This document shows, one piece after another, positions 1 through 52,860 of a stretch of 52,860 nucleotides of DNA. The stretch covers positions 190,001 through 242,860 of the forward strand of contig JBFLWQ010000001.1 of NCBI GenBank assembly GCA_040757775.1, written 5' to 3'. Numbering within the stretch: the stretch's first letter is position 1; every line of letters begins with the position of its first letter. Position numbers and translations under genes: made by a program. Origin of the DNA: Thermodesulfobacteriota bacterium (GTDB lineage Bacteria > Desulfobacterota > UBA8473). The notes below the pieces were generated by a model, which ran no database searches, was not told the origin of the DNA, and was given only the letters and a program-made list of their open reading frames with translations.

Positions 1-2176
<2,176 letters not shown>

Positions 2177-2205
2177 TAACCTTATTAAAAATTAATTTAA
2201 TTTTT

Positions 2206-2320
<115 letters not shown>

Positions 2321-2331
2321 AATTATTTATG

Positions 2332-2369
2332 AAAGGCCATTTTAGGAACCTATAAGATGGCCTTTTTTT
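2332..2369 (+). terminator. Rho-independent terminator of the rRNA operon
   Basis: A 9-bp perfect stem (AAAGGCCAT / ATGGCCTTT) with a 16-nt loop is followed by a T-run on the plus strand. It sits directly after 5S and abuts the stop codon of the convergent topA gene, so it separates the two transcription units. Confidence 0.9.
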
Positions 2370-2370
2370 G

Positions 2371-4824
2371 TTATCCTTCTTTTTCCCTTTGATATTTACA
2401 TTCCTTATTTAAACATTCAAGTATCGTCCTGTTGTTTTTTACAACCTTTTCTACCAGAAATGGAGATCCACAATCGGGACATTTATCAGGCACAGGTCTG
2501 TTCCAAAACATCAAGTTACAATCAGGATATTTACTGCATCCAAAGAAAAGCTTTCCTTTTTTTGACCCCCTCTCTACTATATCCCCATTGCAATCAGGCA
2601 TTGAACATTTAATCCCAGTGCTTAACGGCTTGGCATTATCACATTTTGGATAATTCTGACAAGATAGGAATCTGTTTCCATAACGGGTTGTTCTGATTAC
2701 AAAATTACTGCCACATCTTTCACACTTTTCAGCAGTTATTCCCTGTTGTCCGGCTTGAGAATCTCCATTTTTACTTTTAGAGACCCGCTTGGTGTTTTTA
2801 CACTCGGGATATCCTGAGCAAGCAAGGAATTTACCAAATCTCCCATTTTTTATTGTCATAGATTTGCCACATTTTTCACACCTCTCTGCATTGGAAGACA
2901 CCTCTTCGACTATTTCTCTTTTCTCTTTTAAAGGTCTTACAAACTTACATTTAGGATACCTTTTACAAGCATAGAATTTACCATATCGTCCTAATTTAAT
3001 AACAAGATCACCATCGCATTGAGGGCACTTTTCTTCTGTCTTTTCATCAATTACATCTGACCTTTTAATTTCAACATCTTTCTCTCTGATCAACTCAATA
3101 AACGGGGTCCAAAATTGCTGTATGACTGGTTGCCATTGCGCCTTCCCCTTAGCTACCTGATCAAGGTCCTCTTCCATTTTAGCAGTAAAATTATAATCAA
3201 CATATTTATTGAAATGGTTAACAAGTAACCTGTTAACGGTTATTCCGGTATCTTCTGGATGAAAATTCCGGTCTATTATCTTAACGTAATCTCGAATTAG
3301 AAGGGTGTTTATAATTGCAGCATAGGTAGAAGGACGTCCTATCCCGTATTCTTCTAAAATCTTTACCAGAGAGGCTTCAGTATAACGATAGGGTGGCTGG
3401 GTAAAATGTTGGTTAGGAAGGATCTCTATTAGATAAAGACTTTGTCCTTTTGTAAGATAAGGTAATACCTCCTCTTTCTCTTCCTTGTCAATGTCTCTGC
3501 TTTCCTCGTATACCTTCATAAACCCCGAAAATATTATTATCGAACCTGAGACACGAAATGTATGAGTTTTTTTTGCGGCTATATCAACAGAAACAGTATT
3601 TAGAACAGCTTTAGCCATTTGACATGCAATGGTTCGTCTCCAAATAAGTTTATATAACTTCCATTGATCGGAAGTCAAGAAAGCCTTCATATCCTCTGGT
3701 TTCTTTGCTAAATCAGTAGGTCTTATAGCCTCATGTGCCTCCTGTACATTTTTCGCCTTATTTTTAAAATAACGGGGGGTTTTCAATGCATATTTATCTC
3801 CAAAAAACTGGGCTATTATATCTTTCGCATGCTTTAGGGCACCTGAAGAAAGATTTACACTATCTGTTCTCATATAGGTAATTAAACCGACACTTTCCTC
3901 TTGAATTTCTATTCCTTCATAGAGTTTTTGAGCGATTGACATGGTTTTTTTTGCAGAAAAATGCAACTTTTTAAATGCCTCTTGTTGTAAAGTACTGGTA
4001 GTAAAAGGAGGGGGGGGGGATTTTGTAACCTCTTTTTCCTTTATTTCTACAACCTCATACTCTGCACTTTCAAGTTCTTTAATGATCCTTTTAGCAGACT
4101 CTTCATTACTGATTGAAAATTTACTTTGTTTCTTGCCATCTATCGCAACTAACGTGGCATTAAAGCTAGTTGCCGGTGTTGGTTCTTTTGCTGTTGAAAG
4201 CCTGGCAGTGACGGTCCAATATTCTTTGGGTTTAAATGCTTGAATCTCCTCTTCTCTCTCACAAATTAACCTTAGGGCAACAGATTGAACTCTTCCGGCA
4301 GAAAGCCCATAACGGACCTTTTTCCACAAAAGCGGACTCAGGTTAAATCCATAAAGGTAGTCTAAAATTACCCTGGCTTGCTGAGCATCTACCAAGGAGC
4401 GGATGACATGCCGAGGGGATTTCATCGCTTCTTGAATAGCGTCTTTTGTAATTTCATAAAAGGTTATTCTCTTGACTGAAGGGGAAGATGAACCCTTTCT
4501 TTTGCTGTAAGCATTTCCATTAGTTAGATTCAATATCTCCAACAAATGCCAGGCAATAGCCTCTCCTTCTCGATCCAAATCGGTAGCCAGGTAGAGATTT
4601 TCACATTTTTCTAATGTCTTCTTTATTTTAGAGATATCCTTCCTCCGCTGAGGCAATATCTGGTATTTTGGTTCAAAGTCATTTTCTATGGCTACAGAAC
4701 CAGGCTTGCTGGGAAGGGCTCTTACATGTCCCATGGATGCCAAAACTATAAAATCCTTACCCAGGAATTTGTTAATAGTATTTGCTTTAGCAGGCGACTC
4801 AACGATAACCAGAGATTTAGGCAT
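2371..4824 (-). CDS. topA: DNA topoisomerase I (type IA) with C-terminal zinc-ribbon repeats
   Basis: The enzyme relaxes negatively supercoiled DNA through a 5'-phosphotyrosine intermediate. The 817-residue protein opens with the TOPRIM domain (VIVESPAKA at 6-14, acidic DLDREG at 82-87). It then has the type IA core with the active-site tyrosine in GLITYMRTDSVNLS (Tyr317) and ends with four to five CxxC...C zinc-finger modules from about residue 595 onward. Length and order are normal for bacterial TopA. It lies 50 bp downstream of dprA on the same strand, a common dprA-topA pair. The PPPPF segment at about residues 270-274 is encoded by a run of ten C residues (G run at 4010-4019 on the plus strand), an unusual homopolymer for an essential gene. 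Confidence 0.97.
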   Translation of the reverse strand: MPKSLVIVESPAKANTINKFLGKDFIVLASMGHVRALPSKPGSVAIENDFEPKYQILPQRRKDISKIKKTLEKCENLYLATDLDREGEAIAWHLLEILNLTNGNAYSKRKGSSSPSVKRITFYEITKDAIQEAMKSPRHVIRSLVDAQQARVILDYLYGFNLSPLLWKKVRYGLSAGRVQSVALRLICEREEEIQAFKPKEYWTVTARLSTAKEPTPATSFNATLVAIDGKKQSKFSISNEESAKRIIKELESAEYEVVEIKEKEVTKSPPPPFTTSTLQQEAFKKLHFSAKKTMSIAQKLYEGIEIQEESVGLITYMRTDSVNLSSGALKHAKDIIAQFFGDKYALKTPRYFKNKAKNVQEAHEAIRPTDLAKKPEDMKAFLTSDQWKLYKLIWRRTIACQMAKAVLNTVSVDIAAKKTHTFRVSGSIIIFSGFMKVYEESRDIDKEEKEEVLPYLTKGQSLYLIEILPNQHFTQPPYRYTEASLVKILEEYGIGRPSTYAAIINTLLIRDYVKIIDRNFHPEDTGITVNRLLVNHFNKYVDYNFTAKMEEDLDQVAKGKAQWQPVIQQFWTPFIELIREKDVEIKRSDVIDEKTEEKCPQCDGDLVIKLGRYGKFYACKRYPKCKFVRPLKEKREIVEEVSSNAERCEKCGKSMTIKNGRFGKFLACSGYPECKNTKRVSKSKNGDSQAGQQGITAEKCERCGSNFVIRTTRYGNRFLSCQNYPKCDNAKPLSTGIKCSMPDCNGDIVERGSKKGKLFFGCSKYPDCNLMFWNRPVPDKCPDCGSPFLVEKVVKNNRTILECLNKECKYQREKEG

Positions 4825-4874
4825 TTTTTCTCCAAGAAGTATATCCCCCCAAGAAAAGGTAATTCCAATGGGGT

Positions 4875-5993
4875 CTATGAGTTTCGTGCAAACATTTTCC
4901 CAGGTAGCTGGGTAATTAAGCCACTGAGCTCCAGGTTCAATAATATACTTGAAACCTCGTTAATATTTAATTTGCTTTTAGTAGCAACAGTATCGATATG
5001 TAAAGGGCCCTCAGTCAAAGCAGTCATGACCTGTTTGGCATCATTAGACAAATTCTCCTCTTTCCTAGCTCCTTCCTTGTCCTCTTTATAATCCCTGTAT
5101 CGGGGTAAAACTTGTCTTGAACGAAAGCTGAAGATTGCACCCACAACATCATCAGCACTCTCTACTAACCTTGCTCCCTCTTTTATAAGCTTGTTTGTCC
5201 CTCTACTTCCCACAGACCCTATCTGCCCTGGAACAGCAAAGACCTTTTTACCCTGACTAACAGCAAACTTTGCAGTAATTAGAGACCCGCTCTTTACCCC
5301 AGCCTCCACAATTACCACCCCTAGGGATAGACCACTTATTATCCTGTTTCGATTTGGAAAGTTTACAGCATCAGGGGGTGTTGAAACTGGTAACTCAGTA
5401 ATAACAGCTCCGTTCCGGCAAATCTTATTGAAAAGTTCCCTATTTTCAGGTGGATATATCACATTTATTCCACTCCCCAATACAGCAATGGTCCTTCCTC
5501 CTGCAGATAATGCCTCTTTGTGCGAAATGGCATCAATTCCCCTAGCCATACCGCTGACAATGGTTATTCCTTCTGCTGCCAGGTCATGACTTATAGACCT
5601 AGCAGCTAATTCCCCGTATCCTGATGGGGTTCGCGATCCAACAACAGCAACAGCAAAGTGATCATCCTTTTTAATTTCGCCTTTTACATAGATGATCGGT
5701 GGCGGATTATTGATCTTCATTAGATTCGCGGGGTAATCTCCGTCTTCCAAAGTCAATATCCGGGCATTGGTCTTCTTTGCCATCAATAGCCAATTCTCAA
5801 CCAGGTCTCCTTGATCAAAGTTTTTAATTGCCAAAGCAGTTTCATGCCCTATTCCATCAATATTCATCAATTCCTGCAAAGATGCATCGAATACAAGTTC
5901 GGCTTTTTTGAAATAATCAATCAGCCTCTTATACAAAACGCAACCTATTCCAGGAACAAAACTCAGTCCTATCCCAAAAAAATTCTTATCCAT
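4875..5993 (-). CDS. dprA: DNA-processing protein DprA/Smf
   Basis: DprA binds incoming single-stranded DNA and loads RecA during transformation or recombination. The 372-residue protein has an N-terminal helix-hairpin-helix/SAM-like part (GIGHETALAIKNF near 48-60), the Rossmann-like DprA core (VVGSRTPSGYGE near 116-127, SGMARGIDAISHKEAL, GSGINVIYPPENR, FPNRNRIISGLS) and a C-terminal winged-helix domain. Length and domain order are complete. It is directly upstream of topA on the same strand, probably one transcript. The start at 5993 gives the expected N-terminus, MDKNFFGIGLSFVPGIG. Confidence 0.95.
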   Translation of the reverse strand: MDKNFFGIGLSFVPGIGCVLYKRLIDYFKKAELVFDASLQELMNIDGIGHETALAIKNFDQGDLVENWLLMAKKTNARILTLEDGDYPANLMKINNPPPIIYVKGEIKKDDHFAVAVVGSRTPSGYGELAARSISHDLAAEGITIVSGMARGIDAISHKEALSAGGRTIAVLGSGINVIYPPENRELFNKICRNGAVITELPVSTPPDAVNFPNRNRIISGLSLGVVIVEAGVKSGSLITAKFAVSQGKKVFAVPGQIGSVGSRGTNKLIKEGARLVESADDVVGAIFSFRSRQVLPRYRDYKEDKEGARKEENLSNDAKQVMTALTEGPLHIDTVATKSKLNINEVSSILLNLELSGLITQLPGKMFARNS

Positions 5994-6049
5994 TCTGCTT
6001 CTAATATTGGCAGCTTTGTAAAAAGTCCATATGTTCGCCTGATTTTTGA

Positions 6050-6070
6050 GTTTTTATGACTTCATCAATA
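6050..6070. repeat. Short dispersed repeat motif (copy 1)
   Basis: A 19-bp string TTTTTATGACTTCATCAAT at about 6052-6070 recurs exactly, inverted, near 24853-24871. A diverged relative (TTAATGATCTCGTAAAAGTC) lies at 8401-8420. All copies are intergenic. They look like pieces of a dispersed element family; the full element boundaries are not clear. Confidence 0.5.
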
Positions 6071-6411
6071 TAAGGACATTTCAGAAATCAATCGGTCTTT
6101 CTAAAAAAATAGGGATTAGAGCAATGCTTGCTGAAATCCCCATCCCCTAATTTTTATATCAGCCTTTTTTGCCGCATTATTAAAGGGACACATGCCTATA
6201 TCTTTCAATTTTTGAATCAATAAATACCTGCTAACCTTATATTTGTCAAGGGAAAATTCCTGATCCCAGTACAATAGAAAGTAAACTCTTGTCTTTCAAA
6301 TATGACTATGATAGTTTTTATAAACACGTCGGAACTGGGTCTAATATTTGGAAAAGGGTTTTAATGAAACTTACATGCCTCAAAGAGACACATAGAATAA
6401 GGAAAATGTCT

Positions 6412-6513
6412 TTGCGAGGAGCGAGTGAACCGAAGCCCTGAACGAAGTAAATGGGACGAAGCAAACTCAAAGGATGGGATTGCTTCATCCGCCTCTGGCG
6501 GATTCGCAATGAC
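6412..6513. repeat. MITE-like palindromic repeat element
   Basis: An about 100-bp intergenic element bounded by TTGCGA (6412-6417) and TCGCAA (6504-6509), rich in GAAGC/GCTTC inverted segments. This is the layout of small non-autonomous palindromic elements. A partial relative (GTCATTGCAAGCGAAGCGAA and following bases) is at 24892-24919. The rest of the 5994-6521 gap is AT-rich and I see no gene in it. The right end abuts the start codon of the next gene and supplies its apparent AGGA ribosome-binding site. Confidence 0.7.
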
Positions 6514-6521
6514 AGGAATAG

Positions 6522-7745
6522 GTGCATTTTCAAGTGAAAAGACCGGAACTACTTGCACCAGCAGGAAATTTAGAGAAACTCAAGACTGCTATTCATTATG
6601 GTGCTGATGCAGTCTATTTGAGCGGAAAATCATACGGTCTCAGAAACCTTGCCGGAAATTTTACCATTTCCCAAATGGAAGAAGGTATTAAACTTGCGCA
6701 CAAAAAAGGGGTTAAAGTATACGTTACAGTCAATATATTTCCACGTAATGAAGATGTAGAAAAGCTTCCTGATTATTTAACTAACATGGAAGAACTAGGA
6801 GTAGATGCCATAATTGTATCAGACCCTGGAATTATTCTTATAGCAAGAAATTTAGTTAATTATGTTCCTCTCCACCTAAGTACTCAGGCAAACACTACCA
6901 ACTGGCGAAGTGTGGAGTTCTGGAAAAATCAAGGGATTTCTCGTGTCAATCTGGCACGAGAACTCTCTTTCTCAGAAATTAAATATATCAGGGGAAAGGT
7001 AGACATAGAAATCGAGGTCTTCATCCATGGGGCTATGTGTATTTCATACTCCGGCAGGTGTTTACTCAGCAATTATCTTACTCACCGGGATTCCAACCGT
7101 GGGGAGTGCTCGCAACCATGTCGATGGAAATACATGCTTATGGAAGAAAGCCGTCCTGGTATTTATCTTCCAATCTTTGAAGACGACAGAGGGAGTTACA
7201 TCCTGAGTTCTGAAGATCTTTGCCTCATAGAATATATACCAGATATGATAGATGCCGACGTAGATTCCCTTAAGATCGAAGGAAGGATGAAAGGAATAAA
7301 CTATGTGGGAAATGTGGTAAGGGTTTATCGTAAGGCAATAGACGAATACCTCGACAATCCTGACAAATACGAATTTCGAAGGGAATGGCTGGAAGAGTTG
7401 AAAAAGGTTAGTCACCGCAATTATACGACAGGCTTTTTTTGTGAAAAATCTACTAAAGGGTCACAGAACTATTCGTCATCTTCTTATATTCAAACCCATA
7501 ACTTGATTGGGGTAGTCAGAGGGGTCTCAGGAAATAACGAGATAAAGGTTGAGGTTAGAAACCAGATAAGATTGGGCGATGAGGTCGAATTTATCGGTAA
7601 GTCAGGAGAGATTAATCACCTTTTTTTGGAGAAAATAATAAATGAAGATGGCAAGATAATCGAGATTGCTCAGCCAAATCAGATTGTCATCTTAACAGTC
7701 AACTTTCCTACATCCGTAAGTGACCTTATTCTAAAACAAAAATAA
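6522..7745 (+). CDS. trhP: Peptidase U32 family protein, TrhP (YegQ)-type tRNA uridine hydroxylase
   Basis: Family knowledge: TrhP/YegQ makes 5-hydroxyuridine at the tRNA wobble position (U34); related members are called U32 peptidases. The 407-residue sequence follows E. coli YegQ closely. It has LLAPAGNLEKLKTAIHYGAD at the N-terminus, HLSTQANTTNW, the signature EVFIHGAMCISYSGRCLLS (about 168-186), a conserved RGECSQPCRW cysteine pair and SLKIEGRMKG. A C-terminal beta-barrel begins at about residue 325. Two starts are possible, GTG at 6522 and GTG at 6534. I chose 6522 because AGGA lies 5-8 bp before it. The gene stands alone between convergent or divergent neighbours. Confidence 0.88.
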   Translation: MHFQVKRPELLAPAGNLEKLKTAIHYGADAVYLSGKSYGLRNLAGNFTISQMEEGIKLAHKKGVKVYVTVNIFPRNEDVEKLPDYLTNMEELGVDAIIVSDPGIILIARNLVNYVPLHLSTQANTTNWRSVEFWKNQGISRVNLARELSFSEIKYIRGKVDIEIEVFIHGAMCISYSGRCLLSNYLTHRDSNRGECSQPCRWKYMLMEESRPGIYLPIFEDDRGSYILSSEDLCLIEYIPDMIDADVDSLKIEGRMKGINYVGNVVRVYRKAIDEYLDNPDKYEFRREWLEELKKVSHRNYTTGFFCEKSTKGSQNYSSSSYIQTHNLIGVVRGVSGNNEIKVEVRNQIRLGDEVEFIGKSGEINHLFLEKIINEDGKIIEIAQPNQIVILTVNFPTSVSDLILKQK

Positions 7746-7828
7746 ATGGTCTGCTAATGGATATCTTCACACACTCTAAAACCAACAGATTGGTCCTTAT
7801 CTGAGGTTGCTACAGTTTTTTGGCAATC

Positions 7829-8305
7829 TCAACATAATTTCTTGACTAGATTTCCGAATCTTTTACCATAGCGCAAACACTCATCACGGACATCTTCATT
7901 TGGGGTCCCGATCGACACAGGGCCATAGTGATTCCCTTTATGGTCACCATGTACAATCATGCCGTGGATGAGGAGTGCCTGAAGGATACTCATAATGGTG
8001 GTTTCATTCCCTCCGCCGACCATTGCAGATGATGTAAAGGCACCCCCAGCTTTCCCAGCCAATTTCCCAAAGCATTTTATGCTTCTGTCAATAAGGTCCT
8101 TTACCTCTGTTGACATAACTCCAAAATAGGTAGGACTGCCTATTATTATTCCATCAGATGAACAAAGGTCATCAATCGTTGTATCCTCAACTCCCTTTAA
8201 GTCAACCTCAATATCTTCAGATGAATTTAACCCCTCTCTGATATACTCAGCCATCCTCTTTGTATTACCCGATTTCGAAAAGCAGGTTATCAATACCTTC
8301 GGCAT
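7829..8305 (-). CDS. Flavodoxin-like / NADPH-dependent FMN reductase family protein
   Basis: A 158-residue single-domain flavoprotein. The N-terminal beta strand and phosphate loop read LITCFSKSGNTKRMAEYI, the FMN-phosphate-binding pattern of flavodoxins. GSPTYFGVMSTEVKDLIDR and the Gly-rich SSAMVGGGNETT resemble WrbA/flavodoxin-family quinone reductases. The start at 8305 is preferred over an in-frame ATG eight codons upstream because AAAGGAGGG lies at the right distance before it. The role may be electron transfer or quinone reduction; the sequence does not decide. It ends convergently with the U32 gene. Confidence 0.82.
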   Translation of the reverse strand: MPKVLITCFSKSGNTKRMAEYIREGLNSSEDIEVDLKGVEDTTIDDLCSSDGIIIGSPTYFGVMSTEVKDLIDRSIKCFGKLAGKAGGAFTSSAMVGGGNETTIMSILQALLIHGMIVHGDHKGNHYGPVSIGTPNEDVRDECLRYGKRFGNLVKKLC

Positions 8306-8400
8306 ATTACCCTCCTTTCTCCTCATACAAAATTTCTTTGCCCCCTATTTTGCAAAAGACAGGGTTTTAATCCTGTAAACTCTTCCTGTAATAATTGTTA

Positions 8401-8420
8401 TTAATGATCTCGTAAAAGTC
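8401..8420. repeat. Short dispersed repeat motif (copy 2, diverged)
   Basis: The string TTAATGATCTCGTAAAAGTC resembles the motif at 24853-24875 and its inverse at 6050-6070. It lies in the 160-bp gap between the flavodoxin-like and acyl-CoA dehydrogenase genes, where I see no gene. Confidence 0.4.
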
Positions 8421-8464
8421 GGATCTGCTGAATCCGTCATTTTGGGGACGCCTTTTTGTATATC

Positions 8465-9595
8465 TTAAGATTCAAGTATTTTTCGGGCAATTATCATCTT
8501 TTGTATCTCGCTTGTCCCTTCTATAATCTGGGTACATTTGGCATCCCTCATAAACCTCTCTACTGAATGGTCTCTCATATAACCATAGCCACCTAAAATC
8601 TGAACAGCATCGGTTGTCACCTTCATAGCCACCTCTGAAGCGAAGTATTTAGCCATTGAAACGGGCGTAGTCACATCTTCAACCCCTTTATCTATTAACT
8701 GGGCTGCTTCATATACCAGTCCCCTTGCCGCTTCTATTGATGTCACCATATCCGCAAGCTTGAACTGGACACCCTGAAACTGGGATATAGGCTGCCCAAA
8801 TGCAAATCTGGTCTTTGAGTACTCAAGGGCATATTTATATGCCCCCTCAGCTATCCCTAAAGCCTGGGCTGCAATCAGTGGCCTAATCCTATCAAAGGTC
8901 TTCATCAGGACCTTAAACGCTTCACCCTCAGTACCAACCCGGTTCTCGACCGGAACCGACGCATTATCAAAGATGATCTCAGCAGCGGATATCCCCCGCA
9001 TTCCCATCTTCTTTTCATCTTTTCCTACACTTACCCCGGGGAAACCCTTCTCAACTATAAATGCTGATATTCCCTTGGAACCCTGCCCTGGTCCGGTTAC
9101 TGCAAAGGCAAAATGGTAATCAACCACAGCCCCCTGAGTTATAAAACATTTTGTTCCATTAACTATATAGTGTCTCCCATTCAAAACGGCTTTGCTACGA
9201 ATGCCAGCTGAATCCGATCCTGCATGGGGTTCTGTAAGACACAAAGACATTAGCTTATTATCTGCCATCTTAGTGAGATATTTCCCCTTTTGCAATTCAT
9301 CAGCATTAAGCATTAAAAGTGTTGTTGCATAACATACATAAGCTATCTGTGATACCGCAGGGGATACCTTATTTATTTCTTCCACAACAAGGCAGGCGGT
9401 GATTATGTCCCCTCCAAGTCCTCCATACTGCTCAGGAACAAGGAGTTTCAACACCCCCTGTTCTCTTAATATCTCTTCTAAATCTTTTGGATACTCCTCG
9501 TTTTCATCAATCTCTGCTGCTCTTGGCGCTATTTTATCAATAGAAATCTTTCTAACGGTTTCTACCATTGCCTGCTGTTCCTGATTAAAATCCAT
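8465..9595 (-). CDS. Acyl-CoA dehydrogenase (short/medium-chain type, canonical Glu base)
   Basis: A FAD enzyme that introduces an alpha-beta double bond into an acyl-CoA and passes electrons to ETF. The 376-residue protein has the signatures LCLTEPHAGSDSAG (N-terminal FAD/substrate motif) and QILGGYGYMRDHSVERFMRDA. The C-terminal IIEGTSEIQ carries the catalytic Glu at about residue 359, as in SCAD/MCAD. FDRIRPLIAAQALGIAEGA is typical of bacterial butyryl/2-methylacyl-type enzymes, but the substrate cannot be read from sequence. It is the penultimate gene of the minus-strand catabolic run (flavodoxin-like follows) and lies about 110 bp after the epimerase. Unlike three paralogues in this window it keeps the normal Glu. 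Confidence 0.93.
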   Translation of the reverse strand: MDFNQEQQAMVETVRKISIDKIAPRAAEIDENEEYPKDLEEILREQGVLKLLVPEQYGGLGGDIITACLVVEEINKVSPAVSQIAYVCYATTLLMLNADELQKGKYLTKMADNKLMSLCLTEPHAGSDSAGIRSKAVLNGRHYIVNGTKCFITQGAVVDYHFAFAVTGPGQGSKGISAFIVEKGFPGVSVGKDEKKMGMRGISAAEIIFDNASVPVENRVGTEGEAFKVLMKTFDRIRPLIAAQALGIAEGAYKYALEYSKTRFAFGQPISQFQGVQFKLADMVTSIEAARGLVYEAAQLIDKGVEDVTTPVSMAKYFASEVAMKVTTDAVQILGGYGYMRDHSVERFMRDAKCTQIIEGTSEIQKMIIARKILES

Positions 9596-9704
9596 TATCT
9601 ACCTTTCTCCTTTCCACACCTGTATTGAAATTATACACCCACTATTGTTGAGCATATAAAAAGAAAAAGAGGTTTTTAACACCGCCAGTTTGTTTTTAGA
9701 TTTA

Positions 9705-10832
9705 TTATCTGTCTCTTTGATCTCTCTTTAGTTTGGGTTCATCTGGATGGGGATAGGGATGATACCACCTATCTATTGGAAATATGCTAGAGAGTTTTTC
9801 TATGCCTTCTTTATGCTCTCTAATTAATCTGTCTTCAGTTTCATAGTCAAAACGATCATTTAACCTCTTTTCGATTTCCCCTCCTCGATCAGGTGGATTA
9901 TCCAAATAATATTGAATAGTCTTCTTTAGGCCCTCTTTTGCCTTGAAGAGATCTTTATAGCCTAACTGGGCTTTAATCTTAGTTAAATCAATTACCCTGT
10001 GATGCAGTTGCCCTGTTTCACTTACTAATGGTCGAGCCCACATTCCATAGGGCATGGAAGGCGATGCAAGTTTTGCTGGCATGTCTATCAATTCCCATTC
10101 ATGATCCATCATCCTTGAGATAGCTCCTATCCATTCCCTTAAACTCAAGGCATCTTCATCTGCTATGTTATAAACCTGCCCGGCTGATTTCTCCGGATAA
10201 TCTACACATAACAACAATGCATAAGCCATATTTTCTGCATATCCTCTTGATTCGATAGTAAGTCCCCCATCAGGCACAATTAATTGCTTCCTGCCATCAA
10301 GTATACGACGCACTACACACCACTCAGCAGGGATAAGCTGCCTTGGACCATAAACCATGGGGAACCTCAGAACAGTACCATTATAGAAGCCTAAATGGTG
10401 GCCTTCTAATACCGCGAGTTCACTTTGTACCATCAGGTAGGAGAAACTATCAATTTCTGGGCCGGTAGTTAAAGGGGCATTTTCCGTAATAGGATAATGA
10501 AGTCCTTCTGGGTTTTGAGTAGGGTCGAACCAACCCCTGTACACAGCGACCCCCCCTGCACATATCAACCTTTCAGTTCTTCCCCTCATCACCTCTGCCA
10601 CATAACGTAACCTTCCGTACATGGCTACCACCAAATCAAAGGTACGTGAACCTAATGTCTCGTTAAGGGTCTCCACAAAATGGGCATCTCCATGGAGATG
10701 CTCGATTTCAGAAGGAAGATCTATTTCGTGAGTTCCACGATGAAGAATAGTCACCTTATAGCCTCTATTCAATAATCCTTCCAATACAAATGGGCCTGTT
10801 GGACCGGTTCCTCCGACTACCAATGCCTTCAT
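9705..10832 (-). CDS. NAD(P)-dependent epimerase/dehydratase (extended SDR family)
   Basis: A 375-residue protein with an N-terminal dinucleotide-binding loop GGTGPTGPFV (residues 8-17), a variant of the GxxGxxG of extended SDRs. SYLMVQSELAVLE and YGPRQLIPAEW lie in the middle, and a longer C-terminal substrate domain follows. An AAGGAGA site precedes the ATG at 10832. It lies 10 bp after the thiolase stop, so it is co-transcribed with thiolase and the HMGCS-like gene. A role as a 3-hydroxyacyl or cyclic-alcohol oxidoreductase in the pathway is plausible but is only inferred from position. Confidence 0.75.
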   Translation of the reverse strand: MKALVVGGTGPTGPFVLEGLLNRGYKVTILHRGTHEIDLPSEIEHLHGDAHFVETLNETLGSRTFDLVVAMYGRLRYVAEVMRGRTERLICAGGVAVYRGWFDPTQNPEGLHYPITENAPLTTGPEIDSFSYLMVQSELAVLEGHHLGFYNGTVLRFPMVYGPRQLIPAEWCVVRRILDGRKQLIVPDGGLTIESRGYAENMAYALLLCVDYPEKSAGQVYNIADEDALSLREWIGAISRMMDHEWELIDMPAKLASPSMPYGMWARPLVSETGQLHHRVIDLTKIKAQLGYKDLFKAKEGLKKTIQYYLDNPPDRGGEIEKRLNDRFDYETEDRLIREHKEGIEKLSSIFPIDRWYHPYPHPDEPKLKRDQRDR

Positions 10833-10842
10833 AAGAATCTCC

Positions 10843-12054
10843 TTATATTTTATTTCTGGTCACTATCGTCACCACCGAATTTGATATACCCCTTCCGCCT
10901 ACATTGTGCTGTAACCCATAGCCGTTCTTTATCTTCACCTGCCGCTTCTCATTGATGCTGGGATCGCCGGAACCATTCGAGCCCCTAACATCTTCCCTCA
11001 ACTGCCAGAACAACTCTGCTATCTGAGCAATACCTGTAGCACCCAACGGATGACCTTTGGACATGAGACCACCACTGGGATTGACCGCTACCTCACCATC
11101 AAGGTCAGATTTACCCTGCTCAATGAACTTACCCCCTTTACCCTTTTCACAGAAACCCAAATCCTCATAGTTGATTATCTCTGTAATTGAAAAACAGTCA
11201 TGAACCTCTGCCACATCTATATCCTTCGGCTCTATACCAGCCATAGTATATGCCTGCTTCGCCGCCCTGACAGATGCTACAAACTCTGTAAAGTTCTCCT
11301 TCTCATGGACGTAAAATACATCGGTCCCCATCCCAAAACCAGCAACATATATGGGTTTGTCAGTATACTTTTCAGCCAAATCAGCCCTGCATATTATTGC
11401 CGCAGCCGCACCATCTGTCTGAGGACAACAGTCCAAAAGGTTCAATGGACTGCAAACCATGGGTGATTTGAATACATCCTCTATGGTTATCTCATATCTG
11501 TAGTGAGAGTACGGGTCGTATACGCCATTTTTGTGGTTTTTGACAGCTACCATAGCCATCTGTTCTTTGGTGGTACCAAATTCATGCATATGACGCATCG
11601 CCTGGGGAGCAAACATGGTCATTGCCGTCTCGCCCCGCTGAATCACAGGGTGTCCCTGGGCAGCCAGAGAAAGCATCTCTGCTGTTGATTTGTCCCGCAT
11701 CTTCTCTGCCCCAAGTACTAATGCTACGTCATAGACGCCGGAAGCAACTCCAAGACAGGCATTCCTGAATCCATCACTTCCTGTAGGACAACCGTTCTCT
11801 ATATGGCTGCAGGGAACTCCCGCAAGCCCGATATTCCCCACAAGGGATACCCCGGCAATGGTCTGTGTCCCATGGGCACCAGGCCTGCAATCGGCTATCC
11901 ATGCAGCCTGAATGTCTTTAGGATTAAAACCTTTGTCTACGTTGCTGATGGCATTGAGGTAAGCTTCCTCAACCATAATCTCCCAGCCTTTGTCGAACAG
12001 CTCTCCAAACTTTATTATCCCTACTCCAACTATCGCTATCTTATTCCATCCCAT
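10843..12054 (-). CDS. SCP-x/BbsB-type thiolase (partner of DUF35 protein)
   Basis: A 403-residue thiolase-fold enzyme of the sterol-carrier-protein-x branch. The nucleophilic Cys is in IENGCPTGSDGF (Cys89), EVHDCFSITEI follows in the C-terminal half, and [16 protein letters not shown] carries the conserved His. Homologues such as archaeal acetoacetyl-CoA thiolase and BbsB work with a DUF35 OB-fold subunit. Here the gene directly downstream of an HMGCS-like/DUF35 fusion (23 bp gap) fits that partnership. GGAGGT lies 7 bp before the ATG at 12054. The activity is probably thiolytic cleavage or retro-Claisen chemistry on a pathway 3-oxoacyl-CoA; a retro-aldolase role, as in Ltp2, cannot be excluded. 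Confidence 0.88.
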   Translation of the reverse strand: MGWNKIAIVGVGIIKFGELFDKGWEIMVEEAYLNAISNVDKGFNPKDIQAAWIADCRPGAHGTQTIAGVSLVGNIGLAGVPCSHIENGCPTGSDGFRNACLGVASGVYDVALVLGAEKMRDKSTAEMLSLAAQGHPVIQRGETAMTMFAPQAMRHMHEFGTTKEQMAMVAVKNHKNGVYDPYSHYRYEITIEDVFKSPMVCSPLNLLDCCPQTDGAAAAIICRADLAEKYTDKPIYVAGFGMGTDVFYVHEKENFTEFVASVRAAKQAYTMAGIEPKDIDVAEVHDCFSITEIINYEDLGFCEKGKGGKFIEQGKSDLDGEVAVNPSGGLMSKGHPLGATGIAQIAELFWQLREDVRGSNGSGDPSINEKRQVKIKNGYGLQHNVGGRGISNSVVTIVTRNKI

Positions 12055-12077
12055 ATCTAGTACCTCCAGTATTCCAT

Positions 12078-13517
12078 CTATTTTATTCTTATTGGCCTGA
12101 ATACGTTTCCGTACAGGTTTACATTATCCTCGGAAGTCAATCTCCTCAAAACCAATTCTACCGGCATATCAATCTTTACTTCCTCAGGACTCATCTCTGT
12201 ACCCAATGCCCTGTGTCTAACTCCGTCATCAAGATCAGCAATTATTATAGGTAAAGGAGATTCAAAACCTGCTGGCATGTAATAGTTTACACAGAAGGTA
12301 TGTATCTTCCCTTTCCTGCTGAATACTACTTCTTTAAACTTTGTATTGCCGCACCTTATACAAATTTTTCTTTCAGAAGGCGGAAAGTTCACGTAACCAC
12401 AGTTTAAACACCTGGCACCGATCAGTCTGTAAAGCTCGGCACTTGCCCTCCACATAAGAGGAGACAAGGGAGAAACTCCCAAATCCGCAGGTGATTCGTC
12501 TTTTTTCAGAACCCCTTTACTCCTCAGATACCGTGTATAATCCATATAGACCTTGCTAGCCAGATATGATTGATACGATTTACACCTGCCTTTTGCCTTC
12601 TCTATTGGTTCTCTTACGGTCAGGTAGAGGGCATCACTTGTCCCTGAACCATAGGATACAGCAAGAACCTTGTCTCCCGAAATTGCCCTGTCAAAAACCG
12701 ATGACAGGCCTATAAACAAGCAAGCTGCCCCTGTATCTCCTATGTCATTAAATATGGACCCCAGCTTTGTCTGTTCAGACGTTAGCTTTAGCTTTCTGGC
12801 TATTTCCATGGGAAGTCTAGCATCAGGCTGCTGGAATACTATGTGCTGAAACTGGTCGATGGTTAATCCTGTTTTTGATAAAAGCCCCTTAAGGGAATTG
12901 TGTATGTGCTCTGTATAACCATACTGCCGGGTAAACCTCGGCTCATAGTCTCTTACATAGGTGTCTGCCAAGCTCCTCCAGTTATCTCTAAAGTTACCCG
13001 AATAGGTATAAACTTCTTCAAGATCGGCTATAGTATCCTTATCTCCAACTATAAAAGCCCCCGCTCCACCACCGAAGAACATTTCCATATTGCTCCCCGG
13101 TGAAGCCGGACGATAATCCGAAGCTATTACCAGACCATATCTAACCCTGCCAGACTTTACCGCATCAATACATGCCTTCAACGCCGCAATACCTGCCCTC
13201 GGGGTTGTGGTAAAGTCCATTACTTCAATATCCCGTTTTGCCCCCAATGTCTGAGCGATAACACCTATAGACGAATGCTCTATATTGGGAGGGGAATCAG
13301 TACCTAAATATATGGCATCTACCTCTCTGACATCAGCCAGCCCCGAATGTTCAATCGCATTGACAGAAGCCTCTACCGCCATTGTTATAACATCCTCGTT
13401 GTCATTAAGGGCAGCGTTTTCACCCCTCCCCCCGCCACCCCATACCTTTGCTATATCTTCTCTCTTAATGCGACATTTGGGGATATAAACTCCATAACCC
13501 ACTATTCCTACTGCCAT
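12078..13517 (-). CDS. HMG-CoA-synthase-like domain fused to DUF35 OB-fold/zinc-ribbon
   Basis: The 479-residue protein starts at the ATG at 13517 (MAVGIVGYGVYIPKCRIK), chosen because AAAGGAGGT precedes it; an upstream in-frame ATG has no such site. Residues 1 to about 310 are thiolase-fold, closest to archaeal-type HMG-CoA synthase (GIVGYGVYIPK, FFGGGAGAFIVGD, SYGSGTSDALYL). Residues 365 to the end are a DUF35 unit with a zinc ribbon (Cys370, Cys373, Cys386, Cys389) and OB-fold. Oddity: where HMG-CoA synthases have the nucleophilic Cys, this protein reads TTTPRAGIAAL (102-112), and the FH.P histidine motif reads FQQPD (228-232). I infer a scaffold or CoA-channelling partner for the adjacent thiolase rather than a synthase. 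A paralogue with the same losses is at 37242-38699. Confidence 0.85.
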   Translation of the reverse strand: MAVGIVGYGVYIPKCRIKREDIAKVWGGGGRGENAALNDNEDVITMAVEASVNAIEHSGLADVREVDAIYLGTDSPPNIEHSSIGVIAQTLGAKRDIEVMDFTTTPRAGIAALKACIDAVKSGRVRYGLVIASDYRPASPGSNMEMFFGGGAGAFIVGDKDTIADLEEVYTYSGNFRDNWRSLADTYVRDYEPRFTRQYGYTEHIHNSLKGLLSKTGLTIDQFQHIVFQQPDARLPMEIARKLKLTSEQTKLGSIFNDIGDTGAACLFIGLSSVFDRAISGDKVLAVSYGSGTSDALYLTVREPIEKAKGRCKSYQSYLASKVYMDYTRYLRSKGVLKKDESPADLGVSPLSPLMWRASAELYRLIGARCLNCGYVNFPPSERKICIRCGNTKFKEVVFSRKGKIHTFCVNYYMPAGFESPLPIIIADLDDGVRHRALGTEMSPEEVKIDMPVELVLRRLTSEDNVNLYGNVFRPIRIK

Positions 13518-13734
13518 ACTTACCTCCTTTACATTATTCAATAGCTAAACTGCTCTATCGATTAGATCTCAGAATTCCCCCAAAATGCTCAGGTATACTA
13601 TGAGACCATTAAAAACTGTGTTTGTTTTGAAAAATGTCCCTTAGAGCCATTCATAAAACGGATGTTAAAGCAAAAAGGATTTTAATTTTTATCACAACAA
13701 AAAGGATTATTACAAGTATTTTTTACTAGTTTTT

Positions 13735-14781
13735 TTATCTATACTTATACGGCCATTTTTTCCAATAAACCTTTATCTTTTGCCAGCGACCATTGATACC
13801 ATCTGGTTCAAAAATCAAAAACAAGATTATGATCAGACCAAAAACGATAGCCTTCAACTCCAGTATCCTTTCAGTGAGAAATGGTGCAGACCCTCTAAAT
13901 AAATCGGAGAACATTCTTATACCCTCAGGTAACATGGTTACAAATATAGCTCCATATACAGAGCCCAGGATAGAACCCATACCTCCTATAATTATCATTG
14001 CAATATAGTCTATAGAGAGAGTTATCGGAAAATGTTCCGGGCTTATCTCTCTTGTATAGTGGGCATAAAGGCTTCCAGCTATTCCTACATAGAAGGAACT
14101 TATAAAAAAAGCCATGACTTTGAATCTAGCAATATTCACTCCGATAATTTCAGCAGCTATATATCTGTCACGGATGGCTACAAATGCTCGACCTGGTTTT
14201 GTCCTTGTCAGATTTTTAGCAAAAAGGACTGCTAAAGCAGTAATTGGCATTATGAGAAAATAGAATGAGAGATCCGACCGTATTGTATAACTAAATATAG
14301 TTGGTAGGGGAACACTGTGTCCTTTCGAACCACCTGTCATGCTTTCCCAATTGATAACTACAAATTGGCAGATAAAAACAAGGGCCAGAGTGGTCATGAC
14401 CAGATATAGCCCCTTAAGTCTTAAAGAGGGTATTCCGACCAGCAATCCAGCAAAGGCAGTAATAAAGCCGGATAGAGGCATAGCCATCCAGAATGAAAGA
14501 CCCACTTTTGCAGAAAGTATAGCCGAAGTATATGCCCCTATAGCGAGAAAAGCCGCCTGGCCAAAGGATATCTGCCCACAATAACCGGTTATTATATTGA
14601 GTCCTAAAGCACCAATAACTGCAATGGCTGTGATGTTTATTACATAAATCAGGTATGGACTGGCAGTAAATGGGAAAATTATTAAAAATACTATAAATCC
14701 TATAATCCAGTTTCTTATCCAGTTGGTCTGGAAGATTGCCATATCCTTGCTGTAAGACGTCTTAAAATTTCCGCACCCCAT
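13735..14781 (-). CDS. livM: Branched-chain amino acid-type ABC transporter permease, LivM family
   Basis: A 348-residue, very hydrophobic membrane protein with about nine membrane spans. It carries the LivM family blocks GALGLNIITGYCGQISFGQAAF and IGGMGSILGSVYGA. These permeases import amino acids or, in catabolic clusters, aromatic and other carboxylic acids. No LivH permease or LivG/LivF ATPase is found in the window, so it would need partners encoded elsewhere. LivK-type binding proteins are encoded at 18136, 26272 and 27615. It lies 30 bp downstream of the acyl-CoA synthetase gene, which suggests uptake coupled to CoA activation. The 193-bp gap to the next gene holds no feature I can identify. 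Confidence 0.9.
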   Translation of the reverse strand: MGCGNFKTSYSKDMAIFQTNWIRNWIIGFIVFLIIFPFTASPYLIYVINITAIAVIGALGLNIITGYCGQISFGQAAFLAIGAYTSAILSAKVGLSFWMAMPLSGFITAFAGLLVGIPSLRLKGLYLVMTTLALVFICQFVVINWESMTGGSKGHSVPLPTIFSYTIRSDLSFYFLIMPITALAVLFAKNLTRTKPGRAFVAIRDRYIAAEIIGVNIARFKVMAFFISSFYVGIAGSLYAHYTREISPEHFPITLSIDYIAMIIIGGMGSILGSVYGAIFVTMLPEGIRMFSDLFRGSAPFLTERILELKAIVFGLIIILFLIFEPDGINGRWQKIKVYWKKWPYKYR

Positions 14782-14811
14782 ATTTTCTCCATTCCTGTTA
14801 TTGTTTAAACT

Positions 14812-16626
14812 TCATAACTCGTAGCCACTTTCGTACGTTTCTCTAATTAAGTCCCTGTACATTTCCCTAATAGCCGTCCTTCTTACCTTTTGAGTGGCTG
14901 TCAACTCATCTTCATCATGGTCCAGTTCCTTGGTAATCAAATTAAATTTTTTAATTTGTCTATCATGTGCCAACGACCTATTTACCTCCCTTATTTCTTC
15001 TGCAATTAAATCATATACGGCAGAGTTCAAAGAGAGGCTTTTAAAAGTAGTATACGCTATCTTATTGTTCATAGCCCATTTTCCAACATTAGAAAAGTCT
15101 ATCTGGATCAAGGCAATTAGATATTCCATCCCCTCTCCTACCACTACAGCCTCATATATATATGGACTGAATTTCAGTTTGTTCTCTATCTCATCCGGGG
15201 CTATAATTCTTCCGTCAGAGGTAATAAAAACGTCCTGTCTTCTGCCAAGGACGTGGAGATAACCTTCATCGTCAACATAGACAAGATCGTTTGTGCGCAT
15301 CCATCCATCTCCCTTTGCAGATTGGGTAGCCTCCGGGTTTTTATAATAACCGGCAAAAAGGCTTTTCACCTTACACAACAACTCACCCTCCTGGGTAATC
15401 TTCCACTCTACACCGGGAAGAAATTTCCCAGCGGTTCCAATCTTTATATCCCTCCCCTGATGTGTTGCCACTATTCCTATCTCTGTCATACCGTAAAGCT
15501 CTCTTAACTTGATTCCGACAGCATAAAAGAATCGGTTCATCTCAGGGGCTACAGCCGCCCCTCCGGTATAGGCAATTCTCAACCTCAGAAATCCCATCTG
15601 ATCTTTGATTGCCCTAAAGCATGCCAGGTAGGCTACAAAATAGAGAAACCGCCAATACCATCGTACCTTCCTTCGAGCCATTTCCATATCCGTCACCTTA
15701 TATCCCACAGGCATAGCCAACTTGAAGGCTAACCTTTTTAACCATGTAGAATCCTGGACATTTATTTTGACTTCAGAACACAGTTTCTCGTAAATCCTCG
15801 GCACCGCCAGCAGGAGTGTTGGAGCGATTTCGTACATATTCTCCTGGACAGTCTCTGTACTTTCAGAAAAGTTGACGGTACACCCAAAGCACAAAGGGAT
15901 AACAACAGACATGAGCCGCTCAATACCATGATTAAGAGGCAAAAAGGAGAGCACTATGTCTCCTTCTTTAACCGGATTGGCAGCCTGCAATCCATCGATC
16001 CAAGCCAGATAAATCCTGTGGGTAATCATAACACCTTTAGGTACAGAAGTCGTCCCCGAAGTGTAAAGCATCATACACACATCATCGGGTTTTACTTCAT
16101 CAAGACGGTCATAGAAGATGGAAGGACTGGTCTCATATAATCTCTTCCCCATCTCCTCGACCTCGTTAAAACTCATTATAAAAGGGTCATTATAGTCCCT
16201 TAATCCTTTCATATCCATAACGATGCACTTCTTGAGATGGGGCTGTCTTTCCTTAAACTCCATTACCTTATCGGTCTGTTCCTGGTCCTCAGCAACAATA
16301 AACTTCGCTTCACAATGGTCCACGATGTATCTCACACCTTCAGCATAATCAATTGAGTATATACCCACAGAAATACCACCTGCAGATTGAATCCCTAAAT
16401 CTGCGTACAGCCATTCCCGACAATTTTCCCCAATAATACATACATGATCACCTTTTTCCAGACCAAGACTTATAAGCCCCAGGGCAAAATTCCTGACGTG
16501 ATCACCATATTCTTTCCATGTTATTTCATCCCAAACACCAAAATTTTTTTCCCTCAGTGCAACTTTTTTATTTCCATATTTCTCCACTTGGGCATGAAGT
16601 ATATGCGGCAAGGTATCTTTTCTCAT
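14812..16626 (-). CDS. Long-chain acyl-CoA synthetase (AMP-forming)
   Basis: The enzyme activates a carboxylic acid to its CoA thioester through an acyl-adenylate. The 604-residue ANL protein has the P-loop MLYTSGTTSVPKGVMITH (Gly replaced by Ser in the TTGxPKG core), the A5 motif YGMTEIGI and the A7-A8 region GWMRTNDLVYVDDEGYLHVL, with GRRQDVFITSDGRIIAP hinge residues. Length fits the FadD15/long-chain (FACS) subgroup. AGGAGAA precedes the ATG at 16626. Its place between an AMACR/CaiB-family gene and livM suggests it activates the acid imported by this system; chain length cannot be read. Confidence 0.92.
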   Translation of the reverse strand: MRKDTLPHILHAQVEKYGNKKVALREKNFGVWDEITWKEYGDHVRNFALGLISLGLEKGDHVCIIGENCREWLYADLGIQSAGGISVGIYSIDYAEGVRYIVDHCEAKFIVAEDQEQTDKVMEFKERQPHLKKCIVMDMKGLRDYNDPFIMSFNEVEEMGKRLYETSPSIFYDRLDEVKPDDVCMMLYTSGTTSVPKGVMITHRIYLAWIDGLQAANPVKEGDIVLSFLPLNHGIERLMSVVIPLCFGCTVNFSESTETVQENMYEIAPTLLLAVPRIYEKLCSEVKINVQDSTWLKRLAFKLAMPVGYKVTDMEMARRKVRWYWRFLYFVAYLACFRAIKDQMGFLRLRIAYTGGAAVAPEMNRFFYAVGIKLRELYGMTEIGIVATHQGRDIKIGTAGKFLPGVEWKITQEGELLCKVKSLFAGYYKNPEATQSAKGDGWMRTNDLVYVDDEGYLHVLGRRQDVFITSDGRIIAPDEIENKLKFSPYIYEAVVVGEGMEYLIALIQIDFSNVGKWAMNNKIAYTTFKSLSLNSAVYDLIAEEIREVNRSLAHDRQIKKFNLITKELDHDEDELTATQKVRRTAIREMYRDLIRETYESGYEL

Positions 16627-16646
16627 AGGAATTCTCCTATAGCAAC

Positions 16647-16796
16647 CTAAACCCGTCTCTTATCACCCAAAACACTCGCAGACTCCGTGATGTCCCCAGT
16701 ATTCACCAACAAAATATCCCCAAAGGGGGGATTCTTTTTCTGATTCTTAATAAGATCGTTCTTCGTTGAAAAGGGTATCTTATAATAATCTTCTGA
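16647..16796 (-). pseudogene. Internally deleted remnant of a PaaK-like ligase gene
   Basis: Read on the minus strand, this stretch is an uninterrupted 49-codon fragment ending at a TAG. Its first half (DYYKIPFSTKNDLIKNQ onward) matches residues of about 61-90 of the intact ligase at 24924-26207. Its second half (ITESASVLGDKRRV) matches that protein's last residues. The middle of about 330 codons is missing. The join falls where the two ends share a short similar string (GDLLAVNT versus ILLVNPGD), as expected for deletion between microhomologies. It has no start codon or ribosome-binding site and begins after an in-frame TAA next to the CaiB-family stop codon. It is a dead relic of a duplicated ligase gene. 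Confidence 0.88.
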
Positions 16797-16803
16797 TTAT
16801 CTA

Positions 16804-17988
16804 TCAAACAATCCCTTTTTCTTCTAAATCTCTTATATCATCTTCAGTATAGCCGAAATTAGCCAATACCTCATTTGTATGTTGGCCCAGCACAGGTGGT
16901 GGCGTTTTAATTTTGCCCGGGGTTTCGGAAAATTTGTACGGGAACCCTATCTGTTTTATCGTACCCTCCACAGGATGGTCTGTCTCAAGAATCATCTCGC
17001 GGGCATTAACCTGGGGATCAGCAACAACCTCTTCCAGCGAATTCACGGGGCTTGCGCAGAAGTCTTTACCTCCCATTATCTCCAACCATTCTTCTCTCGA
17101 CTTAGTCAAGAAAATACTACGCATCTCGGCCATTATCTCATCCCGCTTTTTCCCTGTGGCAAACTCAAAATCGACAAAATCCTCTCTGCCTATTGCCTTA
17201 CACAAGTTTATCCAGAACTTCTTCTCCAGATTTCCGAGGAAGAGGTATTTACCATCTCTCGTTTCAAAGCAATTATACCACAAAGCATGACCGGTAATCT
17301 CCAGAGAACCACTACTTTCCCCTATTCCATACTCATACCCTGCGAAGTGATGGGCAAGGGGAATCGTATTATACGAGACCATACAGTCCGTCATGGAAAC
17401 ATCTATGTGCTGCCCTTTGCCCGTTCTATCCCTTGCCATCAGGCCCGCAAGGATAGCATAGGCTGAAAATATCCCGATGGACATATCGGCAATAGGTATC
17501 CCAGGGATAACGGGAGCACCCGTATGTCGTCCAGTAACACCAAGTATCCCGGCTACCGCGATGTAGTTTGCATCGTGTCCGGCCTTGTCTTTATACGGAC
17601 CGGTCTGCCCATAGCCTGTTGATGAACAGTAGACCAGCCTCGGGTTTATCTCCTTTAAATCTTTATAACCAAGTCCAAAACCATCCATAATTCCAGGCCT
17701 AAAACTCTCAAATAAGACATCATATTTTTTGACCAACCGGTATACAATTTCTCTTCCCTTTTCTGTATTGAAGTTCAATGTCATACTCTTTTTATTACGA
17801 TTGGCAAGGAGGAAAATATAACCCTCCTTCTTGTTCTTGGGAGGTAGCCACCTCATATAATCACCCTTCTCGGGCTCTTCAACTTTGAGGACTTCCGCGC
17901 CTAAATCCGCCAGCATCATGGTGCAATATTCAAAGGGCAAAAGCCTCGAAAAATCCAGAACTTTTATACCATCCAATGCGCCTGCCAT
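16804..17988 (-). CDS. CaiB/BaiF family protein, alpha-methylacyl-CoA racemase-like / CoA-transferase
   Basis: A 394-residue class III CoA-transferase-fold protein. The N-terminal motif IKVLDFSRLLPFEYCTMMLADLGAEVLKVE and the central AGHDANYIAVAGILG (Asp139) are present. The GHDxNY context is that of alpha-methylacyl-CoA racemases, where His and Asp swap the alpha-proton, while length and ETRDGKYLFLGN fit the wider CoA-transferase family. Racemisation of an alpha-methyl-branched acyl-CoA or CoA transfer to the imported acid are both possible. It lies between the binding-protein gene and the acyl-CoA synthetase gene in the catabolic run. Confidence 0.85.
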   Translation of the reverse strand: MAGALDGIKVLDFSRLLPFEYCTMMLADLGAEVLKVEEPEKGDYMRWLPPKNKKEGYIFLLANRNKKSMTLNFNTEKGREIVYRLVKKYDVLFESFRPGIMDGFGLGYKDLKEINPRLVYCSSTGYGQTGPYKDKAGHDANYIAVAGILGVTGRHTGAPVIPGIPIADMSIGIFSAYAILAGLMARDRTGKGQHIDVSMTDCMVSYNTIPLAHHFAGYEYGIGESSGSLEITGHALWYNCFETRDGKYLFLGNLEKKFWINLCKAIGREDFVDFEFATGKKRDEIMAEMRSIFLTKSREEWLEIMGGKDFCASPVNSLEEVVADPQVNAREMILETDHPVEGTIKQIGFPYKFSETPGKIKTPPPVLGQHTNEVLANFGYTEDDIRDLEEKGIV

Positions 17989-18060
17989 ATGTAAACTCCA
18001 TTATCTTTAAAAAGGGTAAAAAGGTATCCAAAAAACCGAAATTCTTCCTTGGACGAAGGG

Positions 18061-18090
18061 GGTTACCTCACGCTTCAGCACGAGGTAACC
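18061..18090. repeat. Intergenic hairpin, 9-bp perfect stem
   Basis: GGTTACCTC (18061-18069) and GAGGTAACC (18082-18090) form a perfect inverted repeat, followed on the plus strand by a T-run. Both flanking genes read leftwards, and on the minus strand there is no T-run after the stem. It is therefore not a good terminator for them. It may be a dispersed palindromic repeat or an RNA-processing/stabilising hairpin downstream of the binding-protein gene. Confidence 0.5.
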
Positions 18091-18135
18091 AAGGCTTTTT
18101 TAGTTATATCTAAATTATAGCTTCAAACTTGAATC

Positions 18136-19326
18136 TTAATCGAGGGGTTTCTTCCAACTTGAGATGGGAACAAAAAATCCTTTCTCTACATCGGCCTTAT
18201 AGATCTTGAAGAATTCATTTGGTTTGTGATTTGCAGAGCTATAGGTAAGGGGGCCTGAGAGGTCTTTCGTGCTGAAGTTTTTCATAGATTCAATAGCATT
18301 TACCAACCCCTCGTTAGTAAGATTGTTTTTTGCCCTTTTTATCCCCTCAGCAAGTATCATAGACAAGACCCATCCATCAGTATATGCCCTGTCCTTCCAG
18401 GTTGCACCAGAATCATATTTCTTAGTCACGCTTCTGAGTTCCTTAATCCCGGGGTTCTCCTCGTCCCAACCACTGAAACAATGAACTCCCCAGTAATTCC
18501 TGGCTGCTTCTTTGGCTGCTTTGATAAGTTGGTCCTGAGTTGCCCAGTAGGAACCAAAATAGTTAGGATTAAATCCCAATTTCTTTCCCGCCGTAACCAG
18601 TGTTATCGCCGCTGTGCTAATGTTATGAATGATTACACAGTTGACCTTTTCTCTCTTTAATTGTAATACCTGTGATGTAGCATCGAGGGCTCCCATACTC
18701 AGGAATATACCGGTTACCTCCACCCCATATTTTTTACCTCGTTCCTGGGCTACTTTGAGGCCTGGTTTAAATGCCTCGGCATCCGCAAGAACAATTCCCA
18801 GCCTCAAATCCTTAGGGTTTAACTCTTTGACTATATAGTCAACTAATAGCCTTATACCGTCTTCATATATAGGAGCATTAATAAATGTATAACGTTGAAA
18901 AGGATCAACAAGCTGGCCGGACTTGCTCAACGGTATTCTAGGTACCTTTTCTTCTGCTACCAGAGGAGTCAGGGCAATATCTGCTGCACTGGCACCAGAC
19001 CCGAGAATGGCAAAGACTTTGTCTCTATACATAAATTTTTTAAACGCAGCAAAGTTTTGTGGTATGCTGTATTTTGTGTCCTCAATTATAAGGTCTATCT
19101 TTCTTCCATCGATTCCTCCCCTATCATTTACCCATCTGAAAAATATCTTATACCCCTCCAGGGATGGCCCCTGTATGGAAGCGGTCACTCCTGTTATGTC
19201 AGTTAAGACACCGATCTTTATTGTGTCTTTGCTCACTCCCCTGCTGGTTTCGGCTGAGAGTGGGTATGCCCCAAAAAGAATAAAACCCACAACCAAAATC
19301 AATACAATATTTTTTTTCTTTCTCAT
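18136..19326 (-). CDS. Branched-chain amino acid-type ABC transporter substrate-binding protein (LivK family)
   Basis: A 396-residue periplasmic binding protein. The ATG at 19326 (MRKKKNIVLILVV) is preferred because AAAGGAGA precedes it and it begins a classic signal peptide ending near LSA at about residue 25. The mature part begins GVSKDTIKIGVLTDITG, the hallmark of Peripla_BP_6/LivK proteins, and contains GRKIDLIIEDTKYS. It is the first gene after the acetyl-CoA-synthase-like gene (86-bp gap). Its ligand is unknown; in such clusters the ligand is often an organic acid. Two paralogues lie at 26272 and 27615. Confidence 0.92.
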   Translation of the reverse strand: MRKKKNIVLILVVGFILFGAYPLSAETSRGVSKDTIKIGVLTDITGVTASIQGPSLEGYKIFFRWVNDRGGIDGRKIDLIIEDTKYSIPQNFAAFKKFMYRDKVFAILGSGASAADIALTPLVAEEKVPRIPLSKSGQLVDPFQRYTFINAPIYEDGIRLLVDYIVKELNPKDLRLGIVLADAEAFKPGLKVAQERGKKYGVEVTGIFLSMGALDATSQVLQLKREKVNCVIIHNISTAAITLVTAGKKLGFNPNYFGSYWATQDQLIKAAKEAARNYWGVHCFSGWDEENPGIKELRSVTKKYDSGATWKDRAYTDGWVLSMILAEGIKRAKNNLTNEGLVNAIESMKNFSTKDLSGPLTYSSANHKPNEFFKIYKADVEKGFFVPISSWKKPLD

Positions 19327-19412
19327 GCCTGTTCTCCTTTCGTAGCTGAGTACAATAAGTTTTGTAACTGGTTGTTTTGACTTGGCTTTATCACCCCCTC
19401 TCAAAATCTTTT

Positions 19413-20774
19413 CTATTTTTTATCTTCCGGCCAATCTTCAGTAGGAGCTGGTAAAACAACCGGCACCGGCTTTCCATTTTTCCAAAACTTCTCTACTATT
19501 GGATGCTTTTTAGCAGTAAGGAATTGTATTATATCCTTTGGGGAGATGGCATCATCTTCTGTAGCTATCTTTTCATAAACTTCTTCCGGGATTGCATCTG
19601 CGATCTGCTTCTTTAAGTCCTGATGAATCCACACAATTCTATCCCATCCTCCATCACCCATCTGAAACTTTTTAGATCTTACTGTTCCAATAGAGGCACC
19701 CATATATCCATGTCCCTGAACACCTCCGCACGCTTCCGCAGCCAATTTTGAAAAAGTCAGCCCTTCGCCCAGCGGGGTTATTCCCTTATAAGTCCTGTCA
19801 ACCAAGCCTATCCCATCAACCTGAGGGATATAAAACAGCAACAATTCAAATCACCCTCACGAGGTCTGTGGGTATTTTATAGTGCTATATAAGTTTACCC
19901 TCTTTATCGTTTTATTGCTCTTGGCAAAGATATACTCATTAACCCCTTCATATTGACCATATGCTTCATTGATTTTTTTCCCTTTTGGAATTCTCACCAG
20001 GTAACCAAAAGGATCGATCTCCAACCCCACCTCTGCACCTTTATAGTTGATGATACCACAGAACGGCATCCGCTCCGGGGCTATCATACAGACATGATTT
20101 GGGGCAAAACCCTGGCAAAGGGTACAGCCAAAGAACTCATCAACATCATCATCCTCAATTCCAACCATCCTGCTCTCCTGGGCTTCCCATTTATGCCTGA
20201 TGTCATTATCCACTATTTCTTTAATAAATTCTGCACCACCAACCTCCGGACTCCCTATTATTACTCTAGCTTCGATGGCCTCAATTATGGGAAATGCAGA
20301 CTTTGCAAGGCCAAAGAGCAGACTCAAAAGTTCTGGCCAGGTAATTCGATCTGCGACATTTTTCCCGACACGAAACCATTGATTCGATCTGGCATTTACA
20401 GCCATAATCCCTTCCATTTGTTCCAGAAAATCACCTATTTGACGGAGAAAGAATTCATCATAATCTACCCTCATCTCCTTACCGTACATCTTTATAATCC
20501 ATCCAAAGGGAAGGGAAGTTCCTGGTTCAACTTCATTGATGTCGGGGCCAACAATCTCAACTCTTCCATCCTGTACTTCATCAGGATCCGTCATTACTTC
20601 GATTGACTCAAAAATGCTTCCTGACCATTTGGGCCCACCATACTCAACATGATAATCATCCTTTCTGATTCTCTCACCTTGAAACCGAGGACCATACCCG
20701 ATCCTGATATTTGCGAGAGCTTCTTCAATATCTTCACTAATCTGACAAACTCGTCCTTCAGGCCATTTAATCAT
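19413..20774 (-). CDS. cdhC: Acetyl-CoA synthase beta subunit homologue (CdhC/AcsB-like) with two in-frame TGA codons, predicted Sec-Gly-Sec
   Basis: Acetyl-CoA synthase joins a methyl group, CO and CoA at the Ni-Ni-[4Fe-4S] A-cluster. The predicted 453-residue protein has the short archaeal CdhC length, lacking the extra N-terminal domain of Moorella AcsB. A-cluster cysteines are Cys217, Cys220, Cys229 and Cys239 (FFGCTLCQGFAPNHVCMIAP...CG). The gate Phe is at 223. The frame then meets TGA at 19857-19859 and again at 19851-19853, flanked by PQTS and FELLLFYIPQVDGIG. In AcsB this place reads TSCGCFE, whose two Cys bind the distal Ni. Intervals 3-9-10-67-2 equal those of Moorella Cys506/509/518/528/595/597. 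Sequence after the TGAs stays homologous to the CdhC C-terminus (KFQMGDGGWDRIVW) to TAG at 19413. Start: ATG 20774, with AAGGAGG 7 bp upstream. Selenocysteine insertion is the best reading; truncation into two genes is unlikely. Confidence 0.9.
19822..19859 (-). promoter_or_regulatory. Candidate SECIS-like mRNA hairpin at the TGA pair
   Basis: In the mRNA the first UGA and following GGG (UGAGGG) pair perfectly with CCCUCA 32 nt downstream. Inside this 6-bp foot there is an imperfect inner stem with unpaired U residues and an about 7-nt apical loop (UGUUGCU) that starts UG. The 38-nt size, the UGA in the foot and about 13 nt from UGA to the loop resemble bacterial SECIS elements. I folded it by eye; no energy was calculated. 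The inner stem is weak, so this remains a candidate. Confidence 0.45.
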
Positions 20775-20930
20775 CCTCAAACCTCCTTTTAACCGCTTAA
20801 CCTCATCAATAAGGCTTTAGTCTAGAATATAACTAATACTTTTAAAACACAAACCACTCTAAGAATCTTCAGGCTTATAGCAATCTTAATAAATTTTTGA
20901 ATTGAAAATCTCCCTTGTCTCTCTGCACAA

Positions 20931-20946
20931 AGACCGTCCATACGGT
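20931..20946. promoter_or_regulatory. Candidate TetR operator upstream of the ACS-like gene
   Basis: ACCGT (20933-20937) and ACGGT (20942-20946) form an inverted repeat with a 4-nt spacer. The left part AGACCGTC is repeated exactly at 21127-21134, just before the tetR gene. The site lies about 160 bp upstream of the ACS-like start in the 392-bp divergent region, which is otherwise AT-rich and holds no gene I can see. Confidence 0.45.
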
Positions 20947-21126
20947 ATATTACATCTCTAATTAATTCTTATGTGTTTGTCAAGTATTTTTTTGCTGTAG
21001 CCTGACAACAATATCCAATATCCTGATAATACTAGTGTGTATCGCCAACTTAATAAAAAATATTAATTTTTTTCTTGCACATTTTTTTTCTATATAATAG
21101 TATATGCAAACCGATAAATAAGGTAT

Positions 21127-21140
21127 AGACCGTCTGGTCA
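21127..21140. promoter_or_regulatory. Candidate TetR operator upstream of tetR
   Basis: GACC (21128-21131) and GGTC (21136-21139) form an inverted repeat with a 4-nt spacer, 27 bp before the tetR start. It shares the string AGACCGTC with the site at 20931. A TATAAT hexamer lies at 21093-21098, upstream of this site, with no good -35 at standard spacing. The arrangement suits autorepression together with control of the divergent ACS-like gene. Confidence 0.45.
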
Positions 21141-21166
21141 GGCTATTAAACTCGTCGGGGGAATAT

Positions 21167-21910
21167 ATGGCGAAAAGAGAAGAAATTCTGGAAGCAGCAA
21201 CCATGCTTTTTTATGAAAAGGGATACCAATCTACATCCATGAATGACCTGGCAAACGAGATGGGTCTGAGCAAATCCGCTATCTACCACTATTTCAGGAG
21301 TAAAGAAGAAATTTTAGTGGAAATTTATGAAAAAACCATTACAGATGCTACCAATGAACTTTCCAAACTGGCCACTTCTGATAAGTCTACCATTGACAAA
21401 TTACGGGAGGCTATTATAAACCAAATAGAACATATTATGATTGAAAGACAATCCATGTTAAAAATATTTTTTCAGGAAGAAGAACAGCTTCCTGACAAGT
21501 TTCATAAATCTATAAAAAAGAGAAAAAGAGAATACAATAGACTGATAGAAGGCATTTTTACCGAAGGTATAAGTGAGGGCATATTTAAAAAAGGTGATCC
21601 TCAACTTTTCGTAAATGCCTTTCTTGGTATGTGTTTGTGGGTGTACAGGTGGTATAAGCCGAATAGCAAATACAAACCTGAGGATATTTCAAAATACTTT
21701 GTGAAACTAATAGAAGAAGGTTGTCTTACTCCTGATTTTAAAAGACTAACCAAAGAAACAGTCACTACGCCTTCAAATGGTGAGGATATTTCTGGAGGTG
21801 ATTTTTCAGTTGAAAGTGTAATAAAAAGAATGCGTTATCATACTTCGATGATTGAAATATTAAACAGCCAATTAAACACTCTCTTAGAGGAGAAAATAAT
21901 ACAACACTAA
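21167..21910 (+). CDS. TetR/AcrR family transcriptional regulator
   Basis: A 247-residue regulator. The N-terminal DNA-binding domain is clear (KREEILEAATMLFYEKGYQS, helix-turn-helix MNDLANEMGLSKSAIYHYF, SKEEIL, residues 3-50). The ligand domain resembles the TetR_C subgroup common next to fatty-acid and CoA-degradation genes, with a C-terminal extension of about 35 residues predicted helical. It is divergent from the ACS-like gene and 85 bp upstream of the CODH-like gene, so it probably controls both. An acyl-CoA effector is likely by analogy, not shown. Confidence 0.92.
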   Translation: MAKREEILEAATMLFYEKGYQSTSMNDLANEMGLSKSAIYHYFRSKEEILVEIYEKTITDATNELSKLATSDKSTIDKLREAIINQIEHIMIERQSMLKIFFQEEEQLPDKFHKSIKKRKREYNRLIEGIFTEGISEGIFKKGDPQLFVNAFLGMCLWVYRWYKPNSKYKPEDISKYFVKLIEEGCLTPDFKRLTKETVTTPSNGEDISGGDFSVESVIKRMRYHTSMIEILNSQLNTLLEEKIIQH

Positions 21911-21928
21911 AGCAGAAAGGATGTATAC

Positions 21929-21955
21929 ATAAAAGAAGATGCCCTCATTGGAGGA
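21929..21955. repeat. 27-bp exact copy of an internal acyl-CoA dehydrogenase sequence
   Basis: These 27 bp in the leader between tetR and the CODH-like gene are identical to 35496-35522, inside the acyl-CoA dehydrogenase gene at 34851-35981 (codons for KEDALIGG). Similarity stops abruptly on both sides. The match is far too long for chance in a window of this size. It looks like a captured or leftover gene fragment, with no start codon of its own. Confidence 0.8.
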
Positions 21956-21995
21956 GTATTTTTTGTGAGCAATAATACTGAAAGGGAGGAAATCT

Positions 21996-24488
21996 ATGTC
22001 AAAAAACAAGAAGTACCAGGTAGCTAAAGTTGGACATAAGGAGATCGACATAACAAAAACAGTAAGAGACATAAGAGGAGTGGAGGAAATAGTAAAAGAA
22101 TCGATTGAAACTACCTGGTCAGAAAATCTGGTAAACCAGATGAAAGTATGGCTGACTCCATTTCCAAACCCAACAGACATGGCTGAGTGGGATAGAATAT
22201 TATTGGAGAGGTATCCACCACTATATACAGTTATTGAAAAGAAATGTAACAACTGCTATATGGGAACGTGTGAGCTGGATAAGGGAAAAGGGGCATGTGG
22301 TTTGGACTTGGAAACTTATCAGGCAAAGTTATCACTGCAAACATCATGCAGAGGGCTTTCTATACAGCTCTCCTCAACGAGATACCTATTAAACCATTGT
22401 ATAAAAGAGTTCGGCGAAAGAAAAAAGATAAAGTGGGGCAAAAATGTCGCTTACGGGATGATGAACGTAAATGCAATATGCGGTTTTACACCCAGAACTT
22501 TGAAAGAAGCAAACAGGGTAGTAACTTATTTAGAGGGTCAACTCTCAAGCCTACTATCCTCTGCCAGTGTTGGATATGAGGGAAATACAACAGACCTGGA
22601 ATCCAAGGCTCTCCACGCTGGGTCACTTTTGTTGGTGGCATTGGATGTTAATGAGTTTTTGAAACATGCGTTTTTCAACTTCTGCTGGGGGCCAGACCGA
22701 GAACTGACGGAACTCCCAACGTTCCCTGACCCCACCACGCATACAGGCATAGGAACGGTAGACACAAGCAAATCAGTTATATTATTTTTGGGTTTTGACT
22801 TCTTACCGGCATGGAATGCTGTGAACTATATTAAAGCCAACGGTATGGAAGAGACTATAGAGGTTACTGGCATCGGGTCTGTTGGGCATGATCTCATACG
22901 GTTTTACGATAAGGCAAAAATCCTTACCTCCCCTGTCAAGACCAGTAAGGTATTAAGGATGGGGATACCTGATGTGATAGTAGTTGGTGACGCGTGTTGT
23001 AAGACAAATGTGCTGGAAGATGCAAAGAGGACGGATACAAAGGTTATCGCCACCAGTTTCAATCAGAATATGGGCTTAGTGAACAGGGTTGAAGAAAATG
23101 TGGATGATATTGTAAATGAGCTTTTGAGTGGCTCTCAGGCTGTATTGGTGACGGATCCAAAAAAGGCCGGTGAAGTAGCCGTCAAACTGGCTGGGAAAGT
23201 TAAATCCCTGAGGAAAAAAAGCTACCTCTTATCTAGCAAAGAAATAAAAAAATGGGCATCCAAATGTGATGGGTGTGATGCCTGCTTTAGAGTATGTCCA
23301 AATAGCCTTCATATAAGCGCTGCGTTAAAGGCAGCCTCGAGTGACAATACTGGAAGGCTATGTGAACTACATGATAAAAGCATTTACTGTGGCAAATGTG
23401 AAGAAGTTTGTCCCCAAAATATACCGATAATAGACATGATTATTGCTGCGGCACAGAAGGAAATAAGAGAGGATAAAGCTGTGATGAAGGCAGGAAGGGG
23501 GACTTTCGGCAATCTAGAAATAAGAGACTGGGCTATCACGATGTTTTCTTGTCCGGGTTCAGTAGTCATAATGGGATGCAATAACTATAAAGGGTCAGAT
23601 ATGGACATAGCTTATATTGCATCTGAATTAATATCAAATACCTACTCAGTTACAGTCGCCGGTTGCGTGGCATCTGACATTGCCAGGTATAAAGATAAAA
23701 AGACAGGGAAGTTTTTATATGAACTCTACCCGACGCTTTTCAACCCTAAGTGTCTGGTAAATACAGGTGGCTGTTCAGGTCAGTCCCATTTCACAACCGC
23801 TTTTTATAAGGTCGGCTATATGGGATTCAGGTCCCCCTACAGGGCTACCTACGCAATGCAATCAGATTTTACTACCAGATTTCCAAACGTACTCGTTATC
23901 TGGGGACCGGCATCAGACCTGATGTATACCCTGGCATCGGGTTATGCAAGAGCCGGTATCCCGGTAATCCTCGGACCCGGTGGTTTCAACTTTAAGCGAT
24001 ACCTGATGGGAAATAAGTATGATAGGAGCAAGTGGTGGGCACTCCATGGAAATACAGGGAAAAAGGGAGAAGTTGACCCATTGCCTGAACACATGATAGT
24101 ACCTGTAGAAACGAAGGAAGAAGTCCTTGCACTTATTCCAAAGCTATGCTTCCTATTTCAGGATATGGAAACAGCCAGACAAACAAAATTCGATTTTTAC
24201 CTTGATTATTATAACAATGCTTTTGGAGTTTTGCCAGATGACTGGCACCTATATGTAAGAAGGGAAGTTGAGATTCCATTGATAAAAAAGGTAAAAATCT
24301 TGCGCTTGCTCGAAGAAGAACACGGCTGGGAAATAGACAGAAAGAAAGGCAGGGTCATAAGGGCAAGGCACAGAGATGGCAGGTTGATCCCCATGGAAAA
24401 GTTCCTTGAAGAATACGGATTTCCTTCTGGTCAATACATAACCTTCATACCTCGACTGGTATATAAAGAAAGGGCAGATAGGGAATAA
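21996..24488 (+). CDS. cdhA: Carbon monoxide dehydrogenase alpha subunit homologue (archaeal CdhA type) with altered C-cluster site
   Basis: CdhA oxidises CO or reduces CO2 at a Ni-Fe-S C-cluster and supplies CO to acetyl-CoA synthase. The 830-residue protein has the B/D-cluster cysteines (CNNCYMGTC at 84-92, Cys101) and two ferredoxin-type motifs ([12 protein letters not shown] at 424-435, CGKCEEVCP at 465-473) as in archaeal CdhA. Retained C-cluster candidates are Cys334, Cys528 (IMGCNNY), Cys557 (VAGCVASD), Cys593 (TGGC) and His598. The usual GHN histidine reads LGFDF (Phe267), the GLCC cysteine reads GIGS (292-295), and the AAHxxH relay after the B-cluster reads [11 protein letters not shown]. 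The comparison is from memory of the family. GGGAGG precedes the ATG. It may be a CODH paralogue with a different substrate or a structural partner of the ACS-like protein. Confidence 0.85.
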
Positions 24489-24573
24489 AACGCCACCATA
24501 GTTCACAGATCTGGGCAATACCTGTAGCATCCAACGGATGCCCTTTGGACATGAGACCACTACCGGGATTGAG
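24489..24573 (-). pseudogene. Remnant of a thiolase gene (active-site segment only)
   Basis: On the minus strand this reads [20 protein letters not shown] followed by QICELWWRF, an open 28-codon piece. It matches the GHPxGAT region of the thiolases at 10843-12054 and 36039-37229. The conserved Gly of GHPxGAT is Asp here. There is no start codon and nothing homologous outside the piece. It lies immediately after the CODH-like stop codon and reads towards it. Confidence 0.82.
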
Positions 24574-24579
24574 CACTTG

Positions 24580-24798
24580 CTAAAGCGAAAGGAATACTAA
24601 TTTACTTTTGATCTTATCCAGTATTCTTTTTGCCCAAACCAATTCTGATGCAAGTATACCCAAGCCAAGCGGTATGAAAAGGATTGCGGGACCAGGTAAC
24701 ACAATCATGGCAATACCCATCAGGAGGATCGTAAAACCAACTATTATGATGATCAGTCTTCTGGCTTGTTTTATGGTCTTAAGTATTGTGGGATCCAT
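24580..24798 (-). CDS. Small membrane protein, PGPGW (TMEM) family
   Basis: A 72-residue protein with two membrane segments. The first hydrophobic helix spans residues 15-33; the motif IVLPGPAILFIPLGLGILASELVWAKR then follows, including the LPGP...LGL.ILA.E..WAKR pattern of the PGPGW family. The function of the family is unknown. The gene stands alone between a thiolase remnant and a repeat fragment. The family pattern is strong enough for me to call this short frame real. Confidence 0.78.
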   Translation of the reverse strand: MDPTILKTIKQARRLIIIIVGFTILLMGIAMIVLPGPAILFIPLGLGILASELVWAKRILDKIKSKLVFLSL

Positions 24799-24852
24799 AA
24801 AGACTTAGGACAGCACTTTCCTTTTCGTTTTCCCCAAGTGTTGCAATTCATT

Positions 24853-24919
24853 ATTGATGAAGTCATAAAAAGTCTGGAAATGCCACTCTTTGTCATTGCA
24901 AGCGAAGCGAAGCAATCTA
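24853..24919. repeat. Dispersed repeat fragments
   Basis: ATTGATGAAGTCATAAAAA at 24853-24871 is the inverse of the motif at 6052-6070. GTCATTGCAAGCGAAGCGAA and following bases at 24892-24919 resemble one arm of the element at 6412-6513. Together they suggest a truncated MITE-like element next to the ligase stop codon. Confidence 0.55.
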
Positions 24920-24923
24920 TAAC

Positions 24924-26207
24924 TTAAACTCGTCTCTTATCATACAAAACACTTGCAGACTCCGGGATGTCCCCAGGATTCACCAATAAAATATTGGCGG
25001 TTAATCTGGTAGTCTCTTTTAATTCCGATACTAAAATATTCTCTAACTCATTTCGATTACTGACGTTAGAACACTCTATTTTGATTGCCAATTCATCCAT
25101 CCGATGGGGTCTGTCGATTATGATTTGAAACCTCCCAAGCTCAGAATATTTTCTTAATACCCTCTCTATGTCCTGGGGATTGACAAACATACCTTTAACC
25201 TTGGCTATTTCCGATCTCCTGCCCAATATTCTCTTTAATCGTGGAGAGGTCCTGCCGCATGGACACGGTTGCAGATTGATGCCTTCTGTAATATCTCCTG
25301 TGCGATACCTGATAATCGGCATAGCTCTTCTGCAAACTTCGGAGGCGGCTATTTCGCCTGTCTCCCCCAATGGAACATGGACTCCAGTCTCAGGGTCTAT
25401 TATCTCAACCACATAATCTTCGCTGATATGCATACCACCACCTTCAGGGCATTCTGCAGCTATAAGCCCAAGATCAGCCGTTGCGTAAAACTCTTTTACA
25501 TCAGCATCGAATACCTCTTTAATCTTTTTTCTGGTTTCCTCTTTTCTAATGTCGCCAAAAATGATCACAAGCCTTACCGACAGGTCATTCCTGGGATCAA
25601 TCTCCATCTTTAATGCTACATCGCACAAGTGTTCTACAAATGTCGTAAAACCTGCCAGAACAGAGGTATTCGTAGCCTTCATCGTTTCAATATGCATCCC
25701 TGACATACCGGGACCACCAGGGATTACCGTACATCCTATCTTCCTAAACCCTCCTGAAAGAATATCTCCTGCTATTACCCAATGAAAGGTCGTAGTCACA
25801 TTTACTATGTCCTGTTTCCTGGCACCACAAACATAGAGACCTTTTGCAAATACCATGGAAAAACTATCAAAATCTTCATCAGTAAAAGGTATGTGTATTG
25901 GACCAGGTGCTACGTAAAGGCGAGTCAGATTGTCAGTATTTACCGCTAACAGATCTCCAAATGGAGGATTCTTTTTCTGATTTTCAATAAGGTCGTTCTT
26001 CGTTGAAAAAGGGATTTTATAATAATCTTCAATCGTTGCTATATCTAAAGGTTTTAAACCAACTGAATTAAATCTATCGCGGTAATAAGTGCAATTTTCA
26101 TAGGCATGTTTGAGATGAGAGAGCAGCTTGTTGAACTGGTGTTCTCTCATCTCTTCCCTGGACATTTTTTCAATCAATGGATCCCAATATGCACCATCCT
26201 GATACAT
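24924..26207 (-). CDS. Phenylacetate-CoA ligase (PaaK) family protein with degenerate P-loop
   Basis: A 427-residue ANL-family protein of PaaK type. The N-terminus MYQDGAYWDPLIEKMSREEM, the core FGDIRKEETRKKI, EFYATADLGLIAAECPEGGG, IRYRTGDIT and the C-terminal GRRSEIAKVKGMFVNPQDIE all match the family. Where PaaK has the ATP-binding SSGTTGKP loop, this protein reads LYVAPGPIHIPFT (about residues 111-123), shorter and without the Ser/Thr/Gly-rich core. It may use another nucleotide mode, have lost ligase activity, or belong to a poorly known subfamily. It ends the minus-strand run of TetR, mutase and binding proteins. A deleted duplicate is at 16647-16796. Confidence 0.85.
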   Translation of the reverse strand: MYQDGAYWDPLIEKMSREEMREHQFNKLLSHLKHAYENCTYYRDRFNSVGLKPLDIATIEDYYKIPFSTKNDLIENQKKNPPFGDLLAVNTDNLTRLYVAPGPIHIPFTDEDFDSFSMVFAKGLYVCGARKQDIVNVTTTFHWVIAGDILSGGFRKIGCTVIPGGPGMSGMHIETMKATNTSVLAGFTTFVEHLCDVALKMEIDPRNDLSVRLVIIFGDIRKEETRKKIKEVFDADVKEFYATADLGLIAAECPEGGGMHISEDYVVEIIDPETGVHVPLGETGEIAASEVCRRAMPIIRYRTGDITEGINLQPCPCGRTSPRLKRILGRRSEIAKVKGMFVNPQDIERVLRKYSELGRFQIIIDRPHRMDELAIKIECSNVSNRNELENILVSELKETTRLTANILLVNPGDIPESASVLYDKRRV

Positions 26208-26271
26208 TCTTCCCCCTTTTAATCCTCTGATTATATTCTCGGTTCATCTCGTAAGTGGCTGTTTTCTTAAC

Positions 26272-27477
26272 TTAGTTGACTGTCCTGGAAGGTTTTCTCC
26301 AGCTGGTAATCGGTATAAGAGTTACCTTATCTACATCAGCCTTGTATAGCTTCATGGAATCAAGTGCCTTATGGTTTTTTGAACTGAATGTTATCGGACC
26401 ACAAAGACCTTTGGTATCAAAGTCCTTAATCGTCTCCAGAGAATCTACCAGTCTTTCGCCGTTCAAATCCCTGCCTGCTCTCTTCATAGCCTCAGAATAT
26501 AACAACGCAGCAACCCAGCCCACGGTGTAATACCTGTTATGAGTTTTCCCGGGATGATATTTTAAAGAAATCTTCCTCATCTCAACTACCCCAGGACTAT
26601 TATCGTCCAGAGGACTGAAAGAGTGTACTCCGATGAAATTCTTTGCTGCCTTCCCAGCAAGCTTAATCGTGTCCGCATCACACCCAAACATAGTTGCAAA
26701 AAAGGTGGCATCCAAACCATACTTCTTCGCATCCCTTAACAGGGCTGCTGCTATCTCAATAACAGCAAGTTGTATCACATAATCGGCATTCGCCTTTTTC
26801 AGGTTCATAACCTGAGATGCAGCATCTACCGCTCCAAAATTAAGCACCTGCTTACTAACCAGATTTAAACCGGTGAGTTCGGTATACCTTTCAACCGCCC
26901 GTAATAGTGTCTTCCCCGACTCATTATCCGTATACACAACGGCAATCCTCGGATTTTTAACCTTCAAATCTTTAGTGATATAATCGATCATTAAATATGC
27001 CTGTTCCTCATAGAGAGTCCCAAGAAGAAAGACATACCGCTTATAAGGATTTATCAGGGCATCTGATGGACTTGGACTCATACAGGGCATCTTCTCTTTC
27101 TCAATCTGGCTGAATAGAGCATATATCTCTGAAGTCGATCCAGGCCCCCAAAAGGCAATAATTTTATCCCTGTAAACCAACTTTTTGAAAGCTGCCAGAG
27201 CCAGGGGTATGGAAAGCCTGCTGTCCTCAGCAATTACATTTACCTTTCTCCCATGAATCCCACCCTGATCATTTACATATTTAAAATAGTCTCTTACCCC
27301 TTCAATCATGGGAAACCAGGTTGCAACGATTGGCCCGGTCATGTCGCCTATTACCCCAAATTTTATGGTATCCTTCGTAACCCCCCTTACCTCTTCAGCA
27401 TAGGAGGAAACACCTCCTAAAAAAATCATGATTGAAACCAAAACAATAATTCTTAAAAAAATACATCTCACTCTCAT
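26272..27477 (-). CDS. LivK-family ABC transporter substrate-binding protein
   Basis: A 401-residue protein starting at the ATG at 27477 (MRVRCIFLRIIVLVS), chosen for its AAGGAGA site. A further 30 upstream codons would run into a repeat element. A signal peptide ends near SYA; the mature part begins EVRGVTKDTIKFGVIGDMTG. IHGRKVNVIAEDSRLS and TKGLCGPITFSSKNH are family blocks. It is a tandem paralogue of the gene at 27615-28826 with similar domain blocks throughout. No permease or ATPase gene is adjacent. Confidence 0.92.
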   Translation of the reverse strand: MRVRCIFLRIIVLVSIMIFLGGVSSYAEEVRGVTKDTIKFGVIGDMTGPIVATWFPMIEGVRDYFKYVNDQGGIHGRKVNVIAEDSRLSIPLALAAFKKLVYRDKIIAFWGPGSTSEIYALFSQIEKEKMPCMSPSPSDALINPYKRYVFLLGTLYEEQAYLMIDYITKDLKVKNPRIAVVYTDNESGKTLLRAVERYTELTGLNLVSKQVLNFGAVDAASQVMNLKKANADYVIQLAVIEIAAALLRDAKKYGLDATFFATMFGCDADTIKLAGKAAKNFIGVHSFSPLDDNSPGVVEMRKISLKYHPGKTHNRYYTVGWVAALLYSEAMKRAGRDLNGERLVDSLETIKDFDTKGLCGPITFSSKNHKALDSMKLYKADVDKVTLIPITSWRKPSRTVN

Positions 27478-27513
27478 AATGCTCTCCTTTTTTCTGTAGT
27501 GTAGAGTGAACCT

Positions 27514-27594
27514 CCCCGCAGCAAGCTGCGGGGTATCTAAAAAATGACTATTGAAACCCTTTAGCACAAGCTACAGGATATTATCAAGTTAAAA
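27514..27594. repeat. Palindromic repeat plus dispersed unit
   Basis: CCCCGCAGC-AA-GCTGCGGGG (27514-27533) is a perfect 9-bp hairpin. It is followed by a unit at 27544-27594 that begins ATGACTATTGAAACCCT and ends ATTATCAAGTTAAAA. The same unit, with a few differences, is at 44098-44147. Both are intergenic. Confidence 0.7.
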
Positions 27595-27614
27595 CTTCAA
27601 CCGCTTAAAAAACT

Positions 27615-28826
27615 CTAGCGAGGAAGCGGCTTTTTCCAGTCACTAATGGCGACCAGCATGCCATTATCAACATCAGCTTTGGAAAAGAAAACACTCTCTG
27701 CCCCTTCCCGGTCATCAGAACCCCAAGTAACCGACCCAGAGAGCCCCCACGGATCAAAATTTTTTATGGTCTCCATGGCATTTACAAGGCTTTCATTATT
27801 CAAGTCTTTTCCTGCCCTTTTCATACCTTCGACAAAAAGTATAGCGTTTACCCACCCGAAGGTATAATACTCGCTGCGGTACGGTTTATCGGTACCAGGA
27901 CGAAGTTTCAAGGTTATCTCTCTCATTTTCTTAGCCCCCGGTGTATTGCTATACCATGATCTGAAGGCTTGTATCCCGACATACCCTTGAGCTGCATCCT
28001 TGGACAGAGCAATAGTATCCGCATTTGTTGACAGCATGGTTCCTAAAAAATTGGTCTCCAATTTAAGCTTCCTAGCTTCTCTTAACAGGAGAGAAGCCGG
28101 TGCAATAACGTGCTGAATTATTACAAAATCTGGTTTGTACCTTTTCAAATTCATAACCTGGGAGCTGGCATCCAACGAACCCATGTTCAATATCTCCTCG
28201 CGGAGTTCAACATTGAATACCTTTGCCTGTATCTGCGCCTCCCTCGCTGCTGACTTGCCAACTTCCACATCAGGATATACGATTGCTATCCTGGGATTAG
28301 GAAATTTGGCTTTCATATCCTTAAGTATATAATCGAACAGTATCTTAATCTGATTTTCATAAGAGCACACAAAATGAAAAACATATCTTTTGAATGGCTT
28401 AAACATGTGCTCAGCAGGGCTTATCATTACGGTACAAATCTTTTCCTTTTGAACCTGGGGGAGTAAAACCGTTGCCTCTCCTGTAGATGTAGGCCCGAAA
28501 ATAGTAAATACATTGTCCTTGTAAAGGATTTTTTTGAAGGCCGCCATTGCCCTGGGTATCGAGTAACCGGTATCCTCAGAGACAAACTTTATCTTTCGAC
28601 CGTGGATACCCCCCTGTTCATTGATATAGCGAATATAATTTTTGATTGCCTCTGAAATACCCTGGGAATCTTTTGCAATGGGCCCTGTGTCGGCGTTTAA
28701 ATGACCCATTATGATTGTGTCCTTCGTCACCCCTTTTGCCTCTCCGGCATAACAGGGTACGCTTCCCAAAAAAACCATGATTGAAGCTAAGATAACCATT
28801 GTTAAAAAAATACCTCTGATCCTCAT
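27615..28826 (-). CDS. LivK-family ABC transporter substrate-binding protein
   Basis: A 403-residue periplasmic protein with a signal peptide (MRIRGIFLTMVILASIMVFL, cleavage near CYA) and the N-terminal motif GVTKDTIIMGHLNADTGPIA, a variant of the usual IGxxxDxTG. IHGRKIKFVSEDTGYS and LKRYKPDFVIIQ are recognisable LivK blocks. Together with the neighbour at 26272 it forms a tandem pair downstream of the B12-dependent mutase genes, suggesting two related ligands feeding that pathway. Confidence 0.92.
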   Translation of the reverse strand: MRIRGIFLTMVILASIMVFLGSVPCYAGEAKGVTKDTIIMGHLNADTGPIAKDSQGISEAIKNYIRYINEQGGIHGRKIKFVSEDTGYSIPRAMAAFKKILYKDNVFTIFGPTSTGEATVLLPQVQKEKICTVMISPAEHMFKPFKRYVFHFVCSYENQIKILFDYILKDMKAKFPNPRIAIVYPDVEVGKSAAREAQIQAKVFNVELREEILNMGSLDASSQVMNLKRYKPDFVIIQHVIAPASLLLREARKLKLETNFLGTMLSTNADTIALSKDAAQGYVGIQAFRSWYSNTPGAKKMREITLKLRPGTDKPYRSEYYTFGWVNAILFVEGMKRAGKDLNNESLVNAMETIKNFDPWGLSGSVTWGSDDREGAESVFFSKADVDNGMLVAISDWKKPLPR

Positions 28827-28902
28827 AACATCCTCCTCTTTTGTATATGCACTTTGTATTACTTATTCCACAGACTCAACGCAAAGGTTTATCTGTTATC
28901 AT

Positions 28903-29304
28903 CTATTGCTTTTTCGTCATGTTGTCTTTAATGTATTGGGCAATATCCGTTGCAGGGGAACCAGGCCCAAAGGTCTTTCCAACACCCATATTTATCAGCT
29001 CCCCTACCTCATCATCAGGGATTATCCCCCCTAATATAACCAGTATATCTGCTCTTTTGTTCTCTCTTAAACCTTTTATTATCTCAGAAGTAATGTATTT
29101 ATGCCCTCCAACTGAAAAACTCACGCCCACAACATCCACATCCTCCTGTATGGCAGTGCTTACTACATCCCCAGGATGGACAAACCTGGTAAAGATAACC
29201 TCCATCCCCAATTCCATCAGCTTCCTCGCCAGATACCTAACTCCCCTGTCATGCCCGTCAAACCGCGCAATCGTTAATAAAACCCTGATCTTCTCTTCTC
29301 TCAT
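28903..29304 (-). CDS. B12-binding small subunit of an acyl-CoA mutase
   Basis: A 133-residue cobalamin-binding protein of the methylmalonyl-CoA mutase C-terminal type. The signature RFDGHDRGVRYLARKL holds the DxHxxG that supplies the His ligand to cobalt. EDVDVVGVSFSVGGHK and LVILGGIIPDDE complete the Rossmann-like fold. AGGAGGT precedes the ATG. It starts 12 bp after the stop of the large subunit at 29317, the usual order for two-subunit mutases, so the two form one enzyme. Confidence 0.93.
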   Translation of the reverse strand: MREEKIRVLLTIARFDGHDRGVRYLARKLMELGMEVIFTRFVHPGDVVSTAIQEDVDVVGVSFSVGGHKYITSEIIKGLRENKRADILVILGGIIPDDEVGELINMGVGKTFGPGSPATDIAQYIKDNMTKKQ

Positions 29305-29316
29305 CGATATAACCTC

Positions 29317-30996
29317 CTATGCCCACCCGAATACTTCTTTTAAAACACCTTGCAACTCTCCAAGGGTAGCCTCTGCTCTAGCTGCATCAATAACCGCAGG
29401 CATTAATTCTCCGCTATGCTCAGGCCATGTTTCGTCTACCATCACTGCCACTTCTTTAAGCCTCTTCAATGCCCCTTCCAATTTTTTGTTGTCTCTTTTC
29501 TCTTTGTATTCTTTAAGCCTTCGTATGGCCTCTTCCTCTATCTCCGGATATTTAAAGACCGGGACTTTCTGTTCTTTCTCGGTTACATATTTGTTCAACC
29601 CTACAATTGTCTTCTGCCCACTGGCTACTTTCTCCCGCCACTGATAGGCAGATTTGGTAATTTCATCTTTAAACCAGCCCGACTCCCAACACTTCCTGAA
29701 TCCTCCCTTTTCATCTATCAGTTTTATAATCCCGAAGACCTCCTCTTCCACTTTGCCGGTCAGCCATTCTACATAGTAGGAACCAGCCAGTGGATCTGAA
29801 ACGTTGGGTATGTTTGTCTCATGGAGGATAATCTGCTGGGTCCTCAAGGCAAGGATGTGGGATTCTTCGGTAGGGGTAGACAATGCCTCCAGGTATGAAT
29901 TCGTCTGTATGGAATTTGTACCTGAAAGTACGGCTCCCAATGTCTGAAGTGTTGTCCTTATAACGTTGTTTAAAGGCTGCTGGGCAGTTAAGGTAACTCC
30001 GGATGTCTGGCTATGCATCCTCAGGTGCAATGACCTTGGATTTTTGCAGCCAAATCTCTCTTTATTAACTTTTGCCCAAACTCTTCTCATTGCCCTGACT
30101 TTGGCAACCTCCTCAAAAAAATCACCTGCCTGGGCTATCTGAAAACCAAACCTGGGTAAAAACTCATCTGGATCAAGTCCTGCCCTTATACATTCTTCGG
30201 TAAGAGCTATCCCCGCTGATATGGCATAACCCGCCTCCTGGACGGCATTGCCTCCTGATTCTTCCACGTAATAGGACGTGATATTGGTATGATTCCACTG
30301 GGGCATATTCCTGCAACAGTATTTTATAAACTCAGCCATAAGCTTAAAGGCACTTTTGGGAGGAAAGGCAACGTTCCCGAGAAAAGCAAAAGACCAGAGC
30401 CAGTTCATGCTGTTGCCATAAACTTTAGTTATGGGAATCCCTCTCTTTTCAAGATAAGCAATGTACATTGCTATCTCTACCAGGGTAGCACGGCAGATGT
30501 TCTGTACAACTGATACTTTGGTAAGGTCTATATCATGAAAGAGACGGTCAAAATCATCCTGGGTTGCAAAATGACATCCTGCAACCCCCACTCTCCCTGT
30601 TACCTCCGGGTCATCAGGATCGTATCCTGCTTTTGCTACCAGATCAAACACAAGATTGTAGGCATCTTTACCAAAATACCCCCTCGCCCCCATCTCTTTT
30701 AAAAGATCCATCCTCTCACGAGTTTGCTCTGGCAAACCATAGCCTAAAACCAGGTTGTTAAACCAGGGTGTAAACTGATACTGTACAGGGTATATGCCCC
30801 TTGTATAAGGATAAATACCCGGCATCTCAGGACGAAAACCAATCTCTTCTAGATCCTTTGCCGTATACACAGATTTTACAGGAATATCCGAATCTGTAAC
30901 AGCTTTAAATTCTTTATCTTTGTAAAACCTGTCATATAGCTCTTTCCACTCTCTCTTTAACCTCTCCTCCTCTTCTAGAAACTCCTTCTCAAACAT
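29317..30996 (-). CDS. B12-dependent acyl-CoA mutase large subunit, divergent from methylmalonyl-CoA mutase
   Basis: A 559-residue TIM-barrel mutase subunit that would isomerise an acyl-CoA carbon skeleton with adenosylcobalamin. Family blocks are YPYTRGIYPVQYQF (63-76), NLVFDLVAKAGYDPDDP, HSQTSGVTLTAQQPLNNVIR and NIPNVSDPLAGSYYVE. The methylmalonyl-CoA loop RPWTxRQYAGF reads TPWFNNLVLGYG (76-87), so the Arg82, Arg87 and Tyr89 equivalents (P. shermanii numbering) are lost. The Arg207 region is also unlike MCM. It is probably a mutase for a different, possibly monocarboxylic, acyl-CoA. Start: ATG 30996 (TTG 30999 is closer to the ideal spacing from AAAGGAGGG). It follows tetR by 56 bp. Confidence 0.88.
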   Translation of the reverse strand: MFEKEFLEEEERLKREWKELYDRFYKDKEFKAVTDSDIPVKSVYTAKDLEEIGFRPEMPGIYPYTRGIYPVQYQFTPWFNNLVLGYGLPEQTRERMDLLKEMGARGYFGKDAYNLVFDLVAKAGYDPDDPEVTGRVGVAGCHFATQDDFDRLFHDIDLTKVSVVQNICRATLVEIAMYIAYLEKRGIPITKVYGNSMNWLWSFAFLGNVAFPPKSAFKLMAEFIKYCCRNMPQWNHTNITSYYVEESGGNAVQEAGYAISAGIALTEECIRAGLDPDEFLPRFGFQIAQAGDFFEEVAKVRAMRRVWAKVNKERFGCKNPRSLHLRMHSQTSGVTLTAQQPLNNVIRTTLQTLGAVLSGTNSIQTNSYLEALSTPTEESHILALRTQQIILHETNIPNVSDPLAGSYYVEWLTGKVEEEVFGIIKLIDEKGGFRKCWESGWFKDEITKSAYQWREKVASGQKTIVGLNKYVTEKEQKVPVFKYPEIEEEAIRRLKEYKEKRDNKKLEGALKRLKEVAVMVDETWPEHSGELMPAVIDAARAEATLGELQGVLKEVFGWA

Positions 30997-31052
30997 CAAT
31001 CGGTACCCTCCTTTCTATATTTAATAAAATTTTGGCATTCCTCCTTAAGAGC

Positions 31053-31655
31053 CTATAATCTTTTTAACTGATTAGTGTAGAATTCTAGCTGCCTGATTGT
31101 ATGCTGCCAGATTTTGGGGTCTTTTGTCGCCACAAATAAGCTGGTGGCCCCGTTAAGGGAGATGAAAATAAAGTTTGCAATTTCCTCGAGATTCAACCCT
31201 TTCTTCAATAATCCTGCATCTGCTGCTTCTTTCAACCAACGGTACAGCAGGTTTGAGAATCCTTCGAATCCTTTCGAGATCTTATCTGTCATACTTACAG
31301 AATGTCCACAAAACTCGAAAAGCATGGGCACAAAAAAAGCCCCTTTTTTGAAAACCTTTGCTCCAAGGAAGTCCTTCAGAATGTTTTCTGTGAGTTTCCC
31401 TATTCGATCAACCGGGTTTGAGATATCCCTGGTTCCTCTAAACGCCTTACTTCTCCAGATTTTGACAGCTTCGTCATAAACTGCATACCAGATTTCTTCC
31501 TTACTCTTAAATTGGCCATAAATCCCACCTTTTGTTAAACCTGTTGCCTGAACGATATCTGTCATAGATGTATTGTAGTATCCCCTTTCTGAAAAAAGTC
31601 GCAGCGACTTTTTTATGATACCTTTTCTTGTTAGTATCCCCTTCTCTTTTTTCAT
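31053..31655 (-). CDS. TetR/AcrR family transcriptional regulator
   Basis: A 200-residue regulator with the N-terminal helix-turn-helix domain (LTRKGIIKKSLRLFSERGYY, MTDIVQATGLTKGGIYGQF, SKEEIW, residues 8-55) and a TetR_C-type ligand domain. GLTKGGIYGQFKSKEE matches the AcrR/NemR branch. It is the first gene of the mutase/binding-protein/ligase run and is divergent from the carboxyltransferase gene. The inverted repeat just upstream (31669-31682) suggests it represses its own operon. Confidence 0.92.
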   Translation of the reverse strand: MKKEKGILTRKGIIKKSLRLFSERGYYNTSMTDIVQATGLTKGGIYGQFKSKEEIWYAVYDEAVKIWRSKAFRGTRDISNPVDRIGKLTENILKDFLGAKVFKKGAFFVPMLFEFCGHSVSMTDKISKGFEGFSNLLYRWLKEAADAGLLKKGLNLEEIANFIFISLNGATSLFVATKDPKIWQHTIRQLEFYTNQLKRL

Positions 31656-31663
31656 AACGGCAA

Positions 31664-31725
31664 ATTATACCAACCAGTTGGTTTTTTATAACATTATAAT
31701 AAGTAAAAGTTATTTGAGTTGTCAA
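31664..31725 (-). promoter_or_regulatory. tetR/mutase promoter region with TetR operator
   Basis: ACCAAC-CA-GTTGGT at 31669-31682 is a perfect 6-bp inverted repeat 14 bp before the tetR start, typical of AcrR-family operators. On the minus strand an extended -10 TGGTATAAT overlaps its edge (TATAAT at 31664-31669). Further upstream are TATAAT (31693-31698) and TTGACA (31720-31725), spaced 21 bp. Repression by occluding the -10 is the simplest reading. Which promoter is used is uncertain. Confidence 0.55.
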
Positions 31726-31889
31726 GCTCTTTTTTTCAAAATTTTCCTTGAAAATACTTGCTATCTCTGATAGGCTAACCTGAGCATTTATAGAGACTTT
31801 CCTTTCTTTTTTTGTTCCCTAGAAGTAACCTCTTTTAAAGGAAAAATATCATGCACCATCCATACTTCAGTGATCAAAGCAATTTAAAT

Positions 31890-31909
31890 GGCTGATTAAA
31901 CAGCCTTTT
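31890..31909 (+). terminator. Weak hairpin with T-run in the carboxyltransferase leader
   Basis: GGCTG (31890-31894) and CAGCC (31901-31905) form a 5-bp stem with a 6-nt loop followed by TTTT, 45 bp before the start codon at 31953. It could be a leader attenuator or chance. The rest of 31656-31952 holds no gene. Confidence 0.3.
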
Positions 31910-31952
31910 ATATAAGACTACATAAGAAAAACATAAAGGGGGAGATGTATAG

Positions 31953-33506
31953 ATGAACTCTAACGTAAAAAAGCTTTTGGATTTAAGGGAGCGCAAGGGC
32001 AGGATTTTTCAGATGGGAGGTTCAAAGAGCATAGAAAAGCAGCATGAGCGCACTAAATTGACCGCCAGAGAAAGGATTGATCTCCTGTTCGATGCGGGCA
32101 CATTCATGGAGGTTGATGCACTGGTAAAGCACAGGTGTACCCTTTTTGGCATGGAAAGCAAGGAAGTCCCTGCCGATGCGGTAGTTACCGGAAGTGGAAA
32201 GATAAATGGAAATAATGCCTTTGTTGCAGCCGAGGATTTTACGGTTCTGGCAGGGACATTTGGGGAGATGCATGGGAAGAAGATATGTAAAGTCATTGAC
32301 GCAGCGGCAAAATGCGGTTCCCCTTTCATCCAGATAATCGACTCAGGGGGAGCGAGGTTACAGGAAGGTCAGGACTCCAGCGAGATATATGCTCAGCTGT
32401 TTAGAAGGCATACGCTGTACTCAGGTGTAATTCCTCAGATCACCCTTTTACTGGGCAGTTGTGGCGGAGGGGCTGCATATGGTCCCGCGTTAAGCGATTT
32501 TATCATTATGGTGGATGGTATCAGTCGCATGTACATGGGTGGCCCTGCCTTCGTAAAGACCATGCTTGGAGAAAACAAGACAGAGGAGGAGCTGGGTGGA
32601 GCGAAGCTTCACAGCGAGATAACCGGATTATGTGATTTTGTTGCGAAGGACGACAGAGAGGCGATTGGGATAGCCAAAGAGATTTTGAGTCTGCTGCCTT
32701 CGAACAATCGGGAGAAGCCTCCTGTTATCGAGACAGGGGATGATCCCAATCGCATTAATAAAGGTATCATGGATATCCTGCCGGAGGATTCCAGAGTCCC
32801 CTTTGATATGTACAGGATAATCAGAGAGATTGTTGATAACGGGTACTTTCTCGAATACAAAGCCAGGTTTGCAAAGAATATGATAACGTGTTTTGCAAGG
32901 CTCAACGGCCAGCCCGTTGGTATCCTGGCCAACAACTCCATGGTTATGGGAGGCGTGATAGATGTCGGTGCTGCGAATAAACATGCCCGTTTTGTGAGGA
33001 TCTGTGATGCCTATAATATCCCTGTAATCCATATACAGGATTCGCCAGCAGTAATGATCGGGCAGAACGAGGAGAAGCGGGGAATAATAAAACACGGTTC
33101 GAAGATGCTCCACGCCGTTACCGAGGCTTCAGTACCCAAAGTAACCCTTGTCATCAGGCATTCCTACGCCGGGGCACAACTATGCATGTGCAATGTACCT
33201 CTGGGGGCTGATTTTGTTTTCGCCTGGCCCACGGCTGAAATAACCCTTGTTGGTCCGGAAACAGCGGCGAGTATCCTCTTTGCTAAGGAGATTGCAGGGG
33301 CAGATGATCCCAAGAAGTTAGAAGAGCAGCGGATAAAGGAATACAGGGATGTGTGGGTTAACCCATATATGGCAGCCGAGAGGGGATATATTGATGATGT
33401 AATAGAGCCTGAGGCATCCAGGGCTGTACTGATAAACACCCTTAACTTGCTGAAAGATAAGGTAGATGAAAAGCCATGGAAGAAACATGGTATTATCCAA
33501 TTGTAA
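31953..33506 (+). CDS. Acyl-CoA carboxyltransferase subunit (PccB/MmdA family)
   Basis: A 517-residue carboxyltransferase with two crotonase-fold halves. The first is acyl-CoA binding (IDSGGARLQEG, LLGSCGGGAAYGPALSDF), the second carboxybiotin binding (QDSPAVMIGQNEEKRGIIKHG, SYAGAQLCMCN, FAWPTAEITLVGPETAASILF). The family includes propionyl-CoA carboxylase beta, geranyl- and methylcrotonyl-CoA carboxylase beta and methylmalonyl-CoA decarboxylase alpha. No biotin carboxylase, biotin carrier or membrane decarboxylase subunit is encoded nearby, so direction and substrate stay open. GGGGGAG precedes the ATG. It is first in a plus-strand unit with two acyl-CoA dehydrogenases, suggesting oxidation of the acyl-CoA it makes or uses. 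Confidence 0.9.
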   Translation: MNSNVKKLLDLRERKGRIFQMGGSKSIEKQHERTKLTARERIDLLFDAGTFMEVDALVKHRCTLFGMESKEVPADAVVTGSGKINGNNAFVAAEDFTVLAGTFGEMHGKKICKVIDAAAKCGSPFIQIIDSGGARLQEGQDSSEIYAQLFRRHTLYSGVIPQITLLLGSCGGGAAYGPALSDFIIMVDGISRMYMGGPAFVKTMLGENKTEEELGGAKLHSEITGLCDFVAKDDREAIGIAKEILSLLPSNNREKPPVIETGDDPNRINKGIMDILPEDSRVPFDMYRIIREIVDNGYFLEYKARFAKNMITCFARLNGQPVGILANNSMVMGGVIDVGAANKHARFVRICDAYNIPVIHIQDSPAVMIGQNEEKRGIIKHGSKMLHAVTEASVPKVTLVIRHSYAGAQLCMCNVPLGADFVFAWPTAEITLVGPETAASILFAKEIAGADDPKKLEEQRIKEYRDVWVNPYMAAERGYIDDVIEPEASRAVLINTLNLLKDKVDEKPWKKHGIIQL

Positions 33507-33641
33507 GTTTATATGTTACCTATGGTCTGTTGCCCAAATCCCTTTTCGTTTGTCCAAAACGTTTTTTGATGACCGCTCAAAGGAATTTCTGTTTTGGCAA
33601 CAGCCCCTAAATATTTACTCAGTAGGATAAGGAGGTGCGGA

Positions 33642-34820
33642 ATGGATTTTAGTTTTACCAAAGAACAGGAAAGCCTAAGGCAGGAAGTCCGGGACTTTCT
33701 TGAGGCAAAGGTAAGAGATGGAGAATTCCAGGTCAAGAGCAATGGTTGGGTTGAAAGCCATTCACAGAAATTTTCTAAAGACATGTCCAGTAGAGGCTGG
33801 ATAGGAATGACCTGGCCTAAAGAATATGGGGGGCATGAACGAAGCTATATAGACAGGGCAATAGTTATGGAGGAGATGCTTACCTATCAGGCACCTATTG
33901 GTTTTCATTTTCTGGCCGACAGACAGGTTGGTCCTGCCATAATCCATTTTGGCAATGATGAACAAAAGAAAACCTACCTGCCAAAGATAATAAATGCAGA
34001 CATATCCATAGCCATCGGTTTGAGCGAACCCAATGCAGGATCAGACCTGGTGTCGGTAAAGACTACTGCAATAGAACAGGGGGATTTTTATATAATAAAC
34101 GGACAAAAGGTCTGGACCACTGGTGGCCACAGGGCTGATTACATCTGGTGTCTGGTAAGGACAGACTTGAATGCCCCCAAACACAAGGCATTGAGTGAGT
34201 TTATAGTGGACGTTAAAACTCCCGGTATAACTATACGTCCTATCATAAACATGGCAGGGATCCACTCATTCAATGAAATATTCTTTGAGGACGTTAAGGT
34301 ACCTAAAGAGAATCTTGTTGGCCCAAAGAATCGTGGATTTTATCAGCTTATGGCGCAGGTGGACTATGAGAGAGCGGGGCTTGAACGCCTCATGCAGAAC
34401 TATCCGCTCTTTAAGAACCTTGTGGAATATGTAAAGAATGAAAAGAGAAACGGCAAAGCTCTGTCAAAGGACCCCTTCATAAGAAACAAGCTGGCTGAAC
34501 TGGAGGTTGAATACCAGATAGGAAGGCTCTTTTGCTATCACGTTGCATGGACACTATCGCAGGGACGTATTCCCAACTACGAGGCAGCCTTGTGTAAGGC
34601 ATTTTGTACCCAGTTTGAACAGCGTTTGAGTGATGCCGCAACAAGCGTCCTAGGGCTTTATGGCCAGCTCATGCCTGGTTCTGAATATGCTCCCATGGAT
34701 GGTGATGCAGCGGATTCATATCTGTGGAGCGTTTCCTATACCATACAGGGTGGGACATTAGAAGTACTGAAAAACATTGTGGCTACCAGAGGGCTTGGAC
34801 TGCCCGTAGCAAAATCTTAA
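33642..34820 (+). CDS. Acyl-CoA dehydrogenase, FadE-type catalytic subunit of a probable heteromeric pair
   Basis: The start is the ATG at 33642 (MDFSFTKEQESLRQE) with AAGGAGGT before it; the frame extends upstream without such a site. The 392-residue protein has IGLSEPNAGSDLVSVKT, INGQKVWTTGGHRADY and a C-terminal GGTLEVLKNIVATRGLGLP, the pattern of FadE26/FadE28-type subunits. Glu243 in QVDYERAGLERL is the probable base on helix G. The next gene is a homologue without an obvious base. Such pairs (for example ChsE4-ChsE5) form alpha2-beta2 enzymes for bulky, often steroid side-chain, acyl-CoAs. The substrate here is unknown. Confidence 0.88.
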   Translation: MDFSFTKEQESLRQEVRDFLEAKVRDGEFQVKSNGWVESHSQKFSKDMSSRGWIGMTWPKEYGGHERSYIDRAIVMEEMLTYQAPIGFHFLADRQVGPAIIHFGNDEQKKTYLPKIINADISIAIGLSEPNAGSDLVSVKTTAIEQGDFYIINGQKVWTTGGHRADYIWCLVRTDLNAPKHKALSEFIVDVKTPGITIRPIINMAGIHSFNEIFFEDVKVPKENLVGPKNRGFYQLMAQVDYERAGLERLMQNYPLFKNLVEYVKNEKRNGKALSKDPFIRNKLAELEVEYQIGRLFCYHVAWTLSQGRIPNYEAALCKAFCTQFEQRLSDAATSVLGLYGQLMPGSEYAPMDGDAADSYLWSVSYTIQGGTLEVLKNIVATRGLGLPVAKS

Positions 34821-34850
34821 GTTCTGATAAAACCACAGGAGGTTAAATAA

Positions 34851-35981
34851 ATGGATTTCAGCCTTAATGAAGAACAAGAGATACTCAGGAATATGGCTCG
34901 GAACTTTCTTACCAAGGAATGCCCTAAATCCTTTGTAAAAGAGATGAACGAAGATGAGAAGGGATACTCTCCTACCTTGTGGAGCAAGATGGCGGAGTTG
35001 GGGTGGATGGGATTTATCTTTCCTGAAAAATACGGGGGTATGGAAGGAAACTTCTTGGACTTAAGTGTTCTCATGGAAGAGATGGGCAGGGCGTGTTTAC
35101 CAGGTCCCTTCTTCTCAACGGTTATCCTTGGGGGGATAAGCCTTTTGGAAGGCGGAAATGAAAAACAAAAAGAGAGATTCCTCCCCAAAATAGCCAGAGG
35201 AGAGATAATATTGACCCTTGCCGTTACAGAGGCTTCCGGGAACTATGAACCTGAGGGCATAGAAACCAGATTTATCAAGACAAATGAAGGGTATACCATA
35301 GATGGGACCAAAGTATTTGTACCCGATGCCCATATAGCCGATTATATTCTTGTAGCTGCAAAGGCAAAAGAGAGTAAAGGCAATAATGGTATCGCCCTTT
35401 TCATCGTAGATACCAAAAGCCATGGTATCACTGTCACTCCTCTTAAAACAATCTCAGGAGACAAACAGTGTGAAGTAAGATTCGAAGGGGTAAAAATAAA
35501 AGAAGATGCCCTCATTGGAGGACTGAATAATGGATGGTCTATTATTCAGAAGATCTGGCCCAAGATAGTGGTGGCCAGGTGTGCCGAGGTGGTTGGCGGT
35601 GCCCAGGAGGCACTGGAGATGACCATAAAATATGCAAAAGAAAGAGAACAGTTTGGACAACCCATAGGGACCCTTCAGGCAGTTCAGCACTACTGTGCAG
35701 ATATGGTAGCTGACGTTGATGGATGCCGTCATATAACATATCAGGCTTCATGGATGCTCAGCTGCGGGCTTTCCTGTGACAAAGAAGTAGCAATGGCAAA
35801 GGCATGGTGTAGTGATGCCTTCAGAAGGGTTACTGCCAAAGGACACCAGATTCATGGGGCCATTGGGTTTACTGAGGAACACGATTTACATCTCTACTAT
35901 AAAAAAGCCAAGACGTGGGAACTCTTCTACGGAGACAGTAATTTTCATCGGGAAATAGTTGCACAGCAGATGGGACTGTGA
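34851..35981 (+). CDS. Acyl-CoA dehydrogenase-like partner subunit
   Basis: A 376-residue homologue of FadE27/FadE29-type subunits, starting 30 bp after its partner with AGGAGG before the ATG. AVTEASGNYEPEG replaces the usual TEPxxGSD substrate/FAD motif, and HQIHGAIGFTEEHDLHLYYK is typical of the partner class. The C-terminal YEGT motif reads FYGDSNFHRE, and helix G has no Glu. It should therefore depend on the upstream subunit for catalysis while supplying FAD contacts. It contains the 27-bp string duplicated at 21929. The gene ends just before a strong bidirectional terminator. Confidence 0.88.
   Translation: MDFSLNEEQEILRNMARNFLTKECPKSFVKEMNEDEKGYSPTLWSKMAELGWMGFIFPEKYGGMEGNFLDLSVLMEEMGRACLPGPFFSTVILGGISLLEGGNEKQKERFLPKIARGEIILTLAVTEASGNYEPEGIETRFIKTNEGYTIDGTKVFVPDAHIADYILVAAKAKESKGNNGIALFIVDTKSHGITVTPLKTISGDKQCEVRFEGVKIKEDALIGGLNNGWSIIQKIWPKIVVARCAEVVGGAQEALEMTIKYAKEREQFGQPIGTLQAVQHYCADMVADVDGCRHITYQASWMLSCGLSCDKEVAMAKAWCSDAFRRVTAKGHQIHGAIGFTEEHDLHLYYKKAKTWELFYGDSNFHREIVAQQMGL
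35496..35522. repeat. 27-bp sequence duplicated at 21929-21955
   Basis: This is the in-gene copy (codons for KEDALIGG in the partner dehydrogenase) of the exact 27-bp repeat found in the leader of the CODH-like gene. It is probably the source copy, or shares a source gene with it. Confidence 0.8.
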
Positions 35982-35996
35982 GGCTTTCTGTATAAA

Positions 35997-36022
35997 GAAC
36001 CCCGTGCTTCTGCACGGGGTTC
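35997..36022. terminator. Bidirectional Rho-independent terminator
   Basis: An 11-bp perfect stem (GAACCCCGTGC / GCACGGGGTTC) with a TTCT loop lies between convergent units. It is 15 bp after the plus-strand dehydrogenase stop and 16 bp from the minus-strand thiolase stop. It likely ends both transcripts. Confidence 0.85.
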
Positions 36023-36038
36023 CCGACTTTCTTCCCCC

Positions 36039-37229
36039 CTATCTCGGCTCCTTACCAAAAATGTTTACAAGCACGGTAGTCCCCAGACCGCCAAGATTAT
36101 GGGTACAGCCTATTTGAGCATCTTTTACCTGTCTTTCTCCTGCCTCTCCTCTTAAATGCCACCAGAGTTCACAGATCTGGGCAACACCTGTAGCACCTAT
36201 AGGATGCCCCTTTGCCTTAAGTCCTCCACTCGCGTTACATGGCTTGCTGCCACTAAGCATAGGGTGACCCTCTTCTATCCATTTGCCGCCTTCGCCTTTT
36301 TTACAGAAGCCCATATCCTCATAGGTAATTAGCTCTGTAATGGTAAAACAGTCATGGAGTTCAGCCAAATCAACATCATCAGGCCCAATGCCTGCCATCT
36401 TATAGGCTTCTTTGGCAGCGGCCTGTGTTGCCGGAAATTCTATGAAGTTCTTTTTCCACGGTTGGTACATAGGATCAGTTGCCAGCCCTGTCCCCATGAA
36501 ATACAGTGGCTGATCCGTATACTCTCTTGCTCTATCCTGCCTTGTTAGGAGAATTGCTGCTGCTCCGTCGGTTGTAGGACAGGCATCAAACAGCCCCAAA
36601 GGCCATGAGAGAAGGGGAGCATTCAATGCCTGCTCCACAGTTATCTCAAAATTGAAATGGGTATAAGGGTCTAAAGTACCGTTGTGATGGTTCTTTACAG
36701 CTATCATGGCAAGGTGGTCTCTCTTCGTACCAAATTTATCCATATGGGCTGTGGCAAGGGAGCCAAACCTTTGAGGGGCTGATGCCCCCCTGGGGTGCCA
36801 CCATGCATGATACATGACACCGGTTTGGGCGATAAGGGAATCTCTCGATGGTATGTCCCTCATCTTTTCCGCACCGACTACCAAAACCAGATCGTACACC
36901 CCGGATGCTACAGCAAAGGCAGCATTTCTTACAGCATCACTGCCCGTACAGCACGCATTCTCCATTCTACTTACAGGCCTTGGAAAGAACCTTATGGGTT
37001 CTGCCAGTCCTGCTCCCGTAAGTATCTCTCTCCGAAATCCGGTTCCGGGGATACATGTTCCCAACCACCCCGCTTCTATATCTTTCTCATCTATTCCTTT
37101 ATCAACGCTTTTTAAACATGCCCTGTAGGCACCTACTATCATATCCTCATAGCTCTGATCAAACAGTTCCCCGAATTTAATCATTCCAGCGCCAACAACG
37201 GCTACTGGCAATCCTTTTTGCTTCGCCAT
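36039..37229 (-). CDS. SCP-x/BbsB-type thiolase (second copy)
   Basis: A 396-residue thiolase of the same branch as the one at 10843-12054. The nucleophile lies in MENACCTGSDAVRNA (Cys93, followed by another Cys). ELHDCFTITELITYEDMGFC and [25 protein letters not shown] are present. AGGAGG precedes the ATG. It is the last gene of the right-hand minus cluster, 12 bp after an HMGCS-like/DUF35 fusion gene, repeating the pair seen at 10843-13517. The two copies have clearly diverged, so different 3-oxoacyl-CoA substrates are likely. Confidence 0.88.
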   Translation of the reverse strand: MAKQKGLPVAVVGAGMIKFGELFDQSYEDMIVGAYRACLKSVDKGIDEKDIEAGWLGTCIPGTGFRREILTGAGLAEPIRFFPRPVSRMENACCTGSDAVRNAAFAVASGVYDLVLVVGAEKMRDIPSRDSLIAQTGVMYHAWWHPRGASAPQRFGSLATAHMDKFGTKRDHLAMIAVKNHHNGTLDPYTHFNFEITVEQALNAPLLSWPLGLFDACPTTDGAAAILLTRQDRAREYTDQPLYFMGTGLATDPMYQPWKKNFIEFPATQAAAKEAYKMAGIGPDDVDLAELHDCFTITELITYEDMGFCKKGEGGKWIEEGHPMLSGSKPCNASGGLKAKGHPIGATGVAQICELWWHLRGEAGERQVKDAQIGCTHNLGGLGTTVLVNIFGKEPR

Positions 37230-37241
37230 AAAAAAGTCCTC

Positions 37242-38699
37242 CTATTCTTTTACCGGTCTGAACTTATACCCATACCTTACCAGCCCCAATTCCTGACCAC
37301 ATCTCCTGAAGACAAGCTCCACTTTACCACCTACTTTAACATCCTCTGGTTTGCAGTCCGTCATCATTGAGGAAACATTGCCGCCATATTGCCCCTTTGC
37401 CCCTTCCATCTTTGCCGTACAAATTGGTATGGGAGCCTGTTCAGGACTTACCGCTACCACATACTGGAAATTGAAGGTTAATATTTTACCTCTTCTGGGA
37501 AGGGGAACTTCTTCAAATTCCTCTCCCCTGCAGTCAATACAATAATGCCTCCTGGGGAAATTCAACGAACCACATCCTTTACATTCCAATGCCTTCAGCT
37601 TTAATTCATACTCCTTTTCTCTCTCTCCGGAAGGCTGGGTTACAATGGCTGACATAGGTTCAGGAAGTCCCTTTACCTTGAGTATGCCGATGGTCTTTTG
37701 ATAAGTGTAATAATCTATATATTCCTTATTTTCCAGGTAACGCTTAACAGGGGTTACCCTATCCCTTTTTGTATTTATATCTTCTGAGACGAGGAGAGAA
37801 AAGGCATCACTCCCTGCCCCTGAACCATAAGATACCAGAAGTATCCTCTCACCGGGTTCAGCCTGATCAAGAGCTGCCGCAAGTTCAAGGAAAGCAGAGC
37901 TGGAACCCGTGTCCCCGCAAAGAGGAGAAACAATGGACGAAGGCATCTTAACGGACTTTATCCCCAGTTTCTTGGCAGCCGAGGCAGGAGACTGGCCATC
38001 GGGCTGGGTAAAGGCTGCGTACTGAAAGTCACTTCCTGCCTTTTCTGCCTTCTTGAAAAATCCTTTGCCGGCATCAACGATAATCTTTGAATAACCAGCA
38101 AAACGCTCGTACCTTGGGTCATCATAACGGTTTACAAATTGATCACCATCACTCCTCCATGTGCCGGTAAAACTGGTAGAAAGGGAATACGAATATTCAA
38201 ATTCCGCTATCTTACCATCGCTGCCCAATATACACGCCGCAGCTCCAGCTCCCAGGGAGTGCTCCAGAGAATCGCCAGGCACTCCCAATTGCCAGTCTGT
38301 CCCTATCACCAGCCCATATTTCCCTCTTCCCGCCTCTAAAAAGTCCATACACGACCTGAGGGCGATTGTACTCGACTTTGTGGATCCACCAAAGTCGGCA
38401 ATAGAAGCACTTTGAGACATACCTAAAGTCTCTGCTATGATTACAGCTATAGACTTACTGATGTATGGACTGGATACAGAACCTACATACAAAGCATCTA
38501 TCTCCGACAGGGTCACTCCCGCATGGGCAATAGCATCCTGGGCAGCCGCTACTGCCATGGTGGTAGCATCCTCGTCGAAGCCTGCCACGGATTTTTCATT
38601 AATCCCGGGGGCCCTGCCCCCCCAAACCTTGGATATGTCTTCCCTCTTCAACCTGTATTTTGGGATATACACCCCATAACCTACTATACCAACGGACAT
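37242..38699 (-). CDS. HMG-CoA-synthase-like domain fused to DUF35 (second copy)
   Basis: The 485-residue fusion starts MSVGIVGYGVYIPKYRLKRE. The thiolase-like domain occupies about residues 1-310. A DUF35 zinc ribbon (CKGCGSLNFPRRHYCIDC) and OB-fold follow. The nucleophile region reads ADFGGSTKSSTIAL (101-114), with Thr in place of Cys, and the His motif reads AAFTQPDGQ, with Thr in place of His. Both canonical HMG-CoA synthase residues are thus absent, as in the paralogue at 12078. It probably forms a channelled complex with the thiolase encoded 12 bp downstream. The B12 small-subunit gene ends 17 bp upstream. Confidence 0.85.
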   Translation of the reverse strand: MSVGIVGYGVYIPKYRLKREDISKVWGGRAPGINEKSVAGFDEDATTMAVAAAQDAIAHAGVTLSEIDALYVGSVSSPYISKSIAVIIAETLGMSQSASIADFGGSTKSSTIALRSCMDFLEAGRGKYGLVIGTDWQLGVPGDSLEHSLGAGAAACILGSDGKIAEFEYSYSLSTSFTGTWRSDGDQFVNRYDDPRYERFAGYSKIIVDAGKGFFKKAEKAGSDFQYAAFTQPDGQSPASAAKKLGIKSVKMPSSIVSPLCGDTGSSSAFLELAAALDQAEPGERILLVSYGSGAGSDAFSLLVSEDINTKRDRVTPVKRYLENKEYIDYYTYQKTIGILKVKGLPEPMSAIVTQPSGEREKEYELKLKALECKGCGSLNFPRRHYCIDCRGEEFEEVPLPRRGKILTFNFQYVVAVSPEQAPIPICTAKMEGAKGQYGGNVSSMMTDCKPEDVKVGGKVELVFRRCGQELGLVRYGYKFRPVKE

Positions 38700-38716
38700 A
38701 GCAACCTCCTATCTGT

Positions 38717-39121
38717 CTATTTCTTTCGGACATTTTCATTAATATACTTTATGATATCATCCATAGAGGCACCAGAAATAAAAACCTCATCAACCCCCAT
38801 TTCTTTAAGTTTTGGGATATCCTGTCTGGGAAATACCCCGCCTAAAATAACCAGTACATCTGCGATATTTTTCTCCCTCAAAAGGTTTATAATCTTGGGT
38901 GTGTGGGTAAGCTGCTCCCCGGAAAGAAAACTCAATCCTATGACATCTGCATCCTCCTCTATCGCTGTCCTGACAACCTTTTCCGGAGTTTGAAACGCCC
39001 CCATAAAGATCACTTCCATACCTGCATCCCTGAGTGATCTGGTTACCACTTTTATCCCCCTATCATGGCCATCCAAACTAACCTTTGCCATTACAACCCT
39101 TATCTTTCTCTCAGGTTCCAT
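38717..39121 (-). CDS. B12-binding small subunit of an acyl-CoA mutase (second copy)
   Basis: A 134-residue protein starting MEPERKIRVVMAKVSLDGHD. The ATG at 39121 is chosen because GGGAAGG precedes it; a longer frame would overlap the upstream dehydrogenase gene. SLDGHDRGIKVVTRSL holds the cobalt-ligating DxHxxG His, and EDADVIGLSFLSGEQL and VLVILGGVFPRQD complete the fold. Its large subunit is not adjacent. The likely partner is at 45941-47608, seven genes upstream in the same direction. Confidence 0.92.
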   Translation of the reverse strand: MEPERKIRVVMAKVSLDGHDRGIKVVTRSLRDAGMEVIFMGAFQTPEKVVRTAIEEDADVIGLSFLSGEQLTHTPKIINLLREKNIADVLVILGGVFPRQDIPKLKEMGVDEVFISGASMDDIIKYINENVRKK

Positions 39122-39158
39122 ACCTTCCCTTTCTCTATTGCCAATTATCGATTTATAT

Positions 39159-40304
39159 TTACCCAAGCAAATTCCTGGAAACAACTACCCTCTGTATCTG
39201 GTTTGATCCATCATATATCTGTACCGACTTTGCGTCCCGCATCCTCCTCTCCACTGGATACTCCTTTGTATACCCATAGCCACCCATAATTTGAACAGCA
39301 TCTGTGGTCACCTTCATTCCCACATCGGCGGCATAGCACTTGGACATACAAACCAGGGTCTCTATATTCTTAAAACTCTCCCCATCTGTATCCATAGCAT
39401 ATGCCGTTCTGTATATAAGGGATCTGGCGCTTTCTATCAATATCGCCATGTCAGCAAGCATAAACTGGACAGCCTGAAAACTGGCTATTGGTTTCCCAAA
39501 TTGAAACCTCTGTTTTGCGTACTCCACCACATAATCCAGGGCACCCTGGGCATTACCCAGTGCCGTACATCCTGCTCCCCATACACGCATCATGTTTGCA
39601 ATATTGAGCAGTAAGCCCCAACCCTTATTAACCTCTCCAATGAGATTGTCTTTAGGCACCCTTGCATCTTCAAAAATCAGTTCAACAGTACCGGTACCAG
39701 CAAACCCCATCTTTTGTTCTTTCTTGCCTACCCGAAAACCGGGCGTGTTTTTATCAACCATAATCACGCTGATGCCCTTTGTCTTTTCTCCTCCGGTTCT
39801 CACAAAAACCAGATGGAGTTCTGCGACCTCACCGGTAGTTATAAATGCCTTTGAACCGTTTATAATGTAATGGTCTCCATCCAAGCTAGCCTTTGTTTGC
39901 AGAGAACCGGCATCAGAACCATGGTTTGGTTCTGTCAGGGCAAAAGAGCATGCCTGCGTTCCCTGTTCAAGCCTTTTAAAAAACCTAACCTGTTGAGATT
40001 CCGTAGCCGCCTTCAATAGTATCTGTAAGGCAGCACCTGTGGTAACCAACATTTGGGGTGCAGAGGCATAAGCCTTTGCAAGCTCCTCTACAATAAGACA
40101 GAGGGTTGTGGTATTGGCATCAATACCCCCATACTTTTCAGGGAGAACCATCTTAAAGAGGTTGTTCTCTTTATAGACCTCTACATAGTCCATAGGAAAT
40201 TTATCGGTTTCATCTATCTCAGCCGCTCGCGGCGCAATCTTTTCCTTTGCGATCTTCCTCACCATATCACGGATCATCTTCTGCTCTTCAGTCAGTTGAA
40301 TCAT
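39159..40304 (-). CDS. Acyl-CoA dehydrogenase with Asp in place of the catalytic Glu
   Basis: A 381-residue SCAD-type flavoprotein: MIQLTEEQKMIRDMVRKIAK, FALTEPNHGSDAGSLQTKAS, QIMGGYGYTKEYPVERRMRDA. The catalytic segment, normally YEGTxQIQR, reads IYDGSNQIQRVVVSRNLLG, so the base position is Asp365. Helix G (NIANMMRVWGAGC) has no alternative Glu. It belongs to a set of three similar enzymes here (with 40442 and 42820) sharing the change, so it is a conserved trait, not damage. A shifted proton-abstraction geometry, as known for cyclic acyl-CoA dehydrogenases lacking the Glu, is one possible explanation. Confidence 0.9.
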   Translation of the reverse strand: MIQLTEEQKMIRDMVRKIAKEKIAPRAAEIDETDKFPMDYVEVYKENNLFKMVLPEKYGGIDANTTTLCLIVEELAKAYASAPQMLVTTGAALQILLKAATESQQVRFFKRLEQGTQACSFALTEPNHGSDAGSLQTKASLDGDHYIINGSKAFITTGEVAELHLVFVRTGGEKTKGISVIMVDKNTPGFRVGKKEQKMGFAGTGTVELIFEDARVPKDNLIGEVNKGWGLLLNIANMMRVWGAGCTALGNAQGALDYVVEYAKQRFQFGKPIASFQAVQFMLADMAILIESARSLIYRTAYAMDTDGESFKNIETLVCMSKCYAADVGMKVTTDAVQIMGGYGYTKEYPVERRMRDAKSVQIYDGSNQIQRVVVSRNLLG

Positions 40305-40328
40305 TCTCTCCTCTTACACATCCATATA

Positions 40329-40428
40329 GGGTTCAAGGGATCAAGGGGTCAAGGATTCAAGTGAAAGAAACTTATTAAAATAACTTAGAAAACCCGCCAA
40401 AGGCGGGAACCCTAGAATCCTTGAACCC
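40329..40428. repeat. MITE-like element with inverted ends
   Basis: A 100-bp element with 10-bp inverted ends GGGTTCAAGG (40329-40338) and CCTTGAACCC (40419-40428). Internally there is a CCCGCC-AAA-GGCGGG hairpin (40393-40407) and repeats of TCAAGG. It lies between two dehydrogenase genes on the same strand and may weaken read-through between them. Confidence 0.75.
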
Positions 40429-40441
40429 TTTATTTGGTTTA

Positions 40442-41596
40442 CTAAAACTTGCCCAGCAGGTTTCTAGATATGATTACCCTCTGAATCTGATTGGTCCCGT
40501 CGAATATCTGTACACCTTTTGCGTCCCTCATCATGCGTTCCAGAGGGTAGTCTTTCGTGTAGCCATACCCCCCAAGTATCTGAACAGCATCTGTCGTAAC
40601 CTTCATTGCCGTATCAGTCGTAAAACACTTCGCCATGGAAACCATAGACTCAATCTTGTTAACGGATTCTGTTCCCTGATCAATCATCCATGATGCCCGG
40701 TAGATCAGTGAGCGGGCTGCTTCTGTCAGTATTGCCATATCGGCAAGCATGAACTGAATAGCTTGAAAGCTGCCAATAGGCTTTCCAAACTGAATCCTTT
40801 CCCTGGCATATCCAGTCGCATATTCAAGTGCCCCTTCAGCAATTCCCAGAGAGGTGGATGCAGCTCCCCACGTTCGCATCAGGTTGCCATACTCCGTGAG
40901 CATCTTCCATCCCTGTCCTTCTTCTCCCAGCAGGTTTTCCTTCGGGACCCTTGCGTCCTCAAAGATGAGTTCTACAGTGGGATTCCCCCGAAGACCCATC
41001 TTATTTTCCTTCTTTCCAAAACTAAACCCGGGGGTCCCTTTCTCCACTATGAATACACTCATACCTTTAGCCCTCTGCCCTGGCCGAGTCATAGCAAAAA
41101 CCAGATAAAAATCCGACACCTCACCTGTGGAGATAAATATCTTGTTTCCATTAAATACGTAACTATCCCCATCCAGAATAGCCTTAGTTTGAATAGATGC
41201 CGCGTCAGATCCGGAATTGGGTTCAGTCAGGACAAAGGCGCATATCTTATCAGCAGAGGCAAATTTGGGAAAGAACCTATTCTTTTGTTCTTCATTACCA
41301 CCCCGCACAAGTACGTTCAAAAGTGCCTGGGTTGTAAATACCGTCAGTCCACATGCAGGGGACACCTTTGCAATCTCTTCTATAACTATACAAAGGGTTG
41401 TGTTATTGGCATTCACGCCCCCGTATTCTTCAGGCAAAACCAGATTCAAAAGCCCGTTCTCTCCAAAAACCTTTGCAATATCCCATGGAAATTCATCTGT
41501 TTCATCTATCTCAGCTGCCCTTGGAGCTACCTTATCCTTCACCAGTTTCCTAACCATTTTCTGCATCATCTTCTGCTCTTCTGTAAAATGAATCAC
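40442..41596 (-). CDS. Acyl-CoA dehydrogenase with Asp in place of the catalytic Glu
   Basis: A 384-residue SCAD-type enzyme close to the 39159 gene: MIHFTEEQKMMQKMVRKLVK, FVLTEPNSGSDAASIQTKA, QILGGYGYTKDYPLERMMRDA. The catalytic segment reads IFDGTNQIQRVIISRNLLG, giving Asp366 where MCAD-type enzymes have Glu. Helix G (EYGNLMRTWGAAS) offers no substitute Glu. It starts 21 bp after the stop of the 41618 dehydrogenase gene, so the dehydrogenases are likely co-transcribed and act on related intermediates. Confidence 0.9.
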   Translation of the reverse strand: MIHFTEEQKMMQKMVRKLVKDKVAPRAAEIDETDEFPWDIAKVFGENGLLNLVLPEEYGGVNANNTTLCIVIEEIAKVSPACGLTVFTTQALLNVLVRGGNEEQKNRFFPKFASADKICAFVLTEPNSGSDAASIQTKAILDGDSYVFNGNKIFISTGEVSDFYLVFAMTRPGQRAKGMSVFIVEKGTPGFSFGKKENKMGLRGNPTVELIFEDARVPKENLLGEEGQGWKMLTEYGNLMRTWGAASTSLGIAEGALEYATGYARERIQFGKPIGSFQAIQFMLADMAILTEAARSLIYRASWMIDQGTESVNKIESMVSMAKCFTTDTAMKVTTDAVQILGGYGYTKDYPLERMMRDAKGVQIFDGTNQIQRVIISRNLLGKF

Positions 41597-41617
41597 GCTT
41601 TTAACCTCCCAACTTAA

Positions 41618-42769
41618 TTAAACCACCTGCAAACCCATAGCCCTGGAGATAACCGTCCTCTGCATCTGGGAAGACCCTGCACTTACTGTGATTATCCTCG
41701 AATCCCTGAAATGCCGTTGCATATCGTATTCAAGAGAATATCCGTATCCACCCATTATCTGCATACCCTGGTTGGATAATCTGGCATATGTCTCAGATCC
41801 AAAAAGCTTGGCCATACTCACCTCTTTCATACACGGTATACCCTGATCATACATCCATGCAGCTCTGTATGTAAGCAAGCGGGCAGCATCGACTTCAGTC
41901 TGCATGTCTGCCAGCATGTGACCTATAGCCTGAAAGGTACCGATGGGCCTGCCAAATTGTACCCTCTGCTTTGAATGCTCCAGCGCCATATTTACAACAG
42001 TTTGGGAACTCCCTATAAATGTTGAACACCCATAGAGTCTTTCCAGCTCAAGCCCTGAAAGTAGTATCTTCCATCCGCTGTTTAACTCCCCCACCATGTT
42101 TCCCCTGGGAACCCGGACATCTTCGAAGAATACCTCATTGGTATGAAGCATCTTTCTTCCCAAGGTCTTTATCCTTCTTATTTCAACTCCAGGAGCATTA
42201 CTGGGAACAAGTATAAGGCTTATACCTTTGTGTTTAGGAAGGTCCTTGTCCGTTCTTACATAGACACTCATAATGTTGTTCTTTGCATCGGCTGCTGTCT
42301 GGAAGGTCTTCTGCCCGTTTATAACCCAGCTGTCCCCCTGCAGAACCGCCGATGTCATGAGGGAAGCAGCATCAGATCCTGCATTAGGTTCTGTTATAGA
42401 GATGGAGAGCCTGATCTCGTTTTTTATCATCTTAGGTATATAAAACTTTTTCTGCCCCTCGTTCCCATTTTCCAAGATGTTCAACCCACAGAATATACTG
42501 ATACCGAATCCTGCAGCTATTTCGTAGGAAAACCGGGACATCTCCTCTCCCACAATCACAAAATCTACAGCACCTAATCCGCTCCCATCATATTCTTCAG
42601 GAAAGGGCAGGCCAAACCAACCCAGTTTTGCCATCTTCCCGTAAAGCTCATACGGATATTGTTCTTTTTCATCAAGCTCTCTCACATATTCCGGAGGGCA
42701 TTCCCTTTCCATAAAATCCCTTACACTCTCTTTCAGAATATTTTGTTCTTCCGTAAATCCAAATTCCAT
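41618..42769 (-). CDS. Acyl-CoA dehydrogenase with isovaleryl-CoA-dehydrogenase-type base position
   Basis: A 383-residue enzyme of another subtype: MEFGFTEEQNILKESVRDFM, ISITEPNAGSDAASLMTSAV, QIMGGYGYSLEYDMQRHFRDS. The C-terminal segment reads VSAGSSQMQR, with Ala364 at the MCAD base position. Helix G reads LSGLELERLYG, placing Glu243 where isovaleryl-CoA and long-chain dehydrogenases have their base. It is therefore probably active, with a different active-site layout that suits branched or bulky acyl chains. It lies between two Asp-type dehydrogenase genes. Confidence 0.9.
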   Translation of the reverse strand: MEFGFTEEQNILKESVRDFMERECPPEYVRELDEKEQYPYELYGKMAKLGWFGLPFPEEYDGSGLGAVDFVIVGEEMSRFSYEIAAGFGISIFCGLNILENGNEGQKKFYIPKMIKNEIRLSISITEPNAGSDAASLMTSAVLQGDSWVINGQKTFQTAADAKNNIMSVYVRTDKDLPKHKGISLILVPSNAPGVEIRRIKTLGRKMLHTNEVFFEDVRVPRGNMVGELNSGWKILLSGLELERLYGCSTFIGSSQTVVNMALEHSKQRVQFGRPIGTFQAIGHMLADMQTEVDAARLLTYRAAWMYDQGIPCMKEVSMAKLFGSETYARLSNQGMQIMGGYGYSLEYDMQRHFRDSRIITVSAGSSQMQRTVISRAMGLQVV

Positions 42770-42819
42770 ATCCTATCTCCTTTTCAAATTTGTTATATGA
42801 GATAAAAAGGGGGACATCG

Positions 42820-43974
42820 TCACTTCATTCCCAACAGATTCCTTGCAACTACCAATCTCTGTATCTGATTGGTACCGTCAAATATCTGAACGCTCTTGGC
42901 ATCCCTCATCATTCTCTCAACAGGGTAATCCTTAATGTACCCGTACCCACCCAAAACCTGGACTGCATCTGTTGCTACCTTGATTGCTGTATCTCCAGAC
43001 AGACATTTTGACATAGAAACCATGGAACCTATTTCTGTAGCCGACCCTTCTCCCCTGTCAATCATCTGGGAAGTTCGATACAGGATGGAACGGACAGCCT
43101 CTGTCTGTATGTGCATATCAGCCAACATAAACTGTATAGCTTGAAGGGAAGCAATGGGTTTCCCAAACTGGTATCTCTGTTTTGAGTATTCAACAGCATA
43201 ATCCAGGGCACCCTGGGCAATGCCAAGTCCCATAGCCGAAGCACCGTAGAGTCTCATCTGATTGGCTACCTGAGCCAGTATCTTCCACCCCTCTCCCTCT
43301 CCGCCCACAATATTCTCTTTTGGTACCTTGGCATTTTCAAATATAATATCCGCCAGAGGATCCCCCCTTAATCCCATTTTATTTTCCTTCTTCCCCATAG
43401 AAAAGCCCGGGGTATCCTTTTCAATAACAAATACCGATATCCCCTTTTTCTTATCAAGGGTTTTCACCCTGGCAAAGACGAGATAAAAATCAGAGACTAT
43501 AGCGTTCGATATAAAACACTTTCTGCCATTCAGCACATAGTAATCCCCTTCTAATACCGCGTTTGTCTTCATAGCGTTGGCATCAGAGCCTGCCTCCGGT
43601 TCTGTTAAGGCAAAGGCACTTATTTTATCACCCTGAGACAATCTTGGAAAAAACCTGTCCTTCTGTTCAGAGGTAGCAGCACGTACAAGTATATGGATGA
43701 GGGCTCCGCTGCTGAATACAATGCAGGAACAGGATGCTGATACCCTTGCTATCTCCTCCATGACAAGACAGAGGGTCGTTGTATCTGCTCCAACCCCACC
43801 GTATTCATCGGGAAGAACCAGTTTAAGTGTTCCATTCTGTTTGTACAGTTCCACGATATCCCAGGGAAACTCATCTGTTTCATCTATCTCTGCTGCTCTC
43901 GGAGCAATCTTTTCTAAAGCTATCCTTCTTGTAGCATTACGAATCATCAACTGCTCTTCGGTAAAATTTAACAT
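42820..43974 (-). CDS. Acyl-CoA dehydrogenase with Asp in place of the catalytic Glu
   Basis: A 384-residue protein starting MLNFTEEQLMIRNATRR at the ATG at 43974 (AAGAGGA upstream). A longer frame would enter a repeat element. ALTEPEAGSDANAMKTNAV and QVLGGYGYIKDYPVERMMRDA are family motifs. The catalytic segment reads IFDGTNQIQRLVVARNLLG with Asp366; helix G (QVANQMRLYGASA) has no Glu. It is the third member of the Asp set in this cluster. It is the first dehydrogenase gene after the two crotonase-fold genes, separated from them by a MITE-like repeat. Confidence 0.9.
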   Translation of the reverse strand: MLNFTEEQLMIRNATRRIALEKIAPRAAEIDETDEFPWDIVELYKQNGTLKLVLPDEYGGVGADTTTLCLVMEEIARVSASCSCIVFSSGALIHILVRAATSEQKDRFFPRLSQGDKISAFALTEPEAGSDANAMKTNAVLEGDYYVLNGRKCFISNAIVSDFYLVFARVKTLDKKKGISVFVIEKDTPGFSMGKKENKMGLRGDPLADIIFENAKVPKENIVGGEGEGWKILAQVANQMRLYGASAMGLGIAQGALDYAVEYSKQRYQFGKPIASLQAIQFMLADMHIQTEAVRSILYRTSQMIDRGEGSATEIGSMVSMSKCLSGDTAIKVATDAVQVLGGYGYIKDYPVERMMRDAKSVQIFDGTNQIQRLVVARNLLGMK

Positions 43975-44013
43975 ACTATGTCCTCTTAACAATATTTCGT
44001 TATTCTGTATTCT

Positions 44014-44103
44014 GTCATTCCGTACTTGACCTTGTATCGAGTACGGGGCAGGCACGGAATCCAGTCTTTTAGTTTTCTGGATTCCTGCTTTCGCAGGAAT
44101 GAC
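44014..44103. repeat. MITE-like element with GTCATTCC / GGAATGAC ends
   Basis: A 90-bp element between the 43974 and 44162 genes. Its terminal 8 bp are inverted (GTCATTCC at 44014-44021, GGAATGAC at 44096-44103), and CCTGC-TTTC-GCAGG forms a hairpin near the right end. Elements with these ends are common in proteobacterial genomes. Confidence 0.78.
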
Positions 44104-44147
44104 TATTGAAACCCTGCAGCAAGCTCCAGGGAATTATCAAGTTAAAA
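44098..44147. repeat. Second copy of the ATGACTATTGAAACCCT repeat unit
   Basis: This unit matches 27544-27594 with a few substitutions and a short length difference. It starts within the right end of the MITE-like element at 44014-44103 and stops just before the crotonase gene. Confidence 0.7.
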
Positions 44148-44161
44148 ATCTGCATTCAATA

Positions 44162-44926
44162 TTAGAACCCCTTAAAATTGGGTTTTCTCTTATTCAAGAA
44201 TGCATCCATGCCTTCTTTTGCATCCTCTGTTGCAAAGAGCCCACACATGGCATCAACAGCATAGCTCAATTCTTCTCCGTGGAGATCCCTATTAACGGAT
44301 GACTTGATGAGCTCTACGGCTAAGGGAGCCTTGGACATGATTTTCTTGGCCATCTCCATTGAGGCATCCATAAGCCCTTCATGAGGCACTACCTTGCTTA
44401 TCAGCCCTATTCTCAGTGCCTCTTCTGCAGATATCTGGTCACAGGTCATAGCCAGCTCCTTTGACTTCGCTCTGCCAACCAACTGGTGTAACCTGATTAT
44501 GGCAAAACCCGGAGCTAGACCAATAGCCGCTTCGGGCACACCAAATTTTGCCTTTTCAGAGGCAATAATTATATCGGAGGAGATGGCAACCTCCAGTCCG
44601 CCACCTAAAGCAAGACCATTTACAGCAGCAATAACCGGCTTTGGATACTTTTCCATGAAGGCTAAAAAGGGTATAACATCTCCCATGAATCTGCGAATAC
44701 TAGCCATATCAAACTTAAAACCGCTTATGTCCGCCCCTGCACAGAAAGCCCTGTCAGTTCCTGTAAGGACTAAAACCCTTATCTCTTTATCTTTGAGGGC
44801 CTCGTCATAAGCCACTTTAAGGTCTGCCCGAAGTTGGTTACTCAAGGCGTTTAACCTCTCAGGGTAATTCATAGTTATAATTGCAACACCATCCTTTTTT
44901 TCATACAAAACCACCTTTAAATCCAT
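44162..44926 (-). CDS. Enoyl-CoA hydratase/isomerase (crotonase) family, both catalytic Glu present
   Basis: A 254-residue crotonase-fold protein, likely an enoyl-CoA hydratase. The oxyanion-hole segments are DRAFCAGADISGF (about 58-70) and NGLALGGGLEVAIS, with the first Glu; the second Glu is in FGVPEAAIGLAPG. These correspond to the rat hydratase pair Glu144/Glu164. AAGGAGGA precedes the ATG. It would hydrate the product of the neighbouring acyl-CoA dehydrogenases. A downstream hydroxyacyl-CoA dehydrogenase is not obvious in the window. Confidence 0.92.
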   Translation of the reverse strand: MDLKVVLYEKKDGVAIITMNYPERLNALSNQLRADLKVAYDEALKDKEIRVLVLTGTDRAFCAGADISGFKFDMASIRRFMGDVIPFLAFMEKYPKPVIAAVNGLALGGGLEVAISSDIIIASEKAKFGVPEAAIGLAPGFAIIRLHQLVGRAKSKELAMTCDQISAEEALRIGLISKVVPHEGLMDASMEMAKKIMSKAPLAVELIKSSVNRDLHGEELSYAVDAMCGLFATEDAKEGMDAFLNKRKPNFKGF

Positions 44927-45032
44927 AAAAAATCCTCCTTTTAAAATAGAAGCAAGAAAATAAAAAACAAAATGAAAAGGAAATATCTATGCTCTTCACT
45001 CAGTTTAAAATCCATCACCAGCTAATGAGATA

Positions 45033-45824
45033 TCACATCCCTTTAAATTCCGGCTCTCGCTTTTCCACAAAAGCCGTCGATCCTTCCTTGTGGTCATCTG
45101 TCTCGGAGCAAAATCCCTGGGTGTATATTTCATACTGCAAAGTGGTCTCCAGATCAAACTTATCAAAGGCATCGTATATGGAACGTTTAGCGATACTTAC
45201 GGCAAGAGGGGCTCTATTGGCTATCTTCATAGCCATCTCTCTCGTAACAGTTTCTAACTCTTTTTCTGGAACCACTTTATTTACCATTCCTATGCGTAAA
45301 GCCTCCTCTGCATCTATAATGTCACCGGTAAAAACAAGCTCGCAGGCCTTCTTTGTGCCTACTAATCTGGATAGCAGGTAACTTCCTCCATAATCCTGCA
45401 CAAGGCCTACCTTAACGAATGCCTGACCAAACCTGGCCTTTTCTGAAGCAATGATAATGTCACATGCCAGTGCCATATTACATCCTGCCCCTACAGCAAC
45501 ACCGTTTACCATTGCAATAACAGGAATATCCATTTTTCTGATCTTAAGGGGGTTTTTCAGGAGCATTTTTAAACCAGCCCTTCTCTCTGCAACCTTCATG
45601 CCTATTCTGCCTTTCTGTGCACTCACATCGCCACCTGCACAAAATGCCCTTCCTGCCCCTGTAATTATCAGAACCCTTATTTCACTGTTTCCTGCTACTT
45701 CGTCCAGTTTCTGTCCAAATAATGCCTGGGCAGGCCAATCCAATGCATTGAGCCTATCAGGACGATTAAGGGTTATAGTGGCAATATTCCCTTCCTTTTT
45801 TAACAAAATGCTTTCTTCTGCCAT
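45033..45824 (-). CDS. Crotonase-family protein, PaaG-like isomerase type
   Basis: A 263-residue protein starting MAEESILLKKEGNIATITLN (ATG 45824 with AAGGAGGAT; an upstream ATG lacks such a site). The oxyanion-hole motifs are normal (GRAFCAGGDVSAQ, NGVAVGAGCNMALA). The two hydratase Glu positions are Asn (GCNMALA) and Phe (FGQAFVKVG), and an Asp follows in LVQDYGGSYLLSRLVG. That pattern is seen in PaaG-type isomerases, which use the Asp. It may shift a double bond or open a ring oxygen adduct rather than hydrate. It is the first gene of the right-hand operon. Confidence 0.87.
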   Translation of the reverse strand: MAEESILLKKEGNIATITLNRPDRLNALDWPAQALFGQKLDEVAGNSEIRVLIITGAGRAFCAGGDVSAQKGRIGMKVAERRAGLKMLLKNPLKIRKMDIPVIAMVNGVAVGAGCNMALACDIIIASEKARFGQAFVKVGLVQDYGGSYLLSRLVGTKKACELVFTGDIIDAEEALRIGMVNKVVPEKELETVTREMAMKIANRAPLAVSIAKRSIYDAFDKFDLETTLQYEIYTQGFCSETDDHKEGSTAFVEKREPEFKGM

Positions 45825-45883
45825 TTTATCCTCCTTGAACAAAAGTAACACTTAGCTCATAATTTAGCCTATAACAATAAAAA

Positions 45884-45929
45884 AATGAATCGTTATTCAT
45901 TATATACAGAAAGAACATCTATATTGCAA
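45884..45929 (-). promoter_or_regulatory. Promoter with inverted-repeat operator for the right-hand operon
   Basis: AATGAAT-CGTT-ATTCATT (45884-45901) is a 7-bp perfect inverted repeat. On the minus strand TATAAT (45899-45904) overlaps its upstream edge and TTGCAA (45924-45929) lies 19 bp further upstream. It is placed 60 bp before the crotonase start at 45824. A TetR-type regulator is a plausible binder by form only. Confidence 0.5.
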
Positions 45930-45940
45930 GAAAATATTTT

Positions 45941-47608
45941 TCAAGAAAAAAACGGGTGACTTAGCACTTCAAACGGGTCGTAGGTGTATCCAAAGCCCAT
46001 GCGCATAGTTCCAAGTATTTCGCCAGTAGTAGCATAGGCATTAACAGCCTCTATGATGAAAGGAAGCAGGTTTTCTCTCTCTCTTTTCTTAGCTACCTCA
46101 TTCAATATCTTCAAGGTCTTCCTGACCTTATCATTATCTCTGGTCTCTCTCAGTTCCTTAAGGGCAGCTTCCCGCTTCTCTGATACCTCAGACGGAGTCT
46201 TGTGATAGTCTCCCTGCAAATCCTCTTCAGGTGGAAGCGTGAATTCATTCACACCAACTATTATCCGCTCCCTGCTCTCTACCTCTTTTTGATACTGGTA
46301 TGCAGCCTTTTCCATCTCCTGATCTATCCACCCCTTCTCAATGGCAACAATCATACCTCCCATATCATCAATATTTTTCAATATCATCATGGCCTCTTCC
46401 TCTATCCTGCTGGTCAAAGACTCCACGTAGTAAGACCCTGCCAGCGGGTCAGCTACGTTGGCAACCCCTGTTTCACAAGCCAGAATCTGCTGTGTCCTGA
46501 GTGCCAGTCTGTGAGACTCCTCCGTAGGGATAGCTATGGGTTCGTCGTAAGAACAGCAGTGAAGGGATTGAACCCCTCCCAGGACTGCTGCAAGCGCTTC
46601 ATATGCAACTCTTATTACATTATTCAAGGGTTGTTGGGGTACCAGAGAACACCCTGCTGTATGAACGCCGAATTTAAAGGTAAGTGACTTCGGATTCTTT
46701 GCCCTGAATCTCTCTTTCATGATCTTAGCCCACATCCTTCTTGCCGCCCGGAGTTTTGCTATCTCTTCAAAAAAGTCAATATGGGCACTGCAGTAAAAGG
46801 CAATCCTCGGCCCAAATTCATCAACATCCAATCCCCTTTTCAGGACATTTTCTATATAGGCTATTGCCATGGCAAATCCAAAGGCGATTTCCTGAGCAGC
46901 ATTTATACCGGTCTCTCTAAGATCATAGAGGTTAACGTTGGTGGTATACCAAAGGGGCATATGCTTACTGCAAAATTCTATGATGTCAGCCGATGTCTGT
47001 AAACACAGATCCACATGATTTGTACTTGGAGAATAACCGCAATACCTCCCTTTTAACGGCTCATTCTGTATTGTCCCCCTTAATTTAGCCAGGTCAATTT
47101 CCCTTTTTCGGGCAATAGCAACATACTGGGCTACCACTATGGGTGAAACCGTAGTCGAAACATTAAAGGACATACTTACCTTTTCGAGTGGAATCCCTTC
47201 AACCATCTCCTCCATATCTTTGAGAGATGAAAAAGGCGCACCTACAGCACCTGCCTCTTCTTTAGCCATAGGATGGTCAGAATCCACACCCATAGCAGTG
47301 GGAAGATCGTTGATGATATTTATACCACTCTGCCCTTGATCTATCAGATACTTTACCCGTTCATTGGTGTCCTTTGGGGTACCAAAGCCCGCAACTTCCC
47401 TCTTGGTCCAAACCCTGCCCCTGAACATTGTTGCGTGAATACCCCTGGTAAAAGGATAATCCCCAGGGTTACCTATCTCCTTTTCATAACTGACATATTG
47501 GGTGTCTTCAGGTGTGTACACTTCCTTTACTGGAAAACCTGACCATGTTTTTAACCTTGATGCCCCTTCGGAATAGGCCTTTGCAAGTTTTTCAAACTTA
47601 TCATCCAT
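45941..47608 (-). CDS. B12-dependent acyl-CoA mutase large subunit (second, distinct copy)
   Basis: A 555-residue mutase TIM-barrel subunit. Start: ATG 47608 (MDDKFEKLAKAYSEG), 7 bp after GGAGG; the adjacent ATG at 47611 is possible. Blocks include YPFTRGIHATMFRGRVWTKR (51-70), SFNVSTTVSPIVVAQYVA, TIQNEPLKG, GVHTAGCSLVPQQPLNNVIR and NVADPLAGSYYVESL. The methylmalonyl-CoA determinants Tyr89 and Arg207 (P. shermanii numbering) are Val72 and Gly. Arg82 and Arg87 equivalents remain, and the Ser114/Phe117 positions are both Asn. Family knowledge links small residues at the Tyr89 site to isobutyryl-, hydroxyisobutyryl- or pivalyl-CoA mutases. Its small subunit is probably at 38717. Confidence 0.88.
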   Translation of the reverse strand: MDDKFEKLAKAYSEGASRLKTWSGFPVKEVYTPEDTQYVSYEKEIGNPGDYPFTRGIHATMFRGRVWTKREVAGFGTPKDTNERVKYLIDQGQSGINIINDLPTAMGVDSDHPMAKEEAGAVGAPFSSLKDMEEMVEGIPLEKVSMSFNVSTTVSPIVVAQYVAIARKREIDLAKLRGTIQNEPLKGRYCGYSPSTNHVDLCLQTSADIIEFCSKHMPLWYTTNVNLYDLRETGINAAQEIAFGFAMAIAYIENVLKRGLDVDEFGPRIAFYCSAHIDFFEEIAKLRAARRMWAKIMKERFRAKNPKSLTFKFGVHTAGCSLVPQQPLNNVIRVAYEALAAVLGGVQSLHCCSYDEPIAIPTEESHRLALRTQQILACETGVANVADPLAGSYYVESLTSRIEEEAMMILKNIDDMGGMIVAIEKGWIDQEMEKAAYQYQKEVESRERIIVGVNEFTLPPEEDLQGDYHKTPSEVSEKREAALKELRETRDNDKVRKTLKILNEVAKKRERENLLPFIIEAVNAYATTGEILGTMRMGFGYTYDPFEVLSHPFFS

Positions 47609-47637
47609 CATGACTCCTCCATTCATTATGATTGCAT

Positions 47638-47907
47638 TCACTTTTTGTTAACCCTCTCAATATAACCCCGGGTTCGGGTATCGATCTTTAGTACGTCACC
47701 TTCTTCTATAAACAAAGGCACTTGAATGATAACCCCGGTTTCCAGCGTAGCAGGTTTGCTCCCCCATGATGCCGTATCGCCCCTTAACCCAGGACCGGTT
47801 TTGGAAACGGTCAGTTCTACAAAGATCGGAAGCTCAACACCAATAGGTTGATTGTTGTGAAAAAGGATACCGATAACGATATTCGCCGGCTCGTCACGCC
47901 AATGCAT
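47638..47907 (-). pseudogene. efp: EF-P fragment: C-terminal domain III only
   Basis: An open 89-codon stretch matching only the last third of elongation factor P (about residues 100-185): [59 protein letters not shown]. Domains I and II, including the modified loop that enters the peptidyl-transferase centre, are missing. The codon before the ATG is TGA and nothing EF-P-like lies upstream. No ribosome-binding site precedes the ATG. The frame overlaps the mutase leader. It cannot act as EF-P; either it is a deletion relic or a small OB-fold protein of unknown use. The intact frame suggests a recent or constrained event. Confidence 0.8.
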
Positions 47908-47909
47908 TC

Positions 47910-47937
47910 ATTTTATTTAAAAGCGGTTCTATGTCAA
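47910..47937 (-). promoter_or_regulatory. Sigma70-like promoter at the EF-P fragment/mutase junction
   Basis: On the minus strand TTGACA (47932-47937) and TAAAAT (47910-47915) are spaced 16 bp. Transcription would begin near 47903, downstream of the fragment's ATG at 47907. This argues that the promoter serves the mutase gene and that the EF-P fragment is now leader. The remainder of the gap to 48112 holds nothing I recognise. Confidence 0.55.
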
Positions 47938-48112
47938 GTAAATAAGATGAACAAAACCACCACTGGAGGATGGGTAGCAGATGAATGACGGAACATAATT
48001 ATACACAAAAAGGTGTTGATTTCTCTTCCAGAAATTGATAGATTTTTCAGGACAGTTTAATCACAGAATCTGGATTATTGAAGCTGCTAATTTTAGAGGG
48101 CATCTGATTATT

Positions 48113-49552
48113 ATGGACTTTTTAATAAATATCAGTCGGGATTTTCGAATTGCAGACTTCTTTGATATCGCTATCATGGTCGTCTTTTTTTATATTATAA
48201 TGCTTTGGTTTAAGAGAACGGTTTATCGCTTTGTTTTCATTGGAATCAGCATTCTGGGACTGGTATACATGCTAGCGCGGTTCTTTCAACTCTATGTCAC
48301 CGTATTTGTTTTACAAGGTTTTTTTGCTATACTTCTTATTGCCATAGTAGTAATATTTCAAGAAGACCTGCGCAGGATCTTTGAAAGAATGGTCATGTGG
48401 CGACTGCTTAGAAAAAGACGATCTACGGTATCGACTCACGAGGAGATCGATATCCTCAGTAGGGCCGTGAATAAACTCGCTCTCAGGCGTTTTGGAGCAT
48501 TAATAGTCCTTAAAGGCAATGATCATCTAGACCGGCACTTGAAAGGAGGATTCCTTCTGGAAGGAAAGCTGAGTGAACCACTATTAGAGAGCATCTTTGA
48601 CCCCCATTCCGTTGGACATGATGGCGCAGTAGTTATCGAAAACAATCGGGTTACTAAATTCGGTTGCCACCTACCTCTTTCTTTCAATACACTTAAGATC
48701 GGGAATCTGGGATTACGACACACCGCTGCTTTAGGACTGACAGAGCGTTCAGATGCCCTGTGCATTGTCGTATCTGAAGAACGAGGAACTATCAGTATAG
48801 CCAAGGAGGAACTGCTTGAGAGGCTGGAAAACCCTGAACAGTTGATAAAAAACCTTGAACTATTCTATCAGGAAAGATTCCCGGGGAAGCAAACAAAAAC
48901 GCGGTTGAGTTGGCTACGGGAAAACTCTCGAGAAAAAGCCATAGCCATTCTTCTATCCTGTGGTTTGTGGCTGGCCATTGGTTATCAGACAGGAAGCGTG
49001 CGTCGCGACTTTGTTGTCCCTATTGAATATCGAAACCTTGCACCTGATTTGATTATAGAAGAACCGAAACCAAAAGAGGTTACAGTAACATTGACAGGGT
49101 CAGAACAGGCATTCAATCTTCTGAATCCACAAATGCTGAAGATATCACTGGACATGTCCAGAGTCCATGAGGGAAATCAAAAGCTAGTTCTTGAGAGGAA
49201 TAATTTGCGATACCCTCCAAATCTATCAGTAATGCGAATTGAGCCAGGTAGGATTCAAATCACTGCTTACAGGCTGGTCCCCATAGATATTCCTGTCAGG
49301 GTACAGACATTCGGAAAGCTTCTTCACGAACTAGCTCTTCGACAAATCGTGGTTACTCCCAGGTTAGTTAGGGTTATGGCTTTACCGCAAAGCAAAAAAG
49401 ATGTTGAAATCCTGACAGAACCCATTGATCTAAATAACATCAACGGCTCTATAACTCTGAGTCCCAACCTGGTATTTCCTCCAAATATTCAATTTATGAA
49501 CAACAAACAACCACAAGTTCGGGTCACCTTCAAGGTCGAGCAAAAGCAATAG
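48113..49552 (+). CDS. cdaA: Diadenylate cyclase CdaA fused to YbbR-like (CdaR) domains
   Basis: CdaA makes c-di-AMP from two ATP at the membrane; YbbR/CdaR is normally a separate regulator. The 479-residue protein has three N-terminal membrane spans (about 15-80). A DAC domain follows (HDGAVVIENNRV with DGA at 170-172). After a further membrane helix near 280-297 (AIAILLSCGLWLAIGY) comes a beta-rich extracytoplasmic YbbR region to the end. The second DAC motif, usually RHR, reads GLRHTAALGLTERS (RHT at 202-204). Start: ATG 48113 (MDFLINISRDFRIADFFD), which aligns with CdaA N-termini; a TTG at 48035 would add 26 unrelated residues. The Lon-like gene follows by 78 bp. Confidence 0.9.
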   Translation: MDFLINISRDFRIADFFDIAIMVVFFYIIMLWFKRTVYRFVFIGISILGLVYMLARFFQLYVTVFVLQGFFAILLIAIVVIFQEDLRRIFERMVMWRLLRKRRSTVSTHEEIDILSRAVNKLALRRFGALIVLKGNDHLDRHLKGGFLLEGKLSEPLLESIFDPHSVGHDGAVVIENNRVTKFGCHLPLSFNTLKIGNLGLRHTAALGLTERSDALCIVVSEERGTISIAKEELLERLENPEQLIKNLELFYQERFPGKQTKTRLSWLRENSREKAIAILLSCGLWLAIGYQTGSVRRDFVVPIEYRNLAPDLIIEEPKPKEVTVTLTGSEQAFNLLNPQMLKISLDMSRVHEGNQKLVLERNNLRYPPNLSVMRIEPGRIQITAYRLVPIDIPVRVQTFGKLLHELALRQIVVTPRLVRVMALPQSKKDVEILTEPIDLNNINGSITLSPNLVFPPNIQFMNNKQPQVRVTFKVEQKQ

Positions 49553-49630
49553 AAAAAATTAGATGATATTTAACCGTTAAAACAGACTTGCAAAAGTTCA
49601 GTCAATATACTAATTGGAGGCAACAAAACA

Positions 49631-52075
49631 ATGCTAAATAAGATCGATATAAATAAGTATAAGGTTCCCTTTGAAAAGTTGCGTTGGATCTGCCCCTCGG
49701 AATGGTTCGACTTCAATTGCACCAACCATGTTAAACCACTTAAAGAATTTATTGGTCAGGATCGGGCATTGGATTCAATCAATTTTGGATTGGATGTAAA
49801 AAGCCAGGGATACAATCTTTTTTTAACTGGTCTAACAGGAACAGGTAAAGCTACAACCATAAAAACCTGTATAGAGGAGTTTATAACAAAGAAACAGGGT
49901 GAAGGGATAGAGTTTAAACCTGAGGATTGGTGCTACGTCTATAACTTTTCTGACCCGGATCACCCAAAGGTACTTAAACTACCCCAAGGATATGGAAAAT
50001 CCTTCAATACTCAGATGGAGAAGCTCCTTAAAACCCTGCAAGAAGAGATACCAAAGGTATTTAGTAGCGAGGACTACAATAAACAGAAGCAAGGGGTAAT
50101 GGAAAATCAACAGAAGGAGTATCAGGATGCGCTGAATGAGCTGGATATGGAAGCGAGAAATCATGACCTTATGGTAGAAATGACTTCAATGGGAGCAGTG
50201 GTTGTCCCTGTACTTGAAGGGAAACCGATGTCCAGGGAAGATTTTTTAGCCCTCAAAGAAGAAGAAAGGGGAGCTATTGAGGCAAAACGTCGGGAACTAA
50301 TGAAACTGGTAGACGAAACTATGGGCAGGTTCCGAGATTTGAACAAGAAAACAGAGGAAAAAATTAAGGCAATCAAGCGCAAAGCGGGCGAATTCACCAT
50401 ATCCGGTCTATTTAATGAATTGTTTGAAGCTTACAGTGAATACCCTGATCTGATAGGTTTTCTTGAAGAGGTTAAGGAATATACGTTAGACCATCTGGAC
50501 TTATTTACCAATGCCCTTGTATCACCCCAAATTCAAGGGGCTCTTTTTTCTTCTCAGGTAGATCCCTTTACGGAATACAGAGTCAATCTATTTGTAGATA
50601 ATAGTGCCACCAGTGGTCCTCCCGTGATTATTGAAACTAACCCCAATTGGTTTAACATGTTTGGTAAGATTGAAAGAAAAGCTTTTATGGGTACTTATGT
50701 AAGCGATCATACTATGATTAAACCGGGGGCTGTTCAATTGGCAAATGGCGGTTATCTGATTTTGAATGTCCGTGATGTCTTGTTAAACCCAGGGGTGTGG
50801 GAGGGCATCAAAAGAATAATCAGGAATAAGGAAGTTAAGGTGGAAGAACCCTGGGAACAATACGGGTTTTTTACACCTCAAGGTATGAAGCCTCAACCAA
50901 TACCTATAGAAATTAAGATGGTATTGATGGGTGAAGACTATGTTTATCAACTACTTTCTGTTTACGATGAAGATTTTTGGGAAATGTTTAAAGTAAAGGT
51001 GGACTTTAACTACCAGGTAAACCGTACAGATGAAAATATGGCAGCTTATGCATCTTTTATACGCCAGTGCTGTGATACGGAAAAATTGCTGGCATTTGAC
51101 CGCACAGGTGTAGCCAAAATACTGGAATATGCAGCCAGGGCAGTAGCCGACCAGGAGAAGCTATCGAGCAGATTTGGTCAGTTAAAGGATTTGATTATTG
51201 AATCCAATTACTGGGCTAAGAAGGCGGAGGGTTCGATGATTACCGGTGAACATGTGGAAAAGGCAATGAGAGAAAAGGTCTACCGATATAACTTACTTGC
51301 TGAGCGAATACGTCAGCTTATAGTCGAAGGAACCCTTATGGTTGATACCGAAGGGGCTGTTGTAGGACAGGTTAATGGACTATCTGTCTATGATCTGGGA
51401 ACATTCAGCTTTGGACGGCCTTCCCGTATTACCGCTAAAACCTTCTTTGGAAGAAGTGGAGTCATCAATATAGAGAGAGAATCCCAACTCAGCGGGCATA
51501 CTCATGATAAAGGTGTACTCATATTGTCTGGTTACCTTGGATGGAAGTATGCCCAGGATAAGCCTTTATCTCTTTCAGCAAGCCTTTGTTTTGAGCAATC
51601 CTATACAGGTGTTGAGGGAGATAGTGCATCTTCTACGGAGCTTTATGCTATCCTGTCCAGCCTCTCTGGATTACATATAAAACAGGGGATAGCCGTTACT
51701 GGTTCAGTAAATCAGAAAGGCGAGATCCAGCCCATAGGTGGAGTAAATCAAAAGATCGAGGGATTCTTCGATGTTTGCAAGTTAAAAGGTTTAACAGGAG
51801 AGCAAGGGGTTATCATTCCTTACCAGAACGTCAAGAATCTTATGTTACGAGAAGATATAGTAGACACGGTACGCGAGTGCCGATTTAATGTCTACGCAGT
51901 AAAAACTATAGATGAGGGAATTGAGATATTAACAGGAGTACCTTCGGGAGAAAAACAGACAGATGGCTCTTATCCTGAAGGTACTACAAATCATCTGGTA
52001 GATAAACGCCTGAAAGAATTGGCTGAAGGGTTAAAAAAATTCTATGCTTCTGAGGAAATTAGCGAGAAAAAATGA
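49631..52075 (+). CDS. Lon-like ATP-dependent protease (AAA_32 / LonB-like family)
   Basis: An 814-residue cytosolic protein. The P-loop GLTGTGKAT (67-75) lies in an N-terminal ATPase part that is interrupted by a long helical, coiled-coil insertion (about 120-290). The C-terminal Lon protease domain has VEGDSASSTELYAI with the catalytic Ser665 and GGVNQKIEGFFDVCKLKG with Lys708. The 43-residue Ser-Lys spacing equals that of E. coli Lon. GGVNQ and HDKGVLILSGYLG are family signatures. GGAGG precedes the ATG at 49631. It is close to the YcbZ/LonH-type group, which has no classical Lon N-domain. Confidence 0.92.
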   Translation: MLNKIDINKYKVPFEKLRWICPSEWFDFNCTNHVKPLKEFIGQDRALDSINFGLDVKSQGYNLFLTGLTGTGKATTIKTCIEEFITKKQGEGIEFKPEDWCYVYNFSDPDHPKVLKLPQGYGKSFNTQMEKLLKTLQEEIPKVFSSEDYNKQKQGVMENQQKEYQDALNELDMEARNHDLMVEMTSMGAVVVPVLEGKPMSREDFLALKEEERGAIEAKRRELMKLVDETMGRFRDLNKKTEEKIKAIKRKAGEFTISGLFNELFEAYSEYPDLIGFLEEVKEYTLDHLDLFTNALVSPQIQGALFSSQVDPFTEYRVNLFVDNSATSGPPVIIETNPNWFNMFGKIERKAFMGTYVSDHTMIKPGAVQLANGGYLILNVRDVLLNPGVWEGIKRIIRNKEVKVEEPWEQYGFFTPQGMKPQPIPIEIKMVLMGEDYVYQLLSVYDEDFWEMFKVKVDFNYQVNRTDENMAAYASFIRQCCDTEKLLAFDRTGVAKILEYAARAVADQEKLSSRFGQLKDLIIESNYWAKKAEGSMITGEHVEKAMREKVYRYNLLAERIRQLIVEGTLMVDTEGAVVGQVNGLSVYDLGTFSFGRPSRITAKTFFGRSGVINIERESQLSGHTHDKGVLILSGYLGWKYAQDKPLSLSASLCFEQSYTGVEGDSASSTELYAILSSLSGLHIKQGIAVTGSVNQKGEIQPIGGVNQKIEGFFDVCKLKGLTGEQGVIIPYQNVKNLMLREDIVDTVRECRFNVYAVKTIDEGIEILTGVPSGEKQTDGSYPEGTTNHLVDKRLKELAEGLKKFYASEEISEKK

Positions 52076-52183
52076 AGAACCTCAAAAAAGATAAATCACA
52101 GGAGTGAAATACCTTGACTTGATTTAAAAGTTATTGTAGGTTTTACAAACCGGATAATCAATTAATTAAGAAAGGGGACTAAA

Positions 52184-52860
52184 ATGATGAAAATAAGGGC
52201 TCAATTAAAAAACTACTTCTTGGTTATCTCTTTAAGTCTCTTCTCCCTCTCTCTGATCTCCCTTGTTCCTTCAACAGAAGCGAGGGCTGATGACATCGAA
52301 TTTCAAACCGGGATTACACAATCTTACTTTGAGAAATTCAGTAAGGAATTAGGTGCTGCATTGAGTTATAAGGCATTGTCTCCTGCTGAACCATTGGGGA
52401 CACTGGGTTTTGATATCGGTCTTGAAATAACAGCTACTGATATTGAAGAGGGGGCAGATTATTGGAACAAAGCTACCAAGAATGCTGATATGCCCAGTAT
52501 GATCCCCTTACCCAAACTATATGTAAGAAAAGGGCTTCCTTTTAATATAGATGTAGGAGCCATTTACAGCAAGGTTCCCAATTCTAATATTTCACTCTTG
52601 GGAGCTGAGGTTAAATACTCCATATTGAAAGGCTCAATGACTACACCTGCTGTTGCAATCAGAGGAACTTACACTCAGCTTCTGGGAGTAGATCAGCTAG
52701 ACTTCAAAACCTATGGGGCTGATATCTCAATAAGTAAAGGGTTCCTAAACATAACCCCATTTGGTGGAATTGGGGCAGTATGGATCTCCAGCGAACCAAA
52801 AAGTCTGCCTGCCGGAATAAGTTTAAACAAAGAAAATATTACTGCAATGAAATATTTCGG
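52184..52860 (+). CDS. Probable outer-membrane beta-barrel protein, partial (3' end beyond window)
   Basis: Reading from the ATG at 52184 the frame stays open for 225 codons to the window edge. A signal peptide is clear (MMKIRAQLKNYFLVISLSLF onward, cleavage near ARA at about residue 39). The mature part begins DDIEFQTGITQSYFEKF and has alternating polar and hydrophobic segments such as LGTLGFDIGLEITAT and GLPFNIDVGAIYSKV, as in beta-barrel proteins. GAAAGGGG precedes the start. I cannot name the family. It follows the Lon-like gene by about 108 bp, a gap that holds no other gene. Confidence 0.75.
   Translation, partial: MMKIRAQLKNYFLVISLSLFSLSLISLVPSTEARADDIEFQTGITQSYFEKFSKELGAALSYKALSPAEPLGTLGFDIGLEITATDIEEGADYWNKATKNADMPSMIPLPKLYVRKGLPFNIDVGAIYSKVPNSNISLLGAEVKYSILKGSMTTPAVAIRGTYTQLLGVDQLDFKTYGADISISKGFLNITPFGGIGAVWISSEPKSLPAGISLNKENITAMKYF

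Follow-up and report, generated by a model that had tools for sequence, protein, structure and literature searches.

Within the window, by which we mean the whole 52,860-nucleotide stretch of DNA that was analysed, a minus-strand reading frame at 19413..20774 encodes a homologue of the acetyl-CoA synthase (ACS) subunit CdhC/AcsB. Translation of this frame yields 453 residues from an ATG at 20774, ahead of which lies a Shine-Dalgarno-like AGGAGG (20782..20787, minus strand), and its only in-frame stops are two TGA codons. The first of these (19857..19859) falls at residue 306 and the second (19851..19853) at residue 308, with a single GGG codon separating them, and both align with cysteines of homologues, namely those equivalent to Cys595 and Cys597 of Moorella AcsB; we predict the product to be a selenoprotein containing Sec306-Gly307-Sec308. 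The codons of the four remaining A-cluster cysteines (residues 217, 220, 229 and 239), which are [4Fe-4S] ligands by homology, lie at 20058..20126 on the same strand. All six A-cluster ligand positions are present with the exact spacing of ACS (intervals of 3, 9, 10, 67 and 2), the last two being TGA. The original prediction, made from sequence alone, had claimed that the frame is broken only by TGA-GGG-TGA at the A-cluster Cys-Gly-Cys, that the ligand intervals are those of Moorella AcsB and that homology resumes beyond the TGAs without indels; all three claims held, and the alignment of the window protein to solved ACS chains runs without a gap through the TSCGCFE motif.

When TGA is read as Sec or Cys, the window protein matches both Pfam domains of the ACS beta subunit and exceeds the cut-offs of the NCBIfam cdhC equivalog TIGR00316 (391.6 bits, cut-off 355.95) and of PRK04456.1/NF003379 (423.4, cut-off 372). 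An AlphaFold2 model of the protein has a pLDDT of 91.2, and a Foldseek search with this model returned ACS chains as the only significant structural matches (probability 1.00). The fold is that of the CdhC/AcsB enzymes, which carry a [4Fe-4S]-Ni-Ni A-cluster (9c0s/9c0t, 3git, 1oao and 6ytt), with a TM score of up to 0.85 on 3git. Unlike these enzymes, the window protein has two of its six A-cluster ligands encoded by TGA, and it belongs to a separate clade.

A CdhA-like (CODH alpha) partner of 830 residues, identified by profile match, alignment and co-location, is encoded on the plus strand at 21996..24488. Between these two divergent complex genes lies a TetR-like regulator (21167..21910, plus strand), which was recognized by eye from its helix-turn-helix N-terminus and had no NCBIfam match at E 1e-20. 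A search of the window for genes of CdhB-, CooC- and ChlI/ChlD-like proteins found none. Other neighbours in the window encode acyl-CoA dehydrogenases, acyl-CoA ligases, a CaiB-type CoA transferase and methylmalonyl-CoA-mutase-like enzymes, a set that fits acid breakdown via CoA thioesters but leaves the substrate undefined. The window also contains two thiolase/HMG-CoA-synthase-like gene pairs (10843-13541 and 36039-38699), and a further pair lies near the CdhA-like gene of another TGA-pair genome (G004, L113 4005-6633); these pairs may be a clue to the pathway in which the complex works. With ordinary gene calling, the ACS-like gene would be broken in two at its TGA codons and the complex hidden.

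Conservation of the TGA pair across genomes

Two in-frame stops could denote a pseudogene or a sequencing error, and a frame that continues through UGA could denote genome-wide reassignment of this codon in a Trp or Gly code. The original prediction had argued that two random nonsense mutations landing on exactly these Cys codons would be implausible, and had suggested looking in related genomes for the same TGA-Gly-TGA. For a single gene, we roughly estimate the chance of two independent nonsense mutations on just these two codons at 5e-5, and the comparative evidence is much stronger than this figure. A search of 198 relatives uncovered four more same-family genomes (60-64% identity) and one genome of another family (46% identity) in which the gene contains exactly two TGA codons, and in all five the codons are TGA-GGN-TGA at the same place. 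Using a DNA pattern scan for TGA-GGN-TGA across one genome for each of 84,980 species, we recovered the four same-family genomes again and added Syntrophaceae CG2_30_49_12 (L063), a Nitrospinae bacterium (L068), a Nitrospinota bacterium (L070), a Chloroflexi bacterium (L069), Dehalococcoidia UBA2777 (L072) and Deltaproteobacteria DeMMO5_3 (L071). Counting the pattern-scan genomes, the window and G184, with names as given in public MAG records, the TGA pair is found at the identical site in 12 species, 11 of them additional to the window, which span Desulfobacterota, organisms labelled Nitrospinae/Nitrospinota, and Chloroflexi; none of these genes contains any other stop, and the implausibility argument is borne out.

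The remaining six of the 16 DNA pattern matches (L060, L064, L066, L067, L073 and L074) were chance occurrences in unrelated frames. Scanning genome contigs with single-sequence peptide patterns gave no match, and scanning viral contigs for the pattern gave none. Two further candidates were rejected: a two-TGA fragment in G171 results from a frameshift that put the translation out of frame, and a normal TSCGCFE is present there; an apparent TAG in G738 lies outside the motif, and that genome's two copies are of the Cys form and lack the conserved hairpin described below. The subfamily is rare, being present in 8 of 395 genomes of the phylum and in 2 of 400 genomes of the phylum around UBA2777.

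Sister copies carrying TGY-GGN-TGY are present in G047, G082, G005, G003, G198 and G738, and proteins with Cys-Gly-Cys at this position are a classic sign of Sec/Cys exchange. The Chloroflexi genome G200 holds a second copy (L104 5408-6754) that reads TGA-GGG-TGC, or Sec-Gly-Cys, in which the downstream hairpin sequence is changed. Around the TGA site the frame is free of indels in all 12 species, and it is continuous through TGY in the Cys relatives. In codon comparisons limited to those with unsaturated synonymous sites, dN/dS downstream of the TGAs was 0.03-0.10, similar to the value upstream. Neither decay nor error can explain such values, which indicates that the frame beyond the TGAs is in use, and sequencing error is further excluded because the same codons recur in independently assembled genomes from several phyla. 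General decay among homologues, which would have counted against the original prediction, was not seen. A pseudogene or sequencing error is thus all but ruled out. The same holds for UGA reassignment: TGA is the ordinary stop of 8 of 35 window genes and therefore the genetic code as a whole is unchanged, and, among what was examined, a conserved in-frame TGA occurs only at the ACS-like site and in SelD. The TGA pair, its conservation and the selection acting on its frame are shown by these comparisons; that the gene is translated is inferred.

Selenocysteine machinery and a predicted SECIS hairpin

A genome lacking selenocysteine machinery would have refuted the original prediction. The window genome encodes the complete selA, selB, selC and selD set, comprising SelA (641 bits), SelB (357 bits), SelD (393 bits, with an in-frame TGA of its own) and a tRNA-Sec with a UCA anticodon, an 8-bp acceptor stem and G73 (77.4 bits). 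SelB was not found in the TGA-pair MAGs G004 and G006 or in G200, and in the TGA-pair MAG G003 only its last 24 residues are present, at a contig edge; these absences are probably explained most simply by contigs missing from fragmented MAGs. G005 has two SelB genes (C47:8786-10681 and C245:2576-4468), which are 75% and 37% identical to that of the window genome.

An alternative means of reading these codons is the selC* system known from some Desulfobacterales/delta-proteobacteria, in which a UCA-anticodon tRNA-Cys that mimics tRNA-Sec, together with SelB* and CysRS*, would decode the UGAs as Cys (PMC7609411). In favour of this alternative are its precedent in delta-proteobacteria and the presence of selC*-like tRNA-Cys(GCA) genes beside Cys-form relatives of the ACS-like family in G184 and G198. 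Against it, the system was not found in the window genome, where only one tRNA-Sec-like gene scores over the cut-off and is a true tRNA-Sec; selC*-like genes elsewhere, at about 60-64 bits, would not have escaped this search. A single SelB was found in this genome (G000) and no second, and its SelD, with a TGA of its own, points to true Sec decoding. We consider decoding as Cys very unlikely.

The selC*-like tRNA genes lie at L091 7387-7485, L091 13653-13750 and L090 8197-8294 (genomes G198 and G184). They resemble tRNA-Sec in Rfam searches (about 60-64 bits) but carry a GCA (Cys) anticodon and, in the drawn folds, U73, and each is situated just upstream of a Cys-form or decayed ACS-like copy.

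Downstream of the TGA pair we found a predicted bacterial SECIS hairpin, UAUCCCUCA-GGU-UGAUGGGAUA (19809..19830, minus strand), an addition to the original prediction that is supported by synonymous-codon conservation and a common minimum-energy fold. Its GGU apical loop (19821-19819) is separated from the second TGA by 29 nt and from the first by 35 nt, and both distances are inside the 16-37 nt range reported for bacterial SECIS elements (Zhang and Gladyshev 2005). Among gene pairs sharing the amino acid, codon identity over the hairpin is 0.91 compared to a background of 0.43 for the gene; this peak corresponds to eight codons starting ten codons past the first TGA (ATC CCT CAG GTT GAY GGG ATH GG), and the top 11 of 319 codon-identity windows all overlap it. 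At the same place in Cys-form genes, codon identity is 0.46. All eight genes that were folded share the same minimum-energy hairpin, with 8-9 pairs, a one-base bulge and the GGU loop, and the selD genes of the same genomes have hairpins after their own TGA, several with a GG-containing loop. The folding energy of the hairpin region is not unusual relative to shuffled sequences (z -0.03 to -1.8), an Rfam search that included a loose threshold found no SECIS family there, and in the Nitrospinota member (L070/L109) the sequence downstream differs from the conserved hairpin. Because of the latter, a single SECIS sequence is not common to all members and, since the energy is also not significant, the case for a SECIS element rests on codon conservation and placement. 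The conserved hairpin itself is shown by sequence; its guidance of selenium incorporation is inferred, and the service of two Sec residues one residue apart by one hairpin would be unusual. The Cys-form copy in L091 (TGT-GGG-TGT at 8556) keeps the hairpin letter for letter, which could mean either that TGA changed to TGT recently or that Cys codons are decoded there in a SelB-type manner.

It might also be argued that the locus gives rise to two separate polypeptides, the C-terminal half being a protein of its own, or that the ribosome reads through only rarely and by accident. A 143-residue open reading frame could begin at a TTG at 19844, and low-level, non-Sec UGA read-through is known for acsA of Clostridium autoethanogenum (PMC4895105). 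However, an A-cluster requires residues from both halves of the protein, and neither scenario accounts for the indel-free frame in 12 species, its continuity through TGY in Cys relatives or the conserved hairpin. The acsA precedent resembles our gene in being an in-frame TGA in a CODH/ACS gene but differs in that it concerns a CODH subunit and one TGA at a Ser position in one species, which its authors judged unlikely to be Sec (PMC4895105). These possibilities are therefore very improbable, and Sec-Gly-Sec is by far the best reading of TGA-GGG-TGA.

An ACS-like clade with an altered CdhA-like partner

In a maximum-likelihood tree of 38 proteins, the TGA-containing proteins and their Cys-form sisters form one clade (support 100/99), from which standalone CdhC (96/97) and AcsB (100/100) are separate. 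Sec and Cys forms are intermixed within the clade, strongly supported branches force at least three changes between them, and both motif positions change together except in the second G200 copy (G200b). Sec appears to be old in the clade, with several switches to Cys, although the direction of change depends on the root.

In other genomes, too, a CdhA-like gene is located together with the TGA gene. The window CdhA-like protein keeps four of six C-cluster ligand positions and has Phe and Gly at those of His261 and Cys295 (CODH-II numbering). Both residues are missing from the CdhA-like partners of all relatives examined, most of which keep the remaining four C-cluster cysteines, and this altered partner is shown by sequence. 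The CdhA-like protein of the Nitrospinota bacterium (L109 9779-12346) has lost all C-cluster cysteines, yet its gene adjoins a TGA gene; a scaffold or other role for this protein is possible.

Conserved neighbours in relatives encode CdhA-like, CdhB-like (a weak match) and CooC-like ATPase proteins, a ChlI-like AAA ATPase and a ChlD-like AAA/VWA protein. In the group comprising G184, DeMMO and Nitrospinae, an FwdB-like protein is encoded nearby, joined in some genomes by a molybdopterin-binding FwdD-like protein and a small FeS protein, the Nitrospinota version of which resembles CdhE over its first 50 residues. An FwdA-like protein is encoded near the Cys form of G082. Among the neighbours scanned in relatives, we found no corrinoid CdhD/CdhE and only this CdhE-like N-terminal FeS domain. 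At L108 2382-7899, L049 7642-11669 and L106 7373-12846, the CooC-like and ACS-like genes are flanked by those for the ChlI-like ATPase and the ChlD-like protein, the latter of which contains a Cys-rich insert; the two flanking proteins conceivably constitute a nickel insertion machine.

It remains possible that the complex is an ordinary Wood-Ljungdahl acetyl-CoA synthase/decarbonylase in which selenium stands in for sulphur, as its ACS fold, A-cluster spacing and CdhA/CdhB partners would suggest. Against this stand its placement in a separate clade, the altered CdhA partners, the lack of corrinoid CdhD/CdhE in the neighbourhoods examined and the presence in the window genome of an ordinary AcsB that already carries Cys-Gly-Cys. 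Because its CdhA-like partners lack C-cluster ligands, the complex is likely not a normal CO-forming CODH/ACS, and since two of these ligands are lost and none of the neighbours scanned encodes a corrinoid-binding subunit, a role as an ordinary Wood-Ljungdahl ACS is improbable. The original prediction is refined accordingly: the gene belongs to an ACS-like family of its own, whose CODH-like partner is altered, and "acetyl-CoA synthase" is a name given by homology only.

A putative nickel-selenium A-cluster

In our preferred reading, SelB and Sec-tRNA(Sec), guided by one hairpin roughly 30 nt downstream, would insert Sec at both UGAs, such that Thr-Ser-Sec-Gly-Sec-Phe replaces Thr-Ser-Cys-Gly-Cys-Phe. 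That both positions carry Sec, as part of an A-cluster-like nickel site, is very likely but inferred, since there are no measurements of the protein, of selenium or of metals. In ACS, Cys-Gly-Cys supplies the distal nickel with two thiolates and two backbone amides, the proximal nickel is bound by three thiolates, and Cys509 connects the two nickels to the cubane (PMC8910529). The chalcogen atoms of Cys-Gly-Cys also bridge the distal and proximal nickel in ACS. By homology, two Sec side chains and backbone amides would hold the distal nickel as Ni-N2Se2 instead of Ni-N2S2 and, because these atoms bridge in ACS, the same selenolates would probably also ligate the catalytic proximal nickel. The original claim of a selenium-ligated nickel site in the A-cluster is thus supported, with selenium incorporation and cluster assembly still inferred, and is refined in that selenium would probably touch both nickels rather than the distal one alone. 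By analogy with [NiFeSe] hydrogenase, the exchange might strengthen the donor set and perhaps help the site to retain nickel and resist oxidation.

The protein would act as the ACS-like subunit of an archaeal-type CdhABC-like complex, with maturation genes of its own (CooC-like and ChlI/ChlD-like) in related genomes. Its reaction can only be inferred. Our guess, which we offer tentatively and with rather more doubt than conviction, is that the nickel site makes or breaks an acyl-CoA, with the carbon supplied or taken up by something other than a corrinoid protein and a normal CODH. A bolder reading, for and against which we find the case evenly poised, is that of a new nickel-selenium organometallic enzyme, in which a Sec-Gly-Sec di-nickel A-cluster, a partner without a normal C-cluster and the absence of a corrinoid protein serve a C-C/acyl-CoA reaction other than Wood-Ljungdahl acetyl-CoA synthesis.

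Known systems offer partial parallels. In [NiFeSe] hydrogenase, Sec replaces Cys as a nickel ligand (PMC13188914; PMC12316806), but this unrelated protein has one Sec per nickel at a Ni-Fe site, whereas the ACS-like protein has two predicted Sec one residue apart at a di-nickel site. The HgcA-type selenoprotein, listed as a CO dehydrogenase/acetyl-CoA synthase gamma subunit, is a predicted selenoprotein relative of a CODH/ACS subunit (PMC13188914) but belongs to the gamma (corrinoid) subunit family, has one Sec and is not the A-cluster subunit. Prokaryotic selenoprotein tables from 2022 and 2026 contain HgcA/CdhE-type proteins and no CdhC or AcsB. In the open-licence literature searched, titles and abstracts do not describe Sec in ACS, the A-cluster, CdhC, AcsB or CODH, and we found no Sec-Gly-Sec holding nickel or selenium ligand of an A-cluster there; an earlier report elsewhere is possible. 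As inferred from sequence, the gene would define a new selenoprotein family, and its A-cluster would be of a new form.

Collectively, the finding marks an uncharacterised CODH/ACS-like complex in uncultured anaerobes. If the proposed site is correct, it would constitute a new type of nickel-selenium centre in biology and would offer, in a family that ranks among the oldest carbon-fixing enzymes, a natural sulphur-to-selenium swap at both distal-nickel ligands, for which the naturally occurring Cys-form sisters provide a comparison. The role of the distal nickel and its ligands in ACS has been described as unclear (PMC8910529), and under this reading it would become directly testable.

Follow-up and report, generated by a model that had tools for sequence, protein, structure and literature searches.

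The CdhA-like protein encoded at 21996-24488 of the window (the whole stretch of DNA analysed, 52,860 nucleotides from a Thermodesulfobacteriota bacterium) belongs to a conserved family, present in three phyla and not decaying, in which the site for CO/CO2 has been lost and a four-cysteine site retained. In many loci, the gene of this variant, called CdhA* here, stands with that of a CdhC in which every A-cluster ligand position is present (CdhC*), and the pair suggests a nickel enzyme that has yet to be characterised. The usual view of CODH and ACS is of a pair, one making CO and the other using it. An ACS half kept with all its ligand positions next to a partner devoid of CO chemistry, in bacteria as well as archaea, would mean that the A-cluster is used otherwise.

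Active site of CdhA*

By profile search, CdhA* scored 614.5 bits against TIGR00314, under the equivalog cut-off of 781.3, and residues 52-789 could be aligned with solved CdhA chains. The AlphaFold model (pTM 0.82) has the CdhA fold, with Z 47.1 and rmsd 2.4 over 752 residues against 8riu, and Z 43.3 against 3cf4. Like the archaeal CdhA of M. barkeri (3cf4) and Ethanoperedens (8riu), with which it shares the fold over about 750 residues and 31-34% identity, CdhA* has the cysteines of the B- and E-clusters and four of those of the C-cluster. It differs from them in lacking the pendant-Fe ligands, the acid-base Lys and the D-cluster, and in an incomplete F-cluster. Three genes of CdhA* type are present in the window's genome. 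A tblastn search of 72,556 plasmid records gave no CdhA* match, and a plasmid origin was rejected on this ground. The gene and its relevant residues are the following:

21996..24488, + strand: CdhA* (830 aa, intact ORF), a CdhA-like subunit lacking the pendant-Fe ligands
22344..22376, + strand: residues 117-127, in place of the histidine relay and acid-base His
22794..22796, + strand: Phe267 codon, in place of the pendant-Fe His (CODH-II His261)
22869..22880, + strand: GIGS 292-295, in place of G-I/L-C-C (pendant-Fe Cys)
22995..22997, + strand: Cys334, C-cluster cysteine, retained in 49/49 variants
23379..23381, + strand: Ser462, in place of the first F-cluster Cys (second cluster, ferredoxin domain)
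23577..23579, + strand: Cys528, C-cluster cysteine, retained in 48/48 readable variants
23664..23666, + strand: Cys557, C-cluster cysteine, retained in 48/48 readable variants
23772..23774, + strand: Cys593, C-cluster cysteine at the Ni ligand position, retained in 48/48 readable variants
23919..23921, + strand: Leu642, in place of the catalytic Lys of SQK

The residue numbering of CODH-II and Moorella follows PMC9311411 in part. Phe267 aligns with the His of the GHN motif, and Gly294-Ser295 with the Cys-Cys pair of the pendant-iron site. The sequence-only reading of this DNA had assigned Phe267 to the GHN His and GIGS 292-295 to the GLCC region, and alignment with solved CdhA, MAFFT and the fold all agree with it. 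A misalignment of the ligands was rejected, since HMMER, MAFFT and the fold were concordant. The histidine relay, read there as replaced, is indeed so, with Gln124, Ser127 and Tyr130 at the AHxxH positions, and the C-cluster cysteines 334, 528, 557 and 593 and His598, said to remain, are all present.

Other parts of that reading had to be corrected. It held that the B/D cluster and ferredoxin motifs remain, which is right for the B-cluster, whose CX2CX4CX8C motif is whole (84, 87, 92, 101), and wrong for the other two. In the CxxCC motif of the D-cluster, the partner positions are Glu81 and Asn85 and the sole remaining Cys is common with the B-cluster, so the D-cluster is absent in CdhA*; the F-cluster has Ser462 for its first Cys. 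It is thus not just the pendant-Fe ligands that were lost, as had been supposed: the acid-base His and Lys, the D-cluster and one F-cluster Cys are gone as well.

The variant family and its earlier description

From 86 CdhA-type sequences collected, 49 score as variants, near-copies included, and 37 as others; one variant row is fragmentary and does not include the C-terminal sites, and another is gapped at 286-297. His at 267 is found in 0 of 49 variants vs 35 of 37 others, and Cys-Cys at 294-295 in 0 of 48 readable variants vs 35 of 37 others, residue 295 being S, A, P, Q or N in the variants. Relatives keeping both ligands were looked for and none was found among the 49. All four C-cluster cysteines are retained in every readable variant, and most variants conserve those of the E- and B-clusters too. 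Lys occupies the 642 position in 35 of the 37 others and in 2 of the 49 variants. Variation is greater at position 124 (acid-base), which is still His in 14/49 variants, and at position 462, with Ser in 19/49 and Cys in 30.

For the tree, 45 rows were used with the trait columns removed, and 27 variants were kept after dropping five fragmentary or awkward rows and applying an 85% identity cut. All 27 lie on one side of a single branch with SH-aLRT 100, as obtained by a quick method with some long branches and an unsure inner order. The dN/dS ratio was 0.07-0.14 in seven variant pairs; two pairs with the window copy itself were excluded for saturated dS. Decay of CdhA* was rejected on the dN/dS values and the conserved residues. 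The single branch, the three phyla, the four retained cysteines and these ratios support the sequence-only view that cluster and chemistry have changed and that the gene is not in decay.

Named carriers of the variant are Deltaproteobacteria MAGs, Methanophagales and Chloroflexi. In samples from three phyla, it was found in at least 11 of 395, at least 2 of 400 and at least 19 of 392 genomes, counts that are lower bounds because samples were drawn and at most two candidates were scored per genome.

Further departures from ordinary CdhA were also observed. The remaining two of the 37 others represent a third, fully degenerate CdhA type (L240:1411-3714 and L242:1426-3729, genomes G481 and G529, Chloroflexi phylum) in which all C-cluster cysteines and the His are lost, and the same loci also hold a CGC-type CdhC. 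Loci L253-L256 and L260-L263 (Methanophagales phylum) have a variant CdhA without even the N-terminal B-cluster cysteines. At L175:1501-4323 and L176:1501-4275 (G082 and G047), the variant CdhA is extended at its N-terminus by about 110 residues with many CxxC pairs, while the B-cluster cysteines are missing.

The ligand loss itself is already in print. According to the main text of Inoue et al. 2019 (PMC6344411), clade-A groups A-4 and A-6 have incomplete C-clusters, occur in bacteria only and lie in gene clusters with ACS subunits. As given there, A-4 has His replaced by Asp, Cys1 by Pro, and Gln and Arg as acid-base residues, and A-6 has His replaced by Asn, Cys1 by Ser and Lys by Leu, with an incomplete F-cluster and the acid-base His kept. 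In line with both groups as described in that text, CdhA* has no D-cluster, the C-cluster His and Cys1 are replaced, Cys2-5 are kept and Lys is replaced. Ser295, Leu642, Glu81/Asn85 and Ser462 correspond to the A-6 traits listed there, while the window copy differs from A-6 in Phe267 (not Asn) and Gln124 (not the acid-base His); a paralogue (L003) has Asn and His at these two positions. The Chloroflexi and G184 proteins fit A-4, and the window's family nearly fits A-6. Overall, the sequence-only interpretation is supported in part: the changed site and the absence of decay stand, but the loss is wider than it stated, and the pattern had already been tabulated as A-4/A-6 by Inoue et al. 2019.

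What is added here beyond the main text of PMC6344411 is the archaeal members, the single common branch, the CdhC partner with two TGA codons and the cassette. The words 'selenocysteine', 'formylmethanofuran' and 'MoxR' are absent from that main text; its figures and supplements may show the A-4/A-6 neighbours. The group is easily missed because at least one recent CODH survey (PMC13240472) filters such sequences out.

The partner CdhC* and the gene neighbourhoods

The CdhC gene next to CdhA* in the window is read on the opposite strand:

19413..20780, - strand: CdhC-like acetyl-CoA synthase beta subunit (CdhC*), reading through two TGA
19857..19859, - strand: first of two in-frame TGA codons (residue 308), at a Ni-bridging Cys position
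19851..19853, - strand: second of these TGA codons (residue 310), at the other Ni-bridging Cys position
19822..19859, - strand: SECIS-like hairpin from the first TGA (UGAGGG...CCCUCA), in all six copies with two TGA

Residues 308 and 310 correspond to the cysteine pair of the CGC motif (Moorella Cys595 and Cys597), which bridges the nickel ions of the A-cluster. Copies with TGA at both positions are referred to as UGU. With TGA read as Cys, CdhC* scores 423.4 with NF003379 (cut-off 372) and 391.6 with TIGR00316 (cut-off 355.95), and all four cysteines of the A-cluster [4Fe-4S] are present. It thus resembles acetyl-CoA synthase beta subunits (CdhC/AcsB) in passing the family cut-offs and in retaining the [4Fe-4S] ligands, but differs from them in that both Ni-bridging cysteine codons are TGA and in the SECIS-like hairpin. 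Ordinary gene calling splits the gene in two.

Both TGA fall at exactly the same codons in 5/5 window-family copies that cover the site (the G004 copy is without the N-terminal 58 residues), and a sixth UGU CdhC was found in G184, from another family, at 45% protein identity. The co-occurrence of CdhA* with a TGA-containing CdhC, put forward in the sequence-only reading, is therefore seen in five of five carriers of the family and in a second lineage. CdhC* was not recovered in three of the eight window-family genomes (G001, G002 and G007; 73-82% complete), and with two or three in each family genome, CdhA* paralogues outnumber CdhC*.

The outer stem of the hairpin (5 or 6 pairs) starts at the first UGA in 6/6 UGU copies. 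Five or more of these pairs occur in 0 of 41 distinct CGC homologues, two of which have four. The stem requires a Gln codon, and Gln is found in the six UGU proteins vs Glu or Asp in CGC copies of the same cassette. SelB and tRNA-Sec are encoded in the window's genome; tRNA-Sec is present in all 6 UGU genomes and in 3 of 10 other carriers, which have no UGU copy. A general use of TGA as a sense codon was rejected, since 8 of 35 window genes end at TGA. By gene-level selenoprotein criteria (UGA at a conserved Cys, SECIS-like hairpin, SelB and tRNA-Sec), CdhC* is predicted to be a selenoprotein.

Reviews of prokaryotic selenoproteins (PMC9312934, PMC13188914) list in their main texts a Sec-containing CdhE/HgcA-like protein, which has UGA plus SECIS in common with CdhC* but belongs to another subunit family; CdhC, CODH and carbon monoxide are absent from these main texts. 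As far as our searches of openly available main texts reach, the UGU CdhC partner is new.

The partner CdhC of the Chloroflexi, Methanophagales, G082 and G047 is CGC, and CdhC* is nearest to CGC relatives from the same cassette, not to ordinary CdhC. An ordinary CdhC is also found in both Chloroflexi and in two of three Methanophagales genomes searched, and none was recovered in G398. Elsewhere in the window's genome lies an ordinary AcsA-AcsB-AcsC locus, whose A-cluster is of the CGC type. The predicted model of CdhC* (pLDDT 66.9) was too poor for use.

The neighbouring genes of the pair in the window include:

14812..16626, - strand: AMP-binding acyl-CoA ligase, context
16804..17988, - strand: CoA-transferase family III, context
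18136..19404, - strand: Peripla_BP_6 substrate-binding protein, adjoining CdhC*
21167..21910, + strand: TetR-family regulator, upstream of CdhA*
29317..30999, - strand: methylmalonyl-CoA mutase family large subunit, context
38717..39184, - strand: B12-binding domain protein, context

The TetR-CdhA* and CdhC*-binding-protein units are divergent and not a single operon. The surrounding genes encode thiolase, HMG-CoA-synthase-like, CoA-transferase, acyl-CoA dehydrogenase and B12-mutase proteins, and a pair made up of a thiolase and an HMG-CoA-synthase-like/DUF35 fusion occurs twice, at 10843-13541 and 36039-38699. The window itself showed no gene for CdhB, CooC or Fwd, and the only MoxR-VWA match of its genome lies about 174 kb off on the same contig.

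Elsewhere, CdhA* occurs in a recurring cassette, some of whose gene names were assigned by reading translations. The order in CSMAG_2901 and CSMAG_2994 is CdhA*-CdhB-CdhC*(UGU)-two unknown proteins-MoxR-CooC-like-MoxR/VWA. G184 has a compact block of MoxR, CooC-like, CdhC*(UGU), MoxR/VWA, CdhA*, CdhB, an unknown protein, FwdB and FwdD, where FwdB scores 329.1 bits with TIGR03129 (cut-off 327.8), the FwdD match is weak and CdhB is also weak, at 28.5 bits and under its cut-off. FwdA- and FwdB-like genes stand beside CdhA* in G004 and G082, with the G004 FwdB over the cut-off and the G082 FwdB and both FwdA matches under. In Chloroflexi G396, G397 and G737, B12-mutase subunits are encoded a few genes upstream (G396 by reading). 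At the archaeal locus of G944 (L276:9747-16551), CdhA*-CdhB-CdhC* stands together with genes for an unknown protein, a thiolase and a DUF35-like protein, an arrangement reminiscent of the thiolase and HMG-CoA-synthase-like genes found in the window. A relative of the cassette's MoxR/VWA was present in 16 of 20 carriers tested, and was not found in the other four, all archaeal (G395, G398, G399 and G813).

Proposed role, alternatives and further loci

CdhA* is very probably not a CODH, and it is likely to work with CdhC*. Our best explanation, to which we give about even odds, is that it transfers electrons, without CODH activity, as a subunit of an enzyme acting on acyl-CoA at an A-cluster. 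CdhA* would be the large subunit of a CODH/ACS-like complex whose CODH reaction has been lost. Its four cysteines may hold a cubane, either [4Fe-4S] or Ni3Fe without the exo iron, and with its E- and B-cluster cysteines kept it could act as an electron wire and scaffold. Catalysis would take place at the CdhC A-cluster, bridged in the window's family by two selenolates if Sec is inserted as predicted, and the Ni site of CdhC* may be matured by CooC and MoxR/VWA. The compounds acted on would be acyl-CoA of branched-acid or B12-mutase metabolism, the mutase-pathway acyl groups being among the weakest steps; A-cluster chemistry on acyl-CoA without CO from CdhA* is about as probable as its opposite. 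More tentatively, the one-carbon unit might come through the cassette's Fwd-like formate/formyl enzymes and not as C-cluster CO, a formate route that we regard as doubtful.

The separate ordinary AcsA-AcsB-AcsC locus, available for CO chemistry, counts in favour of the non-CODH reading of CdhA*. Counted against the best explanation are the absence of CdhB, CooC and Fwd from the window, the divergent arrangement of the pair, the three of eight genomes from which CdhC* was not recovered, the surplus CdhA* paralogues, the four archaeal carriers without MoxR-VWA and the His124 of 14 variants.

One alternative is that CdhA* has remained a CODH in which Asn/Asp/Phe or residues nearby stand in for the pendant-Fe ligands. 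The fold and the four cluster cysteines, including the Ni-ligand position, are kept and the cassette has a CooC-like ATPase, but Phe267 is unable to bind iron, the Cys pair has been lost along with the acid-base Lys and the relay, and CODH-II variants at C295 are deficient in Ni and show no activity (PMC9311411), which leaves it highly improbable. The same paper describes CooS-V of C. hydrogenoformans, in which Cys295 is replaced by Glu on a CODH scaffold that bears an Fe/S/O cluster and has no CO activity. As judged from the model, CdhA* shares the CODH scaffold with altered active-site ligands known from CooS-V and hybrid cluster proteins, and it might likewise bear a hybrid-type Fe/S/O cluster and act in redox stress or N-O reduction. 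However, Glu at 295 or the His at 267, both present in CooS-V, occurs in 0/49 variants, and many loci place CdhA* with CdhC* and acyl-CoA genes, so we consider a hybrid cluster improbable.

A further alternative is that CdhA* is retained only as an assembly scaffold or pseudo-enzyme, CdhC* making acetyl-CoA with CO from the cell's ordinary AcsA. The ordinary Acs locus and the A-cluster ligand positions of CdhC* agree with this, whereas no CdhD/E-like corrinoid methyl donor was seen beside CdhA*/CdhC* in the loci read (by reading), the adjoining Fwd, mutase and MoxR-VWA genes suggest another task, and the E- and B-cluster cysteines conserved in most variants would be needless for a pure scaffold; we hold it to be unlikely. 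Lastly, the gene pair could be decaying and the TGAs of CdhC plain nonsense mutations, as its division by ordinary gene calling and the failure to find UGU copies in some family genomes might suggest. Against this, six of six copies have exactly two TGA at the same codons, the hairpin is conserved, Gln in place of Glu/Asp at the stem codon is confined to the UGU copies of the cassette, CdhA* shows low dN/dS and TGA is a stop elsewhere in the window; the chance of decay is accordingly very slight.

At its fullest, the acyl-CoA reading would be of a nickel-selenium acyl-CoA synthase/lyase, with a Sec-Gly-Sec-bridged A-cluster Ni, a CODH half rebuilt for electron transfer and formate exchange through Fwd-like subunits instead of CO, feeding B12-dependent acyl-CoA mutases. 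As a whole this is speculative, and we think it rather unlikely to hold in every part. If true, it would constitute a (de)carbonylation route independent of CODH chemistry, and two selenolates on the Ni site would provide a natural test of the role of the bridging sulfurs in acetyl-CoA synthase.

Some further loci were noted. Another CdhA-variant paralogue of the window's genome, at L034:3369-19380 (G000, contig C28), has within 10 kb three B12-mutase large-subunit-like genes and small subunits (all mutases by reading), as well as a 2-hydroxyacyl-CoA dehydratase-like protein. At L037:104-11999 (G002), tandem Peripla_BP_6-like substrate-binding proteins surround a CdhA-variant and CdhB (by reading). 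A second MoxR/VWA type, about 60% identical to that of the cassette, lies at L311:11351-13702 (G000, contig C1, 35357-37546) beside CoA-transferase, acyl-CoA dehydrogenase and thiolase genes, and is present in 8/8 family genomes.
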